From the NCBI GenBank assembly GCA_023701365.1, contig JAMPXD010000004.1:1-64000 (forward strand): a stretch of 64,000 nt of DNA, given 5' to 3'. The translations under genes were made by a program, and so were the position numbers. Origin of the DNA: Geobacteraceae bacterium. Its GTDB lineage: Bacteria > Desulfobacterota > Desulfuromonadia > Geobacterales > Geobacteraceae. Positions 1 to 64,000 of the stretch are shown here, one piece after another. How positions within the stretch are numbered: position 1 is the stretch's first letter; each line of letters starts with the position of its first letter. The notes under the pieces were generated by a model. That model saw only the letters and a program-made list of their open reading frames with translations, ran no database searches and was not told where the DNA came from.

Positions 1-1431
1 CAGGGGGAAGGGTTCCACCGCTCCATGAGCGAGCTGATCAAGAGCGAGATCGCGGTGCCGGTCATAGCCGACGAGGAGGTGATCGCGGTGATCTGCCTCA
101 ACTCCCTGAAACCCGCCTGGTTCACCGAGGAGCACAAGCGGATACTCCAGATCATCGGCCGCCTGACCAGCCGGCACATCTCCGACATCCAGCGGATCGA
201 GCGGCTCCAGGGAGAGGTGAACCGCCTGCAGAGCGACGTCAACTACAAGGACCCGCAGGTCTCCTCGTACCGGCTCGGCAACATCATCGGCAACAGCGAC
301 AAGGCGCGGGAGATCGTCGACTTCATCAACACCGTGTCGGCGCCGCTGTTCAACCGGATCGCCCTCTGGAGCAACAACGTCCTCCAGGAGGCGACCATCG
401 GCCTCCCCTCGATCCTGGTGCTGGGACCGACCGGGGCGGGGAAGGAGTTCTTCTTCAACAACCTGTACAACAAGCTGAACGAGATGTACCGGGAAAGGAT
501 CAACCCGCACGGCGAGCTGCCGGTGAAAAAGACCAACATCGCCGCCTACAGCGGGGAGCTGACCTATTCCGAGCTGTTCGGCCACAAGAAGGGGGCGTTC
601 ACCGGTGCCTACAGCGACCGCAAGGGGATACTGGAAGAGGCCGGCGGCGGCATCGTCTTTCTCGACGAGATCGGCGATGCCGACCCGAAGACCCAGGTGC
701 AGCTGCTGCGCTTCCTCGACAACGGCGGCTTTTTCCGGCTGGGGGACAACCAGGAGCGGTTCAGCCGGGTCCTGCTGGTGGCGGCGACCAACAAGAACCT
801 GGCGGAGGAGATCAGCCGGCGCAACTTCAGGGAGGACCTGTATCACCGGCTCTCCGAGCTGTCGGTGCGGGTCCCCTCCCTCAACGAGCGGCGCGAGGAC
901 ATCCCGGACCTGGCCACCCACTTCCTCGGCAAGCTGTACCGGACCTATCGCGGCGACGAACCGCGGGAGGCCGCGCCGCTCCTCACGGAAGAGGCGAAGC
1001 AGGTGCTGGTCGGCCACAACTACAAGGGGAGCATCCGGGAACTGCGGAGCATCCTGCTGCGGGCGCTCTTCTTCCGGAAGGGGAAGACCGTCACCGGCGA
1101 CGATATCCGGCGGGCCATCCGCGACGGCGCCCAGGAATCCCCGCCCCAGGCGGCGACGCTGCTGAGCGAACAGCTGGCGGCGGAGATATTCAACAGGATC
1201 GAGACTGGCATGGATTTCTGGGATGCGGTCTACGAGCCCTATTCGCAGAACAGCATCCCGCGGGACGTGGTCCGGCTCGTGATCGACAAGGGGAGAAGCG
1301 CCGCCGGAGGCGGGATGCCCCAGATCGCCCGGCACCTGAAGGCGGTCAGCGGCGACATTAACGGCGACGAAGAGGAAAGGAAACGGTTCTTCAAATTCAA
1401 GAACTTCCTCTACAAGACGGTGAAGATCTGA
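1..1431 (+). CDS. GAF-domain sigma-54 transcriptional activator (5' end outside window)
   Basis: The reading frame is open from base 1, and the first eight codons continue the GAF-like sequence smoothly, so the true start probably lies upstream. The visible protein is the end of a GAF-type sensor domain, a linker (about residues 55-90 counted from the ATG at 25), then a sigma-54 AAA+ domain. That domain has a Walker A (GPTGAGKE, about 134), an intact GAFTGA loop (about 190), Walker B (VFLDEIGD) and an arginine-finger region (REDLYHRL). No classical Fis helix is obvious at the C terminus. It should remodel RNA polymerase-sigma-54 at unknown promoters. It ends convergent with the small gene that follows. 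Confidence 0.88.
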   Translation, partial: QGEGFHRSMSELIKSEIAVPVIADEEVIAVICLNSLKPAWFTEEHKRILQIIGRLTSRHISDIQRIERLQGEVNRLQSDVNYKDPQVSSYRLGNIIGNSDKAREIVDFINTVSAPLFNRIALWSNNVLQEATIGLPSILVLGPTGAGKEFFFNNLYNKLNEMYRERINPHGELPVKKTNIAAYSGELTYSELFGHKKGAFTGAYSDRKGILEEAGGGIVFLDEIGDADPKTQVQLLRFLDNGGFFRLGDNQERFSRVLLVAATNKNLAEEISRRNFREDLYHRLSELSVRVPSLNERREDIPDLATHFLGKLYRTYRGDEPREAAPLLTEEAKQVLVGHNYKGSIRELRSILLRALFFRKGKTVTGDDIRRAIRDGAQESPPQAATLLSEQLAAEIFNRIETGMDFWDAVYEPYSQNSIPRDVVRLVIDKGRSAAGGGMPQIARHLKAVSGDINGDEEERKRFFKFKNFLYKTVKI

Positions 1432-1435
1432 GGAT

Positions 1436-1639
1436 TCAAAGCAGCCACAGCTGCAACGCCTCCTGCACATGTTCGGGCACCCTGTCAGCCGACAGGGTGG
1501 CTTCCTGGACCTGGACCAGCATGTTGTGGTCCAGGTCGAACGTGGCGAGCCAGAGTCTGGCTTGATATTTAATCAGGTAAACTGCGTATTTCAGCCCGGT
1601 TGACTCGTCCCTGGTTGTCGCTACCAAAGTCCCTTTCAT
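1436..1639 (-). CDS. small conserved-looking protein of unknown function, 67 aa
   Basis: A 67-residue soluble protein preceded by a good ribosome-binding site (GGAGAGGGA directly before the ATG at 1639). It has no signal peptide, membrane segment or motif that I recognise; the composition looks like a small beta-rich domain. It lies tail-to-tail with the sigma-54 activator. The strong Shine-Dalgarno is the main reason to call it real. Confidence 0.5.
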   Translation of the reverse strand: MKGTLVATTRDESTGLKYAVYLIKYQARLWLATFDLDHNMLVQVQEATLSADRVPEHVQEALQLWLL

Positions 1640-1746
1640 TCCCTCTCCAGTTATCGATCTCTAGCGTGCTTCGCCGACGAAGCCCGTCACGCGGTCAAGA
1701 ATACAGTATAGCGTCATATCCTGCCGATGCCAGACACACTGGACAC

Positions 1747-1776
1747 AAAAAAAGCGGCCCACCCTGGTGAAACCGC
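1747..1776 (-). terminator. rho-independent terminator of the PAS kinase gene
   Basis: On the minus strand a GCGG...CCGC hairpin with an inner ACC/GGT pairing is followed by seven T residues (A-run 1747-1753 on the plus strand). It sits just downstream of the kinase stop codon. Confidence 0.7.
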
Positions 1777-1803
1777 CTGCCCTTTCGTGCCCCTTTCTGT
1801 GCC

Positions 1804-2928
1804 TCAGAGGGTGAAATAGAATGCCGCCCCCTGGCCCGGCGCCCCCTCGGCCCAGACCCGGCCGCCGTGGCGCTGGATGATCCGCTGCACGGTGGCGAGG
1901 CCGATGCCGTGCCCGGCGAAGCCCCTCGCTCCCGGCAGGCGCTGGAAGGGGCTGAACAGCCTGTCGGAGTGGGCCATGTCGAAGCCCGGCCCGTTGTCCC
2001 GGACGAAAAAGGCGGGAGAGCCCCCGATCTCCATGGCGCCGAATTCGATGACCGCGGTTTCCTGCCGGCCGGTGTACTTCCAGGCATTGCCGAGCAGGTT
2101 TTCCAGGACGACCCTGAGGAGCTTCGCGTCCCCCTCCCCCTTTATCCCGTCCGCGACGGTAATTGTTACCTCCCGTTGCGGTTCGGTCATCTTCAGCTTG
2201 GCCGCCACTGTCTTTGCCATGCCGGTGAGATCGACCGGCTCCGGGGTCATCGCGCTGCGCGCCAGGTGGGAGAAGTTGAGCATGGTGGTGATCAGCTCGT
2301 CCATGTTCTCGGCCGCCTTGTAGATCTCCCGGACGAAGCCGCTGCCCTGGTCGCCCAGCCGGTCGCCGCACAAATCCAGCAACAATTGGCAGTAACCGTG
2401 AATCCCGGTGAGCGGGGAGCAGAGATCGTGGGATACCGAGAAATTGAACGCCTCCAGCTCCCGGTTGACCGCCTCCAGCTCGGTGGCATGGGAGGCGAGG
2501 TCGGAGTTGAGGAGGGCGATCTCCTCCTCCATCCGCTTGCGCCCGGTGATGTCCTGGATTAACCCTGCCAGGTAGACCGGGCTGCCGTCCGTATCATAGG
2601 ACCAGTTGCCGGAGACCTGCCCCCATACCGTGCTGCCATCCTTGCGGAGGAAGCGTTTTTCGTAAGTATATGAGCTGACCTTCCCGTTTTGGGCCGCCTC
2701 GCGCTGCCCGCGGAAGATATCACGGTCGTCCGGGTGGGTGATCTCCTCCACAGTGAGTTGCAGGAGCTCCTCCTCACCGTAGCCGAGGAAGCGGCAGAAG
2801 GCGGGGTTCACCTCGATCAAGCTCCCGTCCGGGAAGCCGAGCACCATCCCTGCGGAGGTGTTCCGGAAAATCGCCTGATAGCGCTCCTCGACGAGGCGCA
2901 GGGCCAACGTGCCGTCGTTTACGGACAT
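1804..2928 (-). CDS. cytoplasmic PAS sensor histidine kinase
   Basis: A PAS domain (about residues 8-125, ending in the usual DITGRK linker) is followed by a dimerisation/phosphoacceptor helix with SVSHDLCSPL (His in the H-box). The HATPase domain has N and G boxes (NLLGNAWKYTG, RDNGPGFD, GHGIGLA). No transmembrane segment is present, so it probably senses a cytoplasmic signal. A GTG start at 2994 is possible, but the ATG at 2928 is preceded by GGGAGGT and is preferred. No response regulator is adjacent; the partner is unknown. A diguanylate cyclase gene lies upstream on the same strand. Confidence 0.85.
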   Translation of the reverse strand: MSVNDGTLALRLVEERYQAIFRNTSAGMVLGFPDGSLIEVNPAFCRFLGYGEEELLQLTVEEITHPDDRDIFRGQREAAQNGKVSSYTYEKRFLRKDGSTVWGQVSGNWSYDTDGSPVYLAGLIQDITGRKRMEEEIALLNSDLASHATELEAVNRELEAFNFSVSHDLCSPLTGIHGYCQLLLDLCGDRLGDQGSGFVREIYKAAENMDELITTMLNFSHLARSAMTPEPVDLTGMAKTVAAKLKMTEPQREVTITVADGIKGEGDAKLLRVVLENLLGNAWKYTGRQETAVIEFGAMEIGGSPAFFVRDNGPGFDMAHSDRLFSPFQRLPGARGFAGHGIGLATVQRIIQRHGGRVWAEGAPGQGAAFYFTL

Positions 2929-3042
2929 GAATTTGGTTACCTCCCGGAGCGGCTGGGATGTATCGGGGAAATTGTATACGGCATAATAAAACACTTTGCG
3001 GCAGGCCGCAAGTCTGTTAATCGGAAAAGACGGTCACGCCGA

Positions 3043-4266
3043 TTACAGCGTCCGGCGGAGCGGCCGGCCGGTTCGTGCCAGCTTGTCCTGGTACATCCGC
3101 TGGTCAGCCGTCTTCAGGGCCTCAAGAAGCTCCTTGCCGTCCTCGGCTACGGCAATCCCCATGGACAGGTTGATGGAGGTGCTGTGGCTGTAGTTCCAGA
3201 GACGCAGCCCCTCCCTGATGCGGGCCAGCACCGCCTGGACCGTCTGCTCGTCGGTGTCTGGAAGGAGCACGGCGAATTCATCCCCCCCTATTCTCGCCAC
3301 CACATCCCCGCAGCGGAGTGTCTCCCGGAGAAGAACCGCAGCCTGTCGCAGCAGCACATCCCCCGCAACATGCCCCAGTCTGTCGTTGATCGCCTTCAGG
3401 TCATCCACATCGACCATGATGATACTTAACGGGAAATGCCTGCTCCGTTCCAGCTTGACCAGTTCCTGCTCGAAATATGAGCGGTTATGGAGACCGGTCA
3501 GACTGTCATGGGAGCTCATGAATTTGAGTTTTTCCTCGGTCTGCTTCCGCTCGGTGATGTTGCGGACGACCTCGATCCCGGCAATAACCTTCCCCTCGGC
3601 ATCCTTCAAGGGAGATACGGTGATTTCGAAGTGCATCGCGCGCTGGTCGATGGTGTAGCACCTCTCCACGGTGTGAATGCTTCCATCCAGAAAAGAGCCA
3701 ATCATGTAGCAATCCTCGCAGACCGCATCCCGGTTGGCATAAGCCCGATAGCAGTATTCGCCGACATGGTCCCCCATCAGGTCCTTCTGGATCTGATTCT
3801 GGTACCTGATTTTGAAACCGGTATCCTGGATGCTGATGCCGTCGCCAATCGCGGCGATGATTGCCTCTGATTTCGATTTCTCCTCCTCGAGCCTCGCGAT
3901 AGCGGTCTTGAGGGCCTCCTCCGTGCGCCTGCGGTCGGTGATGTCCCGCAGAAAAGCGAGCCGGGAGGTTCCCTCCCCCCAGCCGGTCTCCACCATCCTG
4001 ATTTCCGCGGCCACGGTTTCACCGTCTTCCCGAGCAATGAGGAGTTCTCCATCGGCACCCTCACCCCAGAGGAGCTCACCCGGCTTCCCCAGCAATTCCG
4101 GGGCCGGACGGCCCAGGAGTTTTCCCGCCGCCTGGTTGGCAAACTTGACCACGCCGGCCCCGTCGAGTACGATCACGCCGTTGATGCTTTTATCAACGAT
4201 CTCGGCAAAACGCGACCGGCATGGCGCCTGTTGCTGATCACAATGCATGAAATGATTTTCCGACAT
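3043..4266 (-). CDS. diguanylate cyclase with two PAS domains
   Basis: This 407-residue protein has an N-terminal PAS (about 18-110), a helix, a second PAS (about 125-240) and a C-terminal GGDEF domain with an intact active-site motif (RIGGDEFAV). It should make cyclic di-GMP. The second PAS contains a Cys cluster (CYRAYANRDAVCEDC), seen in related PAS domains of anaerobes and possibly a metal or redox site. No membrane segment is seen. The gene is divergent from the XRE repressor at 4516, and a 14-bp sequence in the shared intergenic region is repeated inside that repressor gene. Confidence 0.9.
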   Translation of the reverse strand: MSENHFMHCDQQQAPCRSRFAEIVDKSINGVIVLDGAGVVKFANQAAGKLLGRPAPELLGKPGELLWGEGADGELLIAREDGETVAAEIRMVETGWGEGTSRLAFLRDITDRRRTEEALKTAIARLEEEKSKSEAIIAAIGDGISIQDTGFKIRYQNQIQKDLMGDHVGEYCYRAYANRDAVCEDCYMIGSFLDGSIHTVERCYTIDQRAMHFEITVSPLKDAEGKVIAGIEVVRNITERKQTEEKLKFMSSHDSLTGLHNRSYFEQELVKLERSRHFPLSIIMVDVDDLKAINDRLGHVAGDVLLRQAAVLLRETLRCGDVVARIGGDEFAVLLPDTDEQTVQAVLARIREGLRLWNYSHSTSINLSMGIAVAEDGKELLEALKTADQRMYQDKLARTGRPLRRTL

Positions 4267-4326
4267 GGTCCGTCATCCAGTGAGACAGATTGTTTTGACT
4301 GTTTCGTCAATGGGGGCCAAGCTGAA

Positions 4327-4340
4327 TATCACTCAGAGAT
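4327..4340. repeat. 14-bp direct repeat, copy 1
   Basis: TATCACTCAGAGAT occurs perfectly here and again at 4531-4544 in the same orientation. This copy lies in the divergent promoter region upstream of the diguanylate cyclase gene. It is a possible operator. Confidence 0.55.
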
Positions 4341-4515
4341 TTTTTGTTGCCAGCATCCCGTCGATATGCTAACCTGCCCCTTGAGCCGGCAATTGCGTTT
4401 TATTAAATATAACTTATCATGTTTTACTGACATTGCAAAGCAGAGAATAAAGGTTATCCCATTTTGGTGGAAGCAATAAATATACCTGGCAATATTTCAC
4501 CCGGAGTAATTTATC

Positions 4516-5166
4516 ATGGTCGCCAATAATTATCACTCAGAGATATCTATTTCCCAGCGGATCAAACAGCACCGGTTGGCGAAGGGCTTGACCCAGAAGG
4601 CATTTGCGGATTCATTGGGGATAGTGCAGGGTTATTTGAGCGGGATAGAACGTGGCAAAAAATTTCCATCGCATACCTTGCTGATGGCGCTCTGCCATGT
4701 CCACGGGGTGAGTGAGGAATGGTTATTTGGCGGAAATGACGCAGAATTTGCGGAGAAGCCCCAGCCGAAAGACAATTTTCCGGCGACTGCAACGGCATTG
4801 ATTCCACTTCTCAAGAGCATCCCGGCTGGCTTTCCGGAGCAGATCAACGAAGAGGCGATATCCGATTACATCTCTCTTCCGGATCTCCCCAAAGGGTGCT
4901 TCGCCATTATCGCGGATGGAGATTTCATGGCGCCGACCATCAGGGACGGGGACCTGGTGATCTTCAGCCCCGGCGGCGCCATCGGCAATCGAAGCATCGT
5001 CCTGATGAACAACAAATGGGGAGAGGTGATCATGCGCCGATACCGGATCAAGGGGAGTGAGGCCTATTTTTCTCCGGAAAACTCGGTGTACGCCCCGTTC
5101 AAGGCCGACACCGACACGAAGATATTCGGCACCGTGATCGACATCTGGAGAAAGGTTAAAATATAA
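4516..5166 (+). CDS. XRE-family repressor with a catalytically dead S24 (LexA/CI-like) domain
   Basis: An N-terminal helix-turn-helix (about residues 10-70; SQRIKQHRLAKGLTQKAFA) is followed by a C-terminal S24 peptidase-type fold (about 125-216). In active LexA/CI proteins the nucleophile lies in a G-[DE]-S-M-x-P motif. Here the residue is Phe137 (GDFMAP), and the general-base Lys is replaced by Arg174. Self-cleavage therefore looks impossible; the domain may serve only for dimerisation or ligand sensing. The ATG is preceded by CGGAG. It is divergent from the diguanylate cyclase gene. It could be a stray phage-type repressor, but no other phage gene is nearby. Confidence 0.85.
   Translation: MVANNYHSEISISQRIKQHRLAKGLTQKAFADSLGIVQGYLSGIERGKKFPSHTLLMALCHVHGVSEEWLFGGNDAEFAEKPQPKDNFPATATALIPLLKSIPAGFPEQINEEAISDYISLPDLPKGCFAIIADGDFMAPTIRDGDLVIFSPGGAIGNRSIVLMNNKWGEVIMRRYRIKGSEAYFSPENSVYAPFKADTDTKIFGTVIDIWRKVKI
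4531..4544. repeat. 14-bp direct repeat, copy 2
   Basis: This is the second perfect copy of TATCACTCAGAGAT, within codons 6-10 of the repressor gene and immediately followed by the palindrome AGATATCT. Confidence 0.55.
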
Positions 5167-5170
5167 CGGG

Positions 5171-5184
5171 TTCGAGGTTCGAGG
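5171..5184. repeat. two tandem TTCGAGG heptamers between convergent stop codons
   Basis: Two copies of the heptamer lie between the stop of the XRE repressor (5164-5166) and the stop of the double receiver protein (5194-5196). It belongs to the class of 7-bp-period repeats also found at 6066, 14536, 16940 and 23517. Confidence 0.6.
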
Positions 5185-5193
5185 TTACTGACT

Positions 5194-5931
5194 TTAAACT
5201 CGCCGCCGCAGGTAGCTGAGGAACTCGTCGCGGGAGAGCTCCTTCTTCCTCACCAGGTGCTCGATCTGGCGGCTCATGGCGGTGCGCTCCCCGTCCTTCA
5301 TCGTGTCCTTCATCATCACGAAAAACGGGATGTTTCTCGTCTGGGGGTAGAGGCGGAACCTCTCCAGCAGCTCGAAGGCGGCCATGTCCGACAGCATGAG
5401 TGAACAGAAAATCAGGTAGTTGCGGCCGGTGGTCGCCAGCGCCATCCCCTCCTTGCCGGTATAGGCGTTTACCACCTCGAAGCCGAGCGATTCAACGGCC
5501 CTGGCAACCGCCTCTTCACCCTTGCGGGAGATGATCAGGACCTGCAGGTCGTAATCCTCCGCATCTTCCGTGAGCCCCAGGACCGTCAGTTTCTCCGCCA
5601 GATAATCGGGATCGACCGGCAGGGTGATGAACCCCGCTGCCGGGAAGACCCCACCCACCTTCCCCTCTTCGCTGAGATGGAGGGGAAGCACGGGGATGTC
5701 GCGGGTGGCGGCGTTCTTCTTGATATCGAGGAGGATCCCCCAGCCGTCGGCGGAGAACGGGGAGAGATCGAGCAGGATGCCGAGAGGCTTCCCTCCGGCC
5801 AGGTCCTTGAGGGATGCCGCTCGAGCCCGGTACCCCCCCTCGGTCAGGTATTGGCAGAGGCTGCCGCACCGTTCCGGCCTGTTACCCAGCCCCATAATCC
5901 ACAGTTCCCGGCCGCTCGTCGGTTCAGTCAT
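5194..5931 (-). CDS. tandem receiver-domain protein
   Basis: Two CheY-like receiver domains (roughly residues 8-115 and 120-245) have no output domain. The first keeps an Asp at the expected acceptor strand (ILLDLS). In the second the acceptor position reads FCSLMLSDM, with Ser where Asp is expected, so it is probably not phosphorylated in the usual way. A GTG at 5958 is possible, but the ATG at 5931 follows GGGGGTGG and is preferred. Such stand-alone receivers often relay or sink phosphate, or act by protein contact. No kinase is adjacent. Confidence 0.75.
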   Translation of the reverse strand: MTEPTSGRELWIMGLGNRPERCGSLCQYLTEGGYRARAASLKDLAGGKPLGILLDLSPFSADGWGILLDIKKNAATRDIPVLPLHLSEEGKVGGVFPAAGFITLPVDPDYLAEKLTVLGLTEDAEDYDLQVLIISRKGEEAVARAVESLGFEVVNAYTGKEGMALATTGRNYLIFCSLMLSDMAAFELLERFRLYPQTRNIPFFVMMKDTMKDGERTAMSRQIEHLVRKKELSRDEFLSYLRRRV

Positions 5932-6065
5932 GTCCACCCCCGGAAAATCACTGTTCACAGCCCTCTTTTCTCATAGATACCACATTTTCGGGACAACGCA
6001 AGGAAACTTTCGGGAATTGCCCCATGACCCGTTGATAATCGGGCCTTTATATGGTAGCGTTCGGT

Positions 6066-6117
6066 CAGGGACCAGGGACCAGGGACCAGGGACCAGGGAC
6101 CAGGGACCAGGGACCAG
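6066..6117. repeat. seven-copy CAGGGAC tandem heptamer repeat
   Basis: Seven perfect copies of CAGGGAC plus a partial CAG lie 28 bp upstream of the DUF362 start codon. It is the longest of the heptameric repeats in this window. Copy number of such a perfect repeat may vary between strains. Confidence 0.9.
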
Positions 6118-6145
6118 TAGTCAGAAGATACAGGAGGGAGCGTAC

Positions 6146-7252
6146 ATGAAGAGCACGGTCTACTTCGCGGACATGCGGACAGGGCGCGAGGAGAACCTGT
6201 TTGCAAAGATCGGCAGGCTCATGCAGAGCTGCGCCATCGGGGAGACCATCGCCGGGGACGACCTGGTGGCGGTCAAGGTCCACTTCGGCGAGCGGGGGAA
6301 CCACACCTTCGTCCGCCCCGTCTTCGTCCGGCGGATCGTCGAGGAGATCAAGAAATGCGGCGGCAAGCCCTTTCTCACCGATTCTTCCACCCTCTACCCG
6401 GGGGAGCGGAAGGAAGGGGTCTCGGCCCTGGTGAACGCCATCGAGAACGGCTTCGCCTATGCCGTGGTCAACGCGCCGCTCATCATGAGCGACGGCCTGC
6501 GGGGCCAGACCGCGGTTGACGTGGAGATCAGCGGGGAATTCCTCCGCAAGGTCTCCATCGGCGCGGAGATCGTCGAGGCCGACGCCCTGGTTGCGGTTTC
6601 CCACTTCAAATGCCATGACCTGACCGGCTTCGGCGGCGCCCTCAAGAACCTCGGGATGGGATGCTCAAGCCGGGCCGGCAAGCTGGTCCAGCACTCCACC
6701 GTGGCGCCGGCGGTGGCCCAGGAGTTCTGCGATGCCTGCGCCCTCTGCCTGAAGGCCTGCATCCACGACGCCATCGCCATCATCGAGGGGAAGGCCCGGA
6801 TCGACCCGGCCAACTGCGTCGGCTGCGGCCGCTGCATCACCATCTGCCAGAAGAAGGCGATCGCCATCCAGTGGAACCAGGAGGCGCCGCTGGCGATGAA
6901 GAAGATGTGCGAATACGCCCTCGGCGTGGTCAAGGGGAAGGAGCGGAAGGCCCTCTACCTCAACTTCATCACCCAGGTGTCGCCCGCCTGCGACTGTTAC
7001 GGCCATGCCGACGCCCCGATCGTGAACGACATCGGCATCTGCGCCGCCACCGACCCGGTGGCCATCGACCAGGCGTGCGCCGACCTGGTGAACGCCGCGC
7101 CCGGGAACCCGAACACTGCCCTGCAAAGCGGCTTCGAGCCGGGAGGGGACAAGTTCCGCGGGGTCCATCCGGAGATCGACTGGGAGGTGCAGCTGGAGCA
7201 CGGGGAGCAGATCGGGCTGGGGAGGAGGCGGTACGAGCTGGTGAGGATTTGA
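6146..7252 (+). CDS. DUF362 protein with two [4Fe-4S] ferredoxin motifs
   Basis: This 368-residue protein has a DUF362 domain interrupted by a bacterial ferredoxin insert with two CxxCxxCxxxC motifs (CDACALCLKAC and CVGCGRCITIC, about residues 195-240). The frame is open upstream to 5624, but the ATG at 6146 follows a clear AGGAGG and the upstream part crosses a tandem repeat, so the short form is chosen. DUF362 proteins are common in anaerobes; their reaction is not established. No signal peptide is present, so it is probably a cytoplasmic electron-transfer or Fe-S scaffold protein. Confidence 0.87.
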   Translation: MKSTVYFADMRTGREENLFAKIGRLMQSCAIGETIAGDDLVAVKVHFGERGNHTFVRPVFVRRIVEEIKKCGGKPFLTDSSTLYPGERKEGVSALVNAIENGFAYAVVNAPLIMSDGLRGQTAVDVEISGEFLRKVSIGAEIVEADALVAVSHFKCHDLTGFGGALKNLGMGCSSRAGKLVQHSTVAPAVAQEFCDACALCLKACIHDAIAIIEGKARIDPANCVGCGRCITICQKKAIAIQWNQEAPLAMKKMCEYALGVVKGKERKALYLNFITQVSPACDCYGHADAPIVNDIGICAATDPVAIDQACADLVNAAPGNPNTALQSGFEPGGDKFRGVHPEIDWEVQLEHGEQIGLGRRRYELVRI

Positions 7253-7307
7253 CGACGAGCGGAGCGGATGCATGCTGTTACCTGCTTCACCGTACCCAGA
7301 TATATTC

Positions 7308-7343
7308 TTGATCTCCACCGACCTTATGACTATAATGGTCATA
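7308..7343 (+). promoter_or_regulatory. sigma-70 promoter with overlapping operator for the toxin-antitoxin operon
   Basis: TTGATC (7308-7313), a 17-bp spacer and TATAAT (7331-7336) form a near-consensus promoter. The -10 box is the centre of an inverted repeat TATGAC-N7-GTCATA (7325-7343). Antitoxins of this family usually bind such sites and repress their own operon. Confidence 0.7.
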
Positions 7344-7365
7344 TTAATAGAGTCATGGAGGCCTT

Positions 7366-7659
7366 ATGAAAACCGCCGCCGTTTCCAAACTAAAGGCATC
7401 TCTCAGCGAATACCTGGGAAAGGTTAAAGCAGGCGAGGAGGTGATAGTGACCGACCGGGGGAAACCGGTTGCCCGGATCGTGCCGATCACCAGGGGCGAG
7501 GCGGAGACACCTCCCCACCTCCTGGACTTGGAACGAGCCGGGCTTGTCCGGATCGGCAGCGGAGAGATACCGTCCGAGTTCTGGCAGATGAGAAGGAAAA
7601 AGGACCGTAAAGGGGCCGTCCTTGCCGCGCTCCTTCAAGAAAGGGAGGAAGGGCGATGA
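7366..7659 (+). CDS. Phd/YefM-type antitoxin
   Basis: This 97-residue protein has the typical N-terminal Phd/YefM DNA-binding fold (residues 1-50: SKLKASLSEYLGKVKAGEEVIVTDRGKPVARI) and a charged C-terminal tail that would wrap around the toxin. GAGG precedes the ATG. Its stop overlaps the start of the PIN toxin gene by four bases, so the two are co-translated. It should neutralise the toxin and autoregulate from the palindrome over the -10 box. Confidence 0.9.
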   Translation: MKTAAVSKLKASLSEYLGKVKAGEEVIVTDRGKPVARIVPITRGEAETPPHLLDLERAGLVRIGSGEIPSEFWQMRRKKDRKGAVLAALLQEREEGR

Positions 7660-8087
7660 AATTCTGGGACGCTTCCGCCGTTATCCCTCTTTGCGTCGAC
7701 GAGCTCCATTCCAAGGCCATGCATGAGATCGCGCTGGCTGATGGCTCGCTGGCAGCGTGGTGGGGTACCGTTGTCGAGTGCCGGTCGGCATTCGCGCGCC
7801 TGCGGCGCGAGGGGGTTCTTTCCATTGACGAGGAGGATGAGCTCCGGTCGATGCTCGAGATGCTCTCGTCCGGCTGGACCGAGATCGAGCCGAGCGACGA
7901 GATCCGCGACATTGCCGGACGTCTCCTCCTCAACCACTCCCTCCGTGCTGCCGATTCGCTCCAACTGGCCGCCGCCATCATATGGTCGGCCAAATCGCCA
8001 ACGGGACACCGGTTCGTCTGTCTCGACCAGCGGCTTCGAGAAGCGGCGAGAAAGGAAGGGTTCAAGGTACTGCCTGAGACTATGTAA
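7656..8087 (+). CDS. PIN-domain ribonuclease toxin (VapC-like)
   Basis: This 143-residue PIN domain has the acidic metal-binding residues in order: Asp5 (WDAS), Glu41, Asp100 (AADSLQLA) and Asp124. Family members are Mg2+-dependent RNases that cut tRNA or rRNA when released from the antitoxin. It overlaps the antitoxin gene by ATGA. The length is normal and the active site intact, so the module looks functional. Confidence 0.9.
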   Translation: MKFWDASAVIPLCVDELHSKAMHEIALADGSLAAWWGTVVECRSAFARLRREGVLSIDEEDELRSMLEMLSSGWTEIEPSDEIRDIAGRLLLNHSLRAADSLQLAAAIIWSAKSPTGHRFVCLDQRLREAARKEGFKVLPETM

Positions 8088-8542
8088 AGAGCGGAGTTCT
8101 TAGCCGGTGGTTCGGTATGTCGCAAGTGCCGGCTTTTGTTACAATTTAGACTGGTTATGCAACTCAAGACAACAAATCAACTACGTTAGCCTTCTATCTG
8201 CGTTCATCTGTGTGCATCCGTGGTTAAATGCTTTATTCAGGATAAATCAAAAGCCCGCATCTGCGGGCTTTTTTAGTGAAGCAAACGAATACCTGCGCCT
8301 GCTTGTCAATGGCGGCACGGTAAGGGAAAATGACGAGAGCAGGCCATCTTGCGCAGAATAGTCAACAAAACAGCTGCGTTGCCGTTCCCGTTGCCGTTCA
8401 ATAGATAAATAGACAAGAGCGTCCCGCTTTCCTCCACGTATGGGCGAGATTCAAGAGAATCGGGGATTAGTTCCGAACTGTCCCCTCGGCGATGCCTTGC
8501 CAACACGCTTCAGCCGACCCTCGCCGTCTGTTTTGTGGCTCT
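8088..8542. other. intergenic region without a convincing gene
   Basis: The region contains a short stretch resembling the dispersed ATCTGTGTGCATCCGTGG-type repeat (about 8200-8225), a strong terminator (8251-8274) and a hexameric GCGTTG/CCGTTC run (8376-8399). Open frames here have no ribosome-binding site or recognisable product. Confidence 0.5.
8251..8274 (+). terminator. rho-independent terminator
   Basis: A 9-bp perfect stem AAGCCCGCA / TGCGGGCTT with a 2-nt loop (8251-8270) runs into a T-run to 8274. It probably ends the toxin-antitoxin transcript. Confidence 0.85.
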
Positions 8543-10594
8543 TCAGGGGCACATCGGCCGCAGCTTGTTCGACTCGGCCAGGGCGTAGCTCCATTTGGTC
8601 TCAGCGTTGTCGTTGACTTCGTAGTACGTCGAGCCGTTCGGCATCATGACGACGGAGATGCCGCCGTATCCCGACATGAACGGCGTCCAGAACGTGCAGG
8701 TGTAAGGGGCCCCCCACGGCGCTGCCCAGAAGGCGTTGTTGTAGTACAGGGTGGCGTCCGTGGCCGATGTCAGGTAGCCGTGATTGCTTGTCTTCTGCAT
8801 GGAGTCGGCAAGCATCTCCGGATTCAGTATCTGCGTGTCGTCGTATGCGCCGCCGAAGTTGTTCAGGAAAAGCCCCAGCTTGGCGATGTCATCCTGGCTC
8901 CAGAACAGGCCGAAGCCACCGAACGGCTTGCCGGTGGAGCTGTTATCGGTGCGCAGGGTGGTCATGGCCCCGGCGCTCAGGTGCAGGGGCTTGAAAACCT
9001 CGTCGCGCACCATGTTGAAGATGTCCTTCCCGGTGTCGTTGGCGTAGTAGACTAGGAAATTGTTCATGGCGCGGGTCACGAGGAAGGTGTCGGAGGAATG
9101 ATAGACCCACCGCTGTCCGGGCGGCAGATACTGGGTGAACTGGAAGGCGTAGTAGATGGTGGAATCGTAATTTTCCGCCAGGAAAAAATTCGTCATGTAA
9201 TAGTTTTCGTCGGTCTCGAATTCGGAATAGTAGAAGCGGCCGGTCGCCATGTCGAGGGTGTTCCTGAAGGTCGTCACGTCCTGGTAGTTCCAGTTGCCCG
9301 GCCTGGACTGATATTCCGGAGGGTAGATAAAATCCACGATCCGGGAGTTGTAGACCAGGTCCTTGCCGTACTTCTGGCCCAGCCGCATCATGGCCATGCT
9401 GGCAAAGGCCGACTTGGCGGTGGAATAGGACGGCAGCCGCATGTTGTCGCAGAAGGGGTACAGGCCGTAGCGGGTGCCGCAGTCCGACACGTAATTGATG
9501 CCGTTGACGAGCAGGCCGTAGGCGGTCATGTGCTCCGCCTGATCCATCTTGCCGATGTTGGCCAACTGGACCCCGGAGCCGGGGAAGTCGTCCACCAGTG
9601 CCGCGATCGGTCTCGTGGGCAGGCGGTTTGCGATCTCGGCGGCATGATCGGCCTTTATCGCCGCCGCTCCGGCGACGCTGGCGGGGGTGTAGGACGCGCT
9701 CAGCTGCCCTGCCATGTCAAGCTTGAAGTACTTGCAGGTTTCCTGGGTTATCTCGTAACTCACCTTGGAAACGCTGCTGTTGTCGAACAGGAATGTCATC
9801 ATGCCGTTGTGGGTGCAATTGGCGTTGCGCTCCACCAGGGCAAAGGGGAACGAGGCGCGGGAAAGACCCTGGTCGCCGGTCTCCCTCCAGACACGGCCCG
9901 GCCCGACGATGTAGTTCCAGTAGCTGTTTCCGGTGATGCTGAGCCCCTGGGTCGCGGGAATCAGGTAGCTGCCGTTCTGGACAAAGTCGAAGCTGAAGGC
10001 GGGAAGGACCTTGCGCTGGGCCGTGGAGGCGTAGGAGTAGTCGTCGGTGTGTACGATGAACACGGGGCTCTGGCCCGCTTCGGGGATGCTCAGGTGCCCT
10101 TCGAACACATGCGCCGGCATGGCGGCGTTGGCGGGAAGGGCAAATGCGCTGCCATCCACGAGGGCAGGGGTCACCCCGCCGGTCAGGTCCGCGTACGTGA
10201 GCAGCGAGCGGGCGACGCTTCCCGATCCGCTCAGTGCCCCGAGGGGCGCAGTGCCCGGGGTGGAGACAATCAGCCGGTTGGCGGTCAGCGTGCCACTGCC
10301 GACGGTCAGGGTTCCGCCCAGGGTGGTGTAGCCCGTGCCGGCAGTGAAGCCGCTGTCGAAGCCGCCGTTGCAGGTGATGTCGAGGGGGCGGTCGAGGCGC
10401 CAGTCGCCGTTGACCTTGACGGCCTGGGCCTGGGCCGTGGCCGGGGACCCGGCGGCCAGGGATTCGTAGAGGGCGGTAAAGGTGTTGTGGTAGGTCGGGC
10501 CCGTCGCCTTGGTGACGCGCACCGGCGGCAGGGTGGCGTGGGCCGGATGGACGTACATGAGGAGCCACAGGAGCAGGCATAATCTTCGGGACAT
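8543..10594 (-). CDS. secreted beta-lactamase-fold serine hydrolase
   Basis: This 683-residue protein has an N-terminal signal peptide (about residues 1-20, ending PAHA) and a perfect AAGGAGGT before the ATG. The first ~300 residues are a secreted domain I do not recognise. The C-terminal half resembles class C beta-lactamase/penicillin-binding esterases: SxxK in SYSTAKS (nucleophile Ser) and a YHSSDTF motif at the second active-site position. Substrate is unknown; peptidoglycan peptides, esters or short polyesters are all possible. It stands alone, with AT-rich DNA upstream. Confidence 0.75.
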   Translation of the reverse strand: MSRRLCLLLWLLMYVHPAHATLPPVRVTKATGPTYHNTFTALYESLAAGSPATAQAQAVKVNGDWRLDRPLDITCNGGFDSGFTAGTGYTTLGGTLTVGSGTLTANRLIVSTPGTAPLGALSGSGSVARSLLTYADLTGGVTPALVDGSAFALPANAAMPAHVFEGHLSIPEAGQSPVFIVHTDDYSYASTAQRKVLPAFSFDFVQNGSYLIPATQGLSITGNSYWNYIVGPGRVWRETGDQGLSRASFPFALVERNANCTHNGMMTFLFDNSSVSKVSYEITQETCKYFKLDMAGQLSASYTPASVAGAAAIKADHAAEIANRLPTRPIAALVDDFPGSGVQLANIGKMDQAEHMTAYGLLVNGINYVSDCGTRYGLYPFCDNMRLPSYSTAKSAFASMAMMRLGQKYGKDLVYNSRIVDFIYPPEYQSRPGNWNYQDVTTFRNTLDMATGRFYYSEFETDENYYMTNFFLAENYDSTIYYAFQFTQYLPPGQRWVYHSSDTFLVTRAMNNFLVYYANDTGKDIFNMVRDEVFKPLHLSAGAMTTLRTDNSSTGKPFGGFGLFWSQDDIAKLGLFLNNFGGAYDDTQILNPEMLADSMQKTSNHGYLTSATDATLYYNNAFWAAPWGAPYTCTFWTPFMSGYGGISVVMMPNGSTYYEVNDNAETKWSYALAESNKLRPMCP

Positions 10595-10970
10595 TGTCGG
10601 ACCTCCTTAAAGACATATCAAAGCGTTTATCGGCTTCAATGAGCCAGGAATGCCAGCACGTGGCATGCTTTTTCAAGCACTTAAACTATGTAGCTCATCT
10701 CTCGCAGTTCAAAAATTGTGACGCTAAACATGTATAACTAGCTGTAATTATTGGAGTTATTGTTCTTTTTGTACTATAGTAATTCCCGTTAAATCAATTA
10801 CTTAAGGGCGCAAAAAGGATAAAACCATGGCAAAACTACAACAGTTTGAAACCGCTCTCCCGACTCCGATGATAGATAAAATCAAGAGCGGTTCCTTTGG
10901 GGCCTTCGGCATTGACAACTCGGTGTCCGATCTCCTTCTTCCTTCGTTGGCGAGGGTGCAAATAAAAGAC
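10595..10970. other. AT-rich intergenic region upstream of the hydrolase gene
   Basis: The stretch from about 10680 to 10826 is clearly AT-rich compared with its surroundings, and 10827-10982 can encode a 51-residue peptide. It may be the promoter region of the hydrolase gene plus remnant DNA. Confidence 0.4.
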
Positions 10971-10982
10971 GAAAGCCCTTGA
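10827..10982 (+). CDS. possible 51-aa small protein or gene remnant
   Basis: The frame opens with ATG at 10827 after AAAAAGGAT and encodes 51 residues starting MAKLQQFETALPTPM. I do not recognise the product. The stop lies inside the hairpin at 10971-11002. It could be a gene fragment from an inserted element. Confidence 0.25.
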   Translation: MAKLQQFETALPTPMIDKIKSGSFGAFGIDNSVSDLLLPSLARVQIKDESP

Positions 10983-11002
10983 CCGTTCTGTCAAAGGCTT
11001 TC
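10971..11002 (-). terminator. hairpin terminator of the NtrC-family regulator gene
   Basis: GAAAGCCCTTGA (10971-10982) pairs with TCAAAGGCTTTC (10991-11002) with one mismatch. On the minus strand it is followed by the T-rich GTCTTTTATTT. It lies 24 bp beyond the regulator's stop. Confidence 0.65.
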
Positions 11003-11025
11003 GTGGCGCCGTCTTGTTTTTCCCG

Positions 11026-12399
11026 TTACTTCAGATAGCCGAACTTCTTCATCCGGTACCTGAAGGCGTCGATCCCGAGATTGAGCTTCTTGGCCGCCTT
11101 CGACTGGTTCCCTTCGGAGACCTCCAGTGCCTGGCGGATCAGCTCCTTCTCCACCTCCTCGATGTCCACCCCTTCGGGGGGGAGCCTGAAGACCGTGGTT
11201 CCCGCAGGGGCCGACACCGGCACCCGCGCCGTGATCTCCAGCGGCAGGACGTCGGGGAGGAGGGTGTCCTCGTTGCCGAGGATGATGGCCCGCTCGATGA
11301 CGTTCTTCATCTCGCGAATGTTGCCGGGCCAGTGGTATTCGGTAAGCAGTTGCTGCGCGGCACCGGAGATCCCCTTGACCCGCTTGTTGAACTCCTTGTT
11401 GAACGATTCGATGAAATGGTTCGCCAGCAGGATGATGTCGTCCTTCCGCTCCCTCAAGGGGGGGAGGAAGATCGGGATTACCTGCAGCCGGTAGTAGAGG
11501 TCGTTTCTGAAGCTTTTGTCCTCGACCGCCTTGAGCAGATCCTTGTTGGTTGCCGAAATGATCCGGACATCCACGGTGATGACCTTTGACCCGCCGACCC
11601 GCCTGAAGGTCCGGTCCTCCAGAAAACGGAGGAGCTTGGCCTGCATGCCGAGCTCCATGTCGCCGATCTCGTCGAGAAACACCGTGCCGCCATCGGCCAG
11701 CTCAAAGAGCCCCTTCTTGAGGGACTTGGCGTCGGTGAACGCCCCCTTTTCATAGCCGAACAGCTCGCTCTCCAGCAGGGTGGAGGGGACCGCGGCGCAG
11801 TTGATGGCGACAAAGGGCTTGTCGGCCCGGCTCGACTCGTAATGGATCCACTTGGCCACCAGCTCCTTGCCGGTCCCCGACTCCCCCTGGATCAGCACCG
11901 TGGAGGCCTCGCTCTTGGCCACCCGCGCCATCATCGCCAGGACATCCTGCATATGCTTCCCCTTGCCGACTATGGTGGGGGGGCCGGTTTTCTTGTGCTC
12001 GCTGCGCAGCCCCGCCACCTCGCGGCGCAGCTCGGAATTCTCCAGGGCCTTCTTGATGACGATCGCCATCTCGTCCAGGTTGAACGGCTTGTTGATGTAG
12101 TCGTACGCCCCCTTGCGCATGGCGTTGACGGCGGTTTCCAGACCGCCGTGGGCCGTCACCATGATGACGATGATCTCCTCATCGAACTCCTTGATCTTCT
12201 CCAGCACCTCCAGACCGGAAATCCCGGGCATATGTATGTCGAGCAGCACCAGCTCAGGCTGCTCCTCGCGCAGCAGTTTCAGGGCATCCTCTCCGTTGCC
12301 GGCGGTCAGCACCTCATAACCCTGCTTGGTGAGGTTCTGCTCAAGGGACCAGCGGATCAGATGCTCATCGTCCACGACCAGTATTTTTGCTTTTCTCAT
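11026..12399 (-). CDS. NtrC-family sigma-54 response regulator
   Basis: A receiver domain (1-120, phosphoacceptor in LVLLDIHMPG), an AAA+ sigma-54 domain and a C-terminal Fis-type helix (GNQSKAAKKLNLGIDAFRYRMKKFG) add up to 457 residues. The sigma-54 loop reads GAFTDA rather than GAFTGA. The frame is open 45 codons further upstream, but ATG 12399 follows AAGGAG. It starts 10 bp after the stop of the heme-c sensor kinase, clearly its cognate partner. Confidence 0.93.
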   Translation of the reverse strand: MRKAKILVVDDEHLIRWSLEQNLTKQGYEVLTAGNGEDALKLLREEQPELVLLDIHMPGISGLEVLEKIKEFDEEIIVIMVTAHGGLETAVNAMRKGAYDYINKPFNLDEMAIVIKKALENSELRREVAGLRSEHKKTGPPTIVGKGKHMQDVLAMMARVAKSEASTVLIQGESGTGKELVAKWIHYESSRADKPFVAINCAAVPSTLLESELFGYEKGAFTDAKSLKKGLFELADGGTVFLDEIGDMELGMQAKLLRFLEDRTFRRVGGSKVITVDVRIISATNKDLLKAVEDKSFRNDLYYRLQVIPIFLPPLRERKDDIILLANHFIESFNKEFNKRVKGISGAAQQLLTEYHWPGNIREMKNVIERAIILGNEDTLLPDVLPLEITARVPVSAPAGTTVFRLPPEGVDIEEVEKELIRQALEVSEGNQSKAAKKLNLGIDAFRYRMKKFGYLK

Positions 12400-12409
12400 C
12401 AATGCTCCT

Positions 12410-13924
12410 TTATGCCTGCACGGCTTGGTCGGTCGCGTCCGGGCGGGGAGAGGCCATAGCCTCGCCGCAGGTCCTGAGCTCGACGGTGAAGAGAGTCCCC
12501 TTGCCGTCTTCGCTCTCGACGAAGATGTTCCCACCGTGCTGGGAGATCAGCTTGTAGCAGATGGCAAGGCCGAGTCCGGTACCCTGGGCCTTGGTGGTGA
12601 AGAACGGGGTGAAGATCTTCCCCAGGATCTCTTCCGGGATGCCGGGACCGGTATCGGCGATGTTGACCCTGACCCAGGTCTCTCCCCCGCTTTCCACCGG
12701 GGCGCTGGTAATGGTGAGGACCCCCCCTTCCCGCATTGCCTGGAGCGCGTTCAGGATCAGGTTGAGAAAGACCTGCTGGATCTGCTTGGGGTCCACGTAG
12801 ACCGGGGGGAGGTTTTCCTGGAGCTCCAGCCGTTTTTCCACATTCTTCCCCCCCCGGTGCTGGGAGGCGAACATGATGGTCTTCTTCAGGATGGTGTTCA
12901 CGTTGACGCAGGTCGGCTCCGGGAGGGATGGCTTGCCGAAGAAGAGGAGGTCGTTGACCGTCTTGTCGAGGCGCTTGATCTGTTCCAGGACCTCGCTGAT
13001 GATTTCCGTGCGGGGATCGGAGGGGGGAAAGTCCTCCTTGATGATGGTCATTGCCGCGGCGATCCCGGTCAACGGGTTCTTGATCTCATGGGCGATGCCG
13101 GCCGCCATCTCCCCCACCGAGGCGAGGCGGTCGGCCCTTTCCATCTGCTGAAAGTGATACTGGTCCAGCTCCTTCTTGGCCGTGTCGAGCCGGTCCACCA
13201 TCGAGTTGAAACTGACGATCAGCCGCCCCACTTCGTCCTTGCCGGTGGCGGTCATCCGTACCGAGAGGTCACCCTGCTCGACACTGGCCATGTTCTCCAC
13301 GATCTGGCTGAGCGGTTTCCGGACGAACTTGAGCATGACCAGGGAGATTGCCGCCGACAGGAACAGGATGATCGCGATCGTGGAGACGATGAAGATGTTG
13401 GTCGCCTCCATCATCCGCTTTCTGGTCTCCAGCAGCGAGTAGTTGACGTTCAGCACCCCGATCACCTTGGTCTTGCTGCCATGGCAGGGGTAGCAGGGCT
13501 GGTCGTTGTAGATGGGCTTCAGCATCTTCAGCGTCTCGCCCTGCGGCCCGCCGGCGAAGATCCCCTCCTTCTGGTTGTTCACGTAGAGCTGATAGTCCTC
13601 GTTGTCGACCGGCTTGCCGACCTCGGCCGGCTGGGACGATTTCAGCACGACCCCGTGGGGATGGAAGATGCGCACCGCAATCAGCTTGTGGCTGCGCCCG
13701 ACCATCTGCAGGATGGTCTGCACATCCTCGGTGTTGCCGATCCGCATCGAGTTGAAGATACTCCCCTCGATGGTGTTGAGGAGGATCTCGGTGCTCTCCC
13801 GGGCCGAATTAATGAGCTGGGCCTGCTCTTTCTTGAGGTTGAGAAAGGTGAAGGCACTGATGCCGACTGTCAGGAGGGTGATGGAGATGACGATTACGCG
13901 GGTTGTCAGGCTCTTGAATATCAA
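12410..13924 (-). CDS. membrane sensor histidine kinase with a periplasmic c-type heme motif
   Basis: A transmembrane helix (about 9-29), a periplasmic domain containing CYPCH (Cys144-His148, a c-type heme attachment motif), and a second helix (about 178-200) come first. HAMP, an H-box ([11 protein letters not shown]) and an HATPase domain follow. It resembles known Geobacter heme-containing sensor domains, so redox potential, NO or another heme ligand may be the signal. The start is TTG, with GGAGC before it. It is followed at once by its sigma-54 regulator and preceded by a pseudopilin gene. Confidence 0.9.
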
Positions 13925-14008
13925 CGATGCTCCATTGATAGCGGGTTGCGGTGAATGCGGCGTTGCCCGGAGAGGTCCGGTGGTGCGGCGGCAAGACGGG
14001 TGCTCGTC

Positions 14009-14539
14009 TCAGCCGCCGGGCGGCCTGGGAGCCGCCCCGGCAGGAGCGGGTGCGGCCTGCTGCCGGTAGACGAACTGCCAGTCGCTGTAGCTGTTCTTGT
14101 CGGCCAGTTCCTTCAGGTCTTCCGGGAAGTTCCCCTTCTTGAGGGGAGGGTCGGTGCTGGTGCTTTTCACCCCGATGATCCTCTGGTTCGCATCCCGAAT
14201 CGGCTCAAAATCCTTGCCGGTGATCGGGTCCGGGTAGAGGCGCCGCAGATAGCGGACCTTATCCTGGCTTAACGGGTCTTGCAGGAGGTCCTTCAGCTCG
14301 TTGGGCGACCTGGCCTGCTGTGTTGAAGGCTGGCCGCCCTGGCCGGGGCGGGGCTTGTACCAGCGCGCGAGGGCGTCCCGGTACTGGCTCCCCCGGAACA
14401 GCAGCTCCGCCTCCCGCTCCCGCTTCATGAGCGTCTGCCAGCTCTGGGACGCGGCCCCCAGCATGATGCCGATGACGACCACCATGACCATGGCGGCGAT
14501 CAGGGTGAAGCCGGCCGATGACTTAAGGATCTTCGTCAC
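14009..14539 (-). CDS. type II secretion/type IV pseudopilin-like protein
   Basis: This 176-residue protein has an N-terminal prepilin signal (SAGFTLIAAM) and a single hydrophobic helix. The usual Glu at +5 of mature pilins is Ala here (Ala15 of the precursor). The soluble part is hydrophilic and ends in a Pro/Ala-rich tail. The start is GTG, and its ribosome-binding region lies inside the heptameric repeat at 14536-14563. It sits between the transketolase genes and the heme-c two-component system. A minor pseudopilin of a secretion or pilus system is likely; no other subunit gene is near. Confidence 0.75.
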   Translation of the reverse strand: MTKILKSSAGFTLIAAMVMVVVIGIMLGAASQSWQTLMKREREAELLFRGSQYRDALARWYKPRPGQGGQPSTQQARSPNELKDLLQDPLSQDKVRYLRRLYPDPITGKDFEPIRDANQRIIGVKSTSTDPPLKKGNFPEDLKELADKNSYSDWQFVYRQQAAPAPAGAAPRPPGG

Positions 14540-14563
14540 ACCTCACTCCTCACACCTCACACC
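14536..14563. repeat. four tandem heptamers (TCACACC) at a stop/start junction
   Basis: Units at 14536, 14543, 14550 and 14557 read TCACACC, TCACTCC, TCACACC, TCACACC. On the transcribed minus strand this is GGTGTGA. It contains the stop codon of the transketolase C subunit (14557-14559) and supplies GGAG and the GTG start of the pseudopilin. Confidence 0.85.
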
Positions 14564-15504
14564 CGCTTGCGGGCCAGGACCTCCCGGGCCGCCTCCGCGA
14601 GGTCCTCCGGGGTGAGGCCGAAATATTTGAGGAGCTCTTCCGCCTTCCCCGACGTGCCGAACCGGTCGCGCACCCCCACCCTCCTGACCGGCACGGGATG
14701 CTCCTCGCCGAGGAGCTCGGCGACGGCGCCACCCAGGCCGCCGATGATCGAGTGTTCCTCGGCGGTGACGATGGCGCCGGTCTCCCGGGCCGCCTTCAGG
14801 ATGATTTCCTGGTCAAGCGGCTTGATGGTGCCGATATGGACCACCCGGGCCGAGATCCCCTCCTTCGCGAGGAGCTCTGCGGCGGCCAGGGCCGGCGCGG
14901 TCATCAGCCCGGTGGTAACCAGGGTCAGGTCGGTGCCGGGGCGCAGCTCGCACCCCTTGCCGATCTCGAACCGGTGCTCGGGGGGGAAGATGGTCGGCAC
15001 CTTGTTCCTCCCCAGCCGGACGTAGACCGGCCCCTTGCAGGCCGCGGCGGCCCTGATCGCGCCCCTGGTCTCGACGCCGTCGGCCGGGACGATCACGGTC
15101 ATGTTCGGCACGGCCCGCATGATGGCAATATCCTCCACCGACTGGTGGGAGCCGCCATCCTCGCCGACGGTCACCCCGCCGTGGGTCGCGACGATCTTGA
15201 CGTTGGCCTTGGGGTAGGCGACCGACTGGCGCACCTGCTCCCAGGCCCGGCCGACCGCGAAAATGGCGAAGGTGGAGACGAACGGGATCTTCCCCACGGC
15301 GGCCAGGCCGGCGGCCGTGCCGACCATGTTGGCCTCGGCGATCCCCATGTTGAAGAAACGCTCCGGGAACTTCTTGGCGAACACCCCGGTCTTGGTGGAG
15401 CCGGACAGGTCGGCGTCAAGCGCCACGATATCACCGTTTTCCGCCCCCAGCTCCGCAAGGGTCTCGCCGTAGGCGTCTCGGGTTGCGATCATGTTGCTGC
15501 TCAT
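14557..15504 (-). CDS. transketolase, C-terminal (pyrimidine-binding) subunit
   Basis: This 315-residue split-transketolase half contains the pyrimidine-binding domain (ALDADLSGSTK, GIAEANMVG with the catalytic Glu that activates thiamine diphosphate) and the C-terminal domain (EEHSIIGGLGGAVAELL). Together with the upstream N-terminal half it transfers two-carbon units in the non-oxidative pentose phosphate pathway. The gene is 62 bp downstream of its partner, with a GC-rich inverted repeat between. The length is normal for the archaeal/clostridial type of split enzyme. Confidence 0.93.
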   Translation of the reverse strand: MSSNMIATRDAYGETLAELGAENGDIVALDADLSGSTKTGVFAKKFPERFFNMGIAEANMVGTAAGLAAVGKIPFVSTFAIFAVGRAWEQVRQSVAYPKANVKIVATHGGVTVGEDGGSHQSVEDIAIMRAVPNMTVIVPADGVETRGAIRAAAACKGPVYVRLGRNKVPTIFPPEHRFEIGKGCELRPGTDLTLVTTGLMTAPALAAAELLAKEGISARVVHIGTIKPLDQEIILKAARETGAIVTAEEHSIIGGLGGAVAELLGEEHPVPVRRVGVRDRFGTSGKAEELLKYFGLTPEDLAEAAREVLARKRV

Positions 15505-15525
15505 ATCACTGAATTCCTTTCAATA

Positions 15526-15560
15526 GGTCGGATCGGTCGTATCTGACCGATCGGTCGGAT
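15526..15560. repeat. GGTCGGATCGGTC inverted repeat between the transketolase genes
   Basis: The spacer holds repeated GGTCGGATC/GATCGGTC elements, including a perfect 12-bp palindrome GACCGATCGGTC at 15545-15556. It can fold in RNA and may balance expression of the two halves, or may be a dispersed repeat. Confidence 0.5.
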
Positions 15561-15566
15561 ATTATT

Positions 15567-16394
15567 CTAATCCTCCAGACACCCCAGGCACTCCAGCGCC
15601 CGCGGCAGCTCCTCGTCGCTCGGCGGCACCCCGTGGTAGGACGCCTTGTTCTCGAAGAAGGAGACCCCCTTCCCCTTGACGGTATGCGCCACGATCACGG
15701 TCGGCCGCCCCTTGACCTTTTCCGCCAGCTCCAGGGCGTCGATGATCGCCGCCATGTCGTGGCCGTTGATCTCCAGGGCATTCCAGCCAAAGGCGCGGAA
15801 CTTGTCGGCAATCGGCGCGACGTTCATCACCTTGGCCACCTCGCCGTCGATCTGGAGCGCATTGGCGTCCACCATGGCGCAGAGGTTGTCGAGCCGGTAG
15901 TGCCCCCCGGCCATGGCCGCCTCCCATACCTGCCCCTCCTGCAGCTCGCCGTCGCCGAGGAGCGCATAGACCCGGTTCTCCTTGCCATCCAGCCGCAGGC
16001 CGAGCGCCATCCCTGCTGCCATGGAGAGCCCCTGGCCGAGGGAACCGGTCGGCACCTCCACCCCCGGCGTCGATTTGCTGTCAGGATGCCCCTGCAGGTG
16101 GCTCCCCAGACGGCGCAGCATCATCAGGTCCTCGGCGGGGAAGTAGCCCGCCTCGGCCAGGGCCACGTAGAGGGCCGGGGCCGCATGCCCCTTGCTGAGA
16201 ACGAAGCGATCCCGCCCTTCCCAGGAGGGGTCGGCGGGGTCATGGCGCATCTTCTGGAAATAGAGGGCGGTAATCATGTCAATGGCCGACAGGGAGCCGC
16301 CGGTATGCCCAGACTGGGACTTGTGGAGCGTTTTCACGATGGAGACGCGTAGCTTTCTCGCCTTTTCTTCCAGTTCGACAATCCGTTCTTTCAC
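15567..16394 (-). CDS. transketolase, N-terminal (diphosphate-binding) subunit
   Basis: This 275-residue protein has the thiamine-diphosphate motif GDGELQEGQVWEAAM...N (about 150-180) and the substrate-side His motifs (SGHTGGSLS, SKGHAAPALY). It forms the active site with the product of the following gene. It is normal in length for the split form. The next gene upstream on the same strand is a conserved hypothetical gene at 16432. Confidence 0.93.
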   Translation of the reverse strand: MKERIVELEEKARKLRVSIVKTLHKSQSGHTGGSLSAIDMITALYFQKMRHDPADPSWEGRDRFVLSKGHAAPALYVALAEAGYFPAEDLMMLRRLGSHLQGHPDSKSTPGVEVPTGSLGQGLSMAAGMALGLRLDGKENRVYALLGDGELQEGQVWEAAMAGGHYRLDNLCAMVDANALQIDGEVAKVMNVAPIADKFRAFGWNALEINGHDMAAIIDALELAEKVKGRPTVIVAHTVKGKGVSFFENKASYHGVPPSDEELPRALECLGCLED

Positions 16395-16431
16395 CGGGAA
16401 TCTTTCCTTTCAGTTTTCCGATATTGGTGTT

Positions 16432-16866
16432 TCAGAGATCCTCGCCCCTGACGAGGTAGTCGAGAATCACTTCGTCGAGGCTCTGACCGGACCGGGCAAG
16501 GTCGCGGGGAGGTTGCCGGGGAGAGGGGGGGGGATCGGGAGGGTGTGCGGCTGGCGGCTTGCTCTCTGCGGGACCCTGCACCGGAGATGGTGCGCTCCGG
16601 GGGGAACCGAAGGCCCGTTCGTCAAACTGACCGGCCTTGAGGCTGCGGAGCATATCCTTGTGCTGCTCCTTCATCAGCTCTTCCACCACCTGGTCGAGGT
16701 TCTCGATCTTGATTATGTCGGCATAGCTGGTCTTTTTCGAGGCGAGAATGGTGCCGCCGCGATAGAGGAGCGTGATGATATGGGGATTATTGAAACCGCT
16801 GTCCTCGGTCTGGATGTGGAAGACTTCCCCCCTGTACATCACGTTGTGATTGAACCCGACAACCAT
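16432..16866 (-). CDS. conserved-looking hypothetical protein, 144 aa
   Basis: The N-terminal ~85 residues look like a compact domain (NHNVMYRGEVFHIQTEDSG...), followed by a Pro/Ser-rich linker (about 88-122) and a short C-terminal helix (SLDEVILDYLVRGEDL). No membrane segment is present. I do not know its function; the N-terminal motif is one I associate with small proteins of Deltaproteobacteria. The gene is 37 bp upstream of the transketolase N subunit on the same strand, so the two may be co-transcribed. Confidence 0.65.
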   Translation of the reverse strand: MVVGFNHNVMYRGEVFHIQTEDSGFNNPHIITLLYRGGTILASKKTSYADIIKIENLDQVVEELMKEQHKDMLRSLKAGQFDERAFGSPRSAPSPVQGPAESKPPAAHPPDPPPSPRQPPRDLARSGQSLDEVILDYLVRGEDL

Positions 16867-16939
16867 CGCCGCCGCCTGTCCGCCAAATGACGTAATAGAT
16901 GCAAATTATCACACGAATCAAATAGTTGCAAGCAATAAA

Positions 16940-16981
16940 GCTGGTCGCTAGCCGCTAGTTGCTAGCTACTAGTTACTAGCT
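16940..16981. repeat. six degenerate tandem heptamers (GCTAGYY) abutting the metH stop
   Basis: Units of seven bases, GCTGGTC, GCTAGCC, GCTAGTT, GCTAGCT, ACTAGTT, ACTAGCT, run up to the metH stop codon (16981-16983). On the metH strand the units contain TAG, so stops occur in all three frames just beyond the gene. Confidence 0.8.
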
Positions 16982-19395
16982 CATTTCCCCAGCAGCTTCC
17001 TGATCCGAGCGACCGCCTCCAGGGCGTCCTTGGCGTAGAGGTCGGCGCCGATCTCGTCGGCGTATTCCTGGGTCACCACCGCCCCCCCCACCATGGTGAA
17101 GGTCTTTATCCCCGCATCCCGCAGCTTCTTCAGGACGTTCTCCATCTCGGCCATGGTCGTGGTCATCAGCGCCGACAGGCCGACCGCGTCCACCTTTTGC
17201 TCGGTGGCGGCTGCCACGATCCGCTCGGCCGGGACGTTCTTCCCCAGGTCGAGCACCTCGAAACCGTGATTTTCCAGGAGGGTGCAGACGATGTTCTTGC
17301 CGATGTCGTGGATGTCCCCCTCCACCGTGGCCATCAGGATCCTGCCGCGGCTTTCGAAGGCGCCCCCCTTCAGCTCTTCCTTGAGCCGGGCAAAGGCGGC
17401 CTGCATGGTATCGGCGGAGCTCATCACCTGGGGGAGGAAGAACTGGTTGCACTCGAAGCGCCGCCCCACCTCCTCCAGCCCCGGCACCAGCCCTTCGTTG
17501 CTCACCTCCAGGGGGGAGAGCCCCTCCTGCAGGGCCTGTTCCACCAGGGGGACGATATTTTCCCGGTCGCCGCCGATGACGGCAGCGGCGAGGCGCTTCC
17601 TGATGTCGAGGGGGCCTTGCTGGACCGGCTCCGCGGCAGAGGGGGCCGACACACCCCGGTACGCCTCGATGTAGGCGGCGGCCTTGGGGTCCCTGTTCAG
17701 GAGCACCATGGCCGAGCGCCAGCTGTCCATCATCGCCTCTTCTTTCGGGTTGACGATCGCCGCGTCGAGCCCCGCCTCCATCGCCATGGCAAAAAAGGTG
17801 GAGGAGATCAGGGGGCGGCGGGGGAGACCGAAGGAGATGTTGCTCACCCCGAGCACCGTGTTCAGCCCGAGCCGCTCCTTGACCAGGCGGATCGCCTTCA
17901 GCGTCTCCCTGGCCCGCTTCTGCTCCGCGCTGACGGTCAGGGTGAGGCAGTCGAGAACGACGTTGTCCCGGGCGATCCCGGTCGCTTCCGCGGCGGCGAC
18001 GATCCTTTCCGCGACAACGGCCCGCCCCTCGCCGGTTTCCGGTATCCCCCCCTCGTCCAGGGTGAGGCCGATCACCGCGGCCCCGTATTTCCTGATGAGT
18101 GGCAGGACCCGGGCAAGGCTCTTCTCCTCGCCCGACACCGAGTTGACCAGCACCTTGCCGTCGGCCGCCTTGAGGCCGCGCTCCAGGGCCGCGGGGCTGG
18201 AGGAGTCGAGCACCAGCGGGGCAGTCACCGCCCCGGCGACGCAGAAGACCGCCCGCTCCATGGCGGCCGGCTCGTCGATGCCGGGGGCGCCGACGTTCAC
18301 GTCGAGGAGGTGCGCCCCGGCGGCCACCTGCTCCATCGCCTCGCGGCGGATATAGGAGACCTTCCCCTGCGCCAGCTCGGCGGCGAATCCCTTCTTGCCG
18401 GTCGGGTTGATCCGCTCGCCGATCAGCGCCACCGGATTGTCGCCGCCGATGGCCACCCAGGCGCTCCGGCTCGACAGGAAGGTCACCCCTCGCGGCGGGC
18501 CGGTCTCCCGGTATGACTGGTCTTTCCCGGCGAGCGCCTCCCGGATCGCCCCGATATGGGCCGGTGTGGTGCCGCAGCAGCCGCCGACGATCCGCACCCC
18601 GAGCTCCAGCAGCCGGTCGTGATAGGCGGTCATCTCCTCCGGGGTCCCGGGGAAGACGGTCCGACCCTCCTTGAGGATAGGGAGGCCGGCGTTGGCCTGG
18701 CAAATGAGCGGCAACCGGGTGACCCGCCGCATGGCGGAGAGTATCTGGTAGATGCCGTCCACCCCCAGGCCGCAGTTCGAGCCGACGATGTCTGCCCCTG
18801 CCGCCTCCAGGGTGATGGCGGCCGCCTCCGGCGGGGTGCCGAGCACGCTCCTGCCGTTGTCGTCGAAGGTGAGCATGGCGATCACCGGGATCTCGGCCGA
18901 TATCTCGCGAATGGCCAGCAGGGCGGCCCGGATCTCCTTGATGTCGAGAAAGGTCTCCAGGGTGATGAGATCCGCACCCGCCTCGATGAGCGGCCGGGCC
19001 TGTTCCCGGAAGATCCCGGTCATCTCGTCAAAGGTGAGATCGCCGACCGGCTCGACGAACTTTCCGGTCGGGCCGATGGAAGCCGCCACATAGGCGTCGG
19101 TGCCGGCAACCGAGCGGGCGATGGCCACGGCGGCGGCATTGATCTCCTGCAACCGCCCTTCCAGGCCGTAGTGGCAGAGTTTCTCCCGGCTCCCGCCGAA
19201 GGTGTTGGTGACGATGATGTCGGCCCCGGCCTCCAGGTATTGCCGGTGCACCCCGGCAACCACCTCCGGCATGGTCAGGTTCAGCTCCTCCGGCGACTGC
19301 CCCGGCCTGAGCCCCTGCTCCTGGAGCATGGTTCCCATGGCGCCGTCCAGGACGAGCACCCGTTCCCGTATCGCCTGCAGGAATGGCTTTTTCAT
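16981..19395 (-). CDS. metH: cobalamin-dependent methionine synthase, short form without activation domain
   Basis: In order: the homocysteine methyltransferase domain (1-290, Zn ligands in SNCG and GGCCGTTP), the pterin/folate-binding domain (about 310-580; GERINPTGKK) and the B12 domains (cap helix and Rossmann part with DIHDIGKN, His as lower axial ligand). The 804 residues end there; the SAM-binding reactivation domain of E. coli MetH is absent, as in many anaerobes, so another protein must reactivate Co(II). It transfers methyl from methyl-tetrahydrofolate to homocysteine. AAGGGG precedes the ATG. Confidence 0.95.
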   Translation of the reverse strand: MKKPFLQAIRERVLVLDGAMGTMLQEQGLRPGQSPEELNLTMPEVVAGVHRQYLEAGADIIVTNTFGGSREKLCHYGLEGRLQEINAAAVAIARSVAGTDAYVAASIGPTGKFVEPVGDLTFDEMTGIFREQARPLIEAGADLITLETFLDIKEIRAALLAIREISAEIPVIAMLTFDDNGRSVLGTPPEAAAITLEAAGADIVGSNCGLGVDGIYQILSAMRRVTRLPLICQANAGLPILKEGRTVFPGTPEEMTAYHDRLLELGVRIVGGCCGTTPAHIGAIREALAGKDQSYRETGPPRGVTFLSSRSAWVAIGGDNPVALIGERINPTGKKGFAAELAQGKVSYIRREAMEQVAAGAHLLDVNVGAPGIDEPAAMERAVFCVAGAVTAPLVLDSSSPAALERGLKAADGKVLVNSVSGEEKSLARVLPLIRKYGAAVIGLTLDEGGIPETGEGRAVVAERIVAAAEATGIARDNVVLDCLTLTVSAEQKRARETLKAIRLVKERLGLNTVLGVSNISFGLPRRPLISSTFFAMAMEAGLDAAIVNPKEEAMMDSWRSAMVLLNRDPKAAAYIEAYRGVSAPSAAEPVQQGPLDIRKRLAAAVIGGDRENIVPLVEQALQEGLSPLEVSNEGLVPGLEEVGRRFECNQFFLPQVMSSADTMQAAFARLKEELKGGAFESRGRILMATVEGDIHDIGKNIVCTLLENHGFEVLDLGKNVPAERIVAAATEQKVDAVGLSALMTTTMAEMENVLKKLRDAGIKTFTMVGGAVVTQEYADEIGADLYAKDALEAVARIRKLLGK

Positions 19396-19414
19396 GAGAA
19401 AAACCCCTTAGAAT

Positions 19415-19984
19415 TTATTGTTTCTTCTCCAGCGAAAAATCGGGCAAAAGCGGCGCGCTCAGGTCGAGATGGCCGATGGAGGCGACCTTCTCCCCCTCCA
19501 GGAGGAACTGCACCTTCTTGATCCGGGGAAAGTTGAAGGCGAGTGAATCGACCAGCGAATAGAGCGCCATCATCTCGCCATGGCTCCCGCCCGGGAGCCC
19601 CGCGGCGAATTCCCTGCCGAGATCGACCAGGGCGGTCTCCCCCTCCAGCCGCACCGAGCGGACTGTGGCCGCGGGGGGGAGGGTGGGGAAGAGCTCGCCG
19701 ACCGGGCCGTTGATCAATTCCGCCACGACCTCTGCGGCGCACTCCGCCGGCTCCGCGCAAGCACCGATCTCGCGCGCCTCCCGCACCAGCCCCTGCGCGT
19801 CAGGGGAGGCGAAAAACAGGGTCACCAGGAGCGTCCCCGTTACTTCGGTCTGGGGGGGCGGGGCGGGCTTCAGCCGGCGCATCTCGTACTTGCGCAGGAT
19901 GAGCGCGCCGAGGACCGCCGCCGATACCAGGAAGGCGACAAGAAGGAGCGCCGCTCTCCGGCGCGGGCTGCTGTTCCGTTTCAC
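19415..19984 (-). CDS. membrane-anchored GerM-domain protein
   Basis: This 189-residue protein has an N-terminal signal anchor (about 10-30) and a GerM/sporulation-type domain (about 48-175; VTLFFASPDAQGLV..., ELINGPVGELFPTLPP, ALVDLGREF). In non-sporeformers the domain is found in envelope proteins and probably binds cell-wall components. It lies three bases after murI, a peptidoglycan precursor gene, which supports an envelope role. Confidence 0.85.
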   Translation of the reverse strand: MKRNSSPRRRAALLLVAFLVSAAVLGALILRKYEMRRLKPAPPPQTEVTGTLLVTLFFASPDAQGLVREAREIGACAEPAECAAEVVAELINGPVGELFPTLPPAATVRSVRLEGETALVDLGREFAAGLPGGSHGEMMALYSLVDSLAFNFPRIKKVQFLLEGEKVASIGHLDLSAPLLPDFSLEKKQ

Positions 19985-19987
19985 CCG

Positions 19988-20809
<822 letters not shown>

Positions 20810-20994
20810 ATTACACCTTCTTTCCTGCATTTAACTTGTCGCGATGGCAAAAAATTACTATAGTATTTTATGCCCCCGATGATGTCAAGGCATTTGCAGC
20901 CGGCATTATTTTGCCCCCTGATTGCATATTCGCGCTTTAATTCTTCGCCAATTTCTGCTATGTAGACCATTATGCCGCGTCATGAGGAGGGTGC

Positions 20995-21330
20995 ATGGAA
21001 AAGGAACGGCTCATCGAAAAAACGCAGCAGGTCCTCTCCCCCTTTGAAACGGAAAACATCGTCAGGTTCGTCAAGGAGCTGAGCTTCAGGACCGTCATGG
21101 ACAACCCATGGATGCTGGCCCTGCTGGTGCTGGTATTTTTCTTCGCGGTCATCAAGCGCTCCAAGTTCGTCCTCCTCTTCCTGTTCACCCTCCTCACCCT
21201 GATGGCCCTCGTCCAGTACACCCTGCCCCAGGCCGACGCGATGACCGCCTCCTCGCTGCTGCCGTTCGCCTTCGGCTGCCTCGGGGTCGGCGCGGTCCTC
21301 ATCTATTTTGTCTTCATCAAGGCGGAGTAA
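20995..21330 (+). CDS. small integral membrane protein, 111 aa
   Basis: The protein has an N-terminal amphipathic segment, then three predicted transmembrane helices (about 39-57, 60-76 and 86-107). GAGGAGGG precedes the ATG. Function is unknown. Its stop is four bases before the TTG start of the dehydratase-like gene, so the two are probably translated together and may act together at the membrane. Confidence 0.7.
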   Translation: MEKERLIEKTQQVLSPFETENIVRFVKELSFRTVMDNPWMLALLVLVFFFAVIKRSKFVLLFLFTLLTLMALVQYTLPQADAMTASSLLPFAFGCLGVGAVLIYFVFIKAE

Positions 21331-21334
21331 CACC

Positions 21335-22318
21335 TTGCACCGGGTCGGCTTCACCACAACCATTCCGCTGGAGGTCCTGGTCGCGGCCGGGAAAAAGCCG
21401 GTTGACCTGAACAACCTCTTCATCGGCGGGGGGAACGCCCCCCGCCTGGTGGAGGAGGCGGAGCTGGAGGGGTTCCCGCGCAACAGCTGCGGCTGGATCA
21501 AGGGGATCTTCGCCGCCGTCATGGAGAGCGGCATCCGGGAAATGGTGGCGGTCACCGAAGGGGACTGCAGCTATACCAAGGCCATGATGGAGCTCCTCTC
21601 CCTGGAGGGGATCACGGTGGTCCCCTTTGCCTACCCCCATGGCCGCGACCGGGAAACGCTCCGTTTCGAGATCGAGAAGCTGATGCGCCACTTCGGGGTC
21701 GGCTGGGAAGAGGTCTACCAGGCAAAGGCGCGGCTCGACCGGATCAGGCACAAGGTCCGCGAGATCGACCGGCTCACTTGGGAGGAAAACCTGGTCTCCG
21801 GCCGGGAGAACCACTATTTCCAGGTGGCGACCTCCGACATGAACGGCGACCCGGACCTGTTCGAGGCCGAGGTGGACGCCTTCCTCCAGGAGGCGCCCGG
21901 CCGCGCCCCCTTTCCCGAGCGGATCAGGCTCGCCTACCTCGGGGTCCCGCCGATCTTCGACGGCCTCTACCAGTTCCTGGAGTCGCAGGGGGGGCGGGTG
22001 GTCTTCAACGAGACCCAGCGGCAGTTCGCGATGCCGTACGGGATGGACGACCTGGTGGAACAGTACCTCGCCTACACTTACCCCTACGACATCTTTCACC
22101 GGCTCGCCGACATCATCCCGGAGACCGGCAAGAGAAGGGTGGACGGGGTCATCCACTACGTCCAGTCCTTCTGTTTCCGGCAGATCGAGGACATGATAGT
22201 CCGGAAGAAGCTCCCCCTGCCGATCCTGACCCTGGAAGGGGACAAGCCGTCACCGCTGGATGCCAGGACGAGGATCAGGATCGAGGGGTTTTTAGAAATG
22301 CTCGGGGAGAAATTGTAG
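21335..22318 (+). CDS. 2-hydroxyacyl-CoA dehydratase-like (HgdB/BcrC family) protein
   Basis: This 327-residue protein belongs to the dehydratase/benzoyl-CoA reductase subunit superfamily. Three Cys in the family positions (Cys52 in NSCGW, Cys78 in GDCSY, Cys280 in QSFCF) could ligate one [4Fe-4S] cluster. It is one subunit where classical enzymes have two. The TTG start at 21335 follows GGCGGAG. The activator gene lies downstream, separated by palindromic repeats that include this gene's stop codon. The substrate is unknown; it might be an orphan reductase rather than a CoA dehydratase. Confidence 0.8.
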   Translation: MHRVGFTTTIPLEVLVAAGKKPVDLNNLFIGGGNAPRLVEEAELEGFPRNSCGWIKGIFAAVMESGIREMVAVTEGDCSYTKAMMELLSLEGITVVPFAYPHGRDRETLRFEIEKLMRHFGVGWEEVYQAKARLDRIRHKVREIDRLTWEENLVSGRENHYFQVATSDMNGDPDLFEAEVDAFLQEAPGRAPFPERIRLAYLGVPPIFDGLYQFLESQGGRVVFNETQRQFAMPYGMDDLVEQYLAYTYPYDIFHRLADIIPETGKRRVDGVIHYVQSFCFRQIEDMIVRKKLPLPILTLEGDKPSPLDARTRIRIEGFLEMLGEKL

Positions 22319-22428
22319 GGGCGATTCATGAATCGCCCCTGCGCGGGGGTGTTTATTTTTCGTAGGGGCGAGGCATGCCTCGCCCTGGTGATGTCCTGAG
22401 ACGAGGGCGACGCATGCGTCGCCCCTAC
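22315..22428. repeat. cluster of three GTAGGGG-type palindromes
   Basis: There are three palindromes with conserved outer GTAGGGGCG/CGCCCCTAC and different but self-complementary cores: 22317-22340 (core GATTCATGAATC), 22366-22385 (core GAGGCATGCCTC) and 22405-22424 (core GACGCATGCGTC). The first contains the stop codon of the dehydratase-like gene in its GTAG. Confidence 0.9.
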
Positions 22429-22446
22429 ACATTGGAAACGGACAAA

Positions 22447-23208
22447 ATGCAGATTGGCATCGACCTCGGAAGCCGCAAGGCCAAGTTCGCGGCCCTCAGT
22501 GACGGCGAGATCGTCCGGCTCGCCGACTACGACACGGTCACCTTCTACAAGCGGTTCGGCAGCATCGTGGCGGACGCGCTCCGGCTCGATCTCGCCGCTA
22601 CCGGCCTGTTCACCCCGGAGGAACTGGCGGACGCCGCCGTCGTGGTGACCGGCTACGGGCGCAACACCCTGAATCTGCACGGGGCCAGGATCGTCTCGGA
22701 AATCAGGGCCCACGTGGCCGGCGCCCTCCGCCAGACCGGACTCAGGGAGTTCACCCTCCTCGACCTGGGGGGGCAGGACACCAAGGTGGCGCTGGTCAGG
22801 GAGGGGAGGCTCGCCGACTTCGTCATGAACGACAAGTGCGCCGCCTCCAGCGGCCGCTACCTGGAAAACATGGCGGCGATCCTGGAGGTGAGCCTGGACG
22901 AGCTCTCCTCCCACTGGCGGGAGCCGGTCCAGCTCGACAGCACCTGCGGCATCTTCGGCGAATCGGAGCTGATCGGCCAGATCCTCCGGGGCCACCCGAC
23001 AGACCGCCTCTGCGCCGGGGTGAACCAGACCCTGGTGAAAAGGGTCCTCCCGATGCTGCGGCGCTTCCCGTCCCGCCACCTGGTGGTGACCGGCGGGGTG
23101 GCGCGAAACGGCGCCCTGGTCAGGCTCCTGGAACAGGAGACCGGCCAGCCGGTCGTCGTCCCCCCCCACCCCCAGCACAACGGCGCCATCGGCTGCGCGA
23201 CACTATAA
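22447..23208 (+). CDS. ATP-dependent activator of 2-hydroxyacyl-CoA dehydratase (HgdC/BcrA/BadF family)
   Basis: This 253-residue ASKHA-fold ATPase has the phosphate motif GIDLGSRKAKF at the N terminus, DLGGQDTK, and two cluster Cys (Cys131 in NDKCAASSG, Cys167 in DSTCGIFGESE). The homodimer holds one [4Fe-4S] and drives ATP-dependent low-potential electron transfer to the partner dehydratase. The ATG at 22447 is chosen because upstream codons run through the palindromic repeats. The pair with the preceding gene is the strongest functional clue. Confidence 0.9.
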   Translation: MQIGIDLGSRKAKFAALSDGEIVRLADYDTVTFYKRFGSIVADALRLDLAATGLFTPEELADAAVVVTGYGRNTLNLHGARIVSEIRAHVAGALRQTGLREFTLLDLGGQDTKVALVREGRLADFVMNDKCAASSGRYLENMAAILEVSLDELSSHWREPVQLDSTCGIFGESELIGQILRGHPTDRLCAGVNQTLVKRVLPMLRRFPSRHLVVTGGVARNGALVRLLEQETGQPVVVPPHPQHNGAIGCATL

Positions 23209-23210
23209 AA

Positions 23211-23234
23211 GCAGGTAGAGGTACCTTTACCTGC
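23211..23234. repeat. 24-bp near-perfect palindrome after the activator gene
   Basis: GCAGGTAGAGGT is followed by its near-complement ACCTTTACCTGC. It starts two bases after the stop codon and can form a hairpin in the transcript before the cytochrome gene. Confidence 0.6.
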
Positions 23235-23252
23235 TTCACCCTCGGAGGCACC

Positions 23253-23522
23253 ATGAAAATAGGCAAGAAGGACTGGCTGTTCATCGCCCTGGTGGGGATC
23301 GTGCTGATCGTTTTCTTCGCCATCTCCGGCGAGGAGAAGACCAGCAAGGTCCCCTTGGACGACACCCATCGCCCCTATTACGACATGCTCAAGGCGGGCA
23401 AGGCGAAGAAGGAGGTGGACCCCCTCTGCAAGGAGTGCCACGACGGGGTGAAGATCCCCTTCCCGAAGGACCACCCGGAGCCGATCCGCTGCCTCTTCTG
23501 CCACAAGGTGGTAAAACAGTGA
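23253..23522 (+). CDS. membrane-anchored diheme c-type cytochrome, 89 aa
   Basis: An N-terminal signal anchor (about residues 8-26) is followed by a short periplasmic part with two heme attachment motifs, CKECH and CLFCH. CGGAGG precedes the ATG. It would carry electrons at the outer face of the inner membrane. It lies in a row with the dehydratase/activator pair, which may indicate a link between periplasmic electron flow and that system, although the compartments differ. Its stop lies in a CAGTGAA heptamer repeat. Confidence 0.88.
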   Translation: MKIGKKDWLFIALVGIVLIVFFAISGEEKTSKVPLDDTHRPYYDMLKAGKAKKEVDPLCKECHDGVKIPFPKDHPEPIRCLFCHKVVKQ

Positions 23523-23537
23523 ACAGTGAATGGTGAA
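23517..23537. repeat. three tandem heptamers (CAGTGAA) at a stop/start junction
   Basis: CAGTGAA, CAGTGAA, TGGTGAA (23517-23537) hold the stop codon of the cytochrome gene (23520-23522) and the ATG of the metallopeptidase gene (23530-23532). Confidence 0.8.
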
Positions 23538-24120
23538 CGGAACAGTCCTGAACCTGACCCTGGAACTGGAGCGACTGATCGCCGACATCGTCCGGCAGGT
23601 GGAGGAATTCGGCCACATCGACCCGGAGCGGGTGATGGTCTGCGTCGCCACGACCCGCGGCGGCGGGGTGCACGGCACCTACGCGAAGATCCACCCGCTC
23701 CGCTTCGAAAACGGCAGCCGGACGACCTCGGTGCGGCGCGGCAGGAAGACTCTGCTCTGCGAAATGCCCGCCATCACCAGGGGGGGAGTGGAGATGCTCT
23801 ACGTCATCTACTTCCTCACCCCCCGCTTTCTCGATCTCTCCCTGCGGGAGAAGCTGATCACCGTCTTTCACGAGCTCTACCACATCTCTCCTGAATGCAA
23901 CGGCGACATCCGCCGCTTTCCCGGAAAAAACTACGCCCACGGCAGCTCGCGGCAGAGATTCAACGCCCTGATGGCGAAATTCGCGGACGGCTATCTGGCA
24001 AGAGACGAAAACCATGAGCGGCTGCGGTTCCTCGCGGGGGACATGGCGGCGATCCGTTCCCGCCACGGCGCCCTGGTGGCGAGGAAGATGGCGGCGCCGA
24101 AGATAAGGATCGTGACATAG
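23530..24120 (+). CDS. putative zinc metallopeptidase (phage metallopeptidase-like)
   Basis: This 196-residue soluble protein has an HExxH zinc motif (HELYHI, about residue 117), as in the family called putative phage metallopeptidases. No signal peptide is present. The ATG lies inside the heptamer repeat; no strong ribosome-binding site is seen, so translation may be coupled to the preceding cytochrome gene. Substrate is unknown. No phage genes flank it. Confidence 0.7.
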   Translation: MVNGTVLNLTLELERLIADIVRQVEEFGHIDPERVMVCVATTRGGGVHGTYAKIHPLRFENGSRTTSVRRGRKTLLCEMPAITRGGVEMLYVIYFLTPRFLDLSLREKLITVFHELYHISPECNGDIRRFPGKNYAHGSSRQRFNALMAKFADGYLARDENHERLRFLAGDMAAIRSRHGALVARKMAAPKIRIVT

Positions 24121-24127
24121 GAAACCG

Positions 24128-24781
24128 ATGACCATGACAGAGAGAGAAACCCTCCGCCGCAGCGCCGCGCTGCTGGCGCTCGTCACCATCTTCTACAACC
24201 TGGCCGAGGGGCTGGTGTCGGTCTGGTTCGGGCTGGCCGACGAAACGATCGCCCTGTTCGGCTTCGGCCTCGATTCCTTCGTGGAGGTGATCTCCGGGGT
24301 CGGGGTCTGGCATATGATCCGGAGGCAGCGGGAGAGCAACGGCACCGATCCGGACGTCTTCGAGCAGCGGGCGCTCCGGATCACCGGAGGCGCCTTCTAC
24401 CTCCTGGCCGCGGGACTTGCCGCCACTGCCGCCATCAACCTCTATCAGCAGCACCGGCCGGAGACCACCCTGTGGGGAATCATCGTGGCGGCCGTCTCCA
24501 TCGCCTCCATGTGGCTCCTCATCCATTACAAGGTAAAGGTCGGGACGCGCCTCGCCTCCCAGGCCATCCTGGCCGACGCCGCCTGCACCAGGGCCTGCCT
24601 CTACCTCTCCGTCATTCTCCTGGTCGCCAGCGCCGGTTACGAGCTGACCGGGATCGGCTGGCTCGACTCCCTCGGCACCCTCTTCATCGCCGGCTTTTCC
24701 GTGAAGGAGGGGCGGGAGGCCTTCGGCAAGGCCCGCGGCATCGCCTGCTGCTGCGCCGGGAAGTGCGGCGGTACCGCCTGA
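24128..24781 (+). CDS. cation diffusion facilitator-like membrane protein without cytoplasmic domain
   Basis: This 217-residue protein has about six transmembrane helices. The intramembrane metal-site pattern in FGLDSFVEV and ADAACTRACLY resembles CDF transporters. The usual C-terminal cytoplasmic metal-sensing domain is missing and replaced by a short Cys-rich tail (CCCAGKCGG). It is likely a divalent-cation transporter. It starts seven bases after the metallopeptidase stop and is next to a zinc-uptake locus. Confidence 0.75.
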   Translation: MTMTERETLRRSAALLALVTIFYNLAEGLVSVWFGLADETIALFGFGLDSFVEVISGVGVWHMIRRQRESNGTDPDVFEQRALRITGGAFYLLAAGLAATAAINLYQQHRPETTLWGIIVAAVSIASMWLLIHYKVKVGTRLASQAILADAACTRACLYLSVILLVASAGYELTGIGWLDSLGTLFIAGFSVKEGREAFGKARGIACCCAGKCGGTA

Positions 24782-24818
24782 GGGACCTGCCGCCATGCTT
24801 CGTCTCCTTGGCAGATGA

Positions 24819-24847
24819 TGGACAGGCGAAACAGTTGCGGCTATACT
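24819..24847 (+). promoter_or_regulatory. candidate sigma-70 promoter of the metal-uptake locus
   Basis: TGGACA (24819-24824), a 17-bp spacer and TATACT (24842-24847) lie 32 bp upstream of the His/Cys-rich peptide gene. No Zur-like palindrome could be recognised with confidence. Confidence 0.45.
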
Positions 24848-24879
24848 CTTGCAATCTATCCTCCGGAAGAGCCACTACC

Positions 24880-25143
24880 ATGCAGAAGCGCCTGACATCG
24901 TTGCTCATCTGCCTCCTTCTCCTTGCCACCCTGGTGGCAGCATTCCATCACCATGACGATGGCGCCGACCATCCCGACTGCCCCATCTGCCTCGCAGGCC
25001 ACCAGCAGTCCGAGGCGGGATGCGCCGCTCCGGGCTGCGGGATGCAAGGACAGCCTGGCGAAATTGCCTGTGCCTGGCCTGTTTTGGCGGCGTCCGCAAA
25101 AACCTTCCTCACCCCTTCCAATAACCGTGCTCCTCCCGTCTGA
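24880..25143 (+). CDS. small exported His/Cys-rich putative metal-binding protein
   Basis: This 87-residue protein has a signal peptide (about 1-21) followed by a metal-ligand-rich stretch (HHHDDGADHPDCPIC, then further Cys). GGAAGA precedes the ATG. It heads the locus encoding an outer-membrane protein and a zinc-type ABC transporter, so a periplasmic zinc-binding or chaperone role is plausible. I do not recognise a named family with certainty; similar short CPxC proteins occur beside metal transporters. Confidence 0.65.
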   Translation: MQKRLTSLLICLLLLATLVAAFHHHDDGADHPDCPICLAGHQQSEAGCAAPGCGMQGQPGEIACAWPVLAASAKTFLTPSNNRAPPV

Positions 25144-25254
25144 TCTCCCGGTACAGATAGCCCTGCAATATTCCCTGCCCCGTTTAGCAGGAAGGGCAAA
25201 GGGATATACTTAACTATCTCACAATTCAATCTTGCAGTTTACCCGGGAGGAGCC

Positions 25255-26613
25255 ATGAAACGATTACTCTCTCTTCTGGGCGTGGTGCTGTATTGCGCCT
25301 TCAGCGCATCCGCCTACGGTCAGGACGCCGCAGAGCGCCTCGATGCGCTGGAAAATGCGGTAAAGAGCCAAGCCAGAACGATCGAACAACAGCAGAAAAC
25401 CATCGACTCGCCCTCCACCCGCCCCGACCTCTGGTCACGCCAGCTGGGGGGAAGCAGAGTGCGGCTGATGGATATCTCCATGGACGCCCTCTTTGCCGCC
25501 GGGGCTTCGAGCGAGGACGACGAATCCCTGCAAACCCTCCAGGGGGGCGGCCATGACCCGCGCAAGCGGGGCTTCACGGTGCAGAATATCGAGCTGTCAC
25601 TGATGGGGGCCGTGGACCCTTATCTCAGCGGAGAATCTCACATCATCTTCTTCATCGACCCCCTGTCCGGCGAGACCCAGGTGGAGCTGGAGGAGATCTT
25701 TCTCACCACCCAGTCGCTCCCCTTCGGGCTGCAACTGGAAGCGGGGCATTTCTTCACCGAGTTCGGCAGGATCAACCCGAAGCACCCCCACCAGTGGCAC
25801 TGGCAGGACCAGCCGGTCATCAACACCAGACTCTTCGGTCCGGACGGGATGCGGGGACCCGGTTTCCGGCTGGGATGGCTGACCCCGCTTCCCTGGTTCG
25901 CCGAGCTCCACCTCGGCGCCCAGAACGCCGGGGGTGAAACCATGGCGAGCTTCCTCGCCAGCGAGGAGTTCTTCGCGGAGCGCGCCATCGGCGGCAGACC
26001 GTTCGTCGACCGGGGGGTGAAGAACCTCAAGGACCTGGTCTACCTGGCCCGCCTCGACAACTCCTGGGATCTCACCGACGAACTGAGCGCCAAGCTCGGC
26101 TTTTCCGGGCTGTACGGCCCCAATGCCAGCGGAGCGGAGGCCGAGACCTTGATCTACGGCGCCGACCTTTTGCTGAAGTGGCGCCCGGAGAACAACGACA
26201 GGGGCTGGCCGTTCCTCACCTGGGAGTCGGAGATCATGAGGCGGGATTACCGGGCCGCCTCCTTCCGCGATGACTCCGATCCCGCCGACGTTGTTGACCT
26301 GGCGGCGGAAACTCTGAAGGACTGGGGCCTGTACAGCCAGCTGTTGTACGGTTTCCAGCCGGGGTGGGCCGCCGGGGTGCGCTACGAATACGCAGCCGGC
26401 AGCGGCGACAGCGTGGGGGGGAGGGACGCTGATCCGTTCCGCGACGACCGGCACCGCGTCTCGCCGCTTCTTGCCTGGCATCCGTCCGAGTTCTCGCGCC
26501 TGCGCCTCCAGTACAACTACGACCGGGCCGACCATCTCGAGGACAGGGAAGCGCACTCCGTCTGGCTGGGGGTCGAGTTCATGTATGGCGCCCATCCGGC
26601 GCACACATACTGA
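25255..26613 (+). CDS. outer-membrane porin-like protein of the metal-uptake locus
   Basis: This 452-residue protein has a signal peptide (1-22), a short coiled-coil (about 25-50) and then beta-barrel-like sequence with alternating hydrophobic strands, ending in an aromatic C terminus (HTY). GGAGGAG precedes the ATG. Its place immediately before the substrate-binding protein suggests that it moves zinc or another divalent metal through the outer membrane without a TonB plug, which is not seen. Substrate is inferred only from context. Confidence 0.75.
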   Translation: MKRLLSLLGVVLYCAFSASAYGQDAAERLDALENAVKSQARTIEQQQKTIDSPSTRPDLWSRQLGGSRVRLMDISMDALFAAGASSEDDESLQTLQGGGHDPRKRGFTVQNIELSLMGAVDPYLSGESHIIFFIDPLSGETQVELEEIFLTTQSLPFGLQLEAGHFFTEFGRINPKHPHQWHWQDQPVINTRLFGPDGMRGPGFRLGWLTPLPWFAELHLGAQNAGGETMASFLASEEFFAERAIGGRPFVDRGVKNLKDLVYLARLDNSWDLTDELSAKLGFSGLYGPNASGAEAETLIYGADLLLKWRPENNDRGWPFLTWESEIMRRDYRAASFRDDSDPADVVDLAAETLKDWGLYSQLLYGFQPGWAAGVRYEYAAGSGDSVGGRDADPFRDDRHRVSPLLAWHPSEFSRLRLQYNYDRADHLEDREAHSVWLGVEFMYGAHPAHTY

Positions 26614-26634
26614 GCCTGTCTTAAAGGGAGGAAA

Positions 26635-27702
26635 ATGACCATGCGCATATATGTGAAAATGTTGGCAATGATTCTACCGCTCTGGATGGCGCTTCTGCTC
26701 TCGGTGGCAGCTCCCGCAGCCCATGCGGCGGAGCAGGCCGGGCCTCTCCGGGTCTGCGCCACGCTCCCCGACCTGGGGAGCCTCGCGCGGGAAGTGGGGG
26801 GTGACCAGGTCACGGTCACCGTCTTTGCCAAGGGGCTGGAAAACCCCCATTTCGTCGAGGCGAAACCGAGCTTCGTCAAGGCCCTGAGCCGGGCCGACCT
26901 GTTCGTCCAGGGAGGACTGGAACTGGAGGCGGCCTGGGCGCCGGTCCTGCTGCAGAACGCCAGGAACGGCAGGGTGCTGCCGGGCAATCCGGGGTATCTG
27001 GACGCCTCGACGGTCATCGCGCCGCTGGAGGTGCCGACCGGGACCATTGACCGTTCCATGGGGGATGTCCATCCCGAAGGCAACCCCCACTATCTGCTCG
27101 ATCCCATGAACGGCCTGAAGGTGGCCAGACTGATCCGGGACCGGCTGACGGAGCTGCGCCCCGCGAACAGGTCGTATTTCCACGAGCGCTACGAGACGTT
27201 CCGGCGGAAAACGACGGGAGCAATGGTGGGAGAAAAGCTCGCCGCAAAATATGAACTGGAAAAGCTCGCCCTCCTCTACGAGCAGGGGCGGCTCGGCGCA
27301 TTTCTCAAGGAGCGGAAGGATGACGCGCTCCTGGGGGGGTGGCTGGGGAAGATGCTCCCCTATTATGGCACCAGTGTGGTGGCCGACCATAACATGTGGC
27401 CCTATTTCGCCCGGCGCTTCGGGATCTCGGTAAAGGGGTTCCTGGAGCCCAAGCCGGGAGTTTCACCGACCACCAGCCATCTCGGCAGTCTCGTTGCCGG
27501 GATGCGCAGCGAAGGCATCCGGATCGTCATCGCCACCCCCTATTTCGACGCCAAGGCGCTGAAGTTCGTCGCCGACAAGGGCGGCGCCCGGATCGTCAAC
27601 CTGGCCCATCAGGCCGGCGCCCGGCAGGGGGCCGACGATTATCTCGGGGTGGTTGACTACAACGTGCGGGCGCTTGCTGCAGCGCTTGCCGGAGCGCGCT
27701 GA
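26635..27702 (+). CDS. znuA: zinc/manganese-type ABC transporter substrate-binding protein (ZnuA family)
   Basis: This 355-residue protein has a signal peptide (about 1-31) and the cluster A-I binding-protein fold. Likely metal ligands are the His in ENPHFVE, GNPHYLLDP and ADHNMWPY plus a C-terminal Asp/Glu. The long His-rich loop of classical ZnuA is absent. ATG codons at 26635 and 26641 both fit the GGGAGG site. It is followed by an inverted-repeat element and then the ATPase and permease genes. Zinc is the likeliest substrate; Mn2+ or Fe2+ are not excluded. Confidence 0.85.
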   Translation: MTMRIYVKMLAMILPLWMALLLSVAAPAAHAAEQAGPLRVCATLPDLGSLAREVGGDQVTVTVFAKGLENPHFVEAKPSFVKALSRADLFVQGGLELEAAWAPVLLQNARNGRVLPGNPGYLDASTVIAPLEVPTGTIDRSMGDVHPEGNPHYLLDPMNGLKVARLIRDRLTELRPANRSYFHERYETFRRKTTGAMVGEKLAAKYELEKLALLYEQGRLGAFLKERKDDALLGGWLGKMLPYYGTSVVADHNMWPYFARRFGISVKGFLEPKPGVSPTTSHLGSLVAGMRSEGIRIVIATPYFDAKALKFVADKGGARIVNLAHQAGARQGADDYLGVVDYNVRALAAALAGAR

Positions 27703-27757
27703 ATGTTATTCAGGTCTGCAATTTAGCGTCATCAATTGAATTGCCATCATAATACCT

Positions 27758-27940
27758 TTAAACCTAGAAAAAGCATTTGCACACGGATAAAATCTGATTT
27801 GTACGGATTCTCACGGATTTAAGCCTTTGTGACCATTAACCCAAAAGGTTGTGGTATTAAAGCAGGATATGTCTTTGATTTATCGGTATTAATCCGCTTT
27901 TTCCGTGTTAATCCGTGTCCAATTGCCGTTTTTAGGTTAA
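27758..27940. mobile_element. about 180-bp MITE-like element between znuA and znuC
   Basis: The left end (TTAAACCTAGAAAAAGC... then CACACGGATAAAATC) is similar to the reverse complement of the right end (TTAACCTAAAAACGGC... then GACACGGATTAAC). Internal copies of CGGATT/AATCCG are frequent and no transposase is present. It resembles the element at 56725-56902. It ends 12 bp before the znuC start and next to its ribosome-binding site. Confidence 0.65.
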
Positions 27941-27952
27941 GCAGGAGTGCAG

Positions 27953-28720
27953 ATGGAAAACGACATCGTCTTAAGCAGCAAGGGGTTGTCGGCCGGCTAT
28001 GGCGACCGGGCCGTCCTCAGGGACGTCAGCATCGAGATCCGGCGCGGGGAGTTCTGGTTCCTCCTCGGCCCCAACGGGGTCGGCAAGACCACCTTCCTGA
28101 AGACCGTCCTGGCTGAACTGCGCCCCGTGACAGGGGAAATCTCCCTGCACGGGGAATTTGCCGGACGCGACGCCATCGGCTTTGTCCCGCAACGCTGCGA
28201 CATCAATCCGACACTCCCAACGACGGTCCGGGAGTTCGTCCTCCTCGGCCTCGTGGGTGTCAGGGCCGGCGCTGCCGAGCGGGATGAACGGCTTTCCTGG
28301 GCGCTGGACAAGGTCGCCCTCGGCGGGATGGCGGATAAGGACTACTGGTCCCTGTCGGGCGGCCAGAGGCAGCGGGCCCTGGTGGCGCGGGCGCTCGCCC
28401 GCAGACCGCGGCTCCTCATCGTGGACGAGCCGACCAGCGGCCTTGACCTCTCCGCCGGCTATGCCTTCCTGAAATCGCTGGTGCTGCTGAACCGGGCGGA
28501 ACGCCTTACCGTGCTTTTCGTTACCCATGATCTGGCCGTGGCGGCGCGCTACGCCAGCCACATCGCCCTGTTCCTCGATGGCCGGGTCGAGGCCGGCCCT
28601 GCCGCCGGGATGTTGAACGGCGAAAGCCTCGGCCGGGCCTACGGGATTCCCGTCGAGGTGTGCCGGGAGACCTCGGGGATCGTCCATATCAGTCTTGCCA
28701 TGAACGGGGAGGGGAGATGA
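27953..28720 (+). CDS. znuC: metal ABC transporter ATPase (ZnuC family)
   Basis: The protein has a Walker A GPNGVGKTT, a signature LSGGQRQR, Walker B LLIVDEP and a switch His (VTHD). The ATG at 27953 follows AGGAG at good spacing, giving 255 residues; a GTG at 27947 overlaps that site and is less likely. It overlaps the permease gene by ATGA. It powers the uptake system with the flanking binding protein and permease. Confidence 0.93.
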   Translation: MENDIVLSSKGLSAGYGDRAVLRDVSIEIRRGEFWFLLGPNGVGKTTFLKTVLAELRPVTGEISLHGEFAGRDAIGFVPQRCDINPTLPTTVREFVLLGLVGVRAGAAERDERLSWALDKVALGGMADKDYWSLSGGQRQRALVARALARRPRLLIVDEPTSGLDLSAGYAFLKSLVLLNRAERLTVLFVTHDLAVAARYASHIALFLDGRVEAGPAAGMLNGESLGRAYGIPVEVCRETSGIVHISLAMNGEGR

Positions 28721-29571
28721 TCGCCGACTTTTTCGCTTCCTGGGAACTGTTTCACCATGCCTATCTGGTCGGCTGGCTCCTTGCCTTTGTCCTTTCAGTC
28801 ACCGGCGTGATCGTCGTGGCCAGAAACCAGATATTCATCGGCGCGGCCGTATCACAGGCTTCAACCCTCGGGATCGCCCTTGCCCTGTGGCTTGGCGGCA
28901 TGTTTGCCGGTCACGGATTGCACTGGCTTGCCTCCGCCCCCTTCCTCTCCGGCATGGCGGTCATTTTCTCCGTGATGGGCGCCCTGATTACCGCGGGTGG
29001 CGACAAGGCGGGCAGGGAGAGCCGGGAAGCCGTTACCGGCTGGGTGTTCCTCTTCTCGGCAAGCGCCTCGATCCTGGTCGTTGCCCGCAGCCCCCACGGC
29101 GTGGAAGAGATCCACAAGATAGTGGCATCCAGCATCATCGGCGCCACCTTTGCCGACTTCGTCCTCTTCCTCGCGGCAGCGGTCGCGGCCGCGGGCCTTG
29201 CCGCGGTCACGCACAGGCGGCTGCTGCTGTTGATCATGGACCCCGCCATGGCGGCGGCCGTGGGGATGAGGACCAGGCTGTGGGGGGGCGCCGTCTCCGT
29301 CTGGCTCGGCCTGGTGGTCGGGCTCTCCATCCGCTCCTCCGGGATGCTCTACACCTTCGGCTGCCTGGTGCTCCCGGCGCTCGTCGCCAAGAACCTCTGC
29401 CGCGAGGTCCGGCCCATGTTCCTCGTCTCTCCCCTGGTCGGGGTGGGAGCGGGGGTGGCCGGTTTTGTCCTAGCCAACCATTACGATTACCCTCCCGGGC
29501 AGCTGACGGTGGTGCTGCTCTGCCTAGCCCTGTCGGCGGCGTGGCTCCGGCGGAGAGTGCGGACAAGTTAA
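28717..29571 (+). CDS. znuB: metal ABC transporter permease (ZnuB family)
   Basis: This 284-residue membrane protein of the ABC-3 family has about eight to nine helices. The frame is open upstream, but the ATG at 28717 overlaps the znuC stop and follows GGGAGGGGAG. It forms the inner-membrane channel of the zinc-type transporter. Its end is convergent with the DMT transporter gene. Confidence 0.92.
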   Translation: MIADFFASWELFHHAYLVGWLLAFVLSVTGVIVVARNQIFIGAAVSQASTLGIALALWLGGMFAGHGLHWLASAPFLSGMAVIFSVMGALITAGGDKAGRESREAVTGWVFLFSASASILVVARSPHGVEEIHKIVASSIIGATFADFVLFLAAAVAAAGLAAVTHRRLLLLIMDPAMAAAVGMRTRLWGGAVSVWLGLVVGLSIRSSGMLYTFGCLVLPALVAKNLCREVRPMFLVSPLVGVGAGVAGFVLANHYDYPPGQLTVVLLCLALSAAWLRRRVRTS

Positions 29572-29616
29572 ATAAATGCGTTCAGTAAGATTACGATCAG
29601 TACGCCGGGCTTGCCA

Positions 29617-30660
29617 TCAATGCCTGTGCCGGTGATGGATGTCGGGCCAGTGCACGTGTGAATGGGTTAGCGGTTCGTGGACGTGGAAATGATCGTGCGC
29701 CCCTTTGTCCCGTCCATCGTCGTGTTCATGGCGGTGATGCTCGTCGTGCTCATGCGGATGGGAATGGGCGAGCCGTTCGTGCCGGTGGAGGTGCCGGTGC
29801 ATTTCGCCGTAGAGGAAGAACATCCCGGATAGCATGACCAGCGCCGCCAGCCAGTACCCGCCGGGGGGGCGCTCGCCGAGGACGATCACCGAGAGGAGGG
29901 TGCCGATGAAAGGCCCGGAAGCGAACCAGGTGCTGGTCCTCGCCGAGCCGATTTCCCGCAGGGCGTGGATGAAGAGGACCAGGCTCGCCCCGAAGCTGAG
30001 CGCGCCGATCATGAGCGTTGCCGTGACCTGGAGCGGCGTGACCGGGCCACTGAACAGGATCAGGGAGAGGAGGACGTTGAATACCCCGGCGCTCAGCCCC
30101 TTCACGCAGGCCAGCAGCGAGGCCGGCAGCGACTCCAGCTCGCGGGTCAGGTTGTTGTCGATCCCCCAGAGGAGGCAGGCAACGAGCACGGAGAGCCCGG
30201 GGATCGACAGCCGCACCCCGGCGCTGCCGGTGAGCACGATGACCAGCGAGGCGCCGACGATGAGGACCTTGCCGATCCAGACCCGATAGCCGACATGCTC
30301 GTGAAAGATCAGCCAGGCGAGCAGGGTGGTCGCGACGGTTTCGAAATTGAGCAGCAGCGACACCTCGGTCGCGGTGCCGGAGCGGATGCCGAACGCCAGG
30401 AACAGAGGAGCGGCCACGCCGCCGGACACGATCGCGCCGGCCAAATATCCCCACTGCCGCCGCGACAGGGAACTCAGGATCACGTAAAACCGGGGCGTTT
30501 GCCGCAGGACTACCCCTGCCAGCCCCAGCCCCGAACCGAGATAGAGCAGCCCGGCGAGGAGTGCTGCCGGCATCTGGCCGACGATGGCCTTGCAGGCGAC
30601 CGGTGCCATGCCGAACAGGATTGCGGAGAGAATCGCCGCGTGCAGACCCTTTTTTTCCAT
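29617..30660 (-). CDS. EamA/DMT-family transporter with a histidine-rich C-terminal tail
   Basis: About ten transmembrane helices in two EamA repeats (residues 1-285) are followed by a ~60-residue tail with 23 His, mixed with Asp and Glu (HEHDEHHRHEHDD and similar). His tails of this kind bind Zn2+, Ni2+ or Co2+. DMT members with such tails often lie beside metal-regulated genes. Together with the convergent znu genes this suggests metal efflux or metal-gated transport. No strong ribosome-binding site precedes the ATG. Confidence 0.85.
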   Translation of the reverse strand: MEKKGLHAAILSAILFGMAPVACKAIVGQMPAALLAGLLYLGSGLGLAGVVLRQTPRFYVILSSLSRRQWGYLAGAIVSGGVAAPLFLAFGIRSGTATEVSLLLNFETVATTLLAWLIFHEHVGYRVWIGKVLIVGASLVIVLTGSAGVRLSIPGLSVLVACLLWGIDNNLTRELESLPASLLACVKGLSAGVFNVLLSLILFSGPVTPLQVTATLMIGALSFGASLVLFIHALREIGSARTSTWFASGPFIGTLLSVIVLGERPPGGYWLAALVMLSGMFFLYGEMHRHLHRHERLAHSHPHEHDEHHRHEHDDGRDKGAHDHFHVHEPLTHSHVHWPDIHHRHRH

Positions 30661-30726
30661 TTCATGAAATTAGCAGATTTTATTCAGATTTTCCAGGGCA
30701 ACAATCAAGCAGTCGTGACTCCTCCC

Positions 30727-31722
30727 TCACCTTGGTGACACGCTCCCCCCCGCCTTGTCGATCATGCAGCCGTTCTCCAGGGAAAGCCGGTTCATGATGG
30801 CCCCGTCAAGACAAAACTCCATGCAGAGGCCACACCCGGTGCATCTCCTTGCGTCGAATGTTGGCCTCTGCTCCGGTTGCGATGTACCTTCGGGCTCGGC
30901 CAGGGCGGCCGTGGGGCAGGCTCGGACGCAGCCCATGCAGCCGCTGCATGCGCCGGAGAAGGTGACTTGCCGGTCGAAAGTCCGGGTCAGGGAGCGGGCC
31001 AGCTCCGGCGGCAGTGACTCCGCCGCGGAGTTGACCAGTCGTCGCCGCGCCGGCAAAGACTTGTCCAGGTAGGTAAGGGGGGATCGCTGCTCCTCCGCTC
31101 CGGAAATAACCGAGGCTATCCCCTGCAAGGCCAGCCTGCGAAAGGAGTTGAAAAAGCCGCGTCTGTCAAGGGTCTCCGGCCCGAAATCGATCCGTGCCGG
31201 ATCATCAACCAGGACGATCCGCCCGACGCCAGGCAGCGGCAATCCGTGCAGCAGTTCCAGGCGGCGGGCCAGCCCCTCGCGCATGGCGGAGGAAGGGCAG
31301 GCGGAGCATGGGGAGATATCCACCTGGATTGCCCCATCGCCCCGCAGGGCCAGGACCGCCAGATGCTCGACCGAGAGCATGCCGTGGCAGGGAATGCGGT
31401 GATGGGCGCCGCCGCCCTGCCGCTCGCATCCCAGGACAAAGGTCGCCGCGGAACGCCCGGCAAGGTTACCGAGGAGCCGGTCGAAATCCGCTCCAGCCTC
31501 CAGCGCGCCGGAAGGACAGGCGCTGGTGCAGCTGAGACAGCCGGCGCATCTGCCGTCATCCACGGCAAGGCCGTTTTCCAGGCTGATGGCGCCGGCCGGG
31601 CAGACGGCGCGGCAGCGGTCGCAGGAGCTCTCCGAAAAACGCATCCGGAGACAGCGTGACGGGTCGCGAACAGGGGCAGCGGCCGTTGCCGCCAGTTTTT
31701 CCAGGATGTGGCCGGTTACCAA
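30727..31722 (-). CDS. polyferredoxin of the molybdoenzyme locus
   Basis: This 331-residue protein has four ferredoxin-type Cys motifs: CDRCRAVCP and CAGCLSCTSACP near the N terminus, CSGCMGCVRACP and CTGCGLCMEFC near the C terminus. Other Cys in the middle (CSACPSS) may bind a further cluster. No signal peptide is present, so it is cytoplasmic, perhaps as an assembly factor or electron carrier. Its start overlaps the TorD-family gene by seven bases. It may help maturation of the molybdoenzyme. Confidence 0.85.
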   Translation of the reverse strand: MVTGHILEKLAATAAAPVRDPSRCLRMRFSESSCDRCRAVCPAGAISLENGLAVDDGRCAGCLSCTSACPSGALEAGADFDRLLGNLAGRSAATFVLGCERQGGGAHHRIPCHGMLSVEHLAVLALRGDGAIQVDISPCSACPSSAMREGLARRLELLHGLPLPGVGRIVLVDDPARIDFGPETLDRRGFFNSFRRLALQGIASVISGAEEQRSPLTYLDKSLPARRRLVNSAAESLPPELARSLTRTFDRQVTFSGACSGCMGCVRACPTAALAEPEGTSQPEQRPTFDARRCTGCGLCMEFCLDGAIMNRLSLENGCMIDKAGGSVSPR

Positions 31723-32378
31723 TCCGCCCCCTGTCGTGCCTCATCGCCGCCGGGAAGCCGGAGGTCGGCGGCAATCACCCCCTCCAGGCAATCGGCCAGG
31801 GCGGAGTAAAAAGCGGTTTTCGAGCCGTTGCGGATCTCTTCGCAGAAGGTAGCGCTCCAGCTGGAGAGGAAGGTCGCAAGAAACTCCCGCCGCCGCCACA
31901 CCCATGCGGCCACTTCGGCATAATCGCCGGCAGCAGCCGCAGCGATGGCGCGCTGGACCAGGTATGACATGAATTCCAGCTCCACCGCGATATGGTCCGG
32001 CACCTCGGCGAACTCCTCGTCCAGCGCCAGCCCCGATGCCAGATAGAAGGAGTGCACCGCCATGGTGGTCTCCCCCATGACCCGCTTTTCCGGCTCCAGA
32101 TGGACGGAACCGTAGGGAGGGGCCAGCAGCCTGGCCGGACCGACGAAAAGCGCAGCATAGTCGACGGTCAGCGTCTCCACCCCCTCGGCGGCGAACGAGC
32201 GCGCCATGGCGGGGGCCTTGTCCGCCTCCGCCGGGGCCACTCCCCGGAGAGCGGCCTCCAGATTGGCAAACAGTTCCTCCTCCGCCCATTCCGGCGCCGG
32301 CTGGTAGAAGCAGGCGGCGAGGAGCCGGTAGGCCACCTCCAGATCATGATTGAACTTCATGTTGCTCAGGGTCTTCAT
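31716..32378 (-). CDS. TorD/DmsD-family molybdoenzyme chaperone
   Basis: This 220-residue, mostly helical protein has the family signature around the YxxLFVGP motif (DYAALFVGPARLLAPPYGSVH) and the E-x-P-DH stretch (EVPDHIAVELEFM). Such chaperones bind the twin-arginine signal of the catalytic subunit and aid cofactor insertion. It follows the Fe-S subunit gene but is separated from it by a strong terminator-like hairpin. Confidence 0.9.
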   Translation of the reverse strand: MKTLSNMKFNHDLEVAYRLLAACFYQPAPEWAEEELFANLEAALRGVAPAEADKAPAMARSFAAEGVETLTVDYAALFVGPARLLAPPYGSVHLEPEKRVMGETTMAVHSFYLASGLALDEEFAEVPDHIAVELEFMSYLVQRAIAAAAAGDYAEVAAWVWRRREFLATFLSSWSATFCEEIRNGSKTAFYSALADCLEGVIAADLRLPGGDEARQGADW

Positions 32379-32438
32379 CTTGTCTCAGCACCTCGCTCGG
32401 GTAATGGGGGAATCGGCATGTTTGCCGTAATCCGCCGG

Positions 32439-32472
32439 AAAAAACGGGGATGGGACTTTCATCCCATCCCCG
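32439..32472 (-). terminator. terminator between the Fe-S subunit and chaperone genes
   Basis: On the minus strand an 11-bp perfect stem CGGGGATGGGA/TCCCATCCCCG with a 6-nt loop is followed by T6. It lies inside what would otherwise be one operon and should lower expression of the chaperone and ferredoxin. Confidence 0.85.
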
Positions 32473-32508
32473 CACTCTACCACACTCCGTCTGCATCTGT
32501 CGATGCAG

Positions 32509-33279
32509 CTAGATTTTCTTCTCACCCCTGAAGCTTCTGATGTACGCCACATTCGGCCTGGTCTTCTTCTCCACCTTGAGGCGCATCGCCTTGTGCGCCT
32601 TCAGCAGCTTGGCGGGCTCGCTCGCGGCGTCGTTCAGGTCGCCGAAGATGCGGGCCTTGGCGGGACAGGCGACCACGCAGTTGGGAAGCTCGCCCTTCTT
32701 CACCCGGTGCTCGCAGAAGATGCATTTCTCGGTGAGCCCCTTGTTCCGGACGCTCCGGTAATCGGGGTGATCGTAGTGATGATGATGCGGCGGCAGGCCT
32801 CCCGCCTTCCCGGCGGTCTCGGCCCCCGACGTGGTGCAGCCGGGGATCAGCTCCGTGGTGTCCCGGTAAAAGGGATGGACCCCTTCCCTGGCGTCGCTGG
32901 CGCTGATGACGCTGTAGGCGGCCCCGTCCCTGGTCACATCGGTCGAGCTGTAGGGGCAGGCCTTCTGGCAGCGGCGGCAGCCAAGGCAGCGGTCGTCGTT
33001 GTGCATGGTGATCCCGTCGGCGGTCTTGAACATCGCCTTCGGGTTCACCGGGCAGGCCTTGACGCAGGGGGCGTCCGAACAGTGATTGCACAGCACCGGG
33101 ATGGCGGTGTAGCTCACCTTGGGGAATTTCCCCTCTTCCCGGTAGATGAAGTCGGCCCAGTTGAAGGTCTGGCCGTTGGCGCGGTTCTGGGTGTTGTTCT
33201 CGGTCTTGCAGGCCAGGGCGCAGGCGCCGCAGCCGACACACCTCTGCAGGTCTATGACCATTCCGTATTGCTTTGGCAT
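32509..33279 (-). CDS. molybdoenzyme Fe-S subunit with four [4Fe-4S] clusters (ArrB/DmsB-type)
   Basis: This 256-residue protein contains four Cys groups: CVGCGACALAC, CNHCSDAPCVKACP, CLGCRRCQKACP and CIFCEHRVKKGELPNCVVACP. No signal peptide is present; it would be exported with the Tat-dependent catalytic subunit. A His-rich loop (PPHHHHYDH) lies between the third and fourth groups. It is 15 bp downstream of the catalytic subunit gene. There is no NrfD-like membrane anchor, so electrons probably come from the c7 cytochrome or the quinol/cytochrome pool. Confidence 0.92.
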   Translation of the reverse strand: MPKQYGMVIDLQRCVGCGACALACKTENNTQNRANGQTFNWADFIYREEGKFPKVSYTAIPVLCNHCSDAPCVKACPVNPKAMFKTADGITMHNDDRCLGCRRCQKACPYSSTDVTRDGAAYSVISASDAREGVHPFYRDTTELIPGCTTSGAETAGKAGGLPPHHHHYDHPDYRSVRNKGLTEKCIFCEHRVKKGELPNCVVACPAKARIFGDLNDAASEPAKLLKAHKAMRLKVEKKTRPNVAYIRSFRGEKKI

Positions 33280-33294
33280 TTATATCCCTCCGTC

Positions 33295-35901
33295 CTAGAT
33301 TTTTTCGATCTTCACGCCGGTGAAGCCGCCGTTACGCGCGGTGGAGCCGCTGAGACGATCGTAGTCGTCCGGCATAAGTTCGTTATTGTTGCCGCCGCGC
33401 GGCAGGGCCTTGGCATAGTCCTTGGCCGCCACCTTGCCGTAGGCCCAGTGACCCTGGCCGAAGCACTTGGCTACGGTACCGGGGCGCACCCCCTCCCAGA
33501 GCTTGGCCTTGGCCACGATGGAGCCGGTGGTCGAAGTCAGGCGCACGGTGTCGCCGGTCTTGATCCCCAGCTTCTTGCCGTCGGCAGGGTTGATCTTCAC
33601 CACGTCGTCCCAGGCGTCATCACCCACGTCGACTTTCTTGAACTCCTGGTACCAGGTGGTGTTGGCGGAGCGCCCCTCGCGGTTGAGGCGCGATTTATAA
33701 TCAATGAAGGTGAATGGATATTCCTTTTCGCTGCCATGGCGCTTGGGCGACTCGTAATGCGGGACGAAAGCGAGCTCGCCCTGTGCCTCATAACCGCTGA
33801 CCTTGAGCACATCGTCGATAGTGGTCTTGTGTTTATCAGCGTGCATCTTGAGCGCTTTTTTCAGGGTTTCGCTGTAAAACTCGAATTTCTTGGTCTCGGT
33901 CTTGAAATGGCCCTCGAATTTCTTGGTCTCGGGATTCTCTTTGCCCCAGTTTTTCTTGTATTTGTAGGTCTCTGAGTTGTAGATCCCCTTCTTGCGGAAC
34001 TCGGCCCAACCGGAAATCTGGTCCCCCTTCATCTTCTCCTTGCCGTTCCAGACTTTCTGGCTGGTGATTTTTGCGGCAATTTCCTCAAACTCGGCGGCGT
34101 TGGTCGGCGTCTTTCCGGTCTCAGGGTCCTTGAATTCGGTAGCGAAGTAGTCGATGAGGTTAGCGAAGCCCCTGGCCTTTAATTTTTCGGCCAGCAGCCA
34201 GACGAACTCGGTCTCCTCGGACTTGACCTTCCAGAGCGGCTTTGCCACCGACTGCTGGATCGACATGTGGCCGTGCAGGTTTGCCATATTGGTTATGATG
34301 GAAAGCTTCTCCGTAGGGGCAAAGGTGGCCGGCAGGACGATGTCGGCGAACTGGCTCATCTCCGAGGCGTTGGTTGTCAGGTGGACGAAGAAGGGGACCT
34401 TGGCCATGGCCTTGTCCCAGCGCTCGGCGCCGGTGCAGGAGAAGTTGAAATTGCACCAGCTACCAATGAAGACCTTGACTGCGTCTGGGTTCTTCAGCAT
34501 GCCATTGGCAACGTTGTTGGTGACCACGCCTACTTTCAGGCTCTCCTTGACCGTACCGTCTTTTTCCTTAACTTTATCGATGCCCCCCAGAATTGCCGGC
34601 ATATCCTTGGCACCGCGGCCGTCGAGCTTTTTCTCCTTGCCGGATTTCTTGGCGATCTCGTCCACGTAATTGTCGAAACCAGGGAATTTTTCCGTCGGGG
34701 CGCTGGAACTCTGGAACACCCCTCCCTCGGTTTCGATGGAGCCAAGGATGCCGTTAAGGGCGTATACCGCCATGGAGGCATAGGTGCCGCGTGGATTCAT
34801 GGCCACACCTGGACCCATCCATACTGCGCAGGCGGAACCAGCTTTACCCATCGAACGGGCGGTTTTGATGATTTGGTCTTCGGGAATCAAGGTTTTCTTG
34901 GCGGCCCAGGCCGGGGTCTTGTCTTTCAGTTCCAGGTTCCACCATTTGACTACGCCATGGGTCTGTTTCTCCACAAAGGCAGCCTCGTCAACGCTTGCAC
35001 CAGCCTTGAAGAGATTTTTGCCATCCTTGAAGTCGCCGACGAACTCCTTGCTCCACATCCCTTCCGTCAGAAGGACATGAGCTATTGCGGCGGCCAGGGC
35101 ACCGTCCTCTCCCGGCTTTATCGGCAGCCAATCGTGGGCCTTGGCTACGGTAGTGCTCATACGTGGATCGACGGCGATGACCGTGCCGCGGTCCAGGATA
35201 TCGCTGAATTTGGCGATGGCGTTGGGTACCTGGCGGTTGGAAGAGAGGGGGTCGCAGCCCCAGACCACCAGACATTTGGTCTTGGCCAAATCATAATCAC
35301 GGTAGCCGAAGAATCCCTGGGTATAGCCAGACCCCATCTTCTCAGCTTCGGCGCAGATGGCGCTGTGAGAGTAACTGTGGGGGGAGCCGAAGATTTTGGC
35401 GACTGTACCGTAGGCGATGTCGGTGGAGGTTGGGGAATAACGCCCCCGCATGTACATGAACTTGTGCGGCTCATTGGCCTTGCGCAGCTCCATCATCCTG
35501 TCGGCGATGGTGTCGAGCGCCTCGTCCCAGGTGATCGGCACGAACTTGGGGTCAATACCGCGCCCCTTGGCGGGGTTGGTCCGCTTCATCGGCACCTTGA
35601 CCCGGTCGGGGTCGTAGGTCTGCTGGATCATCATGTGGCCGCGGGGACAGACGTAGCCGCCGTTCGCCTTGGAAAGCTGGTTGCCGCGCACCTTGGTGAT
35701 TCTGCCGTCCTGCACCAGGAACTCGGTGGGACACCAGGCGGTACACCCCTGGCAGGTCGACGGGACCCACTCGCCGGCGCTCCCCGCGGCTGCCTTTTCG
35801 GCGCCGCTCTGGGCGAAGGCGTTCAGCTTCGGCAGGCCAACCGTTGCCACCGCCCCGGTCGCAGCGGTAATCTTGAGAAAATCTCTCCGTTTGATTTTCA
35901 T
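33295..35901 (-). CDS. Tat-exported molybdopterin oxidoreductase, ArrA-like catalytic subunit
   Basis: This 868-residue protein starts with a twin-arginine signal (RRDFLK, residues 5-10). The [4Fe-4S] motif is Cys50-x2-Cys53-x3-Cys57-x27-Cys85. The likely Mo ligand is Cys183 (SHSAICAEAEK). Around it, Arg154-Tyr155, His179, Ser180, Lys188 and Tyr200 fall at the spacing I remember for substrate residues of arsenate respiratory reductase ArrA. The region SGYTQGFFGYRDYD resembles the ArrA YTEGxWGY stretch. Arsenic genes lie nearby. It could instead be a polysulfide/thiosulfate reductase or another member of the group. Confidence 0.85.
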   Translation of the reverse strand: MKIKRRDFLKITAATGAVATVGLPKLNAFAQSGAEKAAAGSAGEWVPSTCQGCTAWCPTEFLVQDGRITKVRGNQLSKANGGYVCPRGHMMIQQTYDPDRVKVPMKRTNPAKGRGIDPKFVPITWDEALDTIADRMMELRKANEPHKFMYMRGRYSPTSTDIAYGTVAKIFGSPHSYSHSAICAEAEKMGSGYTQGFFGYRDYDLAKTKCLVVWGCDPLSSNRQVPNAIAKFSDILDRGTVIAVDPRMSTTVAKAHDWLPIKPGEDGALAAAIAHVLLTEGMWSKEFVGDFKDGKNLFKAGASVDEAAFVEKQTHGVVKWWNLELKDKTPAWAAKKTLIPEDQIIKTARSMGKAGSACAVWMGPGVAMNPRGTYASMAVYALNGILGSIETEGGVFQSSSAPTEKFPGFDNYVDEIAKKSGKEKKLDGRGAKDMPAILGGIDKVKEKDGTVKESLKVGVVTNNVANGMLKNPDAVKVFIGSWCNFNFSCTGAERWDKAMAKVPFFVHLTTNASEMSQFADIVLPATFAPTEKLSIITNMANLHGHMSIQQSVAKPLWKVKSEETEFVWLLAEKLKARGFANLIDYFATEFKDPETGKTPTNAAEFEEIAAKITSQKVWNGKEKMKGDQISGWAEFRKKGIYNSETYKYKKNWGKENPETKKFEGHFKTETKKFEFYSETLKKALKMHADKHKTTIDDVLKVSGYEAQGELAFVPHYESPKRHGSEKEYPFTFIDYKSRLNREGRSANTTWYQEFKKVDVGDDAWDDVVKINPADGKKLGIKTGDTVRLTSTTGSIVAKAKLWEGVRPGTVAKCFGQGHWAYGKVAAKDYAKALPRGGNNNELMPDDYDRLSGSTARNGGFTGVKIEKI

Positions 35902-35920
35902 TCCTTTCCTCCCTGGCGTC

Positions 35921-36226
35921 TTATTTCTTATGACAGTTTGAACAGTTCTCTTTTACGCTGAACGCCTTCTTGCCGTCGTGGCAGGCGCCGCACGATTTCC
36001 CCTTCTGCATCTCCTTCATGGAAACCTTCTTGTGCTGCCTGCTGCTGGTGTATAGGTCAGCGTGGCAGGCCCGGCAGTCAAGGCTCGCCCCCTCCACGTG
36101 CGCCTCGTGGCTGAATGCCACGTCGCCCCCCTTGTTCTTCATGGTGACGTCGCCGCCGCCGACCACTGCCAGCGCAGGTGACGCAGCCGCAAGAAAAACT
36201 GCTGCTGCCAATACGTTCATTCGCAT
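35921..36226 (-). CDS. periplasmic triheme c7-type cytochrome
   Basis: This 101-residue protein has a signal peptide (about 1-20) and three CxxCH motifs (CRACH, CGACH, CSNCH) with extra His (FSHEAH, QHKK) as distal ligands, as in cytochrome c7. It is the first gene of the molybdoenzyme cluster, 19 bp before the catalytic subunit, and probably delivers electrons to it in the periplasm. Confidence 0.92.
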   Translation of the reverse strand: MRMNVLAAAVFLAAASPALAVVGGGDVTMKNKGGDVAFSHEAHVEGASLDCRACHADLYTSSRQHKKVSMKEMQKGKSCGACHDGKKAFSVKENCSNCHKK

Positions 36227-36366
36227 ATACCCTCCCTTTCGTTTAGTAAGGCTATACCATCCCTGGGCAACTGTTAAATCCTACCAAGGAAAGACGCGGC
36301 GTCAAATGAGCCCGAAACCGTTACCGCCGGGTAGCAGTATCCAGCGAAAGAACCGGACCCGGCGGG

Positions 36367-37722
36367 CTAATCCGGCTTCTTCAGCTTCCCCCAGAGGCCC
36401 TTTCGGGAGAGGCCGAGAATCCGCGCGGACAGCGATTTGTTCCCCTTTGCGCCCTGGACCACTTTCTCGATGTAGCGCTGCTCGAACTCCGCCAGGGCGT
36501 CTTTCAGCGGCTTGCCTACGGTATACTCTTCAAATTGCTTGCCAAGGTAGGGATTGGCCAGGGTCATTTCAGGGGGGAGATGGGAATCGAGGATCGTTTT
36601 CCCCGCATGGAAGATGGTGATTCTTTCGATGATGTTCTTCAACTCACGGACGTTGCCCGGATACTGGTAGCGTGAGAACGTCTCCAGGGCCTCCCGGGAG
36701 AAGCGGATCTTGCACGCCCCGGACCTGCTGTTGAATTTCTTGAGGAAGCAGGCGACGAGCAGCGGGATGTCCTCCCGGCGCTCCCGAAGGGGGGGGACCA
36801 CGACAGGGACGACGTTGATCCGGTAGAAAAGGTCTTCCCGGAAGAGCTTATCCTCGACCATCTGCTCCAGGTCGCGGCTGGTCGCACAGACGAGGCGGAA
36901 GTCGAGCGGCCGCGGGGTCGTGCCGCCGACGCGGCGGATTTTCCTTTCCTCCAGGACGCGCAGCAGTTTCCCCTGCATCGGCAGCGGCAACTCCCCGATC
37001 TCGTCGAGGAAGAGGGTCCCGCCGCCTGCGGCCTCCAGGTGCCCGTTTCTCGTCCTCTTGGCATCGGTGTAGGCGCCTCTTTCAACCCCGAAGAACTCGC
37101 TCTCCATGAGCGGCTCGGGAATCGCCGCGCAGTTGACCGATACAAACGGCCCCCCCCGCCGTGGGCTCAAGGCATGCAGCGCCTCGGCAAGGAGCTCCTT
37201 ACCGGTTCCGGTTTCCCCGAGAAGGAGCACCGTCGACGCCGCGGGGGCCACCGCATGGATCTTCTTCTTGGTCTCCCTGATGGCGGGGCTGCGGCCGATG
37301 ACCCTTTCCAACCCCCTTTCGTCGCCAGCCGAAACGGCGACCTGCTTTTCCAGGAGCGAAAATTCCAGGAGGCGCTCCAGCTTCAGGAACAGGACGTCAA
37401 CCGGAAACGGCTTGGTCACGAAGTCGAACGCCCCCTTCTTCATCGCCTCCACGGCGGTTTCGATGGTAGCGTTCGCCGTCATCACCAGCGCCATGCATTG
37501 AGGCTCCCGGGCCAGGACCTGCTGCAGCACCTGGAGGCCGTCCGCATCGGGGAGCCTCACATCCTGCAGCAGGATATCGAAGCTCTCCTCCGCCACCGCC
37601 TCCAGGGCGGCGACACCGGTCGCCACCAGGCGCGGCGCGTATCCTTTCCGCTCCAGGGCTTCTTCGAGGGATTCTCCCAGGAGCGGGTCGTCCTCCACGA
37701 TCAGAATCTTTGCGTTTTTCAC
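36367..37722 (-). CDS. sigma-54 response regulator of the molybdoenzyme locus
   Basis: The protein has a receiver domain (phosphoacceptor in ILLQDVRLPDADG), an AAA+ domain with Walker A LGETGTGKE, a variant sigma-54 loop GAYTDA, and a C-terminal Fis-like helix (GNKSLSARILGLSRKGLWGKL). It has 451 residues. Its start overlaps the kinase gene by four bases. It lies between the kinase and the c7-cytochrome/molybdoenzyme genes on the same strand, so those genes are the likely target. I found no clean -24/-12 promoter in the 140-bp gap. Confidence 0.93.
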   Translation of the reverse strand: MKNAKILIVEDDPLLGESLEEALERKGYAPRLVATGVAALEAVAEESFDILLQDVRLPDADGLQVLQQVLAREPQCMALVMTANATIETAVEAMKKGAFDFVTKPFPVDVLFLKLERLLEFSLLEKQVAVSAGDERGLERVIGRSPAIRETKKKIHAVAPAASTVLLLGETGTGKELLAEALHALSPRRGGPFVSVNCAAIPEPLMESEFFGVERGAYTDAKRTRNGHLEAAGGGTLFLDEIGELPLPMQGKLLRVLEERKIRRVGGTTPRPLDFRLVCATSRDLEQMVEDKLFREDLFYRINVVPVVVPPLRERREDIPLLVACFLKKFNSRSGACKIRFSREALETFSRYQYPGNVRELKNIIERITIFHAGKTILDSHLPPEMTLANPYLGKQFEEYTVGKPLKDALAEFEQRYIEKVVQGAKGNKSLSARILGLSRKGLWGKLKKPD

Positions 37723-39191
37723 TTCTTCCCCTTCTCCTGCAGCGGGATACGGACGATGAGGGCAGTGCCCCCGTCACGGCTGTCGAGCACGAGCGAACCC
37801 TCGTGCATTTCCACGATGCTCTTGCTGATGGCCAACCCCATCCCGCTCCCCTTGCCGGGAGCCTTTGTCGTGTAGAAGATCTCGAAGATCTTCCGGCGCT
37901 CTTCCTCCGGAATTCCCGGCCCCTGATCATGGACGGCGATGCAGTAGAAGCCGTCGCCGGGAAAGGCCCGGATCGTGACCGTGGCCCCGGGAGGGGAGGC
38001 ATCCGCCGCATTGAAGAGCAGGTTCAGGATGACCTGGTGCAGCTTTCCCTTGTCGATGTTCAGGATGATCGGCGGCGAACAGTCGTCGGCGGTGACAAGC
38101 ACCACGTTTCTCTTTTGCAGCGCCAGCTTGGCAAAGACCGCCGCTTCATGAAAAAAGAGGTCGCTCGGCACCCCCTGCAACGAAATGTCTCCGGCCCGGC
38201 TGAAATCCGAGAGGTCGCGGACAATGGTCTCGATCCGCGCCAGTCCCTTCCTGAGAAGATCGGTGTACTTCAGCAGCTCGGCCGGATTGGACTCCAGGTT
38301 ATGGATGCAGGTGGTCATCCCGGAGAGGGGGTTGTTCACCTCGTGCGCCACCCCGGCCACGAGTTTCCCCACGGTTACCAGCTTCTCCGTCTGGACAATG
38401 TGCGCCAGCGCCATCCGGCGCTCTTCTTCGCTGCGGTTCAGCCTCCGGAGCATCTCCAGGAAACTCTCCTGCAGCAGGCCGATCTCGTCGCTCCTCTCCC
38501 GGGGGATATCGGCCCGGAGCGTCTCCGGGTCGATAGCTCCCATGATGACGGCAAGCCTCTGCAGGGGACGGGCGAGGTTGGCCCCAACCACATAGAAGAT
38601 GGCCGTGCCGAAGATAAAGAGGATGACCGAGAATGTGACGATCCGCTGCGAGAGCTCGTGGAGTTGTACCGCAAGGGGGGCGGTCGAAACACCGACCCGC
38701 AGCGCCCCCCAGGTCTTTCCGTAGATGCGCAGGGGAACCGCCATCTCGAGAACCGCCCGGTCGGCTCCTGTTCCGGGCGAGATTTCGCTGCGGTAGTTCC
38801 CGGAGGAGAGAACCGCTACGGTCAGCGGGTCGTCGTAGATCTTTCCGTATTCGGTGTAGCGGTTGTGCGCCAGGACCCTTCCGTGGTCGTCGCTGACGAA
38901 GGCGTAGGTCGGCTGGAATTCGGCGCTCCCCATGATTTCTTCGACAAAGTTGTCGAGGAGCCCCCCCTCGACTATCACCCCCATCTCCTCGTAAAGAAGC
39001 GCGTTGATGATCGGGGTGGCCAGCGAGGTCATCATCGCCTTCCCTTCCCCCTCCAGCCGTTCGAAGAGGAGGCGCTTCTCGTTCTGCCAGACCCAGGTTC
39101 CCCACAGGGCGGAAGAAATCGCCACGATCAGCGCCGCCAGGAGGGCAAAACGGGTCTTGATGCTGAAGCGCACCGGTCTCATCGGTGGCAC
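37719..39191 (-). CDS. sensor histidine kinase with large periplasmic domain
   Basis: This 490-residue protein has two transmembrane helices (about 14-34 and 185-205) enclosing a ~150-residue periplasmic domain, HAMP, an H-box (AGVAHEVNNPLSGM) and an HATPase domain (NLLFNAADAS, DQGPGIP, GSGMGLA). It overlaps both the PhnD-type gene upstream (13 bp) and the regulator downstream (4 bp). In AioXSR/ArxXSR systems the periplasmic binding protein hands the arsenite signal to such a kinase; the same may apply here. Confidence 0.92.
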   Translation of the reverse strand: MPPMRPVRFSIKTRFALLAALIVAISSALWGTWVWQNEKRLLFERLEGEGKAMMTSLATPIINALLYEEMGVIVEGGLLDNFVEEIMGSAEFQPTYAFVSDDHGRVLAHNRYTEYGKIYDDPLTVAVLSSGNYRSEISPGTGADRAVLEMAVPLRIYGKTWGALRVGVSTAPLAVQLHELSQRIVTFSVILFIFGTAIFYVVGANLARPLQRLAVIMGAIDPETLRADIPRERSDEIGLLQESFLEMLRRLNRSEEERRMALAHIVQTEKLVTVGKLVAGVAHEVNNPLSGMTTCIHNLESNPAELLKYTDLLRKGLARIETIVRDLSDFSRAGDISLQGVPSDLFFHEAAVFAKLALQKRNVVLVTADDCSPPIILNIDKGKLHQVILNLLFNAADASPPGATVTIRAFPGDGFYCIAVHDQGPGIPEEERRKIFEIFYTTKAPGKGSGMGLAISKSIVEMHEGSLVLDSRDGGTALIVRIPLQEKGKK

Positions 39192-40081
39192 CCCGTGCCG
39201 CAGCCGCTCGGGATCCCCCGGATCAGGCGGAAGATGTCCTTGTAATCGGCGATTTCGGCCGGGGCAAAGCCGTTTTTGAACTCGTCATCCCAGTTCTTCA
39301 TGATCTCCCGGTGCCCCGGATTGTTGCGGTCGAGCCTGAGCAGGGCGTCGGAGAGCGCCCGCACCACCTGCTTCGGCGCCGTTTTCGTGACCACGATGGG
39401 AACGGAGGGGATGGCGCCGGACCATGCCAGGACGCGCAGGCCGTAGGAGCGGTATTTCTCGGCCACCACGTCCTTCACCGCTCCCGCGTCGTACTGCCCC
39501 TTGAGGATCGCCTTGGCTACGGCATCATGATGCTTGAGGTTCGTGAACGATTTCAGCTCCTGCAAGCGGATGCCGCTGTTCCAGAGTAGATAGCGGGGGA
39601 TGAGGTTCCCTGAGGTTGAATGGGGTGAGCCGAACGCCATGGTCCTGCCGCGCAGATCGGCAAGGGAGCTGAGCGGGGAGTCTTCCCGGACGATGATCGC
39701 GCTCCGGTAATAAGGCTTTCCCTCCCGGTTCAGCGGCTTGAGAATGGGGACCGCTGCGCACTGCACGTTTGCCTCGGCAAAGGTGACGTCCCCGAGGGAA
39801 CTCACCTGGGTCACCCCATCCGTGAGAAACCGCACCGCCTCCGGGTAGTCGCGGCTGATCTTCAGCTCGAATTTATAGGGGGTGTTCGCGGTCAGGTAGT
39901 CCATGATCGGCTGGTAGCGCTTGTACATGATGATCGGGTTGTAGCGGGGGATGACCCCGAAGCGGACGACCGGCTTGTCGGCTGAAAGTGACTGTGATTG
40001 CGGCAGGAAAATGAACCCGAGGAGGGTGACGAGAAGGAAAATTATTCTGCGCTGCATATGGGGTTGCCTTTCCATGAGCAC
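39179..40081 (-). CDS. PhnD-family periplasmic binding protein, AioX/ArxX-like
   Basis: This protein of up to 300 residues has a signal peptide and the phosphate/phosphonate-binding (PhnD/TAXI-like) fold. In arsenite-sensing AioX proteins of this family a Cys near residue 108 binds As(III). Here the only Cys in the fold is Cys108 (NVQCAAV, counted from ATG 40081). The C-terminal tail adds CGTGCH. An internal ATG at 40057 is also possible. It overlaps the sensor kinase gene and is divergent from arsR. A phosphonate-transport role is unlikely, as no ABC genes are present. Confidence 0.85.
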   Translation of the reverse strand: MLMERQPHMQRRIIFLLVTLLGFIFLPQSQSLSADKPVVRFGVIPRYNPIIMYKRYQPIMDYLTANTPYKFELKISRDYPEAVRFLTDGVTQVSSLGDVTFAEANVQCAAVPILKPLNREGKPYYRSAIIVREDSPLSSLADLRGRTMAFGSPHSTSGNLIPRYLLWNSGIRLQELKSFTNLKHHDAVAKAILKGQYDAGAVKDVVAEKYRSYGLRVLAWSGAIPSVPIVVTKTAPKQVVRALSDALLRLDRNNPGHREIMKNWDDEFKNGFAPAEIADYKDIFRLIRGIPSGCGTGCHR

Positions 40082-40100
40082 TTCCGGTTGGAAAAACGGG

Positions 40101-40129
40101 TTGACTATATCCGTTTATGCGGATATAGT
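40101..40129 (+). promoter_or_regulatory. arsR promoter with perfect palindromic operator
   Basis: TTGACT (40101-40106), 17 bp, TATAGT (40124-40129). The operator ACTATATCCG-N6-CGGATATAGT (40104-40129) is a perfect 10-bp inverted repeat covering the promoter. Being symmetrical, it also gives a TATAGT on the other strand, facing the PhnD-type gene. Only six bases separate the -10 box from the arsR ATG. Confidence 0.8.
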
Positions 40130-40135
40130 TTCTCC

Positions 40136-40474
40136 ATGAAAACTACCTCCCGTTTGTTCAAAGCCCTGGCGGACGAGACCCGCCTGCGCATCCTTTCCCT
40201 CCTCATGGAAGGGGAACTCTGCGTCTGCAACCTGATGGAGGTCCTGCGGCTCCCCCAGTCGACCGTATCGCGCCATCTTGCCTATCTGAAGAACGCCGGC
40301 TGGGTGGATGACCGGCGCGAAGGTGTCTGGATGTACTACTCCATAAACCGCAAGGGGAGCGATTTCCATGACGGCATGTTCCATTTCTTGAAGCGGCACC
40401 TGGCTTCACTGCCCGTCTCCGCCGCGGACCGGAAAAGCCTGGCGGCCTTTGAGGAAAACAACAAGTGCGCCTGA
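40136..40474 (+). CDS. arsR: ArsR arsenic-responsive repressor
   Basis: This 112-residue winged-helix repressor has the As(III)-binding motif ELCVCNL (Cys29, Cys31) in the recognition region and STVSRHLAYL as DNA-reading helix. It should leave its operator on binding arsenite. The frame is open upstream, but the protein homology begins at ATG 40136. No Shine-Dalgarno is seen and the -10 box is so close that the mRNA may be leaderless. It heads arsC-acr3. Confidence 0.95.
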   Translation: MKTTSRLFKALADETRLRILSLLMEGELCVCNLMEVLRLPQSTVSRHLAYLKNAGWVDDRREGVWMYYSINRKGSDFHDGMFHFLKRHLASLPVSAADRKSLAAFEENNKCA

Positions 40475-40491
40475 TATGCCGCGCCTGCTCC

Positions 40492-40507
40492 ATCCGCACA
40501 TGCGGAT
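40492..40507 (+). promoter_or_regulatory. second ArsR operator, upstream of arsC
   Basis: ATCCG-N6-CGGAT has the same half-sites and spacing as the arsR operator at 40104-40129. It lies 22 bp before the arsC start. Confidence 0.65.
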
Positions 40508-40529
40508 ACTATAGCAAAGGAAGGGCAAA

Positions 40530-40943
40530 GTGAAGAAAAAAGTGCTGTTCCTCTGCACCCACAACTCCTGCCGTTCCCAGATGGCGGAGGGGATCGTCAA
40601 CCACTACCTGGGCGACCGGCTGCAGGCCTTCTCCGCCGGGACCGAGGCGACCTCCGTCAATCCGCGGGCGATCGCGGTGATGCAGGAAATCGGCATCGAC
40701 ATCTCCGGCCACCGCTCCAAGACCCTGGACGAGTTCAAGGAGGAGAGCTTCGATTACGTCATCACCCTCTGCGGCGACGCCAAGGAGAAGTGCCCCCTCT
40801 TCTTCGGCGGGGTGGAGCGGATGCACCTCGGCTTTCACGATCCATCCGGGGCCTCCGGCACCGATCAGGAAATCATGGCGGAATTCCGCAGGGTCCGGGA
40901 CGAGATCAGGCACAGGCTGCTGGAGTTTTTCAGGAACGCGTAG
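40530..40943 (+). CDS. arsC: arsenate reductase, low-molecular-weight phosphatase type
   Basis: This 137-residue protein has the phosphatase loop CX5R (Cys9-THNSC-Arg15) and the redox Cys pair Cys81/Cys88 (LCGDAKEKC) of thioredoxin-coupled ArsC enzymes such as those of Gram-positives. It reduces As(V) to As(III), which is then exported by Acr3. AAAGGAAGG precedes the ATG. The stop codon TAG is part of the GTAGGGG palindromic repeat that follows. Confidence 0.95.
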   Translation: MKKKVLFLCTHNSCRSQMAEGIVNHYLGDRLQAFSAGTEATSVNPRAIAVMQEIGIDISGHRSKTLDEFKEESFDYVITLCGDAKEKCPLFFGGVERMHLGFHDPSGASGTDQEIMAEFRRVRDEIRHRLLEFFRNA

Positions 40944-40988
40944 GGGCGCATGGCATGCGCCCCAAGGGCGGACGCCGTCCGCCCCTAC
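40940..40988. repeat. pair of GTAGGGG-type palindromes between arsC and acr3
   Basis: Two hairpins occur: GGGGCGCATG/CATGCGCCCC with one central base (40943-40963) and GGGCGGACG/CGTCCGCCC with one central base (40966-40984). They are flanked by GTAG on the left and CTAC on the right. This is the same class as 22315-22428. Confidence 0.85.
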
Positions 40989-41025
40989 ATAAACACATTT
41001 AACATCGACAGGAGGCGTATCTGCC

Positions 41026-42078
41026 ATGTCTGAAGGCATCTCAAGAAAACTCTCTTTCCTCGACCGCTGGCTCACCTTCTGGATCTTCGCCGCCATGGCG
41101 CTGGGGGTCGGCCTCGGCTGGTTCATCCCCGGCGTCGAGGGGTTCATCAACCGCTTCCAGGTGGGGACCACCAACATCCCCATCGCCGTTGGCCTGATCC
41201 TGATGATGTACCCCCCCTTCGCCAAGGTCAAGTACGAGGAGATGCCCGAGGTGTTCCGCAACAAGAAGATCCTGGGGCTTTCGCTGGTGCAGAACTGGCT
41301 GATCGGGCCGGTGCTGATGTTCATTCTGGCCATCATCTTTCTCCCCGACAAGCCGGAGTACCTTGTGGGGCTGATCATGATAGGGCTGGCCCGCTGCATC
41401 GCCATGGTGATCGTCTGGAACGAGCTGGCCAAGGGGAACACCGAGTACGCCGCCGGCCTGGTCGCCTTCAACAGCATCTTCCAGGTCCTGTTCTACAGCG
41501 TCTACGCCTGGTTCTTCATCACGGTGCTGCCGCCGCTGTTCGGCCTCTCCGGGAGCGTGGTCGATGTCAGCATCCGCCAGATCGCCGAAAGCGTCTTCAT
41601 CTACCTCGGCATCCCCTGCATCGCCGGGGCGCTCACCCGGCTGATCGGCGTGAAGGCCATGGGGGTGGAGCGCTACCACCGGGAGGTGGTGCCGCGGATC
41701 GGCCCGATCACCCTGATCGCGCTGCTGTTCACCATCGTCGTCATGTTCAGCCTCAAGGGGAACCTGATCGTCCAGCTCCCCCTGGACGTGGTCCGGATCG
41801 CCATCCCGATGCTGATCTACTTCATCGTCATGTTCCTGGTCTCGTTCTGGATGGGAAAACGGCTGGGGGCCGACTATTCCAAGACCACGACGCTCGCCTT
41901 CACCGCCGCCAGCAACAACTTCGAGCTCGCCATCGCCGTGGCGGTGGCGGTGTTCGGCCTCAACTCCGGGGCCGCCTTCGCCGCGGTAATCGGCCCGCTG
42001 GTGGAGGTGCCGGTGATGATCGGCCTGGTGAACGTGGCGTTCTGGTTCCAGCGCCGCTACTTCGTGGCCGCCGCGTAG
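41026..42078 (+). CDS. acr3: Acr3-type arsenite efflux permease
   Basis: This 350-residue protein has ten transmembrane helices. It carries the family-conserved Cys in the fourth helix (GLARCIAMV) and the motif ...[12 protein letters not shown]. It exports arsenite using the proton gradient. GGAGG precedes the ATG. It is the third gene of the arsR-arsC-acr3 detoxification operon. Confidence 0.95.
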
Positions 42079-42132
42079 CGACTGGCTGGCCACGGAACAG
42101 GCAGGCTGACAGCGTTGAAAATGAAATTAGTC

Positions 42133-42162
42133 TTGCATACCGTTATGCGTTTTTGGTATAAG
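42133..42162 (+). promoter_or_regulatory. candidate promoter of the molybdenum cofactor operon
   Basis: TTGCAT (42133-42138), 18 bp and TATAAG (42157-42162) lie about 80 bp before mobA. A small inverted repeat GCATA-N4-TATGC (42135-42148) overlaps the -35 region. The gene order makes control by the ModE-like product possible, but the site is not a good match to the E. coli ModE box. Confidence 0.45.
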
Positions 42163-42244
42163 CAAGAAACCCAGGGACAGAGAGGAAGATCCATCCCAGG
42201 GAAAACGAGCACAAGGATCAACAGGAGCTGACATCAGCGCTGCC

Positions 42245-42847
42245 ATGCCGGAAAATCTTGACCATGACATAACCGGCGTGATCCTGGTCGGCGGCAAGAG
42301 CCGCCGGATGGGACGGGACAAGGCGTTTCTGGAAGTTGCCGGCAAGACGCTCTTCGAGAGGGTGCTGGAGCTGTTCCGGGAGAGTTTCGCCCGGGTCGTG
42401 CTGGTGGGGGACCGTGCGGAGCGTTTTAGCGGCTACGGCCTCCCGGTTGTGCCGGACGTTTACCCCGGCAGCTCGCTGGGTGGGCTCTATACCGGGCTCC
42501 GGCACGCGGCGACGGAGTACGTCTTCGTTTCCTCCTGTGACCTCCCCTTCCCGAGCGCGGCGGTGCTCCGCCACCTCTGCTCCCTGAGGAACGGTTTCGA
42601 CGCGGTGGTGCCATGCACGACGCACGGATATGAGCCGCTCTTCGCGCTCTACGCGAAAAGCTGTCTCGGGCCGATCAGGGAGCTCCTGGAAAGCGGTGAC
42701 TGCTGCGCCTACGCGTATTACCCGCAGGTCCGGGTCAGGTATGTAAACCAACAGGAACTTGCCCAATTCGACCGGGACGGCAGGGCTTTTCTGAACGTCA
42801 ACACCCCGGAGGATTTTGCAGAAATAGGAGGAGAGCCATGGCGGTAA
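42245..42847 (+). CDS. mobA: molybdenum cofactor guanylyltransferase
   Basis: This 200-residue protein has the nucleotide-binding signature LVGGKSRRMGRDKA and the metal/GTP motif SSCDLPF. It attaches GMP to Mo-molybdopterin to give the guanine dinucleotide cofactor used by DMSO-reductase-family enzymes, such as the one in this window. It overlaps mobB by ten bases. Confidence 0.95.
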   Translation: MPENLDHDITGVILVGGKSRRMGRDKAFLEVAGKTLFERVLELFRESFARVVLVGDRAERFSGYGLPVVPDVYPGSSLGGLYTGLRHAATEYVFVSSCDLPFPSAAVLRHLCSLRNGFDAVVPCTTHGYEPLFALYAKSCLGPIRELLESGDCCAYAYYPQVRVRYVNQQELAQFDRDGRAFLNVNTPEDFAEIGGEPWR

Positions 42848-43341
42848 AGGTGATTTCATTCGTGGCAAAGTCGGGCACCGGCAAGACGACCCTGCTGGAA
42901 AAGGTCATCGCCCGCCTGAAGGAGCGGGGCTACCGGGTGGGGGTGGTCAAGCACGACGCTCACCGCTTCGACATCGACCACCCGGGGAAGGACAGCCACC
43001 GGCTGACCGCCGCCGGGGCCGATACCATGCTGATCTCCTCGCCGGAGAAGCTGGCCATGGTGAAGCAGCACGCCTCCCCTCCCCCCGTCGAGGAGCTGCT
43101 GGCGACCTACTTCGCGGACGTGGATATCGTCCTGACCGAGGGGTTCAAGAAGAGCGCCATGCCGAAGCTCGAGCTGCACCGCCGGGAAAGGAGCGCGACG
43201 CTTCTCTGCCGGGGGGAGGCGCACGACCCGACCCTGGTGGCGGTGGCCAGCGACGAGCCGCTGGAACTGGACGTGCCGGTGCTCGACCTGAACGACGCCG
43301 GAGAAGTCGCCGACTTCATCGAGGCGAGGTTCCTGAAATGA
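42838..43341 (+). CDS. mobB: molybdopterin-guanine dinucleotide biosynthesis adaptor protein
   Basis: This 167-residue P-loop protein has Walker A SFVAKSGTGKTTL and a family-typical VVKHDAHRFDIDHPGKDSHR stretch. It binds GTP and assists MobA. GGAGGAGAG precedes the ATG, within mobA. It overlaps the following ModE-like gene by ATGA. Confidence 0.95.
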   Translation: MAVKVISFVAKSGTGKTTLLEKVIARLKERGYRVGVVKHDAHRFDIDHPGKDSHRLTAAGADTMLISSPEKLAMVKQHASPPPVEELLATYFADVDIVLTEGFKKSAMPKLELHRRERSATLLCRGEAHDPTLVAVASDEPLELDVPVLDLNDAGEVADFIEARFLK

Positions 43342-43688
43342 GCGACCCCGGCTCCGCCCTCCAGGTCCGCTCCAAGATCTGGCTGGAGATCGACGGCGAG
43401 CCGGTGTTCGGCCAGGGACGGGACGAGCTGCTGCGGCTGATCCAGAAGAACGGCTCGATCAATGCCGCGGCAAAAGAGATGAAGATTCCGTACCGCAAGG
43501 CGTGGACCTACATCGACGCCATGGAGAAGCGGCTCGGCTTCCCCCTGGTGAACCGCCTCAAAGGGGGAGCCGGCGGCGGCGAATCGTCCCTCACCCCGGA
43601 GGCGGAGACGCTCCTGGAGAAATTCGACCTGCTGCAGCTGGGTTTCAATGACATGGTGAACCGCAAGTTCATCGAACTCGACTTCTGA
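43338..43688 (+). CDS. ModE-like DNA-binding protein lacking the molybdate-binding domain
   Basis: This 116-residue protein matches the N-terminal winged-helix domain of ModE (SINAAAKEMKIPYRKAWTYIDAMEKRLGFPLV). The C-terminal molbindin domains of E. coli ModE are absent, so molybdate sensing must occur in another way, if at all. It is translationally coupled to mobB and followed by moeA. It likely regulates molybdenum genes. Confidence 0.9.
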   Translation: MSDPGSALQVRSKIWLEIDGEPVFGQGRDELLRLIQKNGSINAAAKEMKIPYRKAWTYIDAMEKRLGFPLVNRLKGGAGGGESSLTPEAETLLEKFDLLQLGFNDMVNRKFIELDF

Positions 43689-43716
43689 ACAAGATGAGGA
43701 AGGAGGAAGCGCACCC

Positions 43717-44925
43717 ATGGTCAGCATCGAAGAAGCGCAACGGACCATCCTGGGACAGATCACCCCGCTGGAGACGGAGAAGGTATCCGTGTTCCAGGGG
43801 CTGAACCGGGTAACTCCGGAGGACCACATCGCCCCGTGGGACATCCCGGCGGCCGACAACTCCGCCATGGACGGCTATGCCTTCTCCCATGCCGCGCTCA
43901 GCGGCGGCCGGCTCCGGGTGACCGGCTTCCTCCCGGCGGGAGAGGCGCGCACCGTCCCGGTGCCGGCCGGCGAGGCGATCAGGATCATGACCGGGGCGCC
44001 GGTCCCGCCCGGCTGCGACACGGTGGTCCCCATCGAGGATGTCGCGGAGGAGGGCGAATGGATCAGCCTCCCCGCGGCGGTCACAGCGGGCGCGCACGTG
44101 CGCAACCGAGGTGAGGACATCCGCCGCGGCAACGTGGTGATCCCCGCCGGCTCACTCCTCAGGCCCCAGGAGATCGGCATGCTGTCGGCCATGGGGAGCA
44201 CGTCGCTGGCCGTTTACCGGCGCGCCCGGGTTGCGATCCTCTCCACCGGCGACGAGCTCCTGGAGCCCGGCTCGACACCGGCGCCGGGGAAGATCATCAA
44301 CAGCAACAGCTACAGCCTGGCCGCCCAGGTGCTGGATGCCGGCGGGGACCCGGTGCTCCTGGGGATCGCCCCGGACACCCTGGCCGCCACCTGCGGCAAG
44401 ATCCAGGCCGGCCTGAACGCCGATATCCTGGTCATCACCGGCGGCGTCTCGGTGGGGGACCGGGACTTCGTCAAGGCGGCGATCGAAGAGCTCGGCGGCA
44501 GCGTCACCTTCTGGAAGGTCAACATGAAACCGGGGAAGCCCCTGGCGTTCGCCATGCTGGAGGGAAAACCGGTCTTCGCCCTGCCGGGCAACCCGGTGGC
44601 CGCCATGGTGTCGTTCGAGCTGTTCGTCCGCCCCTCGCTCCTCAAGGCGATGGGGCACAAGCGGGTTTTCCGGCCGCTGGTCAGGGCGGCCTTGCAGGAG
44701 CCGGCGGCCAACGATGGGAAAAGGCCCCACTTGGTCCGGGGGATCGTCTCGGTGCAAGATGACAGCTATAAGGTATCGACCACAGGGGATCAGAGTTCCG
44801 GACGGCTCTCGTCGCTGATCCAGGGGAACGGCCTGATCCGCCTGGCGCCCGGGGCGGTGCATGCCGCGGGGGACGAGGTGGAGGTCCTGCTGCTGGACCG
44901 GGGCTTCGAGATGGGAGAGGCTTGA
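43717..44925 (+). CDS. moeA: molybdopterin molybdenumtransferase
   Basis: This 402-residue protein has MoeA domains in order (N-terminal ITPLETEKVSV..., DNSAMDGYAF, the MPT-binding GGVSVGDRDF, ALPGNPVAAMV, and the C-terminal domain). It inserts molybdate into adenylylated molybdopterin. GAGGAAGGAGG lies before the ATG. It is the last gene of the mobA-mobB-modE-like-moeA operon and supplies cofactor for the adjacent molybdoenzyme. Confidence 0.95.
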   Translation: MVSIEEAQRTILGQITPLETEKVSVFQGLNRVTPEDHIAPWDIPAADNSAMDGYAFSHAALSGGRLRVTGFLPAGEARTVPVPAGEAIRIMTGAPVPPGCDTVVPIEDVAEEGEWISLPAAVTAGAHVRNRGEDIRRGNVVIPAGSLLRPQEIGMLSAMGSTSLAVYRRARVAILSTGDELLEPGSTPAPGKIINSNSYSLAAQVLDAGGDPVLLGIAPDTLAATCGKIQAGLNADILVITGGVSVGDRDFVKAAIEELGGSVTFWKVNMKPGKPLAFAMLEGKPVFALPGNPVAAMVSFELFVRPSLLKAMGHKRVFRPLVRAALQEPAANDGKRPHLVRGIVSVQDDSYKVSTTGDQSSGRLSSLIQGNGLIRLAPGAVHAAGDEVEVLLLDRGFEMGEA

Positions 44926-44959
44926 CAAATCGCCCTCTATCCCACGGCAGAACTCGCGA

Positions 44960-45433
44960 CTACCAGGCGCCGACGGAAGCGGAGAGCAGCAGGACCACCA
45001 GCCCCGATCCAAAATTCAGCCAGACAAGATTGAGAGACAGCTTCTGCAGTCTCGCCTTCGCTCCATCCGATTGGGTCTTGGCAATACGGGGCGCCAGTAC
45101 CTTGCCCCGGAAGAAGTGCACCCCCGCCATGACCAGGAACAAAAGGCACTTGAGCAGCATTGCCGTTCCACTTCCCCCTTTCAAGGCCTCACCGGATATA
45201 GTGCCGTTAATCGCCATGAGGGATATGCCGGTAAGGAGCAGGAAAAATATGGACAGGTTTGCCATGGGAGTAAACCTCTTGCCGACCTCCCCGATCAACT
45301 TACCGGCGTCTCCGCCAAGAATCTGCTTCGCGGATGGTATGGCAACCAGCAGAATGAAAGCGATCCCCCCCAGCCAAACCATTGTTGCGGTCAGATGAAC
45401 CAAAATGAACGTAACCGAAAGAAGCTCCCTCAT
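44960..45433 (-). CDS. CopD-like four-helix membrane protein
   Basis: This 157-residue protein has about four transmembrane helices starting with LLSVTFILVHLTATMVWLGGIAF, as in the CopD/DUF2269 superfamily, with conserved His in helix 1. AAGGAGGG precedes the ATG at 45433. It follows a gene for a Cys-rich microprotein, with a strong hairpin between. The operator upstream of that microprotein matches the one of the neighbouring ArsR-family gene, so it may answer to a metal or metalloid. Confidence 0.75.
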   Translation of the reverse strand: MRELLSVTFILVHLTATMVWLGGIAFILLVAIPSAKQILGGDAGKLIGEVGKRFTPMANLSIFFLLLTGISLMAINGTISGEALKGGSGTAMLLKCLLFLVMAGVHFFRGKVLAPRIAKTQSDGAKARLQKLSLNLVWLNFGSGLVVLLLSASVGAW

Positions 45434-45462
45434 TAGTGACCCTCCTTGAAGATTCGAGAATC

Positions 45463-45486
45463 GGGAGGCGGGAAAACCCGCCTCCC
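45463..45486 (-). terminator. GC-rich hairpin between the microprotein and CopD-like genes
   Basis: GGGAGGCGGG (45463-45472), loop AAAA and CCCGCCTCCC form a perfect 10-bp stem. No T-run follows on the minus strand. It may be a transcript-stabilising or attenuating structure rather than a full terminator. Confidence 0.55.
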
Positions 45487-45498
45487 GGGCTGTCCTGC

Positions 45499-45594
45499 CT
45501 ACTTCTTGACCGGCGGCGTGCAGCCGCAGCCGCACTTGCCCTGGGGCTTCTGCACTTCCTGCTTCTCGTTCGTCTCTTCCTTGTTTTCGGCCAT
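45499..45594 (-). CDS. 31-aa Cys-rich microprotein (putative metal/metalloid binder)
   Basis: The sequence encodes MAENKEETNEKQ..., then KCGCGCTPPVKK, with three Cys in a CxCxC motif at residues 21-27. A very strong ribosome-binding site (GAGGAGGTG) precedes the ATG at 45594. The CxCxC motif echoes the CTCGC tail of the ArsR protein encoded just upstream. A role in binding As(III), Cu(I) or Zn(II) is plausible. The gene is too short for most automatic callers. Confidence 0.75.
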   Translation of the reverse strand: MAENKEETNEKQEVQKPQGKCGCGCTPPVKK

Positions 45595-45613
45595 CGTTTA
45601 TCACCTCCTCTCA

Positions 45614-45641
45614 ATATAAGTTAGTGCAAATATACTTATAT
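45614..45641. promoter_or_regulatory. inverted-repeat operator upstream of the microprotein gene
   Basis: ATATAAGT-N12-ACTTATAT is a perfect 8-bp inverted repeat. The core TAAGT-N12-ACTTA recurs at 45978-45999 in the promoter of the adjacent ArsR-family gene. Confidence 0.7.
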
Positions 45642-45667
45642 ATATGGCAAAGAAAAAAGGCCATGGG

Positions 45668-45970
45668 TTATTGGCACTTCTTCTCTCCGCCGCCGCAGCC
45701 GCAGGTACAGACCCGGTTGAGCCGCTGCCTGCATCTTTCCAGGGTCTCGCGGTTCAGGGAGTAGTAGATCCAGTACCCCTGCCTTTCGTCCCTGACCAGC
45801 CCCGCCGACTTCAGCACCCGCAGATGCTGGGAAACCGCCGACTGCGTCACCCCCAGGACCTCTGCCATGGCGTTGACGCTCATCGGCTCCTTCTTGAGAA
45901 GCTCGATGATCTCGATCCGCTTGTCCACGGAAAGGATCTTGAAAAGTTCCGCTGCTTCCTTCATCCCCAT
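45668..45970 (-). CDS. ArsR/SmtB-family regulator with Cys-rich C terminus
   Basis: This 100-residue winged-helix protein (TQSAVSQHLRVLKSAGLV) ends in CTCGCGGGEKKC, a likely C-terminal metal site; the CVC motif of classical ArsR is absent. It probably represses itself and the microprotein/CopD-like genes, since the same inverted repeat lies before both. The ligand could be Cu(I), As(III), Zn(II) or Cd(II). Confidence 0.9.
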   Translation of the reverse strand: MGMKEAAELFKILSVDKRIEIIELLKKEPMSVNAMAEVLGVTQSAVSQHLRVLKSAGLVRDERQGYWIYYSLNRETLERCRQRLNRVCTCGCGGGEKKCQ

Positions 45971-45977
45971 AACCTTT

Positions 45978-46026
45978 TAAGTGCTTGCTTATAAACTTAT
46001 TTACAGTAATTCGGCTCAACTGTCAA
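45978..46026 (-). promoter_or_regulatory. promoter and operator of the ArsR-family gene at 45668
   Basis: On the minus strand TTGACA (46026-46021), a 17-bp spacer and TAAATA (46003-45998) are followed by the inverted repeat TAAGT-N12-ACTTA (45978-45999), which would block transcription. Confidence 0.7.
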
Positions 46027-46057
46027 GGGATAATTTCCAGAAGTGAGCAAAAAAGGA

Positions 46058-46088
46058 TTGCAATACATTCCAATAAACCTTAGAATGT
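46058..46088 (+). promoter_or_regulatory. promoter/operator of the ArsR-rhodanese gene
   Basis: TTGCAA (46058-46063), 17 bp and TAGAAT (46081-46086) are overlapped by ACATTC-N12-GAATGT (46065-46088). The ATG at 46095 is eight bases after the -10 box. Confidence 0.6.
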
Positions 46089-46094
46089 GCGATC

Positions 46095-46787
46095 ATGAAA
46101 ACACGAAAAAGCAAGGACCTCTTATTCGAACAGGTGGCCCGGGTGGGGAAGGCGGTTGCCAGCCCGAAGCGGCTGGAACTGCTCGACCTCCTCTCTCAAG
46201 GCGAGAAGGCGGTGGAAACGCTGGCGAGCGACGCAGCCATCGATGTCAAGCTGGTCAGCGCGCATCTGAAGGTGCTCAAGGAGGCGCGGCTGGTCGAGGC
46301 GCGACGTGAAGGGCGTTTTATCATCTACCGTCTGAGCGGCAGCGACATCGTCAGCCTCTGGCTCAACCTCAGGTCCGTGGCGGAGAAACACCTCGCGGAA
46401 CTGCGGCTGGCCCTGGACCTGATGTCAGCGGCCCCGGAACGGCTGACCGCCGAATCCAGGGCGAGCCTGCTGGAGAAGGCGCGGCAGGGAGAGGTCATCG
46501 TTATCGACGTCCGCCCCGAGGTGGAATACCTCGCAGGCCATCTCCCCTTCGCCCGCTCCATGCCGCTTGCCGAGATCGAGCGGCGGCTGGCCGAACTCCC
46601 CCCCGGCAAGGAAATCGTCGCCTACTGCCGGGGCCCCTTCTGCCTCATGTCCGAAGAGGCGGCCGGGCTGTTGCGCGAGAAGGGATTCCGGGCGCGGAAG
46701 ATTACCGACGGGGTCGCCGAATGGGCGGCAGAAGGGCTGCCCATCGAGGCATACGGTACTCGTATCCGTCATGCACGCCAACAATAA
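46095..46787 (+). CDS. ArsR-family regulator fused to a rhodanese domain
   Basis: This 230-residue protein has an N-terminal winged helix (about 15-90) and a C-terminal rhodanese domain (about 125-218) with an active-site loop starting at Cys178 (CRGPFC, second Cys183). The rhodanese Cys could sense persulfide, thiosulfate or arsenic. No ribosome-binding site precedes the ATG. The last codons overlap, in another frame, a cysteine-desulfurase remnant, so the C-terminal tail was probably altered by the deletion. Confidence 0.9.
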   Translation: MKTRKSKDLLFEQVARVGKAVASPKRLELLDLLSQGEKAVETLASDAAIDVKLVSAHLKVLKEARLVEARREGRFIIYRLSGSDIVSLWLNLRSVAEKHLAELRLALDLMSAAPERLTAESRASLLEKARQGEVIVIDVRPEVEYLAGHLPFARSMPLAEIERRLAELPPGKEIVAYCRGPFCLMSEEAAGLLREKGFRARKITDGVAEWAAEGLPIEAYGTRIRHARQQ

Positions 46788-46935
46788 AATAGGCACCCTC
46801 CAACCTGTGGCCGAGATCGCTTCCATCGTGAAAGCACACGGGGCGTTGCTGACGACCGAAGAAGAGATCGACAGGGCGGCGAAGGCGCTGGCGGCGGCCT
46901 TCGCGAGTGCCCGTGAATCCAAAAAAGAGCTGTGA
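46753..46935 (+). pseudogene. cysteine desulfurase (NifS/IscS) remnant with internal deletion
   Basis: The frame reads TVLVSVMHANNKIGTLQPVAEI and on to HGALL, a typical mid-protein stretch of NifS/IscS enzymes, then jumps directly to TTEEEIDRAAKALAAAF, the typical C-terminal end. The PLP Lys and active-site Cys region (about 230 residues) are missing, as is the N terminus. It is joined to the 3' end of the ArsR-rhodanese gene. Confidence 0.75.
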
Positions 46936-46969
46936 AAGAAGGGAAAATACCAAAGAAGGAGAAGTTACC

Positions 46970-48136
46970 ATGAAGTTTACGCCGTTGAAGTTTCAGATAC
47001 CCCTGGCAGCGGGGGGAATCGCCCTGATGGCCTTCAATTATCTCCAGTTTGCAGTGCCCCATGGGAAGGGGTTGATAAAACTGTCGGACCTGCCATTGGC
47101 CGCAATGTCTACGGGCCAAACCGGCCTGTATCTCCTCCTGATCATGATCATGCTGGCATTCAGCGTAATAAATCTGGGCTCCACGGCTGTTTATCTGAAA
47201 CAACTCATCCAATGGGTTGCCAACAAGACCGAATACCGGGATTTCATCAATAGTCCGCCAACAAAGAACATAGCCGTCTTTGTGCCCGTCGCTTCCCTGT
47301 CCATGACCGCGAATGTGGTTCTGGCTCCCCTGGCCTTTTTTATCCCGCAGTTATCGTCCAATCTGCAGGCGCTGATGTTGCCCGGCCTGATATTTTTCGG
47401 GATTCTCTGGCTGATAATTTTCCGGCTCGAATTCAGGGTTCTCAAAACCTGGCTGAGCCATCCCCTTGATGTGACCCAACTGAACTTCATCTGGCTGCTC
47501 GACGTTTTTGCCTTCGGTCTGGTGAGCCTGACCGGGACCGGCATTGCCGCCCTTGCCGGCAGCGAGGAGATCGCATCGACAGCGGCCTTCGCGTCGTTGT
47601 TTACCCTGAGTCTCGGTTGTTTCCTGCTCGTCACCAAGCTCGCCTATCTGATCTACCTCCAGATAAAGGCCCACGAGTTGCCGGGAAAGGCGATTCTGCC
47701 GGCGTTTTTTCTGGTGATCCCCATCACCTGTCTGTACGGATACAGTTTCTACAGGATCACGCTCTATGTGCAGAAGTATTTTTCCTTTGACATGAGGATG
47801 CTATCGTTCTTCTTCATCAATTTTTCTTATGTCATTACGGTCGGCTGGGGGATCTTTTGCCTCTATCTGCTCAGCAATTACTTTAAAAGGGATTTTCTGA
47901 AGAGCGACTTTTATCCGACCCAGTGGGGTCTGGTTTGAGCGCTGGTCGGCTCCCAAGTTTTGGGAGCGAATGTTTACGGGAATTATTATCCCAGTCAGTT
48001 GCTGTCGGCTGTGAACTATGCGAGTACGGTACTTGCGGCGATTATCTATATCTTTGTCTTCTCCAAATTCTATCAGGCGGCAAGGAAAGACAGGTTGCCC
48101 AGGCAAGTGGCGCCGGTTGTTGAGACAGGCGTATAG
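46970..48136 (+). CDS. probable selenoprotein: TDT/SLAC1-like membrane transporter with in-frame UGA (Sec323)
   Basis: This is a polytopic membrane protein with about ten helices. The frame reaches TGA at 47936 after WGLV, then continues in the same frame for 65 sense codons (ALVGSQVLGANVYGNYYP..., another hydrophobic helix, AAIIYIFVF) to TAG at 48134. Reading UGA as selenocysteine gives 388 residues with a complete last helix. A SECIS-like hairpin starts ten bases after the UGA. AAGGAGAAG precedes the ATG. I recall a (seleno)protein family named TsoY with such a layout, but cannot verify it. A recent nonsense mutation is the alternative. Confidence 0.75.
47936..47967 (+). promoter_or_regulatory. 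in-frame UGA with candidate bacterial SECIS hairpin
   Basis: Eighteen bases after the UGA lies a three-base loop G-T-T (47957-47959) closed by a perfect 8-bp stem GCTCCCAA/TTGGGAGC (47949-47967). The loop begins with G and the UGA-to-loop distance is within the range known for bacterial SECIS elements. Confidence 0.7.
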
Positions 48137-48320
48137 GCAATGAACCGACCATGGAAGGAGACGGTTCATCCGTTGAGGGTTCTATCACGGCTGGAAAAAC
48201 TGTATATTTCGATATACTTCAGGACACTGACGGGCCGGGCACATCAAGGCCCGCTACGCCCCTCGAGAGATCGAGTTGGAGGACTTCTGCCGGATGAGGA
48301 ATGATCTGGAGTAGGCGCCG

Positions 48321-49184
48321 ATGCGGGAAACTCTCATCGCCGGAGCAACCATCGGGGGTTTTGCCGGCCTCCTCTTTCTGCTGGAGCGGCTTCTCCCCCT
48401 GCGGCGGGCACGGCGCCCCCTGGCCGGCCGCCTCGTTGTCAACCTTTCCTACGCCGCCCTCACCTACGCCGCCGTCGCCCTCATCGTGCGCCCCGTTGCC
48501 GAGGCGATGCTCGGCTGGACCGGTCGGGAGTCCTTTGGCCTGCTCCATCTGCCGGTGGTCCCCGGCGCGGCCCGGCCGGTCCTCGCATTTTTGCTGATGG
48601 ACCTCACCTTCTACTGGTGGCACCGGGCCAACCACCAAATCCCCCTGCTCTGGCGCTTCCACAACGTCCACCACATCGACCCCGACCTTGACGTCACCAC
48701 CGCCTTTCGCTTCCACTTCGGCGAGATCGCCTTCTCTTCCGCCTTCCGGGCGGCACAGATCGGCCTGATCGGACCTTCCCTCTGGGCCTATGCCCTCTAC
48801 GAGATCGTTTTCCAGGCCAACACCCTTTTCCACCACAGCAACGTGCGGCTCCCGATCCGCTGCGAGCGTCTGCTCAACCGCGTTCTCGTCACCCCGCGCA
48901 TGCACGGCATCCACCATTCTCAGGTTCGAGAGGAGACCAACTCCAACTATTCCTCGGTTTTTTCCTGGTGGGACCGACTGAACCGGACCCTGAAACTCAA
49001 CATCCCCCAAGCCGGAATCGTCATCGGCATACCGGCTTACGCACGGGCGGAGGACAACCGTCTCTTGAGCACGCTTGCCATGCCTTTTCTTGAACAACGC
49101 CCCTTCTGGCGCCGTGAGGATGGGACAACGGCGGCCAGGGAGCCGGCTGTGACGCGGGGGAATTCCTCCTGCCTGGCGGAGTGA
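48321..49184 (+). CDS. fatty acid hydroxylase/sterol desaturase-family membrane protein
   Basis: This 287-residue protein has several transmembrane helices and the three His boxes of the diiron family: HRANH, HNVHH and HGIHH. Members hydroxylate or desaturate lipids with O2, which is unusual in a mostly anaerobic gene set. No ribosome-binding site stands out. The upstream 180 bp contain no convincing gene. Substrate is unknown. Confidence 0.88.
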   Translation: MRETLIAGATIGGFAGLLFLLERLLPLRRARRPLAGRLVVNLSYAALTYAAVALIVRPVAEAMLGWTGRESFGLLHLPVVPGAARPVLAFLLMDLTFYWWHRANHQIPLLWRFHNVHHIDPDLDVTTAFRFHFGEIAFSSAFRAAQIGLIGPSLWAYALYEIVFQANTLFHHSNVRLPIRCERLLNRVLVTPRMHGIHHSQVREETNSNYSSVFSWWDRLNRTLKLNIPQAGIVIGIPAYARAEDNRLLSTLAMPFLEQRPFWRREDGTTAAREPAVTRGNSSCLAE

Positions 49185-49240
49185 AGGAGCCCTCAGCCGA
49201 TCCCTTTTCCGGGCCTTCCCGCTGGAGGGGATTTGGAATC

Positions 49241-49930
49241 CTAAGCCTGATCGGAGAAGCGGAGCGCTTTAGAGGGACATTTCTCGACACAGGCAAAGCA
49301 CTTGAGGCAATCCGGGTCGCTGATCACGCCGCTCTGGGAGGCGTCGATATGGAACGGACAGTTTCCCGCACAGACTTGGCAGGAGGTGCATGATGCCGCG
49401 TCGTTGACCAGATGCGGTTTCTTGCTCTTGAAGGCAGCGGCGAGCTTGGCGAATGTTGCGCCGGGACAGAAGACGCACCATGCCCGCGGCTCGTACGCGA
49501 TGCCAAGCACCATGGCAACGATGGTGCTGACGACAAGAAGCCGCGTCAGGGTGATCCCCAATGCGGAAACAGCGGGATGCGCCTGGTAGAGATTGAAGAA
49601 ATTCAATCCCATCATGAACATGAAAACTACAACTACGAATGCGAGGAAATAACCCCTTTTGAAAAGGGGAGGAAAGGTTTTCCGCAGGCTAAACCTTGTC
49701 AGGAAATATTCCAGGAAGCTTCCTCTGGGACACATCCAGTTGCACCAGTACCGGCCGAGCAAGGGCGCGCTGATCATCCCCATCGCGAGGCAGATAAAAA
49801 GGAAGTAGCCGAAATTGGCGGAAATGAATAGGCTGGCGGCGATGATCGCCGCGAAAAACGCAGCCATGATGAGGACAAGGCTCTCTCTGTTGCTGTTCAG
49901 GGTTTCAAGCTTGATTGCCAATTCTTTCAT
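49241..49930 (-). CDS. NapH/CcoG-like membrane ferredoxin
   Basis: This 229-residue protein has four or five transmembrane helices with Cys motifs at the membrane face (WCNWMCPRG, WCVFCP), then two ferredoxin motifs at the C terminus (CTSCQVCAGNCP and CLKCFACVEKCP). This layout fits membrane electron-transfer proteins of the NapH/NosR/CcoG type. The ATG at 49930 follows AGAGGAG. It is the last gene of a three-gene unit led by an ArsR-family gene. Confidence 0.87.
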   Translation of the reverse strand: MKELAIKLETLNSNRESLVLIMAAFFAAIIAASLFISANFGYFLFICLAMGMISAPLLGRYWCNWMCPRGSFLEYFLTRFSLRKTFPPLFKRGYFLAFVVVVFMFMMGLNFFNLYQAHPAVSALGITLTRLLVVSTIVAMVLGIAYEPRAWCVFCPGATFAKLAAAFKSKKPHLVNDAASCTSCQVCAGNCPFHIDASQSGVISDPDCLKCFACVEKCPSKALRFSDQA

Positions 49931-49960
49931 GTACTCCTCTGACAATCTCCCGGGCAGATG

Positions 49961-50581
49961 TTAGACCGAATCCGAATAATACTTGCAGGCCGGCCCATTG
50001 CAAAGCTTGTTTTTCGCCGTGAAGGGGCAGGATATCCGTTTTTGCGGGGCTTCCAGGGTAACCCCCATCACCCTGTTGAAGTAGTTGGTTGCCAGCTCCA
50101 GCACGCTGTAGACGCTCCTCTTGCAGCATCGGTTCCCGGAGTTGTTGGCGATGTTCAGCATCGCCTCGCCGGTCAGGGCGTGGGCCTGGGCGCGACCTGC
50201 TGCGTGCTCGGCGTTGATGGTGTTTCCGTTTATGAGGCTTACCGCGATGCCGCAGGCGATGGCGGCGGCATCCGCCCCGAACCCGGCGCAGAAGCCGCCG
50301 GGGATGCCATTCCCCTTCTTGATCGCCTCGTCCAGCTTTTCGGGAGAAACTTCCCCCCCGGCGTTTCGGTAGGCGGCAACGAGGACGGCGGCCACCAGAG
50401 CGTGATGGACATGCCCGGCCACCGGGAATCCGGGATGGCCCATGATCTCCTGGGCCATGTTCAACGGGCTTTTCGAGGCGGTGTTGAGGCAGTAGGCTCT
50501 GATGACCTCCTGGAGCTCAAGCACCGCGCAGTGCTGACAGATAGCATTGTCCGACGGATTGTGACAGATGATGCAGTTCAT
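49961..50581 (-). CDS. Cys-rich protein of the DUF5714 type
   Basis: This 206-residue soluble protein starts with a CIICHNPSDNAICQHC zinc- or Fe-S-like motif. A helical middle part follows (GHVHHALVAAVLVAAY, ...NRCCKRSVYSVLELA) and a C-terminal Cys group (CPFTAKNKLCNGPAC). The pattern fits what I know as DUF5714, found mainly in anaerobes and methanogens; function unknown. The ATG at 50581 follows GGAGG. It sits between an ArsR-family gene and the membrane ferredoxin, so it may form a redox unit with the latter. Confidence 0.7.
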   Translation of the reverse strand: MNCIICHNPSDNAICQHCAVLELQEVIRAYCLNTASKSPLNMAQEIMGHPGFPVAGHVHHALVAAVLVAAYRNAGGEVSPEKLDEAIKKGNGIPGGFCAGFGADAAAIACGIAVSLINGNTINAEHAAGRAQAHALTGEAMLNIANNSGNRCCKRSVYSVLELATNYFNRVMGVTLEAPQKRISCPFTAKNKLCNGPACKYYSDSV

Positions 50582-50641
50582 GCTTCCTCCAAACGAATTA
50601 TTTCTGCGAGTGGGCAACGGCATTTTTTCGCTCTCCACTGG

Positions 50642-50977
50642 CTATTCGGCGAACTTCTTCCTCACCGCCTCCTCGCGGGAGATCCGCTCGAAGAGGATCT
50701 CCCGGAGGATGTCGAACGCCTCAAGCATCTTCGGGGTGGCGAGGGAGTAGAAGACCACGTTCCCCTCTTTCCGGGAGTTCAGCATCCCCACCCCCTTCAT
50801 CATGTTGAGATGCTGGGAGAGGTTTCCGATGGGAATGGCGAGCCGTTCGGCAAGCTCGCCGACGCTCATCTCCCTGTCCCGCAGGGTGGCGATGATCTCC
50901 AGCCTCTTCGGGTTGGAGAGGGCCTTGCAGAGCTTGGCATGGAGCTCGAAGATCAGTTTTTCGGATTCAGGTGACAT
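50642..50977 (-). CDS. ArsR-family regulator without the CVC motif
   Basis: This 111-residue winged-helix protein (IPIGNLSQHLNMMKGVGML) has no Cys, so it does not sense metals through thiols as ArsR does. It leads a minus-strand unit with the DUF5714-type and membrane-ferredoxin genes. A perfect inverted repeat lies 11 bp upstream of its start codon. Confidence 0.9.
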   Translation of the reverse strand: MSPESEKLIFELHAKLCKALSNPKRLEIIATLRDREMSVGELAERLAIPIGNLSQHLNMMKGVGMLNSRKEGNVVFYSLATPKMLEAFDILREILFERISREEAVRKKFAE

Positions 50978-50988
50978 GGCAATATAGT

Positions 50989-51008
50989 ATTATAGAAAAA
51001 TCTATAAT
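50989..51008. promoter_or_regulatory. operator of the Cys-less ArsR-family gene
   Basis: ATTATAGA-N4-TCTATAAT, a perfect 8-bp inverted repeat, lies 11 bp upstream of the start at 50977 and between two divergent ArsR-family genes. Confidence 0.75.
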
Positions 51009-51066
51009 TCAATAATTTTCTGGCCCGGCTCGGAAGTTAACATATTGACGTGAAAGACCAATTGGA

Positions 51067-51086
51067 GTATGAGTATATAATCATAC
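51067..51086 (+). promoter_or_regulatory. operator of the ArsR gene at 51113
   Basis: GTATGA-N8-TCATAC is a perfect inverted repeat; a TATAAT (51076-51081) lies inside it. A similar site with the same N8 spacing recurs at 51469-51490. Confidence 0.65.
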
Positions 51087-51112
51087 ACTGTACGTACAAA
51101 CAGAGGTAGATC

Positions 51113-51427
51113 ATGAGTGAACTAGCCGCATTTCGCGCCGACATCCTCAAGGCCCTGGCCCAGCCGACCCGACTGAAGATCATCGAATTACTCCGTGACG
51201 GCGAGCGCTGCGTCTGCGAGATATTCCCCGCCATCAGCGAAGAGCAGTCCAACACCTCGCGGCACCTGAACATGATGCTGGCGGCCGGAGTTCTTTCCCG
51301 GCGCAAGGAAGGGCTGAAGATCTTTTACGCCATCAAGCATCCCGAGATTCTGGAGATCGTCGACATTGTCACCCTTATTGTCAAGCAGGAAACCGCCGGC
51401 CGGCATGAACTCTTGAAGGCGGTCTGA
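51113..51427 (+). CDS. ArsR-family arsenic-type repressor
   Basis: This 104-residue winged-helix protein has an ERCVCEI motif (Cys33, Cys35), the classical As(III)/Sb(III) site. GAGGT precedes the ATG. It is followed by a second copy of its operator and by the remnant of an ArsP-like permease operon, suggesting that this repressor once controlled organoarsenical or arsenite efflux. Confidence 0.93.
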   Translation: MSELAAFRADILKALAQPTRLKIIELLRDGERCVCEIFPAISEEQSNTSRHLNMMLAAGVLSRRKEGLKIFYAIKHPEILEIVDIVTLIVKQETAGRHELLKAV

Positions 51428-51463
51428 CGCTGCTGGGCCTGCAACGAACGTAAATTTTTCTAC

Positions 51464-51490
51464 TTGACTGCATGACTAAACAATCATGCA
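51464..51490 (+). promoter_or_regulatory. promoter/operator before the permease remnant
   Basis: TTGACT (51464-51469) abuts TGCATGA-N8-TCATGCA (51469-51490), a perfect 7-bp inverted repeat related to the one at 51067-51086. Confidence 0.6.
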
Positions 51491-51505
51491 TTCATGGAGT
51501 CTGTC

Positions 51506-51644
51506 ATGTTCAAATCGTTCGCAGACTACCTCGTGTTCGACCTCTTCGGGCTCACACCCGGGACTCGCGGCGCTGGTGATCGACGGTCAGGTGAAGTTCT
51601 CCGGCAAAGTGGCGTCCGTGGCGGAGATCATGGGGATGTTGTAG
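51506..51644 (+). pseudogene. fusion scar of an ArsP-like permease start and a thioredoxin-like protein end
   Basis: The first codons read MFKSFADYLVFDLFGLTPGTR, typical of the N terminus of ArsP/YraQ-type permeases. After that, in a different frame, the sequence reads LAALVIDGQVKFSGKVASVAEIMGML-stop, typical of the C terminus of the small redox-active thioredoxin-like proteins encoded after such permeases. A deletion of most of both genes explains this. Confidence 0.7.
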
Positions 51645-51693
51645 CTATCCTCTTTACTCCGACTTTGCATTAATGCAATCGAAAGGATATCCC

Positions 51694-52095
51694 ATGAAAC
51701 GTCTTTTTTCCGCAGTGCCCCCCATGCTCATGCTCATGTTCATGCTCATGGTCGCCGACGCCGCACACGCCGAGCTTCCCTCCGCCACGGAGGCGACCGT
51801 CCGCCAGGCGCTCTCCAGCGGGAAAGCGGCGGTGATCGACCTGGGGGCGCGCACCTGCATCCCCTGCAAGAAAATGGCGCCTATCCTCGAATCGCTGGCC
51901 AAAGAATACCGCGGTCGGGCCGGCGTCCTGTTCATTGATGTGCACGAGGACAAGGCCGCGGCAGGCAAGTTCCGGGTGCAGATGATCCCGACCCAGGTTT
52001 TCTTCGACGCCCAGGGGAAAGAGAGCAAGCGCCACATCGGCTTCATGGACAGGGCGGAGATCATCAGGGAGCTGCAGGCCCTGGGCGTCAGATGA
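51694..52095 (+). CDS. exported thioredoxin-fold protein
   Basis: This 133-residue protein has a signal peptide (about 1-26) and a thioredoxin active site CIPC (Cys55, Cys58) and cis-Pro (MIPTQ). The ATG at 51694 follows AAAGGA. Its stop overlaps the start of the CcdA-like gene by ATGA. The pair should pass reducing power from cytoplasmic thioredoxin via the membrane protein to periplasmic thiols, for cytochrome c maturation or repair. Confidence 0.9.
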   Translation: MKRLFSAVPPMLMLMFMLMVADAAHAELPSATEATVRQALSSGKAAVIDLGARTCIPCKKMAPILESLAKEYRGRAGVLFIDVHEDKAAAGKFRVQMIPTQVFFDAQGKESKRHIGFMDRAEIIRELQALGVR

Positions 52096-52778
52096 GCTTC
52101 CTCGACAACATCGAGCAAATCATCGCCGCCTGGCCGATCGTCGCCTTCGGCGCGGTCTTCCTGGCCGGGGTCCTCTCCTCCGCCTCCCCCTGCGTCCTGG
52201 CGACCATCCCGCTGGTGGTCGGCTTCGTCGGGGGCTATGCGGACGGCGACCGGTGGAAGGCGTTTCGCTACTCCCTGGCGTTCATCCTCGGCCTGTCGCT
52301 CACCTTCACCGCCTTCGGCGCGGCGGCTGGGCTCTTGGGGACCATGTTCGGCACCTTGGGCGGCCCATGGTACCTGGCTGCCGGGGCCGTGGCGCTCCTC
52401 ATGGGGGGGCAGATGATGGGGCTGTACCAGATCGCGCTCCCCATCAAACGCGATTACCGCCCCAAGCGGGGTGGGATCATCGGCTCGTTCCTGCTCGGGC
52501 TCTTCTTCGGGGTGGTCTCCTCCCCCTGTGCCACGCCGGTGCTGGTGGTGATCCTGACGCTCGTGGCCGGCAAGGGGGAGGTGCTCTACGGCGTCGCGCT
52601 CCTTTTCTGCTACGCCGTCGGCCACTGCCTCCTCATGCTCTTCGCCGGCACCTTCACCGGCTTCGTGGAGGCGTTCGTCAAGGCCCGGGGGGTGGTGAAC
52701 TTTTCCACGTGGGCGAAACGGCTGAGCGGGGCAGTGGTCGCCCTGGCGGGAGGGTGGTTCATCTCCCGGGGATTCTGA
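52092..52778 (+). CDS. CcdA/DsbD-type thiol electron-transfer membrane protein
   Basis: This 228-residue protein has six or more helices with the paired Cys motifs SASPCVLATIP and SSPCATPVL, which take electrons from thioredoxin and give them to a periplasmic partner. Translation is coupled to the upstream thioredoxin gene. Given the many c-type cytochromes here, a role in heme attachment is likely. Confidence 0.9.
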   Translation: MSFLDNIEQIIAAWPIVAFGAVFLAGVLSSASPCVLATIPLVVGFVGGYADGDRWKAFRYSLAFILGLSLTFTAFGAAAGLLGTMFGTLGGPWYLAAGAVALLMGGQMMGLYQIALPIKRDYRPKRGGIIGSFLLGLFFGVVSSPCATPVLVVILTLVAGKGEVLYGVALLFCYAVGHCLLMLFAGTFTGFVEAFVKARGVVNFSTWAKRLSGAVVALAGGWFISRGF

Positions 52779-52961
52779 TCCGGGGGGACATATTGGTTTC
52801 CCGGAGATGGCGGTTGCGGCAAGCTGACCGCTTTTTTCTGGCATTTATTAATTCACTAATATATATATGACAATGCTTATCGGCTATTCACTGGAGAAGG
52901 AGCAGCAGAGGAAGTTCCTCGATCTGATCGAGAATGCCATGTCGAAAGGAAGTCAACCCGG

Positions 52962-54323
52962 ATGTCCGCCCCTCGTGCAGAATCAGTAACCAGCCGCCCC
53001 CTCCCCCTCGCCCCCTCCCGCCAGGGGAGGGGGAAAGATTTTTGCAAGAGCCTCCGCAATATTACAGAGGCCGTCAAGGTTTTAGTTTTACTGGCGCTCC
53101 TTGCGGCAGGCGAGGCATACGCCGCGGAGCCCCTCACCCTCGACGAGGCGGTCGCGACCGCCCTGAAAAACCATCCCCAGGCGGTCGAGGCGAGGGAGAG
53201 CCTCCATGGGGCCGAGGCGAGGACCGGCCAGGCGCTGGCCAACTACTATCCGCAGATATCCATCGCCGCAGACTGGAGCAAAGGGCGTTCCTTCCTCACC
53301 CCGCTGGAAAGCATCAAGAGCACCGAGGTGCATACCGATGCCCTCTATCTGAAGCAGACCATCTACGATTTCGGCCGGACCGCGGGGGCGGTGGCGGCGG
53401 CGCGGGGGAATCGCGCGGCCGCCGCCGAGGCGCTGGCCATAACCCGCCAGGACATCTCCTTCCGGGTAAGGAGCGCCTACTATCTATTGCTGGCCGCCGG
53501 GAAACAGGTCATTGCCGTCAGGGAAACCGTACGGCTCAAGGAAGAGGTTTACCGGCAGGCGCAGGAGTTCTTCAACCAGGGGATCAGGCCGAAGGTGGAT
53601 GTTAGCCGCGCCGAGGCCAACCTGTTCGCCGCCCGGACCGCCCTGATCCGGGCCGAGAACAACCGGGAGATCGCCCGGGTCGAGCTTGCCAATGCCATCG
53701 GGGTTCCGTCTCTGGAGGAGCGCGCCCTTGTCGAACCCGCCGCTGGCCAAGCTCCTCTGCCGGAACGGGGCCTGGTCAGGGAGGAGGCCCTTGCCGGCAG
53801 GGCCGAGCTGAAACGGCTCGATGCCCTGAAGGGGGGGGCGGCGGCCACCCTGAAAACCGCCCGGAGCGGTCATCTCCCAATCCTGTCGGGAACGGCGAGC
53901 ATCGGCTATGCTGACCGGGACTTCCCGCCGGACGGCAACGTCTGGGGGATTGGCCTGAACCTGACGGTGCCGCTCTTCTCCGGCTTTGCCACGGTAGAGC
54001 AGGAAAGGGAGGCGGTGGCGGGGCTGCGGGCCGTTGAGGCCCGGCAGAACGACCAGCGGCTGCAGATCGTCAGGGATGTCGAATCCGCCTGGCTCGGGGT
54101 CAAAGAGGCGGTCGCCCGGATGGCCTCGACCGAGAAGGAAGTGGCTGCCGCCGGGGAAAACCGGGCACTGGCCATGGGGCGCTACCAGGAGGGGGTCGGT
54201 AACATCATCGAGGTCACCGATGCCCAATCCCTGGCCATTGACGCGGAAACGGCCCATATCCAGGCGGTCTATGACTACCATACCGCACTGGCCCGGCTCG
54301 ACCGGGCGGTGGGGAAAGAGTGA
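52962..54323 (+). CDS. TolC-family outer-membrane efflux protein
   Basis: This 453-residue protein has the TolC helical-barrel repeats (LTLDEAVATALKNHPQAVEARE... and a second half from about 250). The signal peptide is at about 38-55, preceded by an unusual Pro/Arg-rich leader encoded by a GC-rich hairpin (53011-53033). The ATG at 52962 follows AAAGGAAG; no better start lies between the hairpin and the signal peptide. It is followed by HlyD-type and ABC genes, forming a tripartite exporter. Confidence 0.87.
   Translation: MSAPRAESVTSRPLPLAPSRQGRGKDFCKSLRNITEAVKVLVLLALLAAGEAYAAEPLTLDEAVATALKNHPQAVEARESLHGAEARTGQALANYYPQISIAADWSKGRSFLTPLESIKSTEVHTDALYLKQTIYDFGRTAGAVAAARGNRAAAAEALAITRQDISFRVRSAYYLLLAAGKQVIAVRETVRLKEEVYRQAQEFFNQGIRPKVDVSRAEANLFAARTALIRAENNREIARVELANAIGVPSLEERALVEPAAGQAPLPERGLVREEALAGRAELKRLDALKGGAAATLKTARSGHLPILSGTASIGYADRDFPPDGNVWGIGLNLTVPLFSGFATVEQEREAVAGLRAVEARQNDQRLQIVRDVESAWLGVKEAVARMASTEKEVAAAGENRALAMGRYQEGVGNIIEVTDAQSLAIDAETAHIQAVYDYHTALARLDRAVGKE
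53011..53033. repeat. GC-rich hairpin inside the 5' end of the TolC-family gene
   Basis: CCCCCTCCC (53011-53019) pairs with GGGAGGGGG (53025-53033). This type of CCCTCCC/GGGAGGG repeat is usually intergenic; here it is translated if the start at 52962 is right. Confidence 0.6.
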
Positions 54324-54333
54324 GGAGCAAGGC

Positions 54334-55506
54334 ATGGAACTGATGAAAACCGTGGCAAGAAGGAAAAAATACCTGATCTGGCCCCTGGCCCTTCTGGCCG
54401 CTGTCGTCCTGCTCAAGCTGACGGTCCTTGCCCCGCCGAAGGTCAAGGTCGTAACAGTCGAAAGGCGCGACCTGACCGCCCAGGTCTACGGCAACGGGAC
54501 GGTCGAGGCCAAGGTGGTGGTGGGAGTCTCCAGCAAGATCACCGGCAGGATCGTTGAGCTGCTCGCTGACCAGGGGGATACCGTAAAGCGGGGCCAGCTC
54601 CTGGCCAGGCTGGAAAACGACGACTTCATCCAGCAGCAGCGGCAATCCGAGGCGGGGCTCAATAAAGCCGCGGCAAACCTGGACGTGGAACAGGCCGATC
54701 TCCGGAAGGCCAAGGCAAACCTGGTACTGGCAGAGAAAAATGCCCAGCGGTTCAAGACCCTGGCGGAGAAAAATCTGGTCTCGAAGCTTGAGGCCGAGCA
54801 GTATGACACCGCCTGCCAGGTTTCCAGGGAGGAGGTCGCCCGCTGCCAGGCAGCGATTGACGCGGTGCGGATGGAGGAGCGGGCCAACCGCGCCAATCTC
54901 GGTTTTGCCCGGAGCAAGGTCGCCGACACCCTCATCCACGCTCCCCAGGATGGGGTCATCATCACGCGGGACCTGGAGAAGGGGGGCACGGTGACGCCGG
55001 GGATGCCGATCTTCACCCTGGCCGACCCCCGGACCGTCTGGGTCAAGGCCAATGTCGACGAATCGCAGCTGAAAGGGGTATCTATCGGCAAGAAGGCCCT
55101 GATTACCCTTCGTTCCGCGCCCGACGAGCAGCTTCCCGGCCAGGTGGCCCGCCTCGGCCGCGAGAGCGACCGGGTCACCGAAGAGCTGGAGGTGGATGTG
55201 GCCTTCACCCCGCCACTCAGGAACTTCCGGCTGGGGGAGCAGTCCGACGTCCACATCGTCACGACGATGAAGAAAGATGCCCCGTCACTCCCCGCCGCCG
55301 CCTTTGTCACCAGGGATAAAAAGCGTGGGGTGTGGGTCGTGGCCAATGGCAAGCTCACATTCAAGCCGGTTGTCGTTGGAATCGAGGATCGCCGCAACCT
55401 CACGGAAATCGCCGCCGGGCTTGACGGTGGCGAACGGGTCGCCCTGGGGCCAGCGCCGGAGATGGCAAAATTCAGGGACGGCATGAAGGTCAGGGTTGCG
55501 CGATGA
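54334..55506 (+). CDS. HlyD/MacA-family periplasmic adaptor protein
   Basis: This 390-residue protein has an N-terminal membrane anchor (about 12-32), a split lipoyl domain (VGVSSKITGRIVELL... and ...KVADTLIHAPQDGVI), a long helical hairpin (about 95-185) and beta-barrel domains. GAGGAG precedes the ATG at 54334. It links the TolC-type protein and the ABC permease. Its stop overlaps the permease start by four bases. Confidence 0.92.
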   Translation: MELMKTVARRKKYLIWPLALLAAVVLLKLTVLAPPKVKVVTVERRDLTAQVYGNGTVEAKVVVGVSSKITGRIVELLADQGDTVKRGQLLARLENDDFIQQQRQSEAGLNKAAANLDVEQADLRKAKANLVLAEKNAQRFKTLAEKNLVSKLEAEQYDTACQVSREEVARCQAAIDAVRMEERANRANLGFARSKVADTLIHAPQDGVIITRDLEKGGTVTPGMPIFTLADPRTVWVKANVDESQLKGVSIGKKALITLRSAPDEQLPGQVARLGRESDRVTEELEVDVAFTPPLRNFRLGEQSDVHIVTTMKKDAPSLPAAAFVTRDKKRGVWVVANGKLTFKPVVVGIEDRRNLTEIAAGLDGGERVALGPAPEMAKFRDGMKVRVAR

Positions 55507-56705
55507 ATCTCGCTCTCCGGGACATACGCTATCACCGGGGGAGGTTCATCCTCACCTCCATCGGCCTGGGGCTCCTGCTCGGGGTGGTGATGAGCATGGG
55601 GGGGATCTACCGTGGGCTGTTCGCCGATGCCCTGGCAGTGCTCAACTTCACCAGGGCGGACATCTGGGTGGTGCAGCAGGATACCAACGGCCCGTTCGCC
55701 GAGAACTCACGCATTCCGGAGGAGACCAAGTACCGTATTAGCGCGGTGCCCGGCGTTGCGGAGGCCTCCCCGCTTTCCTTCCAGACCATCCAGATCGAGA
55801 GAATGGGGAAACCTTTCCGTTTCTATTTGATAGGCCATGACCTGAACGGCTTCGGTGGTCCGCCGCTGATCATCGCCGGGCGGAACATCCGCCAGAAGCA
55901 TTACGAAATGGTGGTTGCCAAGGCGATGCGGATGGAGATCGGCGAGAAGATCCATCTGGGGCTCCACGACTATACGGTGGTCGGAATTACCGGCAAGGTA
56001 GTTTCAGCCAGTGGTGACCCGGCGGCCTATGTGAGCCTGGCCGATGCCCAGGAGATCCAGTTCAAGAAGGACAACGACGCCATCAGGAACGACCGGGTGC
56101 GGATCGGGGCGAATCTGGCCGGTATTCCGTCACTCTCTCCGGCCCAGGCGAAATTCCTGCGGCAGAACATCGCCGGCATCACTGAATCGACCCACACGGT
56201 GAACACCGTTGTGGCGCGGCTGGCGCCGGGGGCGGATCTCAAGGAGGTTCAGGAGCGGATCAGCCGCTGGAACCACTTCCGGCCGATCTCTTCAGAGGAG
56301 CAGACCAAGATCCTGACCAAGGGGATGATCGAGAAGGCCAGGAAGCAGCTCGGCCTTTTCCGCATCATCCTGCTGGTGATCTCGGCGGTCATCATCTCCC
56401 TCATCATCTACACCACGACCCTCGACAAGATCAGGACCATCGCCACCCTGAAACTGATCGGCTCGCAGAACCGGGTGATCGTCGGCATGATCCTCCAGCA
56501 GTCGCTCCTGATGGGGGTTATCGCCTACGGCATCGGCTATCTCCTGATCTCACTGACGTATGAAAAATTTCCCCGCCGGATCGTCCTGGAACCTTCAGAC
56601 CTGCAGGCGCTCTTCGTCATCGTCATCGCCATCTGCACGATTTCGAGCTTCGTGGGGATACGGAAGGCGCTAAAGGTCGAACCGGCGGAGGCCTTGGGTG
56701 GATAA
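55503..56705 (+). CDS. MacB/DevC-type ABC transporter permease
   Basis: This 400-residue protein has an N-terminal helix, a ~250-residue periplasmic domain and three C-terminal helices, as in FtsX/MacB-type permeases; closest in layout to DevC of cyanobacteria. It extrudes substrate together with the adaptor and TolC proteins. The ATPase gene follows, but a ~180-bp inverted-repeat element separates them. Confidence 0.9.
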   Translation: MNLALRDIRYHRGRFILTSIGLGLLLGVVMSMGGIYRGLFADALAVLNFTRADIWVVQQDTNGPFAENSRIPEETKYRISAVPGVAEASPLSFQTIQIERMGKPFRFYLIGHDLNGFGGPPLIIAGRNIRQKHYEMVVAKAMRMEIGEKIHLGLHDYTVVGITGKVVSASGDPAAYVSLADAQEIQFKKDNDAIRNDRVRIGANLAGIPSLSPAQAKFLRQNIAGITESTHTVNTVVARLAPGADLKEVQERISRWNHFRPISSEEQTKILTKGMIEKARKQLGLFRIILLVISAVIISLIIYTTTLDKIRTIATLKLIGSQNRVIVGMILQQSLLMGVIAYGIGYLLISLTYEKFPRRIVLEPSDLQALFVIVIAICTISSFVGIRKALKVEPAEALGG

Positions 56706-56724
56706 ACAGACAAGTTTCGGCATT

Positions 56725-56902
56725 ATAACCCAAACAAAGGCAAAATTCCTTGCACGCGGATAAAATCTGATAAATTCTGATCAAGACAGATTTAAAGGCT
56801 GTTGTTTTTACCTTTAAGGTTGTTTTTAATCCGATTTTATCCGATTCGATCAGAAGTTATCCGCGTGAAACGCTTTTCAGTTTTTACCTTTGTTTTGGTT
56901 AT
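56725..56902. mobile_element. 178-bp MITE-like element between ABC permease and ATPase genes
   Basis: The termini ATAACCCAAACAAAGG (56725) and CCTTTGTTTTGGTTAT (end 56902) are inverted repeats over about 22 bp. Inside, CACGCGGATAA (56753-56763) pairs with TTATCCGCGTG (56857-56867), and GGATAAAATC (56758-56767) with GATTTTATCC (56833-56842). No coding capacity. It is similar to the element at 27758-27940. Confidence 0.7.
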
Positions 56903-56948
56903 AGTTACGAAAAATTTACCGTTTCCGGAAAGAGTAATAAAGGAATAA

Positions 56949-57662
56949 ATGTACGCGATCGAAGTGGAAAGACTGACCAAGATATACGGCAAGGGGGAGA
57001 CGGCGGTTACGGCCATCTCGGATGCCACCTTCCAGGTGAGGCCGGGCGAGCTGGTCGCCATTCTCGGCCCTTCGGGGTCGGGGAAAACCACGCTCCTCAC
57101 CGCCATCGGCCTGATCAACGAGCCGACCCACGGCAAGGTGGTCATCGACGGCGCAGCCGTCGCCGACGAAGGGTGGCTGCCGGGACTGGACCTGAAGCGG
57201 CTGCGCCGGGAAAAGCTCGGCTTCATCTTCCAGGCGCACAACCTGATCCCCTTCCTGACCGCCCTGGAGAACGTGATGATCGCCCTGGAGATCAACCGCC
57301 TGACCAGGAGAGAGGCAACAGAGCGGGCCACGGAGCTCCTCGCCTCGCTCAATCTCGGACACCGGCTGCACAGCTATCCCACCGCCCTTTCCGGCGGTGA
57401 GTCGCAACGGGTGGCCATTGCCCGGGCACTGGCGAACCGGCCCAAGGTGATCCTGGCCGACGAGCCGACCGCGGCGCTGGACACCGAAAACGGCAGGAAC
57501 GTCATGGCGCTCCTGAAGAAGCTGGCGGTGGAAAACCACTCGGCCATCCTGGTCGTCACCCATGACCGCCGGATGGTGGAGGGGTTCGACAGGATATTCC
57601 GGGTCAGTGACGGCCGGATCGTCGGCGAAGATGGAAATGGAATCAGCAGGGATTTCACGTGA
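56949..57662 (+). CDS. MacB/DevA/LolD-type ABC transporter ATPase
   Basis: This 237-residue ATPase has Walker A GPSGSGKTT, a signature LSGGESQRVA, Walker B VILADEPTAALD and a switch His (VTHD). AAAGGA precedes the ATG. It drives the permease encoded before the MITE-like element, with the adaptor and TolC proteins forming a tripartite exporter. Substrate unknown (macrolides, lipids and peptides are known in the family). Confidence 0.93.
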   Translation: MYAIEVERLTKIYGKGETAVTAISDATFQVRPGELVAILGPSGSGKTTLLTAIGLINEPTHGKVVIDGAAVADEGWLPGLDLKRLRREKLGFIFQAHNLIPFLTALENVMIALEINRLTRREATERATELLASLNLGHRLHSYPTALSGGESQRVAIARALANRPKVILADEPTAALDTENGRNVMALLKKLAVENHSAILVVTHDRRMVEGFDRIFRVSDGRIVGEDGNGISRDFT

Positions 57663-58081
57663 GCATGAGGGGGAAAGGGATGCAAATGATCAGGAAAATC
57701 AGCGGCGCCTTCACCGGCGGGGCCATCGGCGGCTTCATCGACAGTTTCAACATCTGGTCCATGGGCAAGGTCGGCATCACCGACCTGCTGGGGGTGGGGA
57801 TGAAGCCGGAGTTCACCGCGCCATGGCTGTACCAGCGCATGGTCTGGAGCGGCATCTGGATGTTGCTCCTGCTCCTGCCGCTCTGGCGGCAGCGGACCAT
57901 CCTGCGCGGCTGCCTGTTCAGCCTGCTGCCCTCGGCAATGATGCTGCTGCTGGTCCTCCCCGGCATGGGGAAGGGGCTGTTCGGCCTCGGTTTCGGCGTT
58001 CTCACCCCGGTGGTGGTCATCGGCCTCAACTTCATTTACGGGATTGTCGCTTCCTGCTGGTACAGATGGTCAACCCGATAA
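57659..58081 (+). CDS. small integral membrane protein, 140 aa
   Basis: The protein has about four hydrophobic helices with a Gly-rich N-terminal segment (SGAFTGGAIGGFIDSF). The GTG at 57659 overlaps the ATPase stop and follows AGGGA; ATG 57680 is an alternative after a purine-rich stretch. Function is unknown; co-transcription with the ABC genes suggests an accessory role. Confidence 0.7.
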   Translation: MSMRGKGMQMIRKISGAFTGGAIGGFIDSFNIWSMGKVGITDLLGVGMKPEFTAPWLYQRMVWSGIWMLLLLLPLWRQRTILRGCLFSLLPSAMMLLLVLPGMGKGLFGLGFGVLTPVVVIGLNFIYGIVASCWYRWSTR

Positions 58082-58127
58082 GCCCGCACCTTCTCCGCAG
58101 GGGTGCTTCCCGTCATGGATAAGAAAA

Positions 58128-58153
58128 GGCCGCCCCCGGGGGCGGCCTCTCTT
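58128..58153. terminator. bidirectional rho-independent terminator
   Basis: A perfect 20-bp palindrome built from GGCCGCCCCC and its complement (58128-58147) is followed by TCTCTTTTTT on the plus strand and by TTTTCTT on the minus strand. It separates the convergent exporter and octaheme cytochrome genes. Confidence 0.9.
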
Positions 58154-58180
58154 TTTTGCTGCAGCTTCAATCTCCGGCTG

Positions 58181-60103
58181 CTACAGGTTTTCCACGTTGT
58201 GGCAGCTGCCGCAGGCGTTGGTGTACGGGATCGGCATCGCCTTGCCCGGCTCGGCCCCTTTCACCGCCTTGTTGTCCTTGCGCGGGACGTCGAAGATGTG
58301 CGAGGTGATGTCGTTCATCCAGTAGTTCTTGCCGTCTTTCCTGGCAAGCCCCTTGCCGAGTCCCGCCCCGGTCTGCATCGTCTTCGTCATGTGGCAGTCG
58401 ATGCAATAGATCTTCATGCCGTGCTCCGCCCCCACCATCTCCTTGGTGTGGGACTTGATGCTGACATCCTTGTGGCATGAGGCGCAGAGGGAGTTCTTGG
58501 CGTCCCGCACCTCCATCTTCAGCTGGTGCACAACCGCGCTCTTGCCGTGGGGATCGTGGCAGTCGTGGCAGGTCATGATCATCTTGCCGTTCATGTATTT
58601 CTTCGAACGGATCAGGTCGGTCCCCTGCTGGTGGTGCGACTTGGAGTGGACGTCATCCCCCCAGAAGTCCTTCTGGGCCGCATCCTCACGGGTGGTGTGA
58701 TTGATCAGGTATTCGTTGCGGCTGGTCCCGGGGATCAGCATCCGGTTGTCCTTGCTGACCGGCTGGTCGTTCTTCATGTAGCCCTGCGGCCTGCTGTGGC
58801 ACTGGTTGCAGATGACCGTGGCCCGTTCGGCGGCGAGCTTTTCCGGGCTGACGATGGTGGCCGACTTCTTCGCCTTCACCGACTTGACATGCTCGGAGCC
58901 CGGCCCGTGGCAGACCTCGCAGCCGACGTTCAGCTCGTTGGGGGTGCCGTCCCCGTCGATGTCCGCCTCGCCGTTCGGGTCGTTGACCGCGCCGGCGACG
59001 AAGTCACCCGCGACGGTCGGGGTGAGGCTGTAGCCGGTGAAGTGGCAGGATGCGCACTCGTTCTCGAACGACTTCTTCTTCGGCGGGTCGGAGAGTTTCT
59101 TGCTCTCCTCGTTGAAGAGCCAGTCGGCGTGGTAGTCGCGCCACGGCTTCCTGGCCCTGTCGCCATACTCCTCCTTGCCGGTCGGGTTATACTGGACGAA
59201 CGGGAAGAGGGAGTCCCCCACCCGGTACAGGTAGCGCTGCTTGTAGAGGCCGCCGCCATAGGTCATCTCCACGGTGTAGGTGCGGGGGGTATCCGCCGGG
59301 TCCTTGACGTTCTCGGTCTTGAACTTGAGCTTGCCGTCGCTGTCCTTGAAGAAGGCCGCGGTGAAGCTCACCGAGGCGGGATCGGCGGGCATCTTCTCGG
59401 AAATCTGGTACTTGTCGAAGCCCCGCCCCTTGTCGTAGCCGTAGAAGTAGAACTTGGTTCCCGCCAGCAGTCGCTTGACCCCGCCGTCGAAGTCGGGGAA
59501 GCGGCTGTAGTCCTGAAGCCCGCTGGTCTTGCCGACGACCCTGATGCCGAGCTTGTGCAGGGTCTTCTTCACCGAGGCGTAGCCGCTGTGGCAGGTGAGA
59601 CACTTGGAGCTCCCCACGAAGGTGGCGTTGTCCGGGATCTTTCCGGAAACGAGGATGGTGAGCGGCTTCTTGCCGAGCTCGGCCGCGCTCATCGCCTTGT
59701 TGGAGAGGTCACCGCCGGGGAGATGCTCCTTGTCCGAGGGTTCCACGTAGATGAAATACTTGCCGTCCGCCACCTTCGGAATGGCGAAGTTCCCCTTCTT
59801 GTCGGTCATCCCCTTCTGGTATTTGTCACGGTTGCCGGCAAGGCTGTCCTCCATCGGCTCATCGTTGGGGGTGTCCCTCTTGATCTCGATGGACGGCGAC
59901 TTCCTCAGCTTCTCCACGTCGGCGGCGGGGATGAGGTAGACCGTGGCCTGGACGATCGGCTGCTGCGAGCCGTCACGCACCACCCCTTTCACCGCACCTC
60001 CCCCCTTCTTCGCCTCGGCGAGCGGGGCAAACAAAAGGAGACCGCAGGCCGCTGCGAGCGCGAGACGCGCAATACCGGACAGCTTCTTCTTTTCGTGGTT
60101 CAT
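58181..60103 (-). CDS. exported octaheme c-type cytochrome with N-terminal carboxypeptidase-regulatory-like domain
   Basis: This 640-residue protein has a signal peptide (about 1-31) and a CarboxypepD_reg-like beta domain (about 36-120; KGVVRDGSQQPIVQATVYL). Eight CxxCH motifs follow: CLTCH, CASCH, CEVCH, CNQCH, CHDCH, CASCH, CIDCH, CGSCH. The ATG at 60103 follows AAGGAGGG. It is likely periplasmic or outer-surface and part of the extracellular electron-transfer network. A DxDxDGxxNE-like calcium site (DIDGDGTPNE) is also present. Terminators bound the gene on both sides. Confidence 0.9.
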   Translation of the reverse strand: MNHEKKKLSGIARLALAAACGLLLFAPLAEAKKGGGAVKGVVRDGSQQPIVQATVYLIPAADVEKLRKSPSIEIKRDTPNDEPMEDSLAGNRDKYQKGMTDKKGNFAIPKVADGKYFIYVEPSDKEHLPGGDLSNKAMSAAELGKKPLTILVSGKIPDNATFVGSSKCLTCHSGYASVKKTLHKLGIRVVGKTSGLQDYSRFPDFDGGVKRLLAGTKFYFYGYDKGRGFDKYQISEKMPADPASVSFTAAFFKDSDGKLKFKTENVKDPADTPRTYTVEMTYGGGLYKQRYLYRVGDSLFPFVQYNPTGKEEYGDRARKPWRDYHADWLFNEESKKLSDPPKKKSFENECASCHFTGYSLTPTVAGDFVAGAVNDPNGEADIDGDGTPNELNVGCEVCHGPGSEHVKSVKAKKSATIVSPEKLAAERATVICNQCHSRPQGYMKNDQPVSKDNRMLIPGTSRNEYLINHTTREDAAQKDFWGDDVHSKSHHQQGTDLIRSKKYMNGKMIMTCHDCHDPHGKSAVVHQLKMEVRDAKNSLCASCHKDVSIKSHTKEMVGAEHGMKIYCIDCHMTKTMQTGAGLGKGLARKDGKNYWMNDITSHIFDVPRKDNKAVKGAEPGKAMPIPYTNACGSCHNVENL

Positions 60104-60306
60104 CTTTCCCTCCTTGTTGATGATTTCATGGCGCAACGCGGCAAGGCGCTGGCGCCTGTCCCGCTACCGGCCCCCTTGAGCCGTTGGCGCCGCCATGGCA
60201 TATAGTTTATAAGTATACGGCAGGTCAAGGCAATGTCAAACGCGGCGGAGTGCTAAACCCTCTCCTGACGGCGTCAAATCAATACGGGTGACGAAATAAT
60301 CTGTAG

Positions 60307-60327
60307 GGATGCCCCTTGCGGGCATCC
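60307..60327. repeat. GTAG-flanked hairpin, degenerate member of the palindrome class
   Basis: GGATGCCC-N5-GGGCATCC, preceded by GTAG (60303-60306), resembles the GTAGGGG palindromes at 22315 and 40940. Confidence 0.55.
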
Positions 60328-60357
60328 TGGCTTGCTTCCCCGCCCGGGAAAAAGGAA

Positions 60358-60382
60358 GGCGGCCCGTCAGGCCGCCCCTTTT
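60358..60382. terminator. terminator downstream of the outer-membrane protein gene
   Basis: GGCGGCC-N5-GGCCGCC (60358-60376) is followed on the minus strand by TTCCTTTTT and on the plus strand by CCTTTT. It ends the outer-membrane protein transcript. Confidence 0.8.
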
Positions 60383-60406
60383 CATGCGATCTCCCGCGTT
60401 TCCCCG

Positions 60407-61009
60407 TCAGTTGAAGAAAACCCTGATCCCGAAAGTGGTGCTGACGCCGGAAGGGTCGAAATTGCCGCCGCCGGCGAGATTGATATCCACTTCCGGCGCG
60501 AGCACCGCCCTCACTTCGGCAGTGGCTGCCATCTGCTTCATGAAGAAATAGTCGACCCCGCCGCACAGGTGAATGCCGACCATGTCGTCCACCCTGGCCC
60601 TGAACCCGCCCGGCCTTTCATAGTCGGTGAGGAGGATGTCGAGGCCGGCGCCGGCGTAGGGGACCAGTTGCTGCGGCTGGGCCATGAAGCGGTACTGGGC
60701 GCCGATGGCGATGTTGGTTATGCCGAAGTCACCTTCATCACGGCCCGACACCCGCTCGGCGGAGAAATCCATCCGGGTTATCTCCAGTTCCGCGGCGAGG
60801 TTCCTGGTGATGCCGAAGATCAAGCCGCCGCCGCCGATCAGGCCGACATTGGTTTCCAGTTTCAGGTCGTTGAGATCGCTGTCCGCCGGGATCAGGAAAC
60901 CGACCCGGCCGGTTACCCCCAGTCTCCCCTGGATGCTGTCCGCCATGGCGGTCCCGGCCGCCATGACCAGCAGTGCGGCCAGACAGAGCGAAAAGATCTT
61001 TCTTGTCAT
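60407..61009 (-). CDS. small outer-membrane beta-barrel protein
   Basis: This 200-residue protein has a signal peptide (about 1-23, ending AMAD) and an eight-stranded barrel pattern ending in an aromatic residue (IRVFFN), as in OmpW/opacity-type porins. GGGAGGAA precedes the ATG. Function is unknown; it may be a surface or adhesion barrel. Confidence 0.85.
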   Translation of the reverse strand: MTRKIFSLCLAALLVMAAGTAMADSIQGRLGVTGRVGFLIPADSDLNDLKLETNVGLIGGGGLIFGITRNLAAELEITRMDFSAERVSGRDEGDFGITNIAIGAQYRFMAQPQQLVPYAGAGLDILLTDYERPGGFRARVDDMVGIHLCGGVDYFFMKQMAATAEVRAVLAPEVDINLAGGGNFDPSGVSTTFGIRVFFN

Positions 61010-61094
61010 GCGTTCCTCCCTTTCTGAAGCGTCAGTTTACCTGCATAAAAAGATATCCGGCAATCCGTCCGTTGCCAGGTTCCGGGGCGAGTGC

Positions 61095-61751
61095 TCAGAT
61101 CAGCTCCAGGGTCGCCTGCACCGCCTTATCGATCCCGTCGGCCGCCTCGGAGATCCGCTGGGCCAGCATGTAGGCCGGGGTGGAGACGATCTTCCGCTCC
61201 CGGTCCACCACGAATTCGGTCACCGGGCAGGCGACATGCTCGCTCCCGGTCGCGGCAATGGCCGCGGCGGTGCCGGCATCGGTGCCGATGGTCAGCCTGG
61301 GCGCGTACTCCTTCCCCAGGGTGGCCGCCACCAGGGCCGGGGCGATGCAGATGGCGCAGATCGGCTTTTTCGCCGCCGCCATGTCCCGCAGCAACCGGGC
61401 CACCTCGGGATGGATCGCGGCCCCGGCCCCCTTCTCCGCGAAATTGCAGAGGTTCTTGGCCGCCCCGTAGCCGCCGGGGAAGATCACCGCGTCCAGCTCG
61501 TCCGCCTGCACCTCGCTGATGTTCCTGATCCTGCCGCGGGCGATCCTGGCCGACTCGGTCAGCACGTTGCGCCTGGCCCCGGTCGGCTCGCCGCTCAGGT
61601 GGTTCACCTCGGCAAATTCCATGTCCGGCGCCATGCAGACGGCCTCTGCGCCGCTCCGGTCAACGGCCAGCAGGGTGAAGACCGCCTCGTGGATCTCGCT
61701 CCCGTCATAGACGCCGCAGCCTGACAGGACAACCCCAACCTTCTTCTTCAT
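61095..61751 (-). CDS. elbB: ElbB-type glyoxalase/DJ-1-superfamily protein
   Basis: This 218-residue protein has the ES1/ElbB signature: VGVVLSGCGVYDGSEIHEAV at the N terminus, FPGGYGAAKNL and the nucleophile elbow AICIAPALVA. E. coli ElbB has weak glyoxalase III-like activity; the physiological role is unclear. The frame is open far upstream, but ATG 61751 follows GGAG and begins the conserved sequence. Confidence 0.93.
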   Translation of the reverse strand: MKKKVGVVLSGCGVYDGSEIHEAVFTLLAVDRSGAEAVCMAPDMEFAEVNHLSGEPTGARRNVLTESARIARGRIRNISEVQADELDAVIFPGGYGAAKNLCNFAEKGAGAAIHPEVARLLRDMAAAKKPICAICIAPALVAATLGKEYAPRLTIGTDAGTAAAIAATGSEHVACPVTEFVVDRERKIVSTPAYMLAQRISEAADGIDKAVQATLELI

Positions 61752-61879
61752 ACGCTCCTCCTCTGATCGGTGAAATGACACGCGGGTGTGCGCGGTTAAT
61801 CTGCTTCGGCTAGTGGATATATACCACAATCCCGGGCGGTTGCCATGCCAAAATTTATCTCCCCGGCAGCCGGAACGGC

Positions 61880-62251
61880 CTAGCGGGCGGCCCCGGCCAG
61901 GGCCGTGCTCAGCTCGGCGAACGCGTTGGTGCCCACCTTCAGCTCGACCGGCTTGCCGTTGTCCTGATAGCCGATGGTGACGATCCCGCCGAGTAGCTCG
62001 TGCTCCATCTCGGCGAACAGGACGGCGGCAGGGTTGAGGAGCAGGTTGCCGGACCGGACGAAGCCCCGCGTCAGGAGGTCGGCGGCGAACGCCTCCTGCT
62101 CCTCCCTGGTCACCTTCTTGAAGAGCTGCTTGCGGACCGCCGCGCCGTCGAACCAGACGTCGATCAGCCGGCTGCTGTCGGTGACCAGCGGGTTTTCCGC
62201 CGGAGTGGTGAGCTGGGCGGCGATCACCCGCCCGGTGTTGATGTAGCGCAT
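61880..62251 (-). CDS. hypothetical protein, 123 aa
   Basis: This soluble protein has no recognisable domain (MRYINTGRVIAAQLTT..., later TIGYQDNGKPVELKVG). A perfect AGGAGGTG before ATG 62251 supports it. It lies upstream of elbB on the same strand, 128 bp away, and divergent from the acetoacetate-CoA ligase gene. Function is unknown. Confidence 0.7.
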   Translation of the reverse strand: MRYINTGRVIAAQLTTPAENPLVTDSSRLIDVWFDGAAVRKQLFKKVTREEQEAFAADLLTRGFVRSGNLLLNPAAVLFAEMEHELLGGIVTIGYQDNGKPVELKVGTNAFAELSTALAGAAR

Positions 62252-62361
62252 GGGGCACCTCCTGAATGTAGTCGGCCTATTCATACCATATCTGACCGCC
62301 CCTTGCAAACACGGCGGTTCATGCTAAGTTTGCGGTAAAGATGGATTACCGGGAGAAAGAG

Positions 62362-64000
<1,639 letters not shown>

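Follow-up and report, generated by a model that had tools for sequence, protein, structure and literature searches.

A Geobacteraceae gene very probably encoding a Geobacter-type respiratory arsenate reductase, and the variable cytochrome genes beside its relatives

The gene at 33295..35901 on the minus strand of the window (the whole 64,000-nucleotide stretch analysed here, from contig JAMPXD010000004.1 of a Geobacteraceae bacterium) is very probably the arrA gene in an operon (arrA-arrB-arrD-arrE) for a Geobacter-type respiratory arsenate reductase, in a bacterium from the class that contains Geobacter. Its predicted product, the catalytic Mo-bisPGD subunit, has 868 aa (the coordinates include the stop codon) with a Tat signal and a [4Fe-4S] motif (PF10518, PF04879), and the gene for ArrB adjoins it. 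The enzyme itself is not new: this ArrA is of the Geobacter type, a known kind, and its arr operon is typical. A sequence-only reading had proposed either an arsenate reductase or an enzyme for a related oxyanion; the first proposal is upheld by sequence, motif, tree, predicted fold and neighbouring genes, whereas the second gained no positive support. Two plus-strand open reading frames (32503-33975 and 34267-35961) were considered as genes and rejected as antisense frames in G+C-rich DNA over the arrA region.

Among proteins in the PDB, the closest relative is the ArrA of Shewanella (893 bits over the whole chain, 51% identity), followed by PsrA at 137 bits, and the best NCBIfam model is that of ArrA (NF041714, 1008 bits), followed by PhsA at 269 bits. 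An AlphaFold2 model of the window ArrA, built with 33 rows of proteins encoded in the window and at the loci (pLDDT 84.9, pTM 0.87), matched ArrA best in predicted fold upon superposition, a result that does not speak against the sequence-only reading. The first of the re-aligned PDB chains was 6cz7_C, the Shewanella ArrA (Z 58.0, rmsd 2.1, 795 residues, 48% identity), and the next structural match was PsrA (2vpw; Z 35.0, rmsd 3.0, 677 residues). The window protein therefore resembles the ArrA of Shewanella sp. ANA-3 (6cz7) in sequence, in six pocket and ligand residues and, as modelled, in fold; it differs in lying on another branch of the ArrA clade and in its NF041714 score (1008 against 1706 bits).

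A closer counterpart is found in Geobacter sp. OR-1, a cultured bacterium that respires arsenate (PMC4319506). The OR-1 ArrA (locus L044, NZ_BAZF01000005.1) is 80% identical to the window ArrA and is the sole ArrA of its genome, in which the second match to the window protein reaches just 118 bits. The two loci share the same pocket, the same clade, the order arrA-arrB-TorD-4Fe-4S protein and divergent ars genes. According to a passage of PMC11283718 that cites Tsuchiya 2019, arrAB flanked by arrDE, encoding a TorD-like chaperone and a 4Fe-4S protein, is the OR-1 arrangement.

On the minus strand of the window, the genes run in the order binding protein, kinase, regulator, c7 cytochrome, arrA, arrB, TorD, 4Fe-4S protein and EamA transporter. 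The 4Fe-4S electron-transfer subunit encoded by arrB (32509..33279, 256 aa) has the ArrB model NF041715 as its best NCBIfam match (241 bits, cut-off 450), arrD (31716..32378, 220 aa) encodes a TorD/DmsD-type chaperone (PF02613), and arrE (30727..31722), found in the same place in OR-1, encodes a 4Fe-4S protein of 331 aa with N- and C-terminal ferredoxin-like regions. Among the best 80 of 255 contig loci, 78 have arrB and 69 have a relative of TorD, the missing cases including short contigs. The EamA-family transporter (29617-30660, minus strand) has a long histidine-rich C-terminal tail and lies near a ZnuA-type metal ABC transporter (26635-29571). Diverging from the arr operon, on the plus strand, are genes for an arsR-type metalloregulator (40136..40474; NF033788, 100 bits), the thioredoxin-type detoxifying arsenate reductase arsC (40530..40943; TIGR02691, 155 bits, cut-off 174) and the arsenite efflux transporter acr3 (41026..42078; TIGR00832, 454 bits, above cut-off). 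These are followed by molybdenum-cofactor genes, namely a mobA-type guanylyltransferase gene (42245..42847), mobB (42838..43341; PF03205) and moeA (43717..44925), with a short LysR-type helix-turn-helix gene on the same strand between mobB and moeA.

Could another oxyanion, such as antimonate, selenate, thiosulfate or polysulfide, be the main substrate? A substrate is not readable from sequence, and our tree is one without antimonate reductases. Nevertheless, we consider this very improbable, given how close the window protein is to the ArrA of OR-1, an arsenate respirer with no second ArrA, the arsR-arsC-acr3 genes adjoining the arr operon, and the far greater distance of PsrA and PhsA by bits and, for PsrA, by predicted fold. 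In addition, according to PMC10100899, ArxA/ArrA have no other known physiological function.

The active-site residues were those that the sequence-only reading had listed. The cysteines of the Fe-S motif C-x2-C-x3-C-x27-C stand at 50, 53, 57 and 85 of the translation, R154, H179, S180, C183, K188 and Y200 all read as claimed, and in the alignment with PDB 6cz7 each of these six is identical to its counterpart in ANA-3 ArrA. In the Shewanella ArrA structure, His, Ser, Lys, Tyr and Arg residues near the Mo cysteine reportedly bind arsenate. The Arg precedes the Mo cysteine by 29 residues in the window ArrA but by 28 in ANA-3, a difference caused by a single inserted residue. The stretch YTQGFFGY is present in the window ArrA as had been noted, but ANA-3 has YLDGNWGY, and YTEGxWGY, with which the stretch had been compared, occurs in 3 of the 107 homologue rows that have RGRY and the Mo cysteine. 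Our alignment comprised 121 distinct homologues after frames with a stop, proteins shorter than 600 aa and three loci (L001, L147 and L004) had been dropped and 27 duplicates merged. The full pocket set was present in 108 of the 121, whereas five distant paralogues encoded in this genome and in others (L002, L003, L123, L124 and L125) all lacked it, and it is therefore not due to chance. A literature search on the pocket residues found nothing.

Some relatives depart from this pattern. Five ArrA-like proteins of approximately 760-800 aa (L151, L152, L153, L155 and L156) have the His, Ser and Mo-ligand Cys replaced by N, P/S and G, and four of their five genomes (G656, G785, G878 and G937) also encode a true ArrA. 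At another locus (L141, in genome G857 of the phylum), an in-frame TAA stop lies within the ArrA reading frame.

The related enzyme family of ArxA, an anaerobic arsenite oxidase working in the opposite direction, has most of the pocket residues in common with the window ArrA. The window ArrA has RGRY at positions 152-155 (RGRYS, not XGRGWG), and passages of PMC6549141 and PMC11283718 give (R/K)GRY as the mark of ArrA and XGRGWG as that of ArxA. GRY at 153-155 together with the Mo cysteine was found in 107 of the 121 distinct homologues, and GRGW in four rows (L128, L129, L130 and L149). One of these four ArxA-type rows carries the full pocket set and the other three differ by Ser to Ala alone; thus, the set marks ArrA and ArxA jointly, and RGRY is the better discriminator. 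For the tree, we removed four further loci (L102, L148, L072 and L003) and reduced the remainder, by thinning at 85% identity, to 53 rows, which include neither an antimonate reductase nor a TtrA/SrdA-type arsenate reductase. In this quick maximum-likelihood tree, with SH-aLRT support only and with long branches flagged, chiefly at the outgroup, all 41 RGRY rows, including the Shewanella and OR-1 ArrA, form one clade (support 100), and the ArxA-type rows form a separate clade (support 100). The window ArrA falls in an 8-row clade with OR-1 ArrA (support 100), that is, inside the ArrA clade and not in another characterised one.

An ArxA-type arsenite oxidase is therefore scarcely credible as the identity of the window protein, being contradicted by motif and tree, although the shared pocket residues would fit it and a binding protein-kinase-regulator module is also described beside arx genes in a part of PMC6549141. 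The window protein is only approximately 31-37% identical to ArxA in the aligned parts. Moreover, arrB is followed by a TorD-type gene, and no NrfD match was found among the operon proteins scanned, whereas the order arxABC, with ArxC being of the NrfD type, is given as conserved in all genomes of PMC6549141. A PsrA or PhsA identity is rejected by bit scores (PsrA 137 against ArrA 893; PhsA 269 against ArrA 1008), tree and motif.

Within the clade that contains the window ArrA, the ArrA of a Nitrospirota contig (L043) is nested among Geobacter-type rows, a placement that suggests either transfer or mis-binning. Contigs labelled Thermodesulfovibrionales or Nitrospirae (L043, L045, L047, L053 and L055) encode ArrA proteins 77-81% identical to the window ArrA.

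One result was counted against the identification as ArrA: the window protein falls below the curated cut-off of NF041714 (1008 against 1600 bits). However, OR-1 ArrA scores 1010 bits and five other relatives 979-1130 bits, compared with 1706 bits for Shewanella ArrA. Because the enzyme of OR-1 and its relatives also lie below the cut-off, failing it is a trait of the whole group and a limit of the model. At 1600 bits, NF041714 leaves out the Geobacter-type ArrA, including that of OR-1. Neither the 395 genomes searched in the phylum nor the 369 in the class to which Propionivibrio dicarboxylicus belongs (locus L111, genome G279) contained a protein above the cut-off, while 22 and five of them, respectively, had a match at E 1e-100. 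The Geobacter-type group is widespread: of the 277 genomes in the window genome's class, 50 encode a relative that reaches E 1e-150 or better, and public genome contigs yielded 255 stretches encoding relatives, of which the best 80 were retained. A plasmid collection gave no match at E 1e-100. The description of the enzyme as divergent and unassigned is thus apt relative to Shewanella ArrA and the strict NCBI model, but not in view of its identity to OR-1 ArrA and its frequency in the class.

The gene directly upstream of arrA (35921..36226, minus strand) encodes a triheme c7-type cytochrome of 101 aa (PF14522; TIGR04257 above cut-off), which may help the electron supply of Arr. We surveyed 23 loci with at least 75% identity, 22 of which had upstream sequence. 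The gene before arrA encoded an intact triheme cytochrome in 10 of the 22, a ten-CxxCH protein of 501-542 aa in four and neither in eight, a locus with one 2-CxxCH frame (L055) being counted as neither. Ten-CxxCH proteins of 491-542 aa are encoded upstream of arrA in L051, L054, L056, L057 and L060; the start of that in L056 resembles what we take to be a NapC-type membrane-anchored cytochrome. OR-1 differs from the window in retaining no more than a broken piece of the triheme cytochrome gene (approximately 7890-7990 of its locus), in which only the last 32 residues match and a stop is internal. This remnant weakens the candidacy of the triheme c7 as a required electron donor; since the gene has decayed in a proven arsenate respirer, c7 cannot be essential for Arr generally. 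We tentatively suggest, with rather less than even confidence, that the Geobacter-type Arr is an ArrA branch with an exchangeable donor cytochrome, which may be a triheme c7 or a decaheme NapC-like protein, or be absent or decayed. This apparent swap, with its putative donation to ArrB, is the sole point here that is novel, and only mildly so; a literature search on a cytochrome beside arrA found nothing.

Further upstream on the minus strand lie genes for an NtrC/AtoC-type, arrR-like response regulator (36367..37722), an arrS-like sensor histidine kinase with an sCache domain (37719..39191) and a PhnD/PtxB/ArrX-type periplasmic binding protein (39179..40081; PF12974), which is arrX-like by position. 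Such modules are described, in a part of PMC5908839, as accompanying aio, arx and arr clusters. In OR-1, the 8 kb upstream of arrA showed no module of this kind. The binding protein scores higher with PtxB (85 bits) than with ArrX (59 bits) and has a Gly at the position of the ArrX cysteine in the CTYSF stretch; its apparent likeness to PtxB over ArrX and the missing cysteine were counted against our explanation. Also counted against it was the finding that the -24/-12 (sigma-54) pattern, with up to two mismatches, has no match in 36227-36366, before the cytochrome gene. The whole window gave 52 matches, against 61 expected by chance, and a sigma-54 promoter ahead of the operon was rejected. 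The NtrC-type regulator of the window reads GAYTDA, whereas five related loci encode homologues with GAYTGA, the motif that contacts sigma-54.

How might this system work? The analysis shows that the protein belongs to the ArrA clade, has the conserved motifs, matches ArrA in predicted fold and stands in an operon of the expected order; arsenate as the substrate, the direction of the reaction, the electron route and the regulation are what we infer. The TorD-like chaperone would fold ArrA with its molybdenum cofactor, provided by MobA, MobB and MoeA, and the Tat system would then carry ArrA together with ArrB to the periplasm, where ArrA would work. Electrons would pass from the iron-sulfur clusters of ArrB to the single [4Fe-4S] cluster of ArrA and on to the Mo bound by Cys183, where arsenate, held by Arg154, His179, Ser180, Lys188 and Tyr200, would undergo a two-electron reduction to arsenite. 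The binding protein, kinase and regulator encoded upstream may sense the oxyanion and switch the operon, and ArsR, ArsC and ACR3 would handle the arsenite.

Arsenate respiration frees arsenic from sediment into groundwater. Because the NF041714 cut-off misses the Geobacter type, even the ArrA of a bacterium proven to respire arsenate, surveys based on the NCBI cut-off would undercount these genes. If the exchange of donor cytochromes is real, one catalytic unit would have become connected to different sources of electrons.

Follow-up and report, generated by a model that had tools for sequence, protein, structure and literature searches.

Positions 46970..48136 on the plus strand of the window (the whole 64,000-nucleotide stretch of DNA that was analysed) almost certainly encode selenoprotein TsoY, a 388-residue protein in which an in-frame UGA is decoded as selenocysteine (Sec), as judged by sequence comparison. 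The TsoY family is already known, and the window gene adds one more member to it. The frame starts at ATG 46970, with a Shine-Dalgarno-like AAGGAG immediately 5′, and its 388 codons contain a single in-frame TGA, at 47936..47938 (codon 323, plus strand); 3′ of this codon, 65 sense codons follow in the same frame up to a TAG at 48134..48136, which is included in the gene coordinates. A preliminary description of this DNA had proposed a selenoprotein here, and every coordinate that it gave for the frame, the TGA, the 65 codons, the TAG and a downstream hairpin was exact on recheck. Ordinary gene callers do end the protein at the UGA, as that description had also maintained, and standard annotation would cut TsoY by 66 residues, with the loss of two transmembrane helices.

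The name TsoY, which the preliminary description had tentatively offered, is the right one. With the TGA translated as Sec, the product matches the NCBIfam profile NF047643 ("selenoprotein TsoY") from end to end (profile 1-366 of 366) at 578 bits, against a cut-off of 250, and the broader NF047644 at 355 bits, against a cut-off of 150; the match to Pfam SLAC1 (PF03595) covers residues 2-365 and scores 37.0 bits, with a gathering score of 27.9. The whole equivalog profile, the Sec position, the length and the motif all agree with NF047643, and no substantive difference separates the window gene from this family, of which it is an ordinary member. The Sec motif of the product is U-A-L-V, which fits UxxV; in PMC13188914, TsoY is listed as a prokaryotic selenoprotein with the motif UxxV and is credited to Haft and Tolstoy (2025). 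Other transporter-related selenoproteins, linked to sulfur or metals, include YeeE/YedE, the SO_0444 Cu/Zn exporter and SaoP (PMC13188914); like TsoY, these are predicted membrane-transport selenoproteins, but they are listed as separate families. The Cys forms of the TsoY family (seleno)protein profile NF047644 (L028, L038, L046) belong to the same family as the window gene and are of similar length, but carry Cys in place of Sec at the aligned position, and in L028 the SECIS stem is not kept.

The homologs compared were gathered from 16 loci in GTDB genomes and supplemented by searches of whole genomes. In 28 distinct genes besides that of the window, TGA occupies the position aligned with codon 323; these genes come from Deltaproteobacteria, Firmicutes and Actinomycetota and include two broken copies (L033, L059). 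The position of this codon, the frame and the stem are all conserved down to 38% identity. The other relatives found have Cys: Trichococcus (L028) shows TGC at this codon, and no selB in its genome exceeds the cut-off; the remote NF047644 members that lack an in-frame stop (L038, L046 and L043, a fragment) place Cys at the aligned position within an ICP motif. The alignment recommended in the preliminary description thus recovered both Cys and Sec opposite residue 323, and its reading of the UGA as Sec323 stands.

Identity and pN are similar on either side of the UGA across the homologs; against L019, identity is 77% before and 76% after this codon, and dN/dS is 0.14 and 0.16, respectively. 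Because identity and non-synonymous divergence change so little across the UGA, these comparisons indicate that the C-terminal part of TsoY is translated and under purifying selection. That the UGA is a true stop, with a 322-residue protein and a downstream frame that is untranslated or decayed, is very improbable. The behaviour of gene callers would agree with a stop, and chance alone would leave 65 codons open a few percent of the time (our own estimate, at 61/64 per codon), but the protein encoded downstream is conserved in homologs under purifying selection, non-Sec relatives have Cys in place of the TGA, and the genome holds the full Sec machinery. In addition, a stop here would, according to the structural model described below, remove TM10 entirely and the greater part of TM9; the lost stretch (47939..48133, plus strand) encodes the remainder of TM9, then TM10 and the tail. 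Homologs do not end at WGLV, conservation continues past the UGA and the Sec machinery is present, so that none of the three circumstances named in the preliminary description as speaking against a selenoprotein was encountered.

The SECIS hairpin (47949..47967, plus strand) begins ten bases after the TGA and consists of a perfect 8-bp stem, with the 5′ arm GCTCCCAA at 47949-47956, the loop GTT at 47957-47959 and the 3′ arm TTGGGAGC at 47960-47967; 18 nt separate the TGA from the loop, and all of these features were reproduced as originally reported. Published criteria for bacterial SECIS elements are a loop of 3-9 nt with a G in its first two positions, a stem of 4-16 bp, a spacing of 16-37 nt and an MFE of no more than -7.5 kcal/mol (PMC13188914). 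The hairpin agrees with all four, having a 3-nt GUU loop with G first, a stem of 8 bp, a spacing of 18 nt and a predicted folding energy of -14.3 to -16.3 kcal/mol, and the SECIS check suggested beforehand was in this way positive.

The folding energy of this single hairpin is unexceptional when compared with shuffled sequences (z -1.2), and a scan of Rfam at gathering scores gave no match, which carries no weight for or against a SECIS element. Nucleotide conservation alone is likewise no proof of such an element, because Sec and Cys forms both conserve the peptide GSQVLG encoded at the hairpin; therefore, pairing was tested by resampling synonymous codons according to the codon usage of the gene concerned. 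The 27 Sec genes keep a mean of 6.8 of the 7 tested pairs, against 4.4 expected, and every gene lies above its own expectation (Wilcoxon p 1.5e-8, an optimistic value in that the sequences are related). The Cys gene (L028) keeps 3 of 7 pairs, with 4.2 expected. Among ten sequences, 80 of 80 pair cells are intact (100% pairing) and two pairs have changed on both sides, whereas sliding the partner by one to three columns gave a pairing of at most 64%. Weaker stems occur in a few divergent Sec genes (L040-L042, L047). It is the comparative evidence of codon position, frame and stem, and not the folding energy, that lifts this predicted hairpin above chance.

The window belongs to a draft genome of 3.79 Mb, which comprises 283 contigs and is 90% complete. 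The genes selA, selB, selC and selD, for which the preliminary description had advised a search, are all present: profile matches are 621 bits for selA, 371 bits for a full-length selB, 78 bits for tRNA-Sec (selC), which has the anticodon TCA (UCA), and 371 bits for selD (G000:C167:7214-8134, L036). Because selD carries one in-frame TGA, its product is probably itself a selenoprotein. SelB and tRNA-Sec would decode UGA 323 as selenocysteine under the direction of the hairpin at 47949-47967. Among the homolog genomes, 11 of 14 have selB over the cut-off, and the remaining three are Trichococcus (Cys form), a Desulfovibrio MAG (L026) and a Desulfosporosinus MAG (broken tsoY). The tsoY of L026 is of the Sec type; the genome is probably incomplete, but it may be an exception. 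A sequencing or assembly error that turned TGC or TGT (Cys) into TGA might be imagined in so fragmented a draft, but it is hardly conceivable given that 28 distinct genes of independent genomes carry the identical TGA and that the SECIS stem is maintained.

The AlphaFold2 model of TsoY, built from a 26-row alignment, has a pLDDT of 89 and ten long helices. In the PDB, it matches SLAC1 and TehA best (probability 1.00, TMt up to 0.77), at a sequence identity of 11-16%, and the TsoY profile has no match among PDB sequences. The ten-helix fold is thus predicted to be common to TsoY and the SLAC1/TehA/TDT anion channels (PF03595; PDB 7en0, 3m71). In the model, Sec323 lies within helix 316-338 (TM9), which is followed by TM10 at 343-375.

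The gate region was aligned to a 22-sequence SLAC1-family profile using hhalign and hmmalign. Both local and global hhalign place W319 opposite TehA W258 and Sec323 opposite TehA F262, and hmmalign places the Sec323 position opposite F262 in 21 of the 26 rows, with a gap there in the other five. When hhalign was run against only two TehA sequences, a meaningless local match resulted; the alignment became consistent once the 22 SLAC1-family sequences were used. TehA F262, equivalent to SLAC1 F450, is the gate residue that blocks the pore, and its change to Ala raises conductance (PMC10645844). From the alignments and the model, Sec323 appears to sit at this gate-phenylalanine position, by distant homology. 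In the channels and in TsoY alike, a tryptophan precedes the gate position by four residues; however, the gate Phe on TM9, which is typical of the fold without defining it, is Sec or Cys in TsoY, and sequence identity is very low. In the literature consulted, which included PMC13188914 and PMC10645844, no statement was found that Sec occupies the SLAC1/TehA gate position.

Upstream of tsoY, an ArsR-type repressor fused to a rhodanese domain (46095..46787, plus strand; PF01022, PF00581) is its likely regulator, and such a fusion is also found near tsoY in three loci that belong to distant groups (L025, L028, L034). The regulator gene and tsoY are separated by the remnant of a cysteine desulfurase gene (46777..46932, plus strand), 52 codons long, which was recognized by its similarity to the intact desulfurase encoded two genes upstream of the L019 tsoY (46% identity over 28 residues) and has no Pfam match of its own. 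The remnant holds the motif ANNKIGTLQPVAEI, followed by what is apparently the extreme C-terminal part. A deletion apparently left it behind and may have changed the end of the ArsR-rhodanese gene as well.

In the 15 loci compared, which come from different phyla, the neighbours of tsoY that recur are ArsR-family regulators (9 loci), DsrE (6), SelD (5), LysR regulators (4), cysteine desulfurase (2, plus the remnant here) and CGGC proteins (2). DsrE is directly upstream of tsoY in five loci, and SelD is close in four and distant in one. The common denominator of these neighbours is persulfide/selenide handling, and the genomic context favours the thiol- or selenol-dependent transporter that the preliminary description had envisaged.

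TsoY is predicted to be a membrane protein with ten helices in the SLAC1/TehA (TDT) fold. As a tentative reading that falls short of an even chance, it may be a channel for anions, or an exporter, that handles small sulfur/selenium species (sulfite, selenite, hydroselenide and the like), with its expression coupled to sensing of the ArsR/rhodanese type; arsenic or another thiol-reactive anion is a possible alternative substrate. Somewhat less likely still is the further proposal that Sec323 occupies the site of the gate phenylalanine in the pore, where its selenol would replace the aromatic plug and serve as a redox- or substrate-binding gate. An anion channel with a Sec gate, the pore of which is opened or closed by selenol oxidation or by binding of sulfur, selenium or arsenic, is on balance unlikely, though conceivable. 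TsoY is remote from characterised channels, both in sequence and in the identity of its fold matches. The Sec-gate alignment, in combination with the SelD, DsrE and rhodanese neighbours, provides a concrete channel hypothesis for an uncharacterised family, and natural Cys variants offer controls.

TsoY might instead be a resistance transporter for metalloids (arsenite/thioarsenate) or of the tellurite type, and not for sulfur or selenium, with Sec as a metalloid ligand; roughly one chance in a few may be allowed for this. The TehA fold, the ArsR-family regulators in 9 of the 15 loci, and arsC- and ACR3-like frames at 40.5-42.1 kb of the window (assigned by reading) would be consistent with such a role. 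However, the recurrent partners DsrE, rhodanese, SelD and cysteine desulfurase are sulfur/selenium genes, and across the loci compared no recurrence of ars genes next to tsoY was seen. In addition, some ArsR-family proteins, for example BigR, sense sulfite or persulfide, although the ArsR regulators of the window give weak scores against BigR.

Sec in proteins is usually catalytic, which would lead one to think of TsoY as a membrane thiol/selenol redox enzyme or a sulfur carrier built on a channel-like scaffold, with no channel at all. Sulfur-transfer proteins as neighbours are compatible with this, and C254 in TM7, which is invariant in the homolog alignment, could be the partner thiol. Nonetheless, Sec323 lies inside TM9, where a known channel fold has its pore gate, and the translated product has no CxxU or UxxC motif around Sec323; we therefore consider an enzyme or carrier improbable.

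The gene was found in 1 of 48 genomes of its own taxonomic family, with no second tsoY among them, in 5 of 395 genomes of its own phylum and in 13 of 399 of the phylum of L022; a plasmid search returned no tsoY homolog. Because this distribution is patchy, it suggests horizontal transfer. Two genomes of the window's phylum, G205 (L038 and L042) and G416 (L043 and L040), each combine a remote Cys-type with a Sec-type TsoY.

Elsewhere in the window, a DUF5714 protein (173 bits) is encoded beside an ArsR gene, at 49964-50638 on the minus strand; it is similar to a part of MbdU, the metal-binding double selenoprotein (87.5 bits, cut-off 600), and its gene contains no in-frame UGA and stops at a TAA. 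Finally, Mesobacillus selenatarsenatis SF-1 has two tsoY copies (L025, L027) in near-identical neighbourhoods of the order LysR, SelD, DsrE, tsoY, DsrE, which diverge downstream into ArsR-rhodanese in one and a methyltransferase with a cysteine desulfurase in the other.
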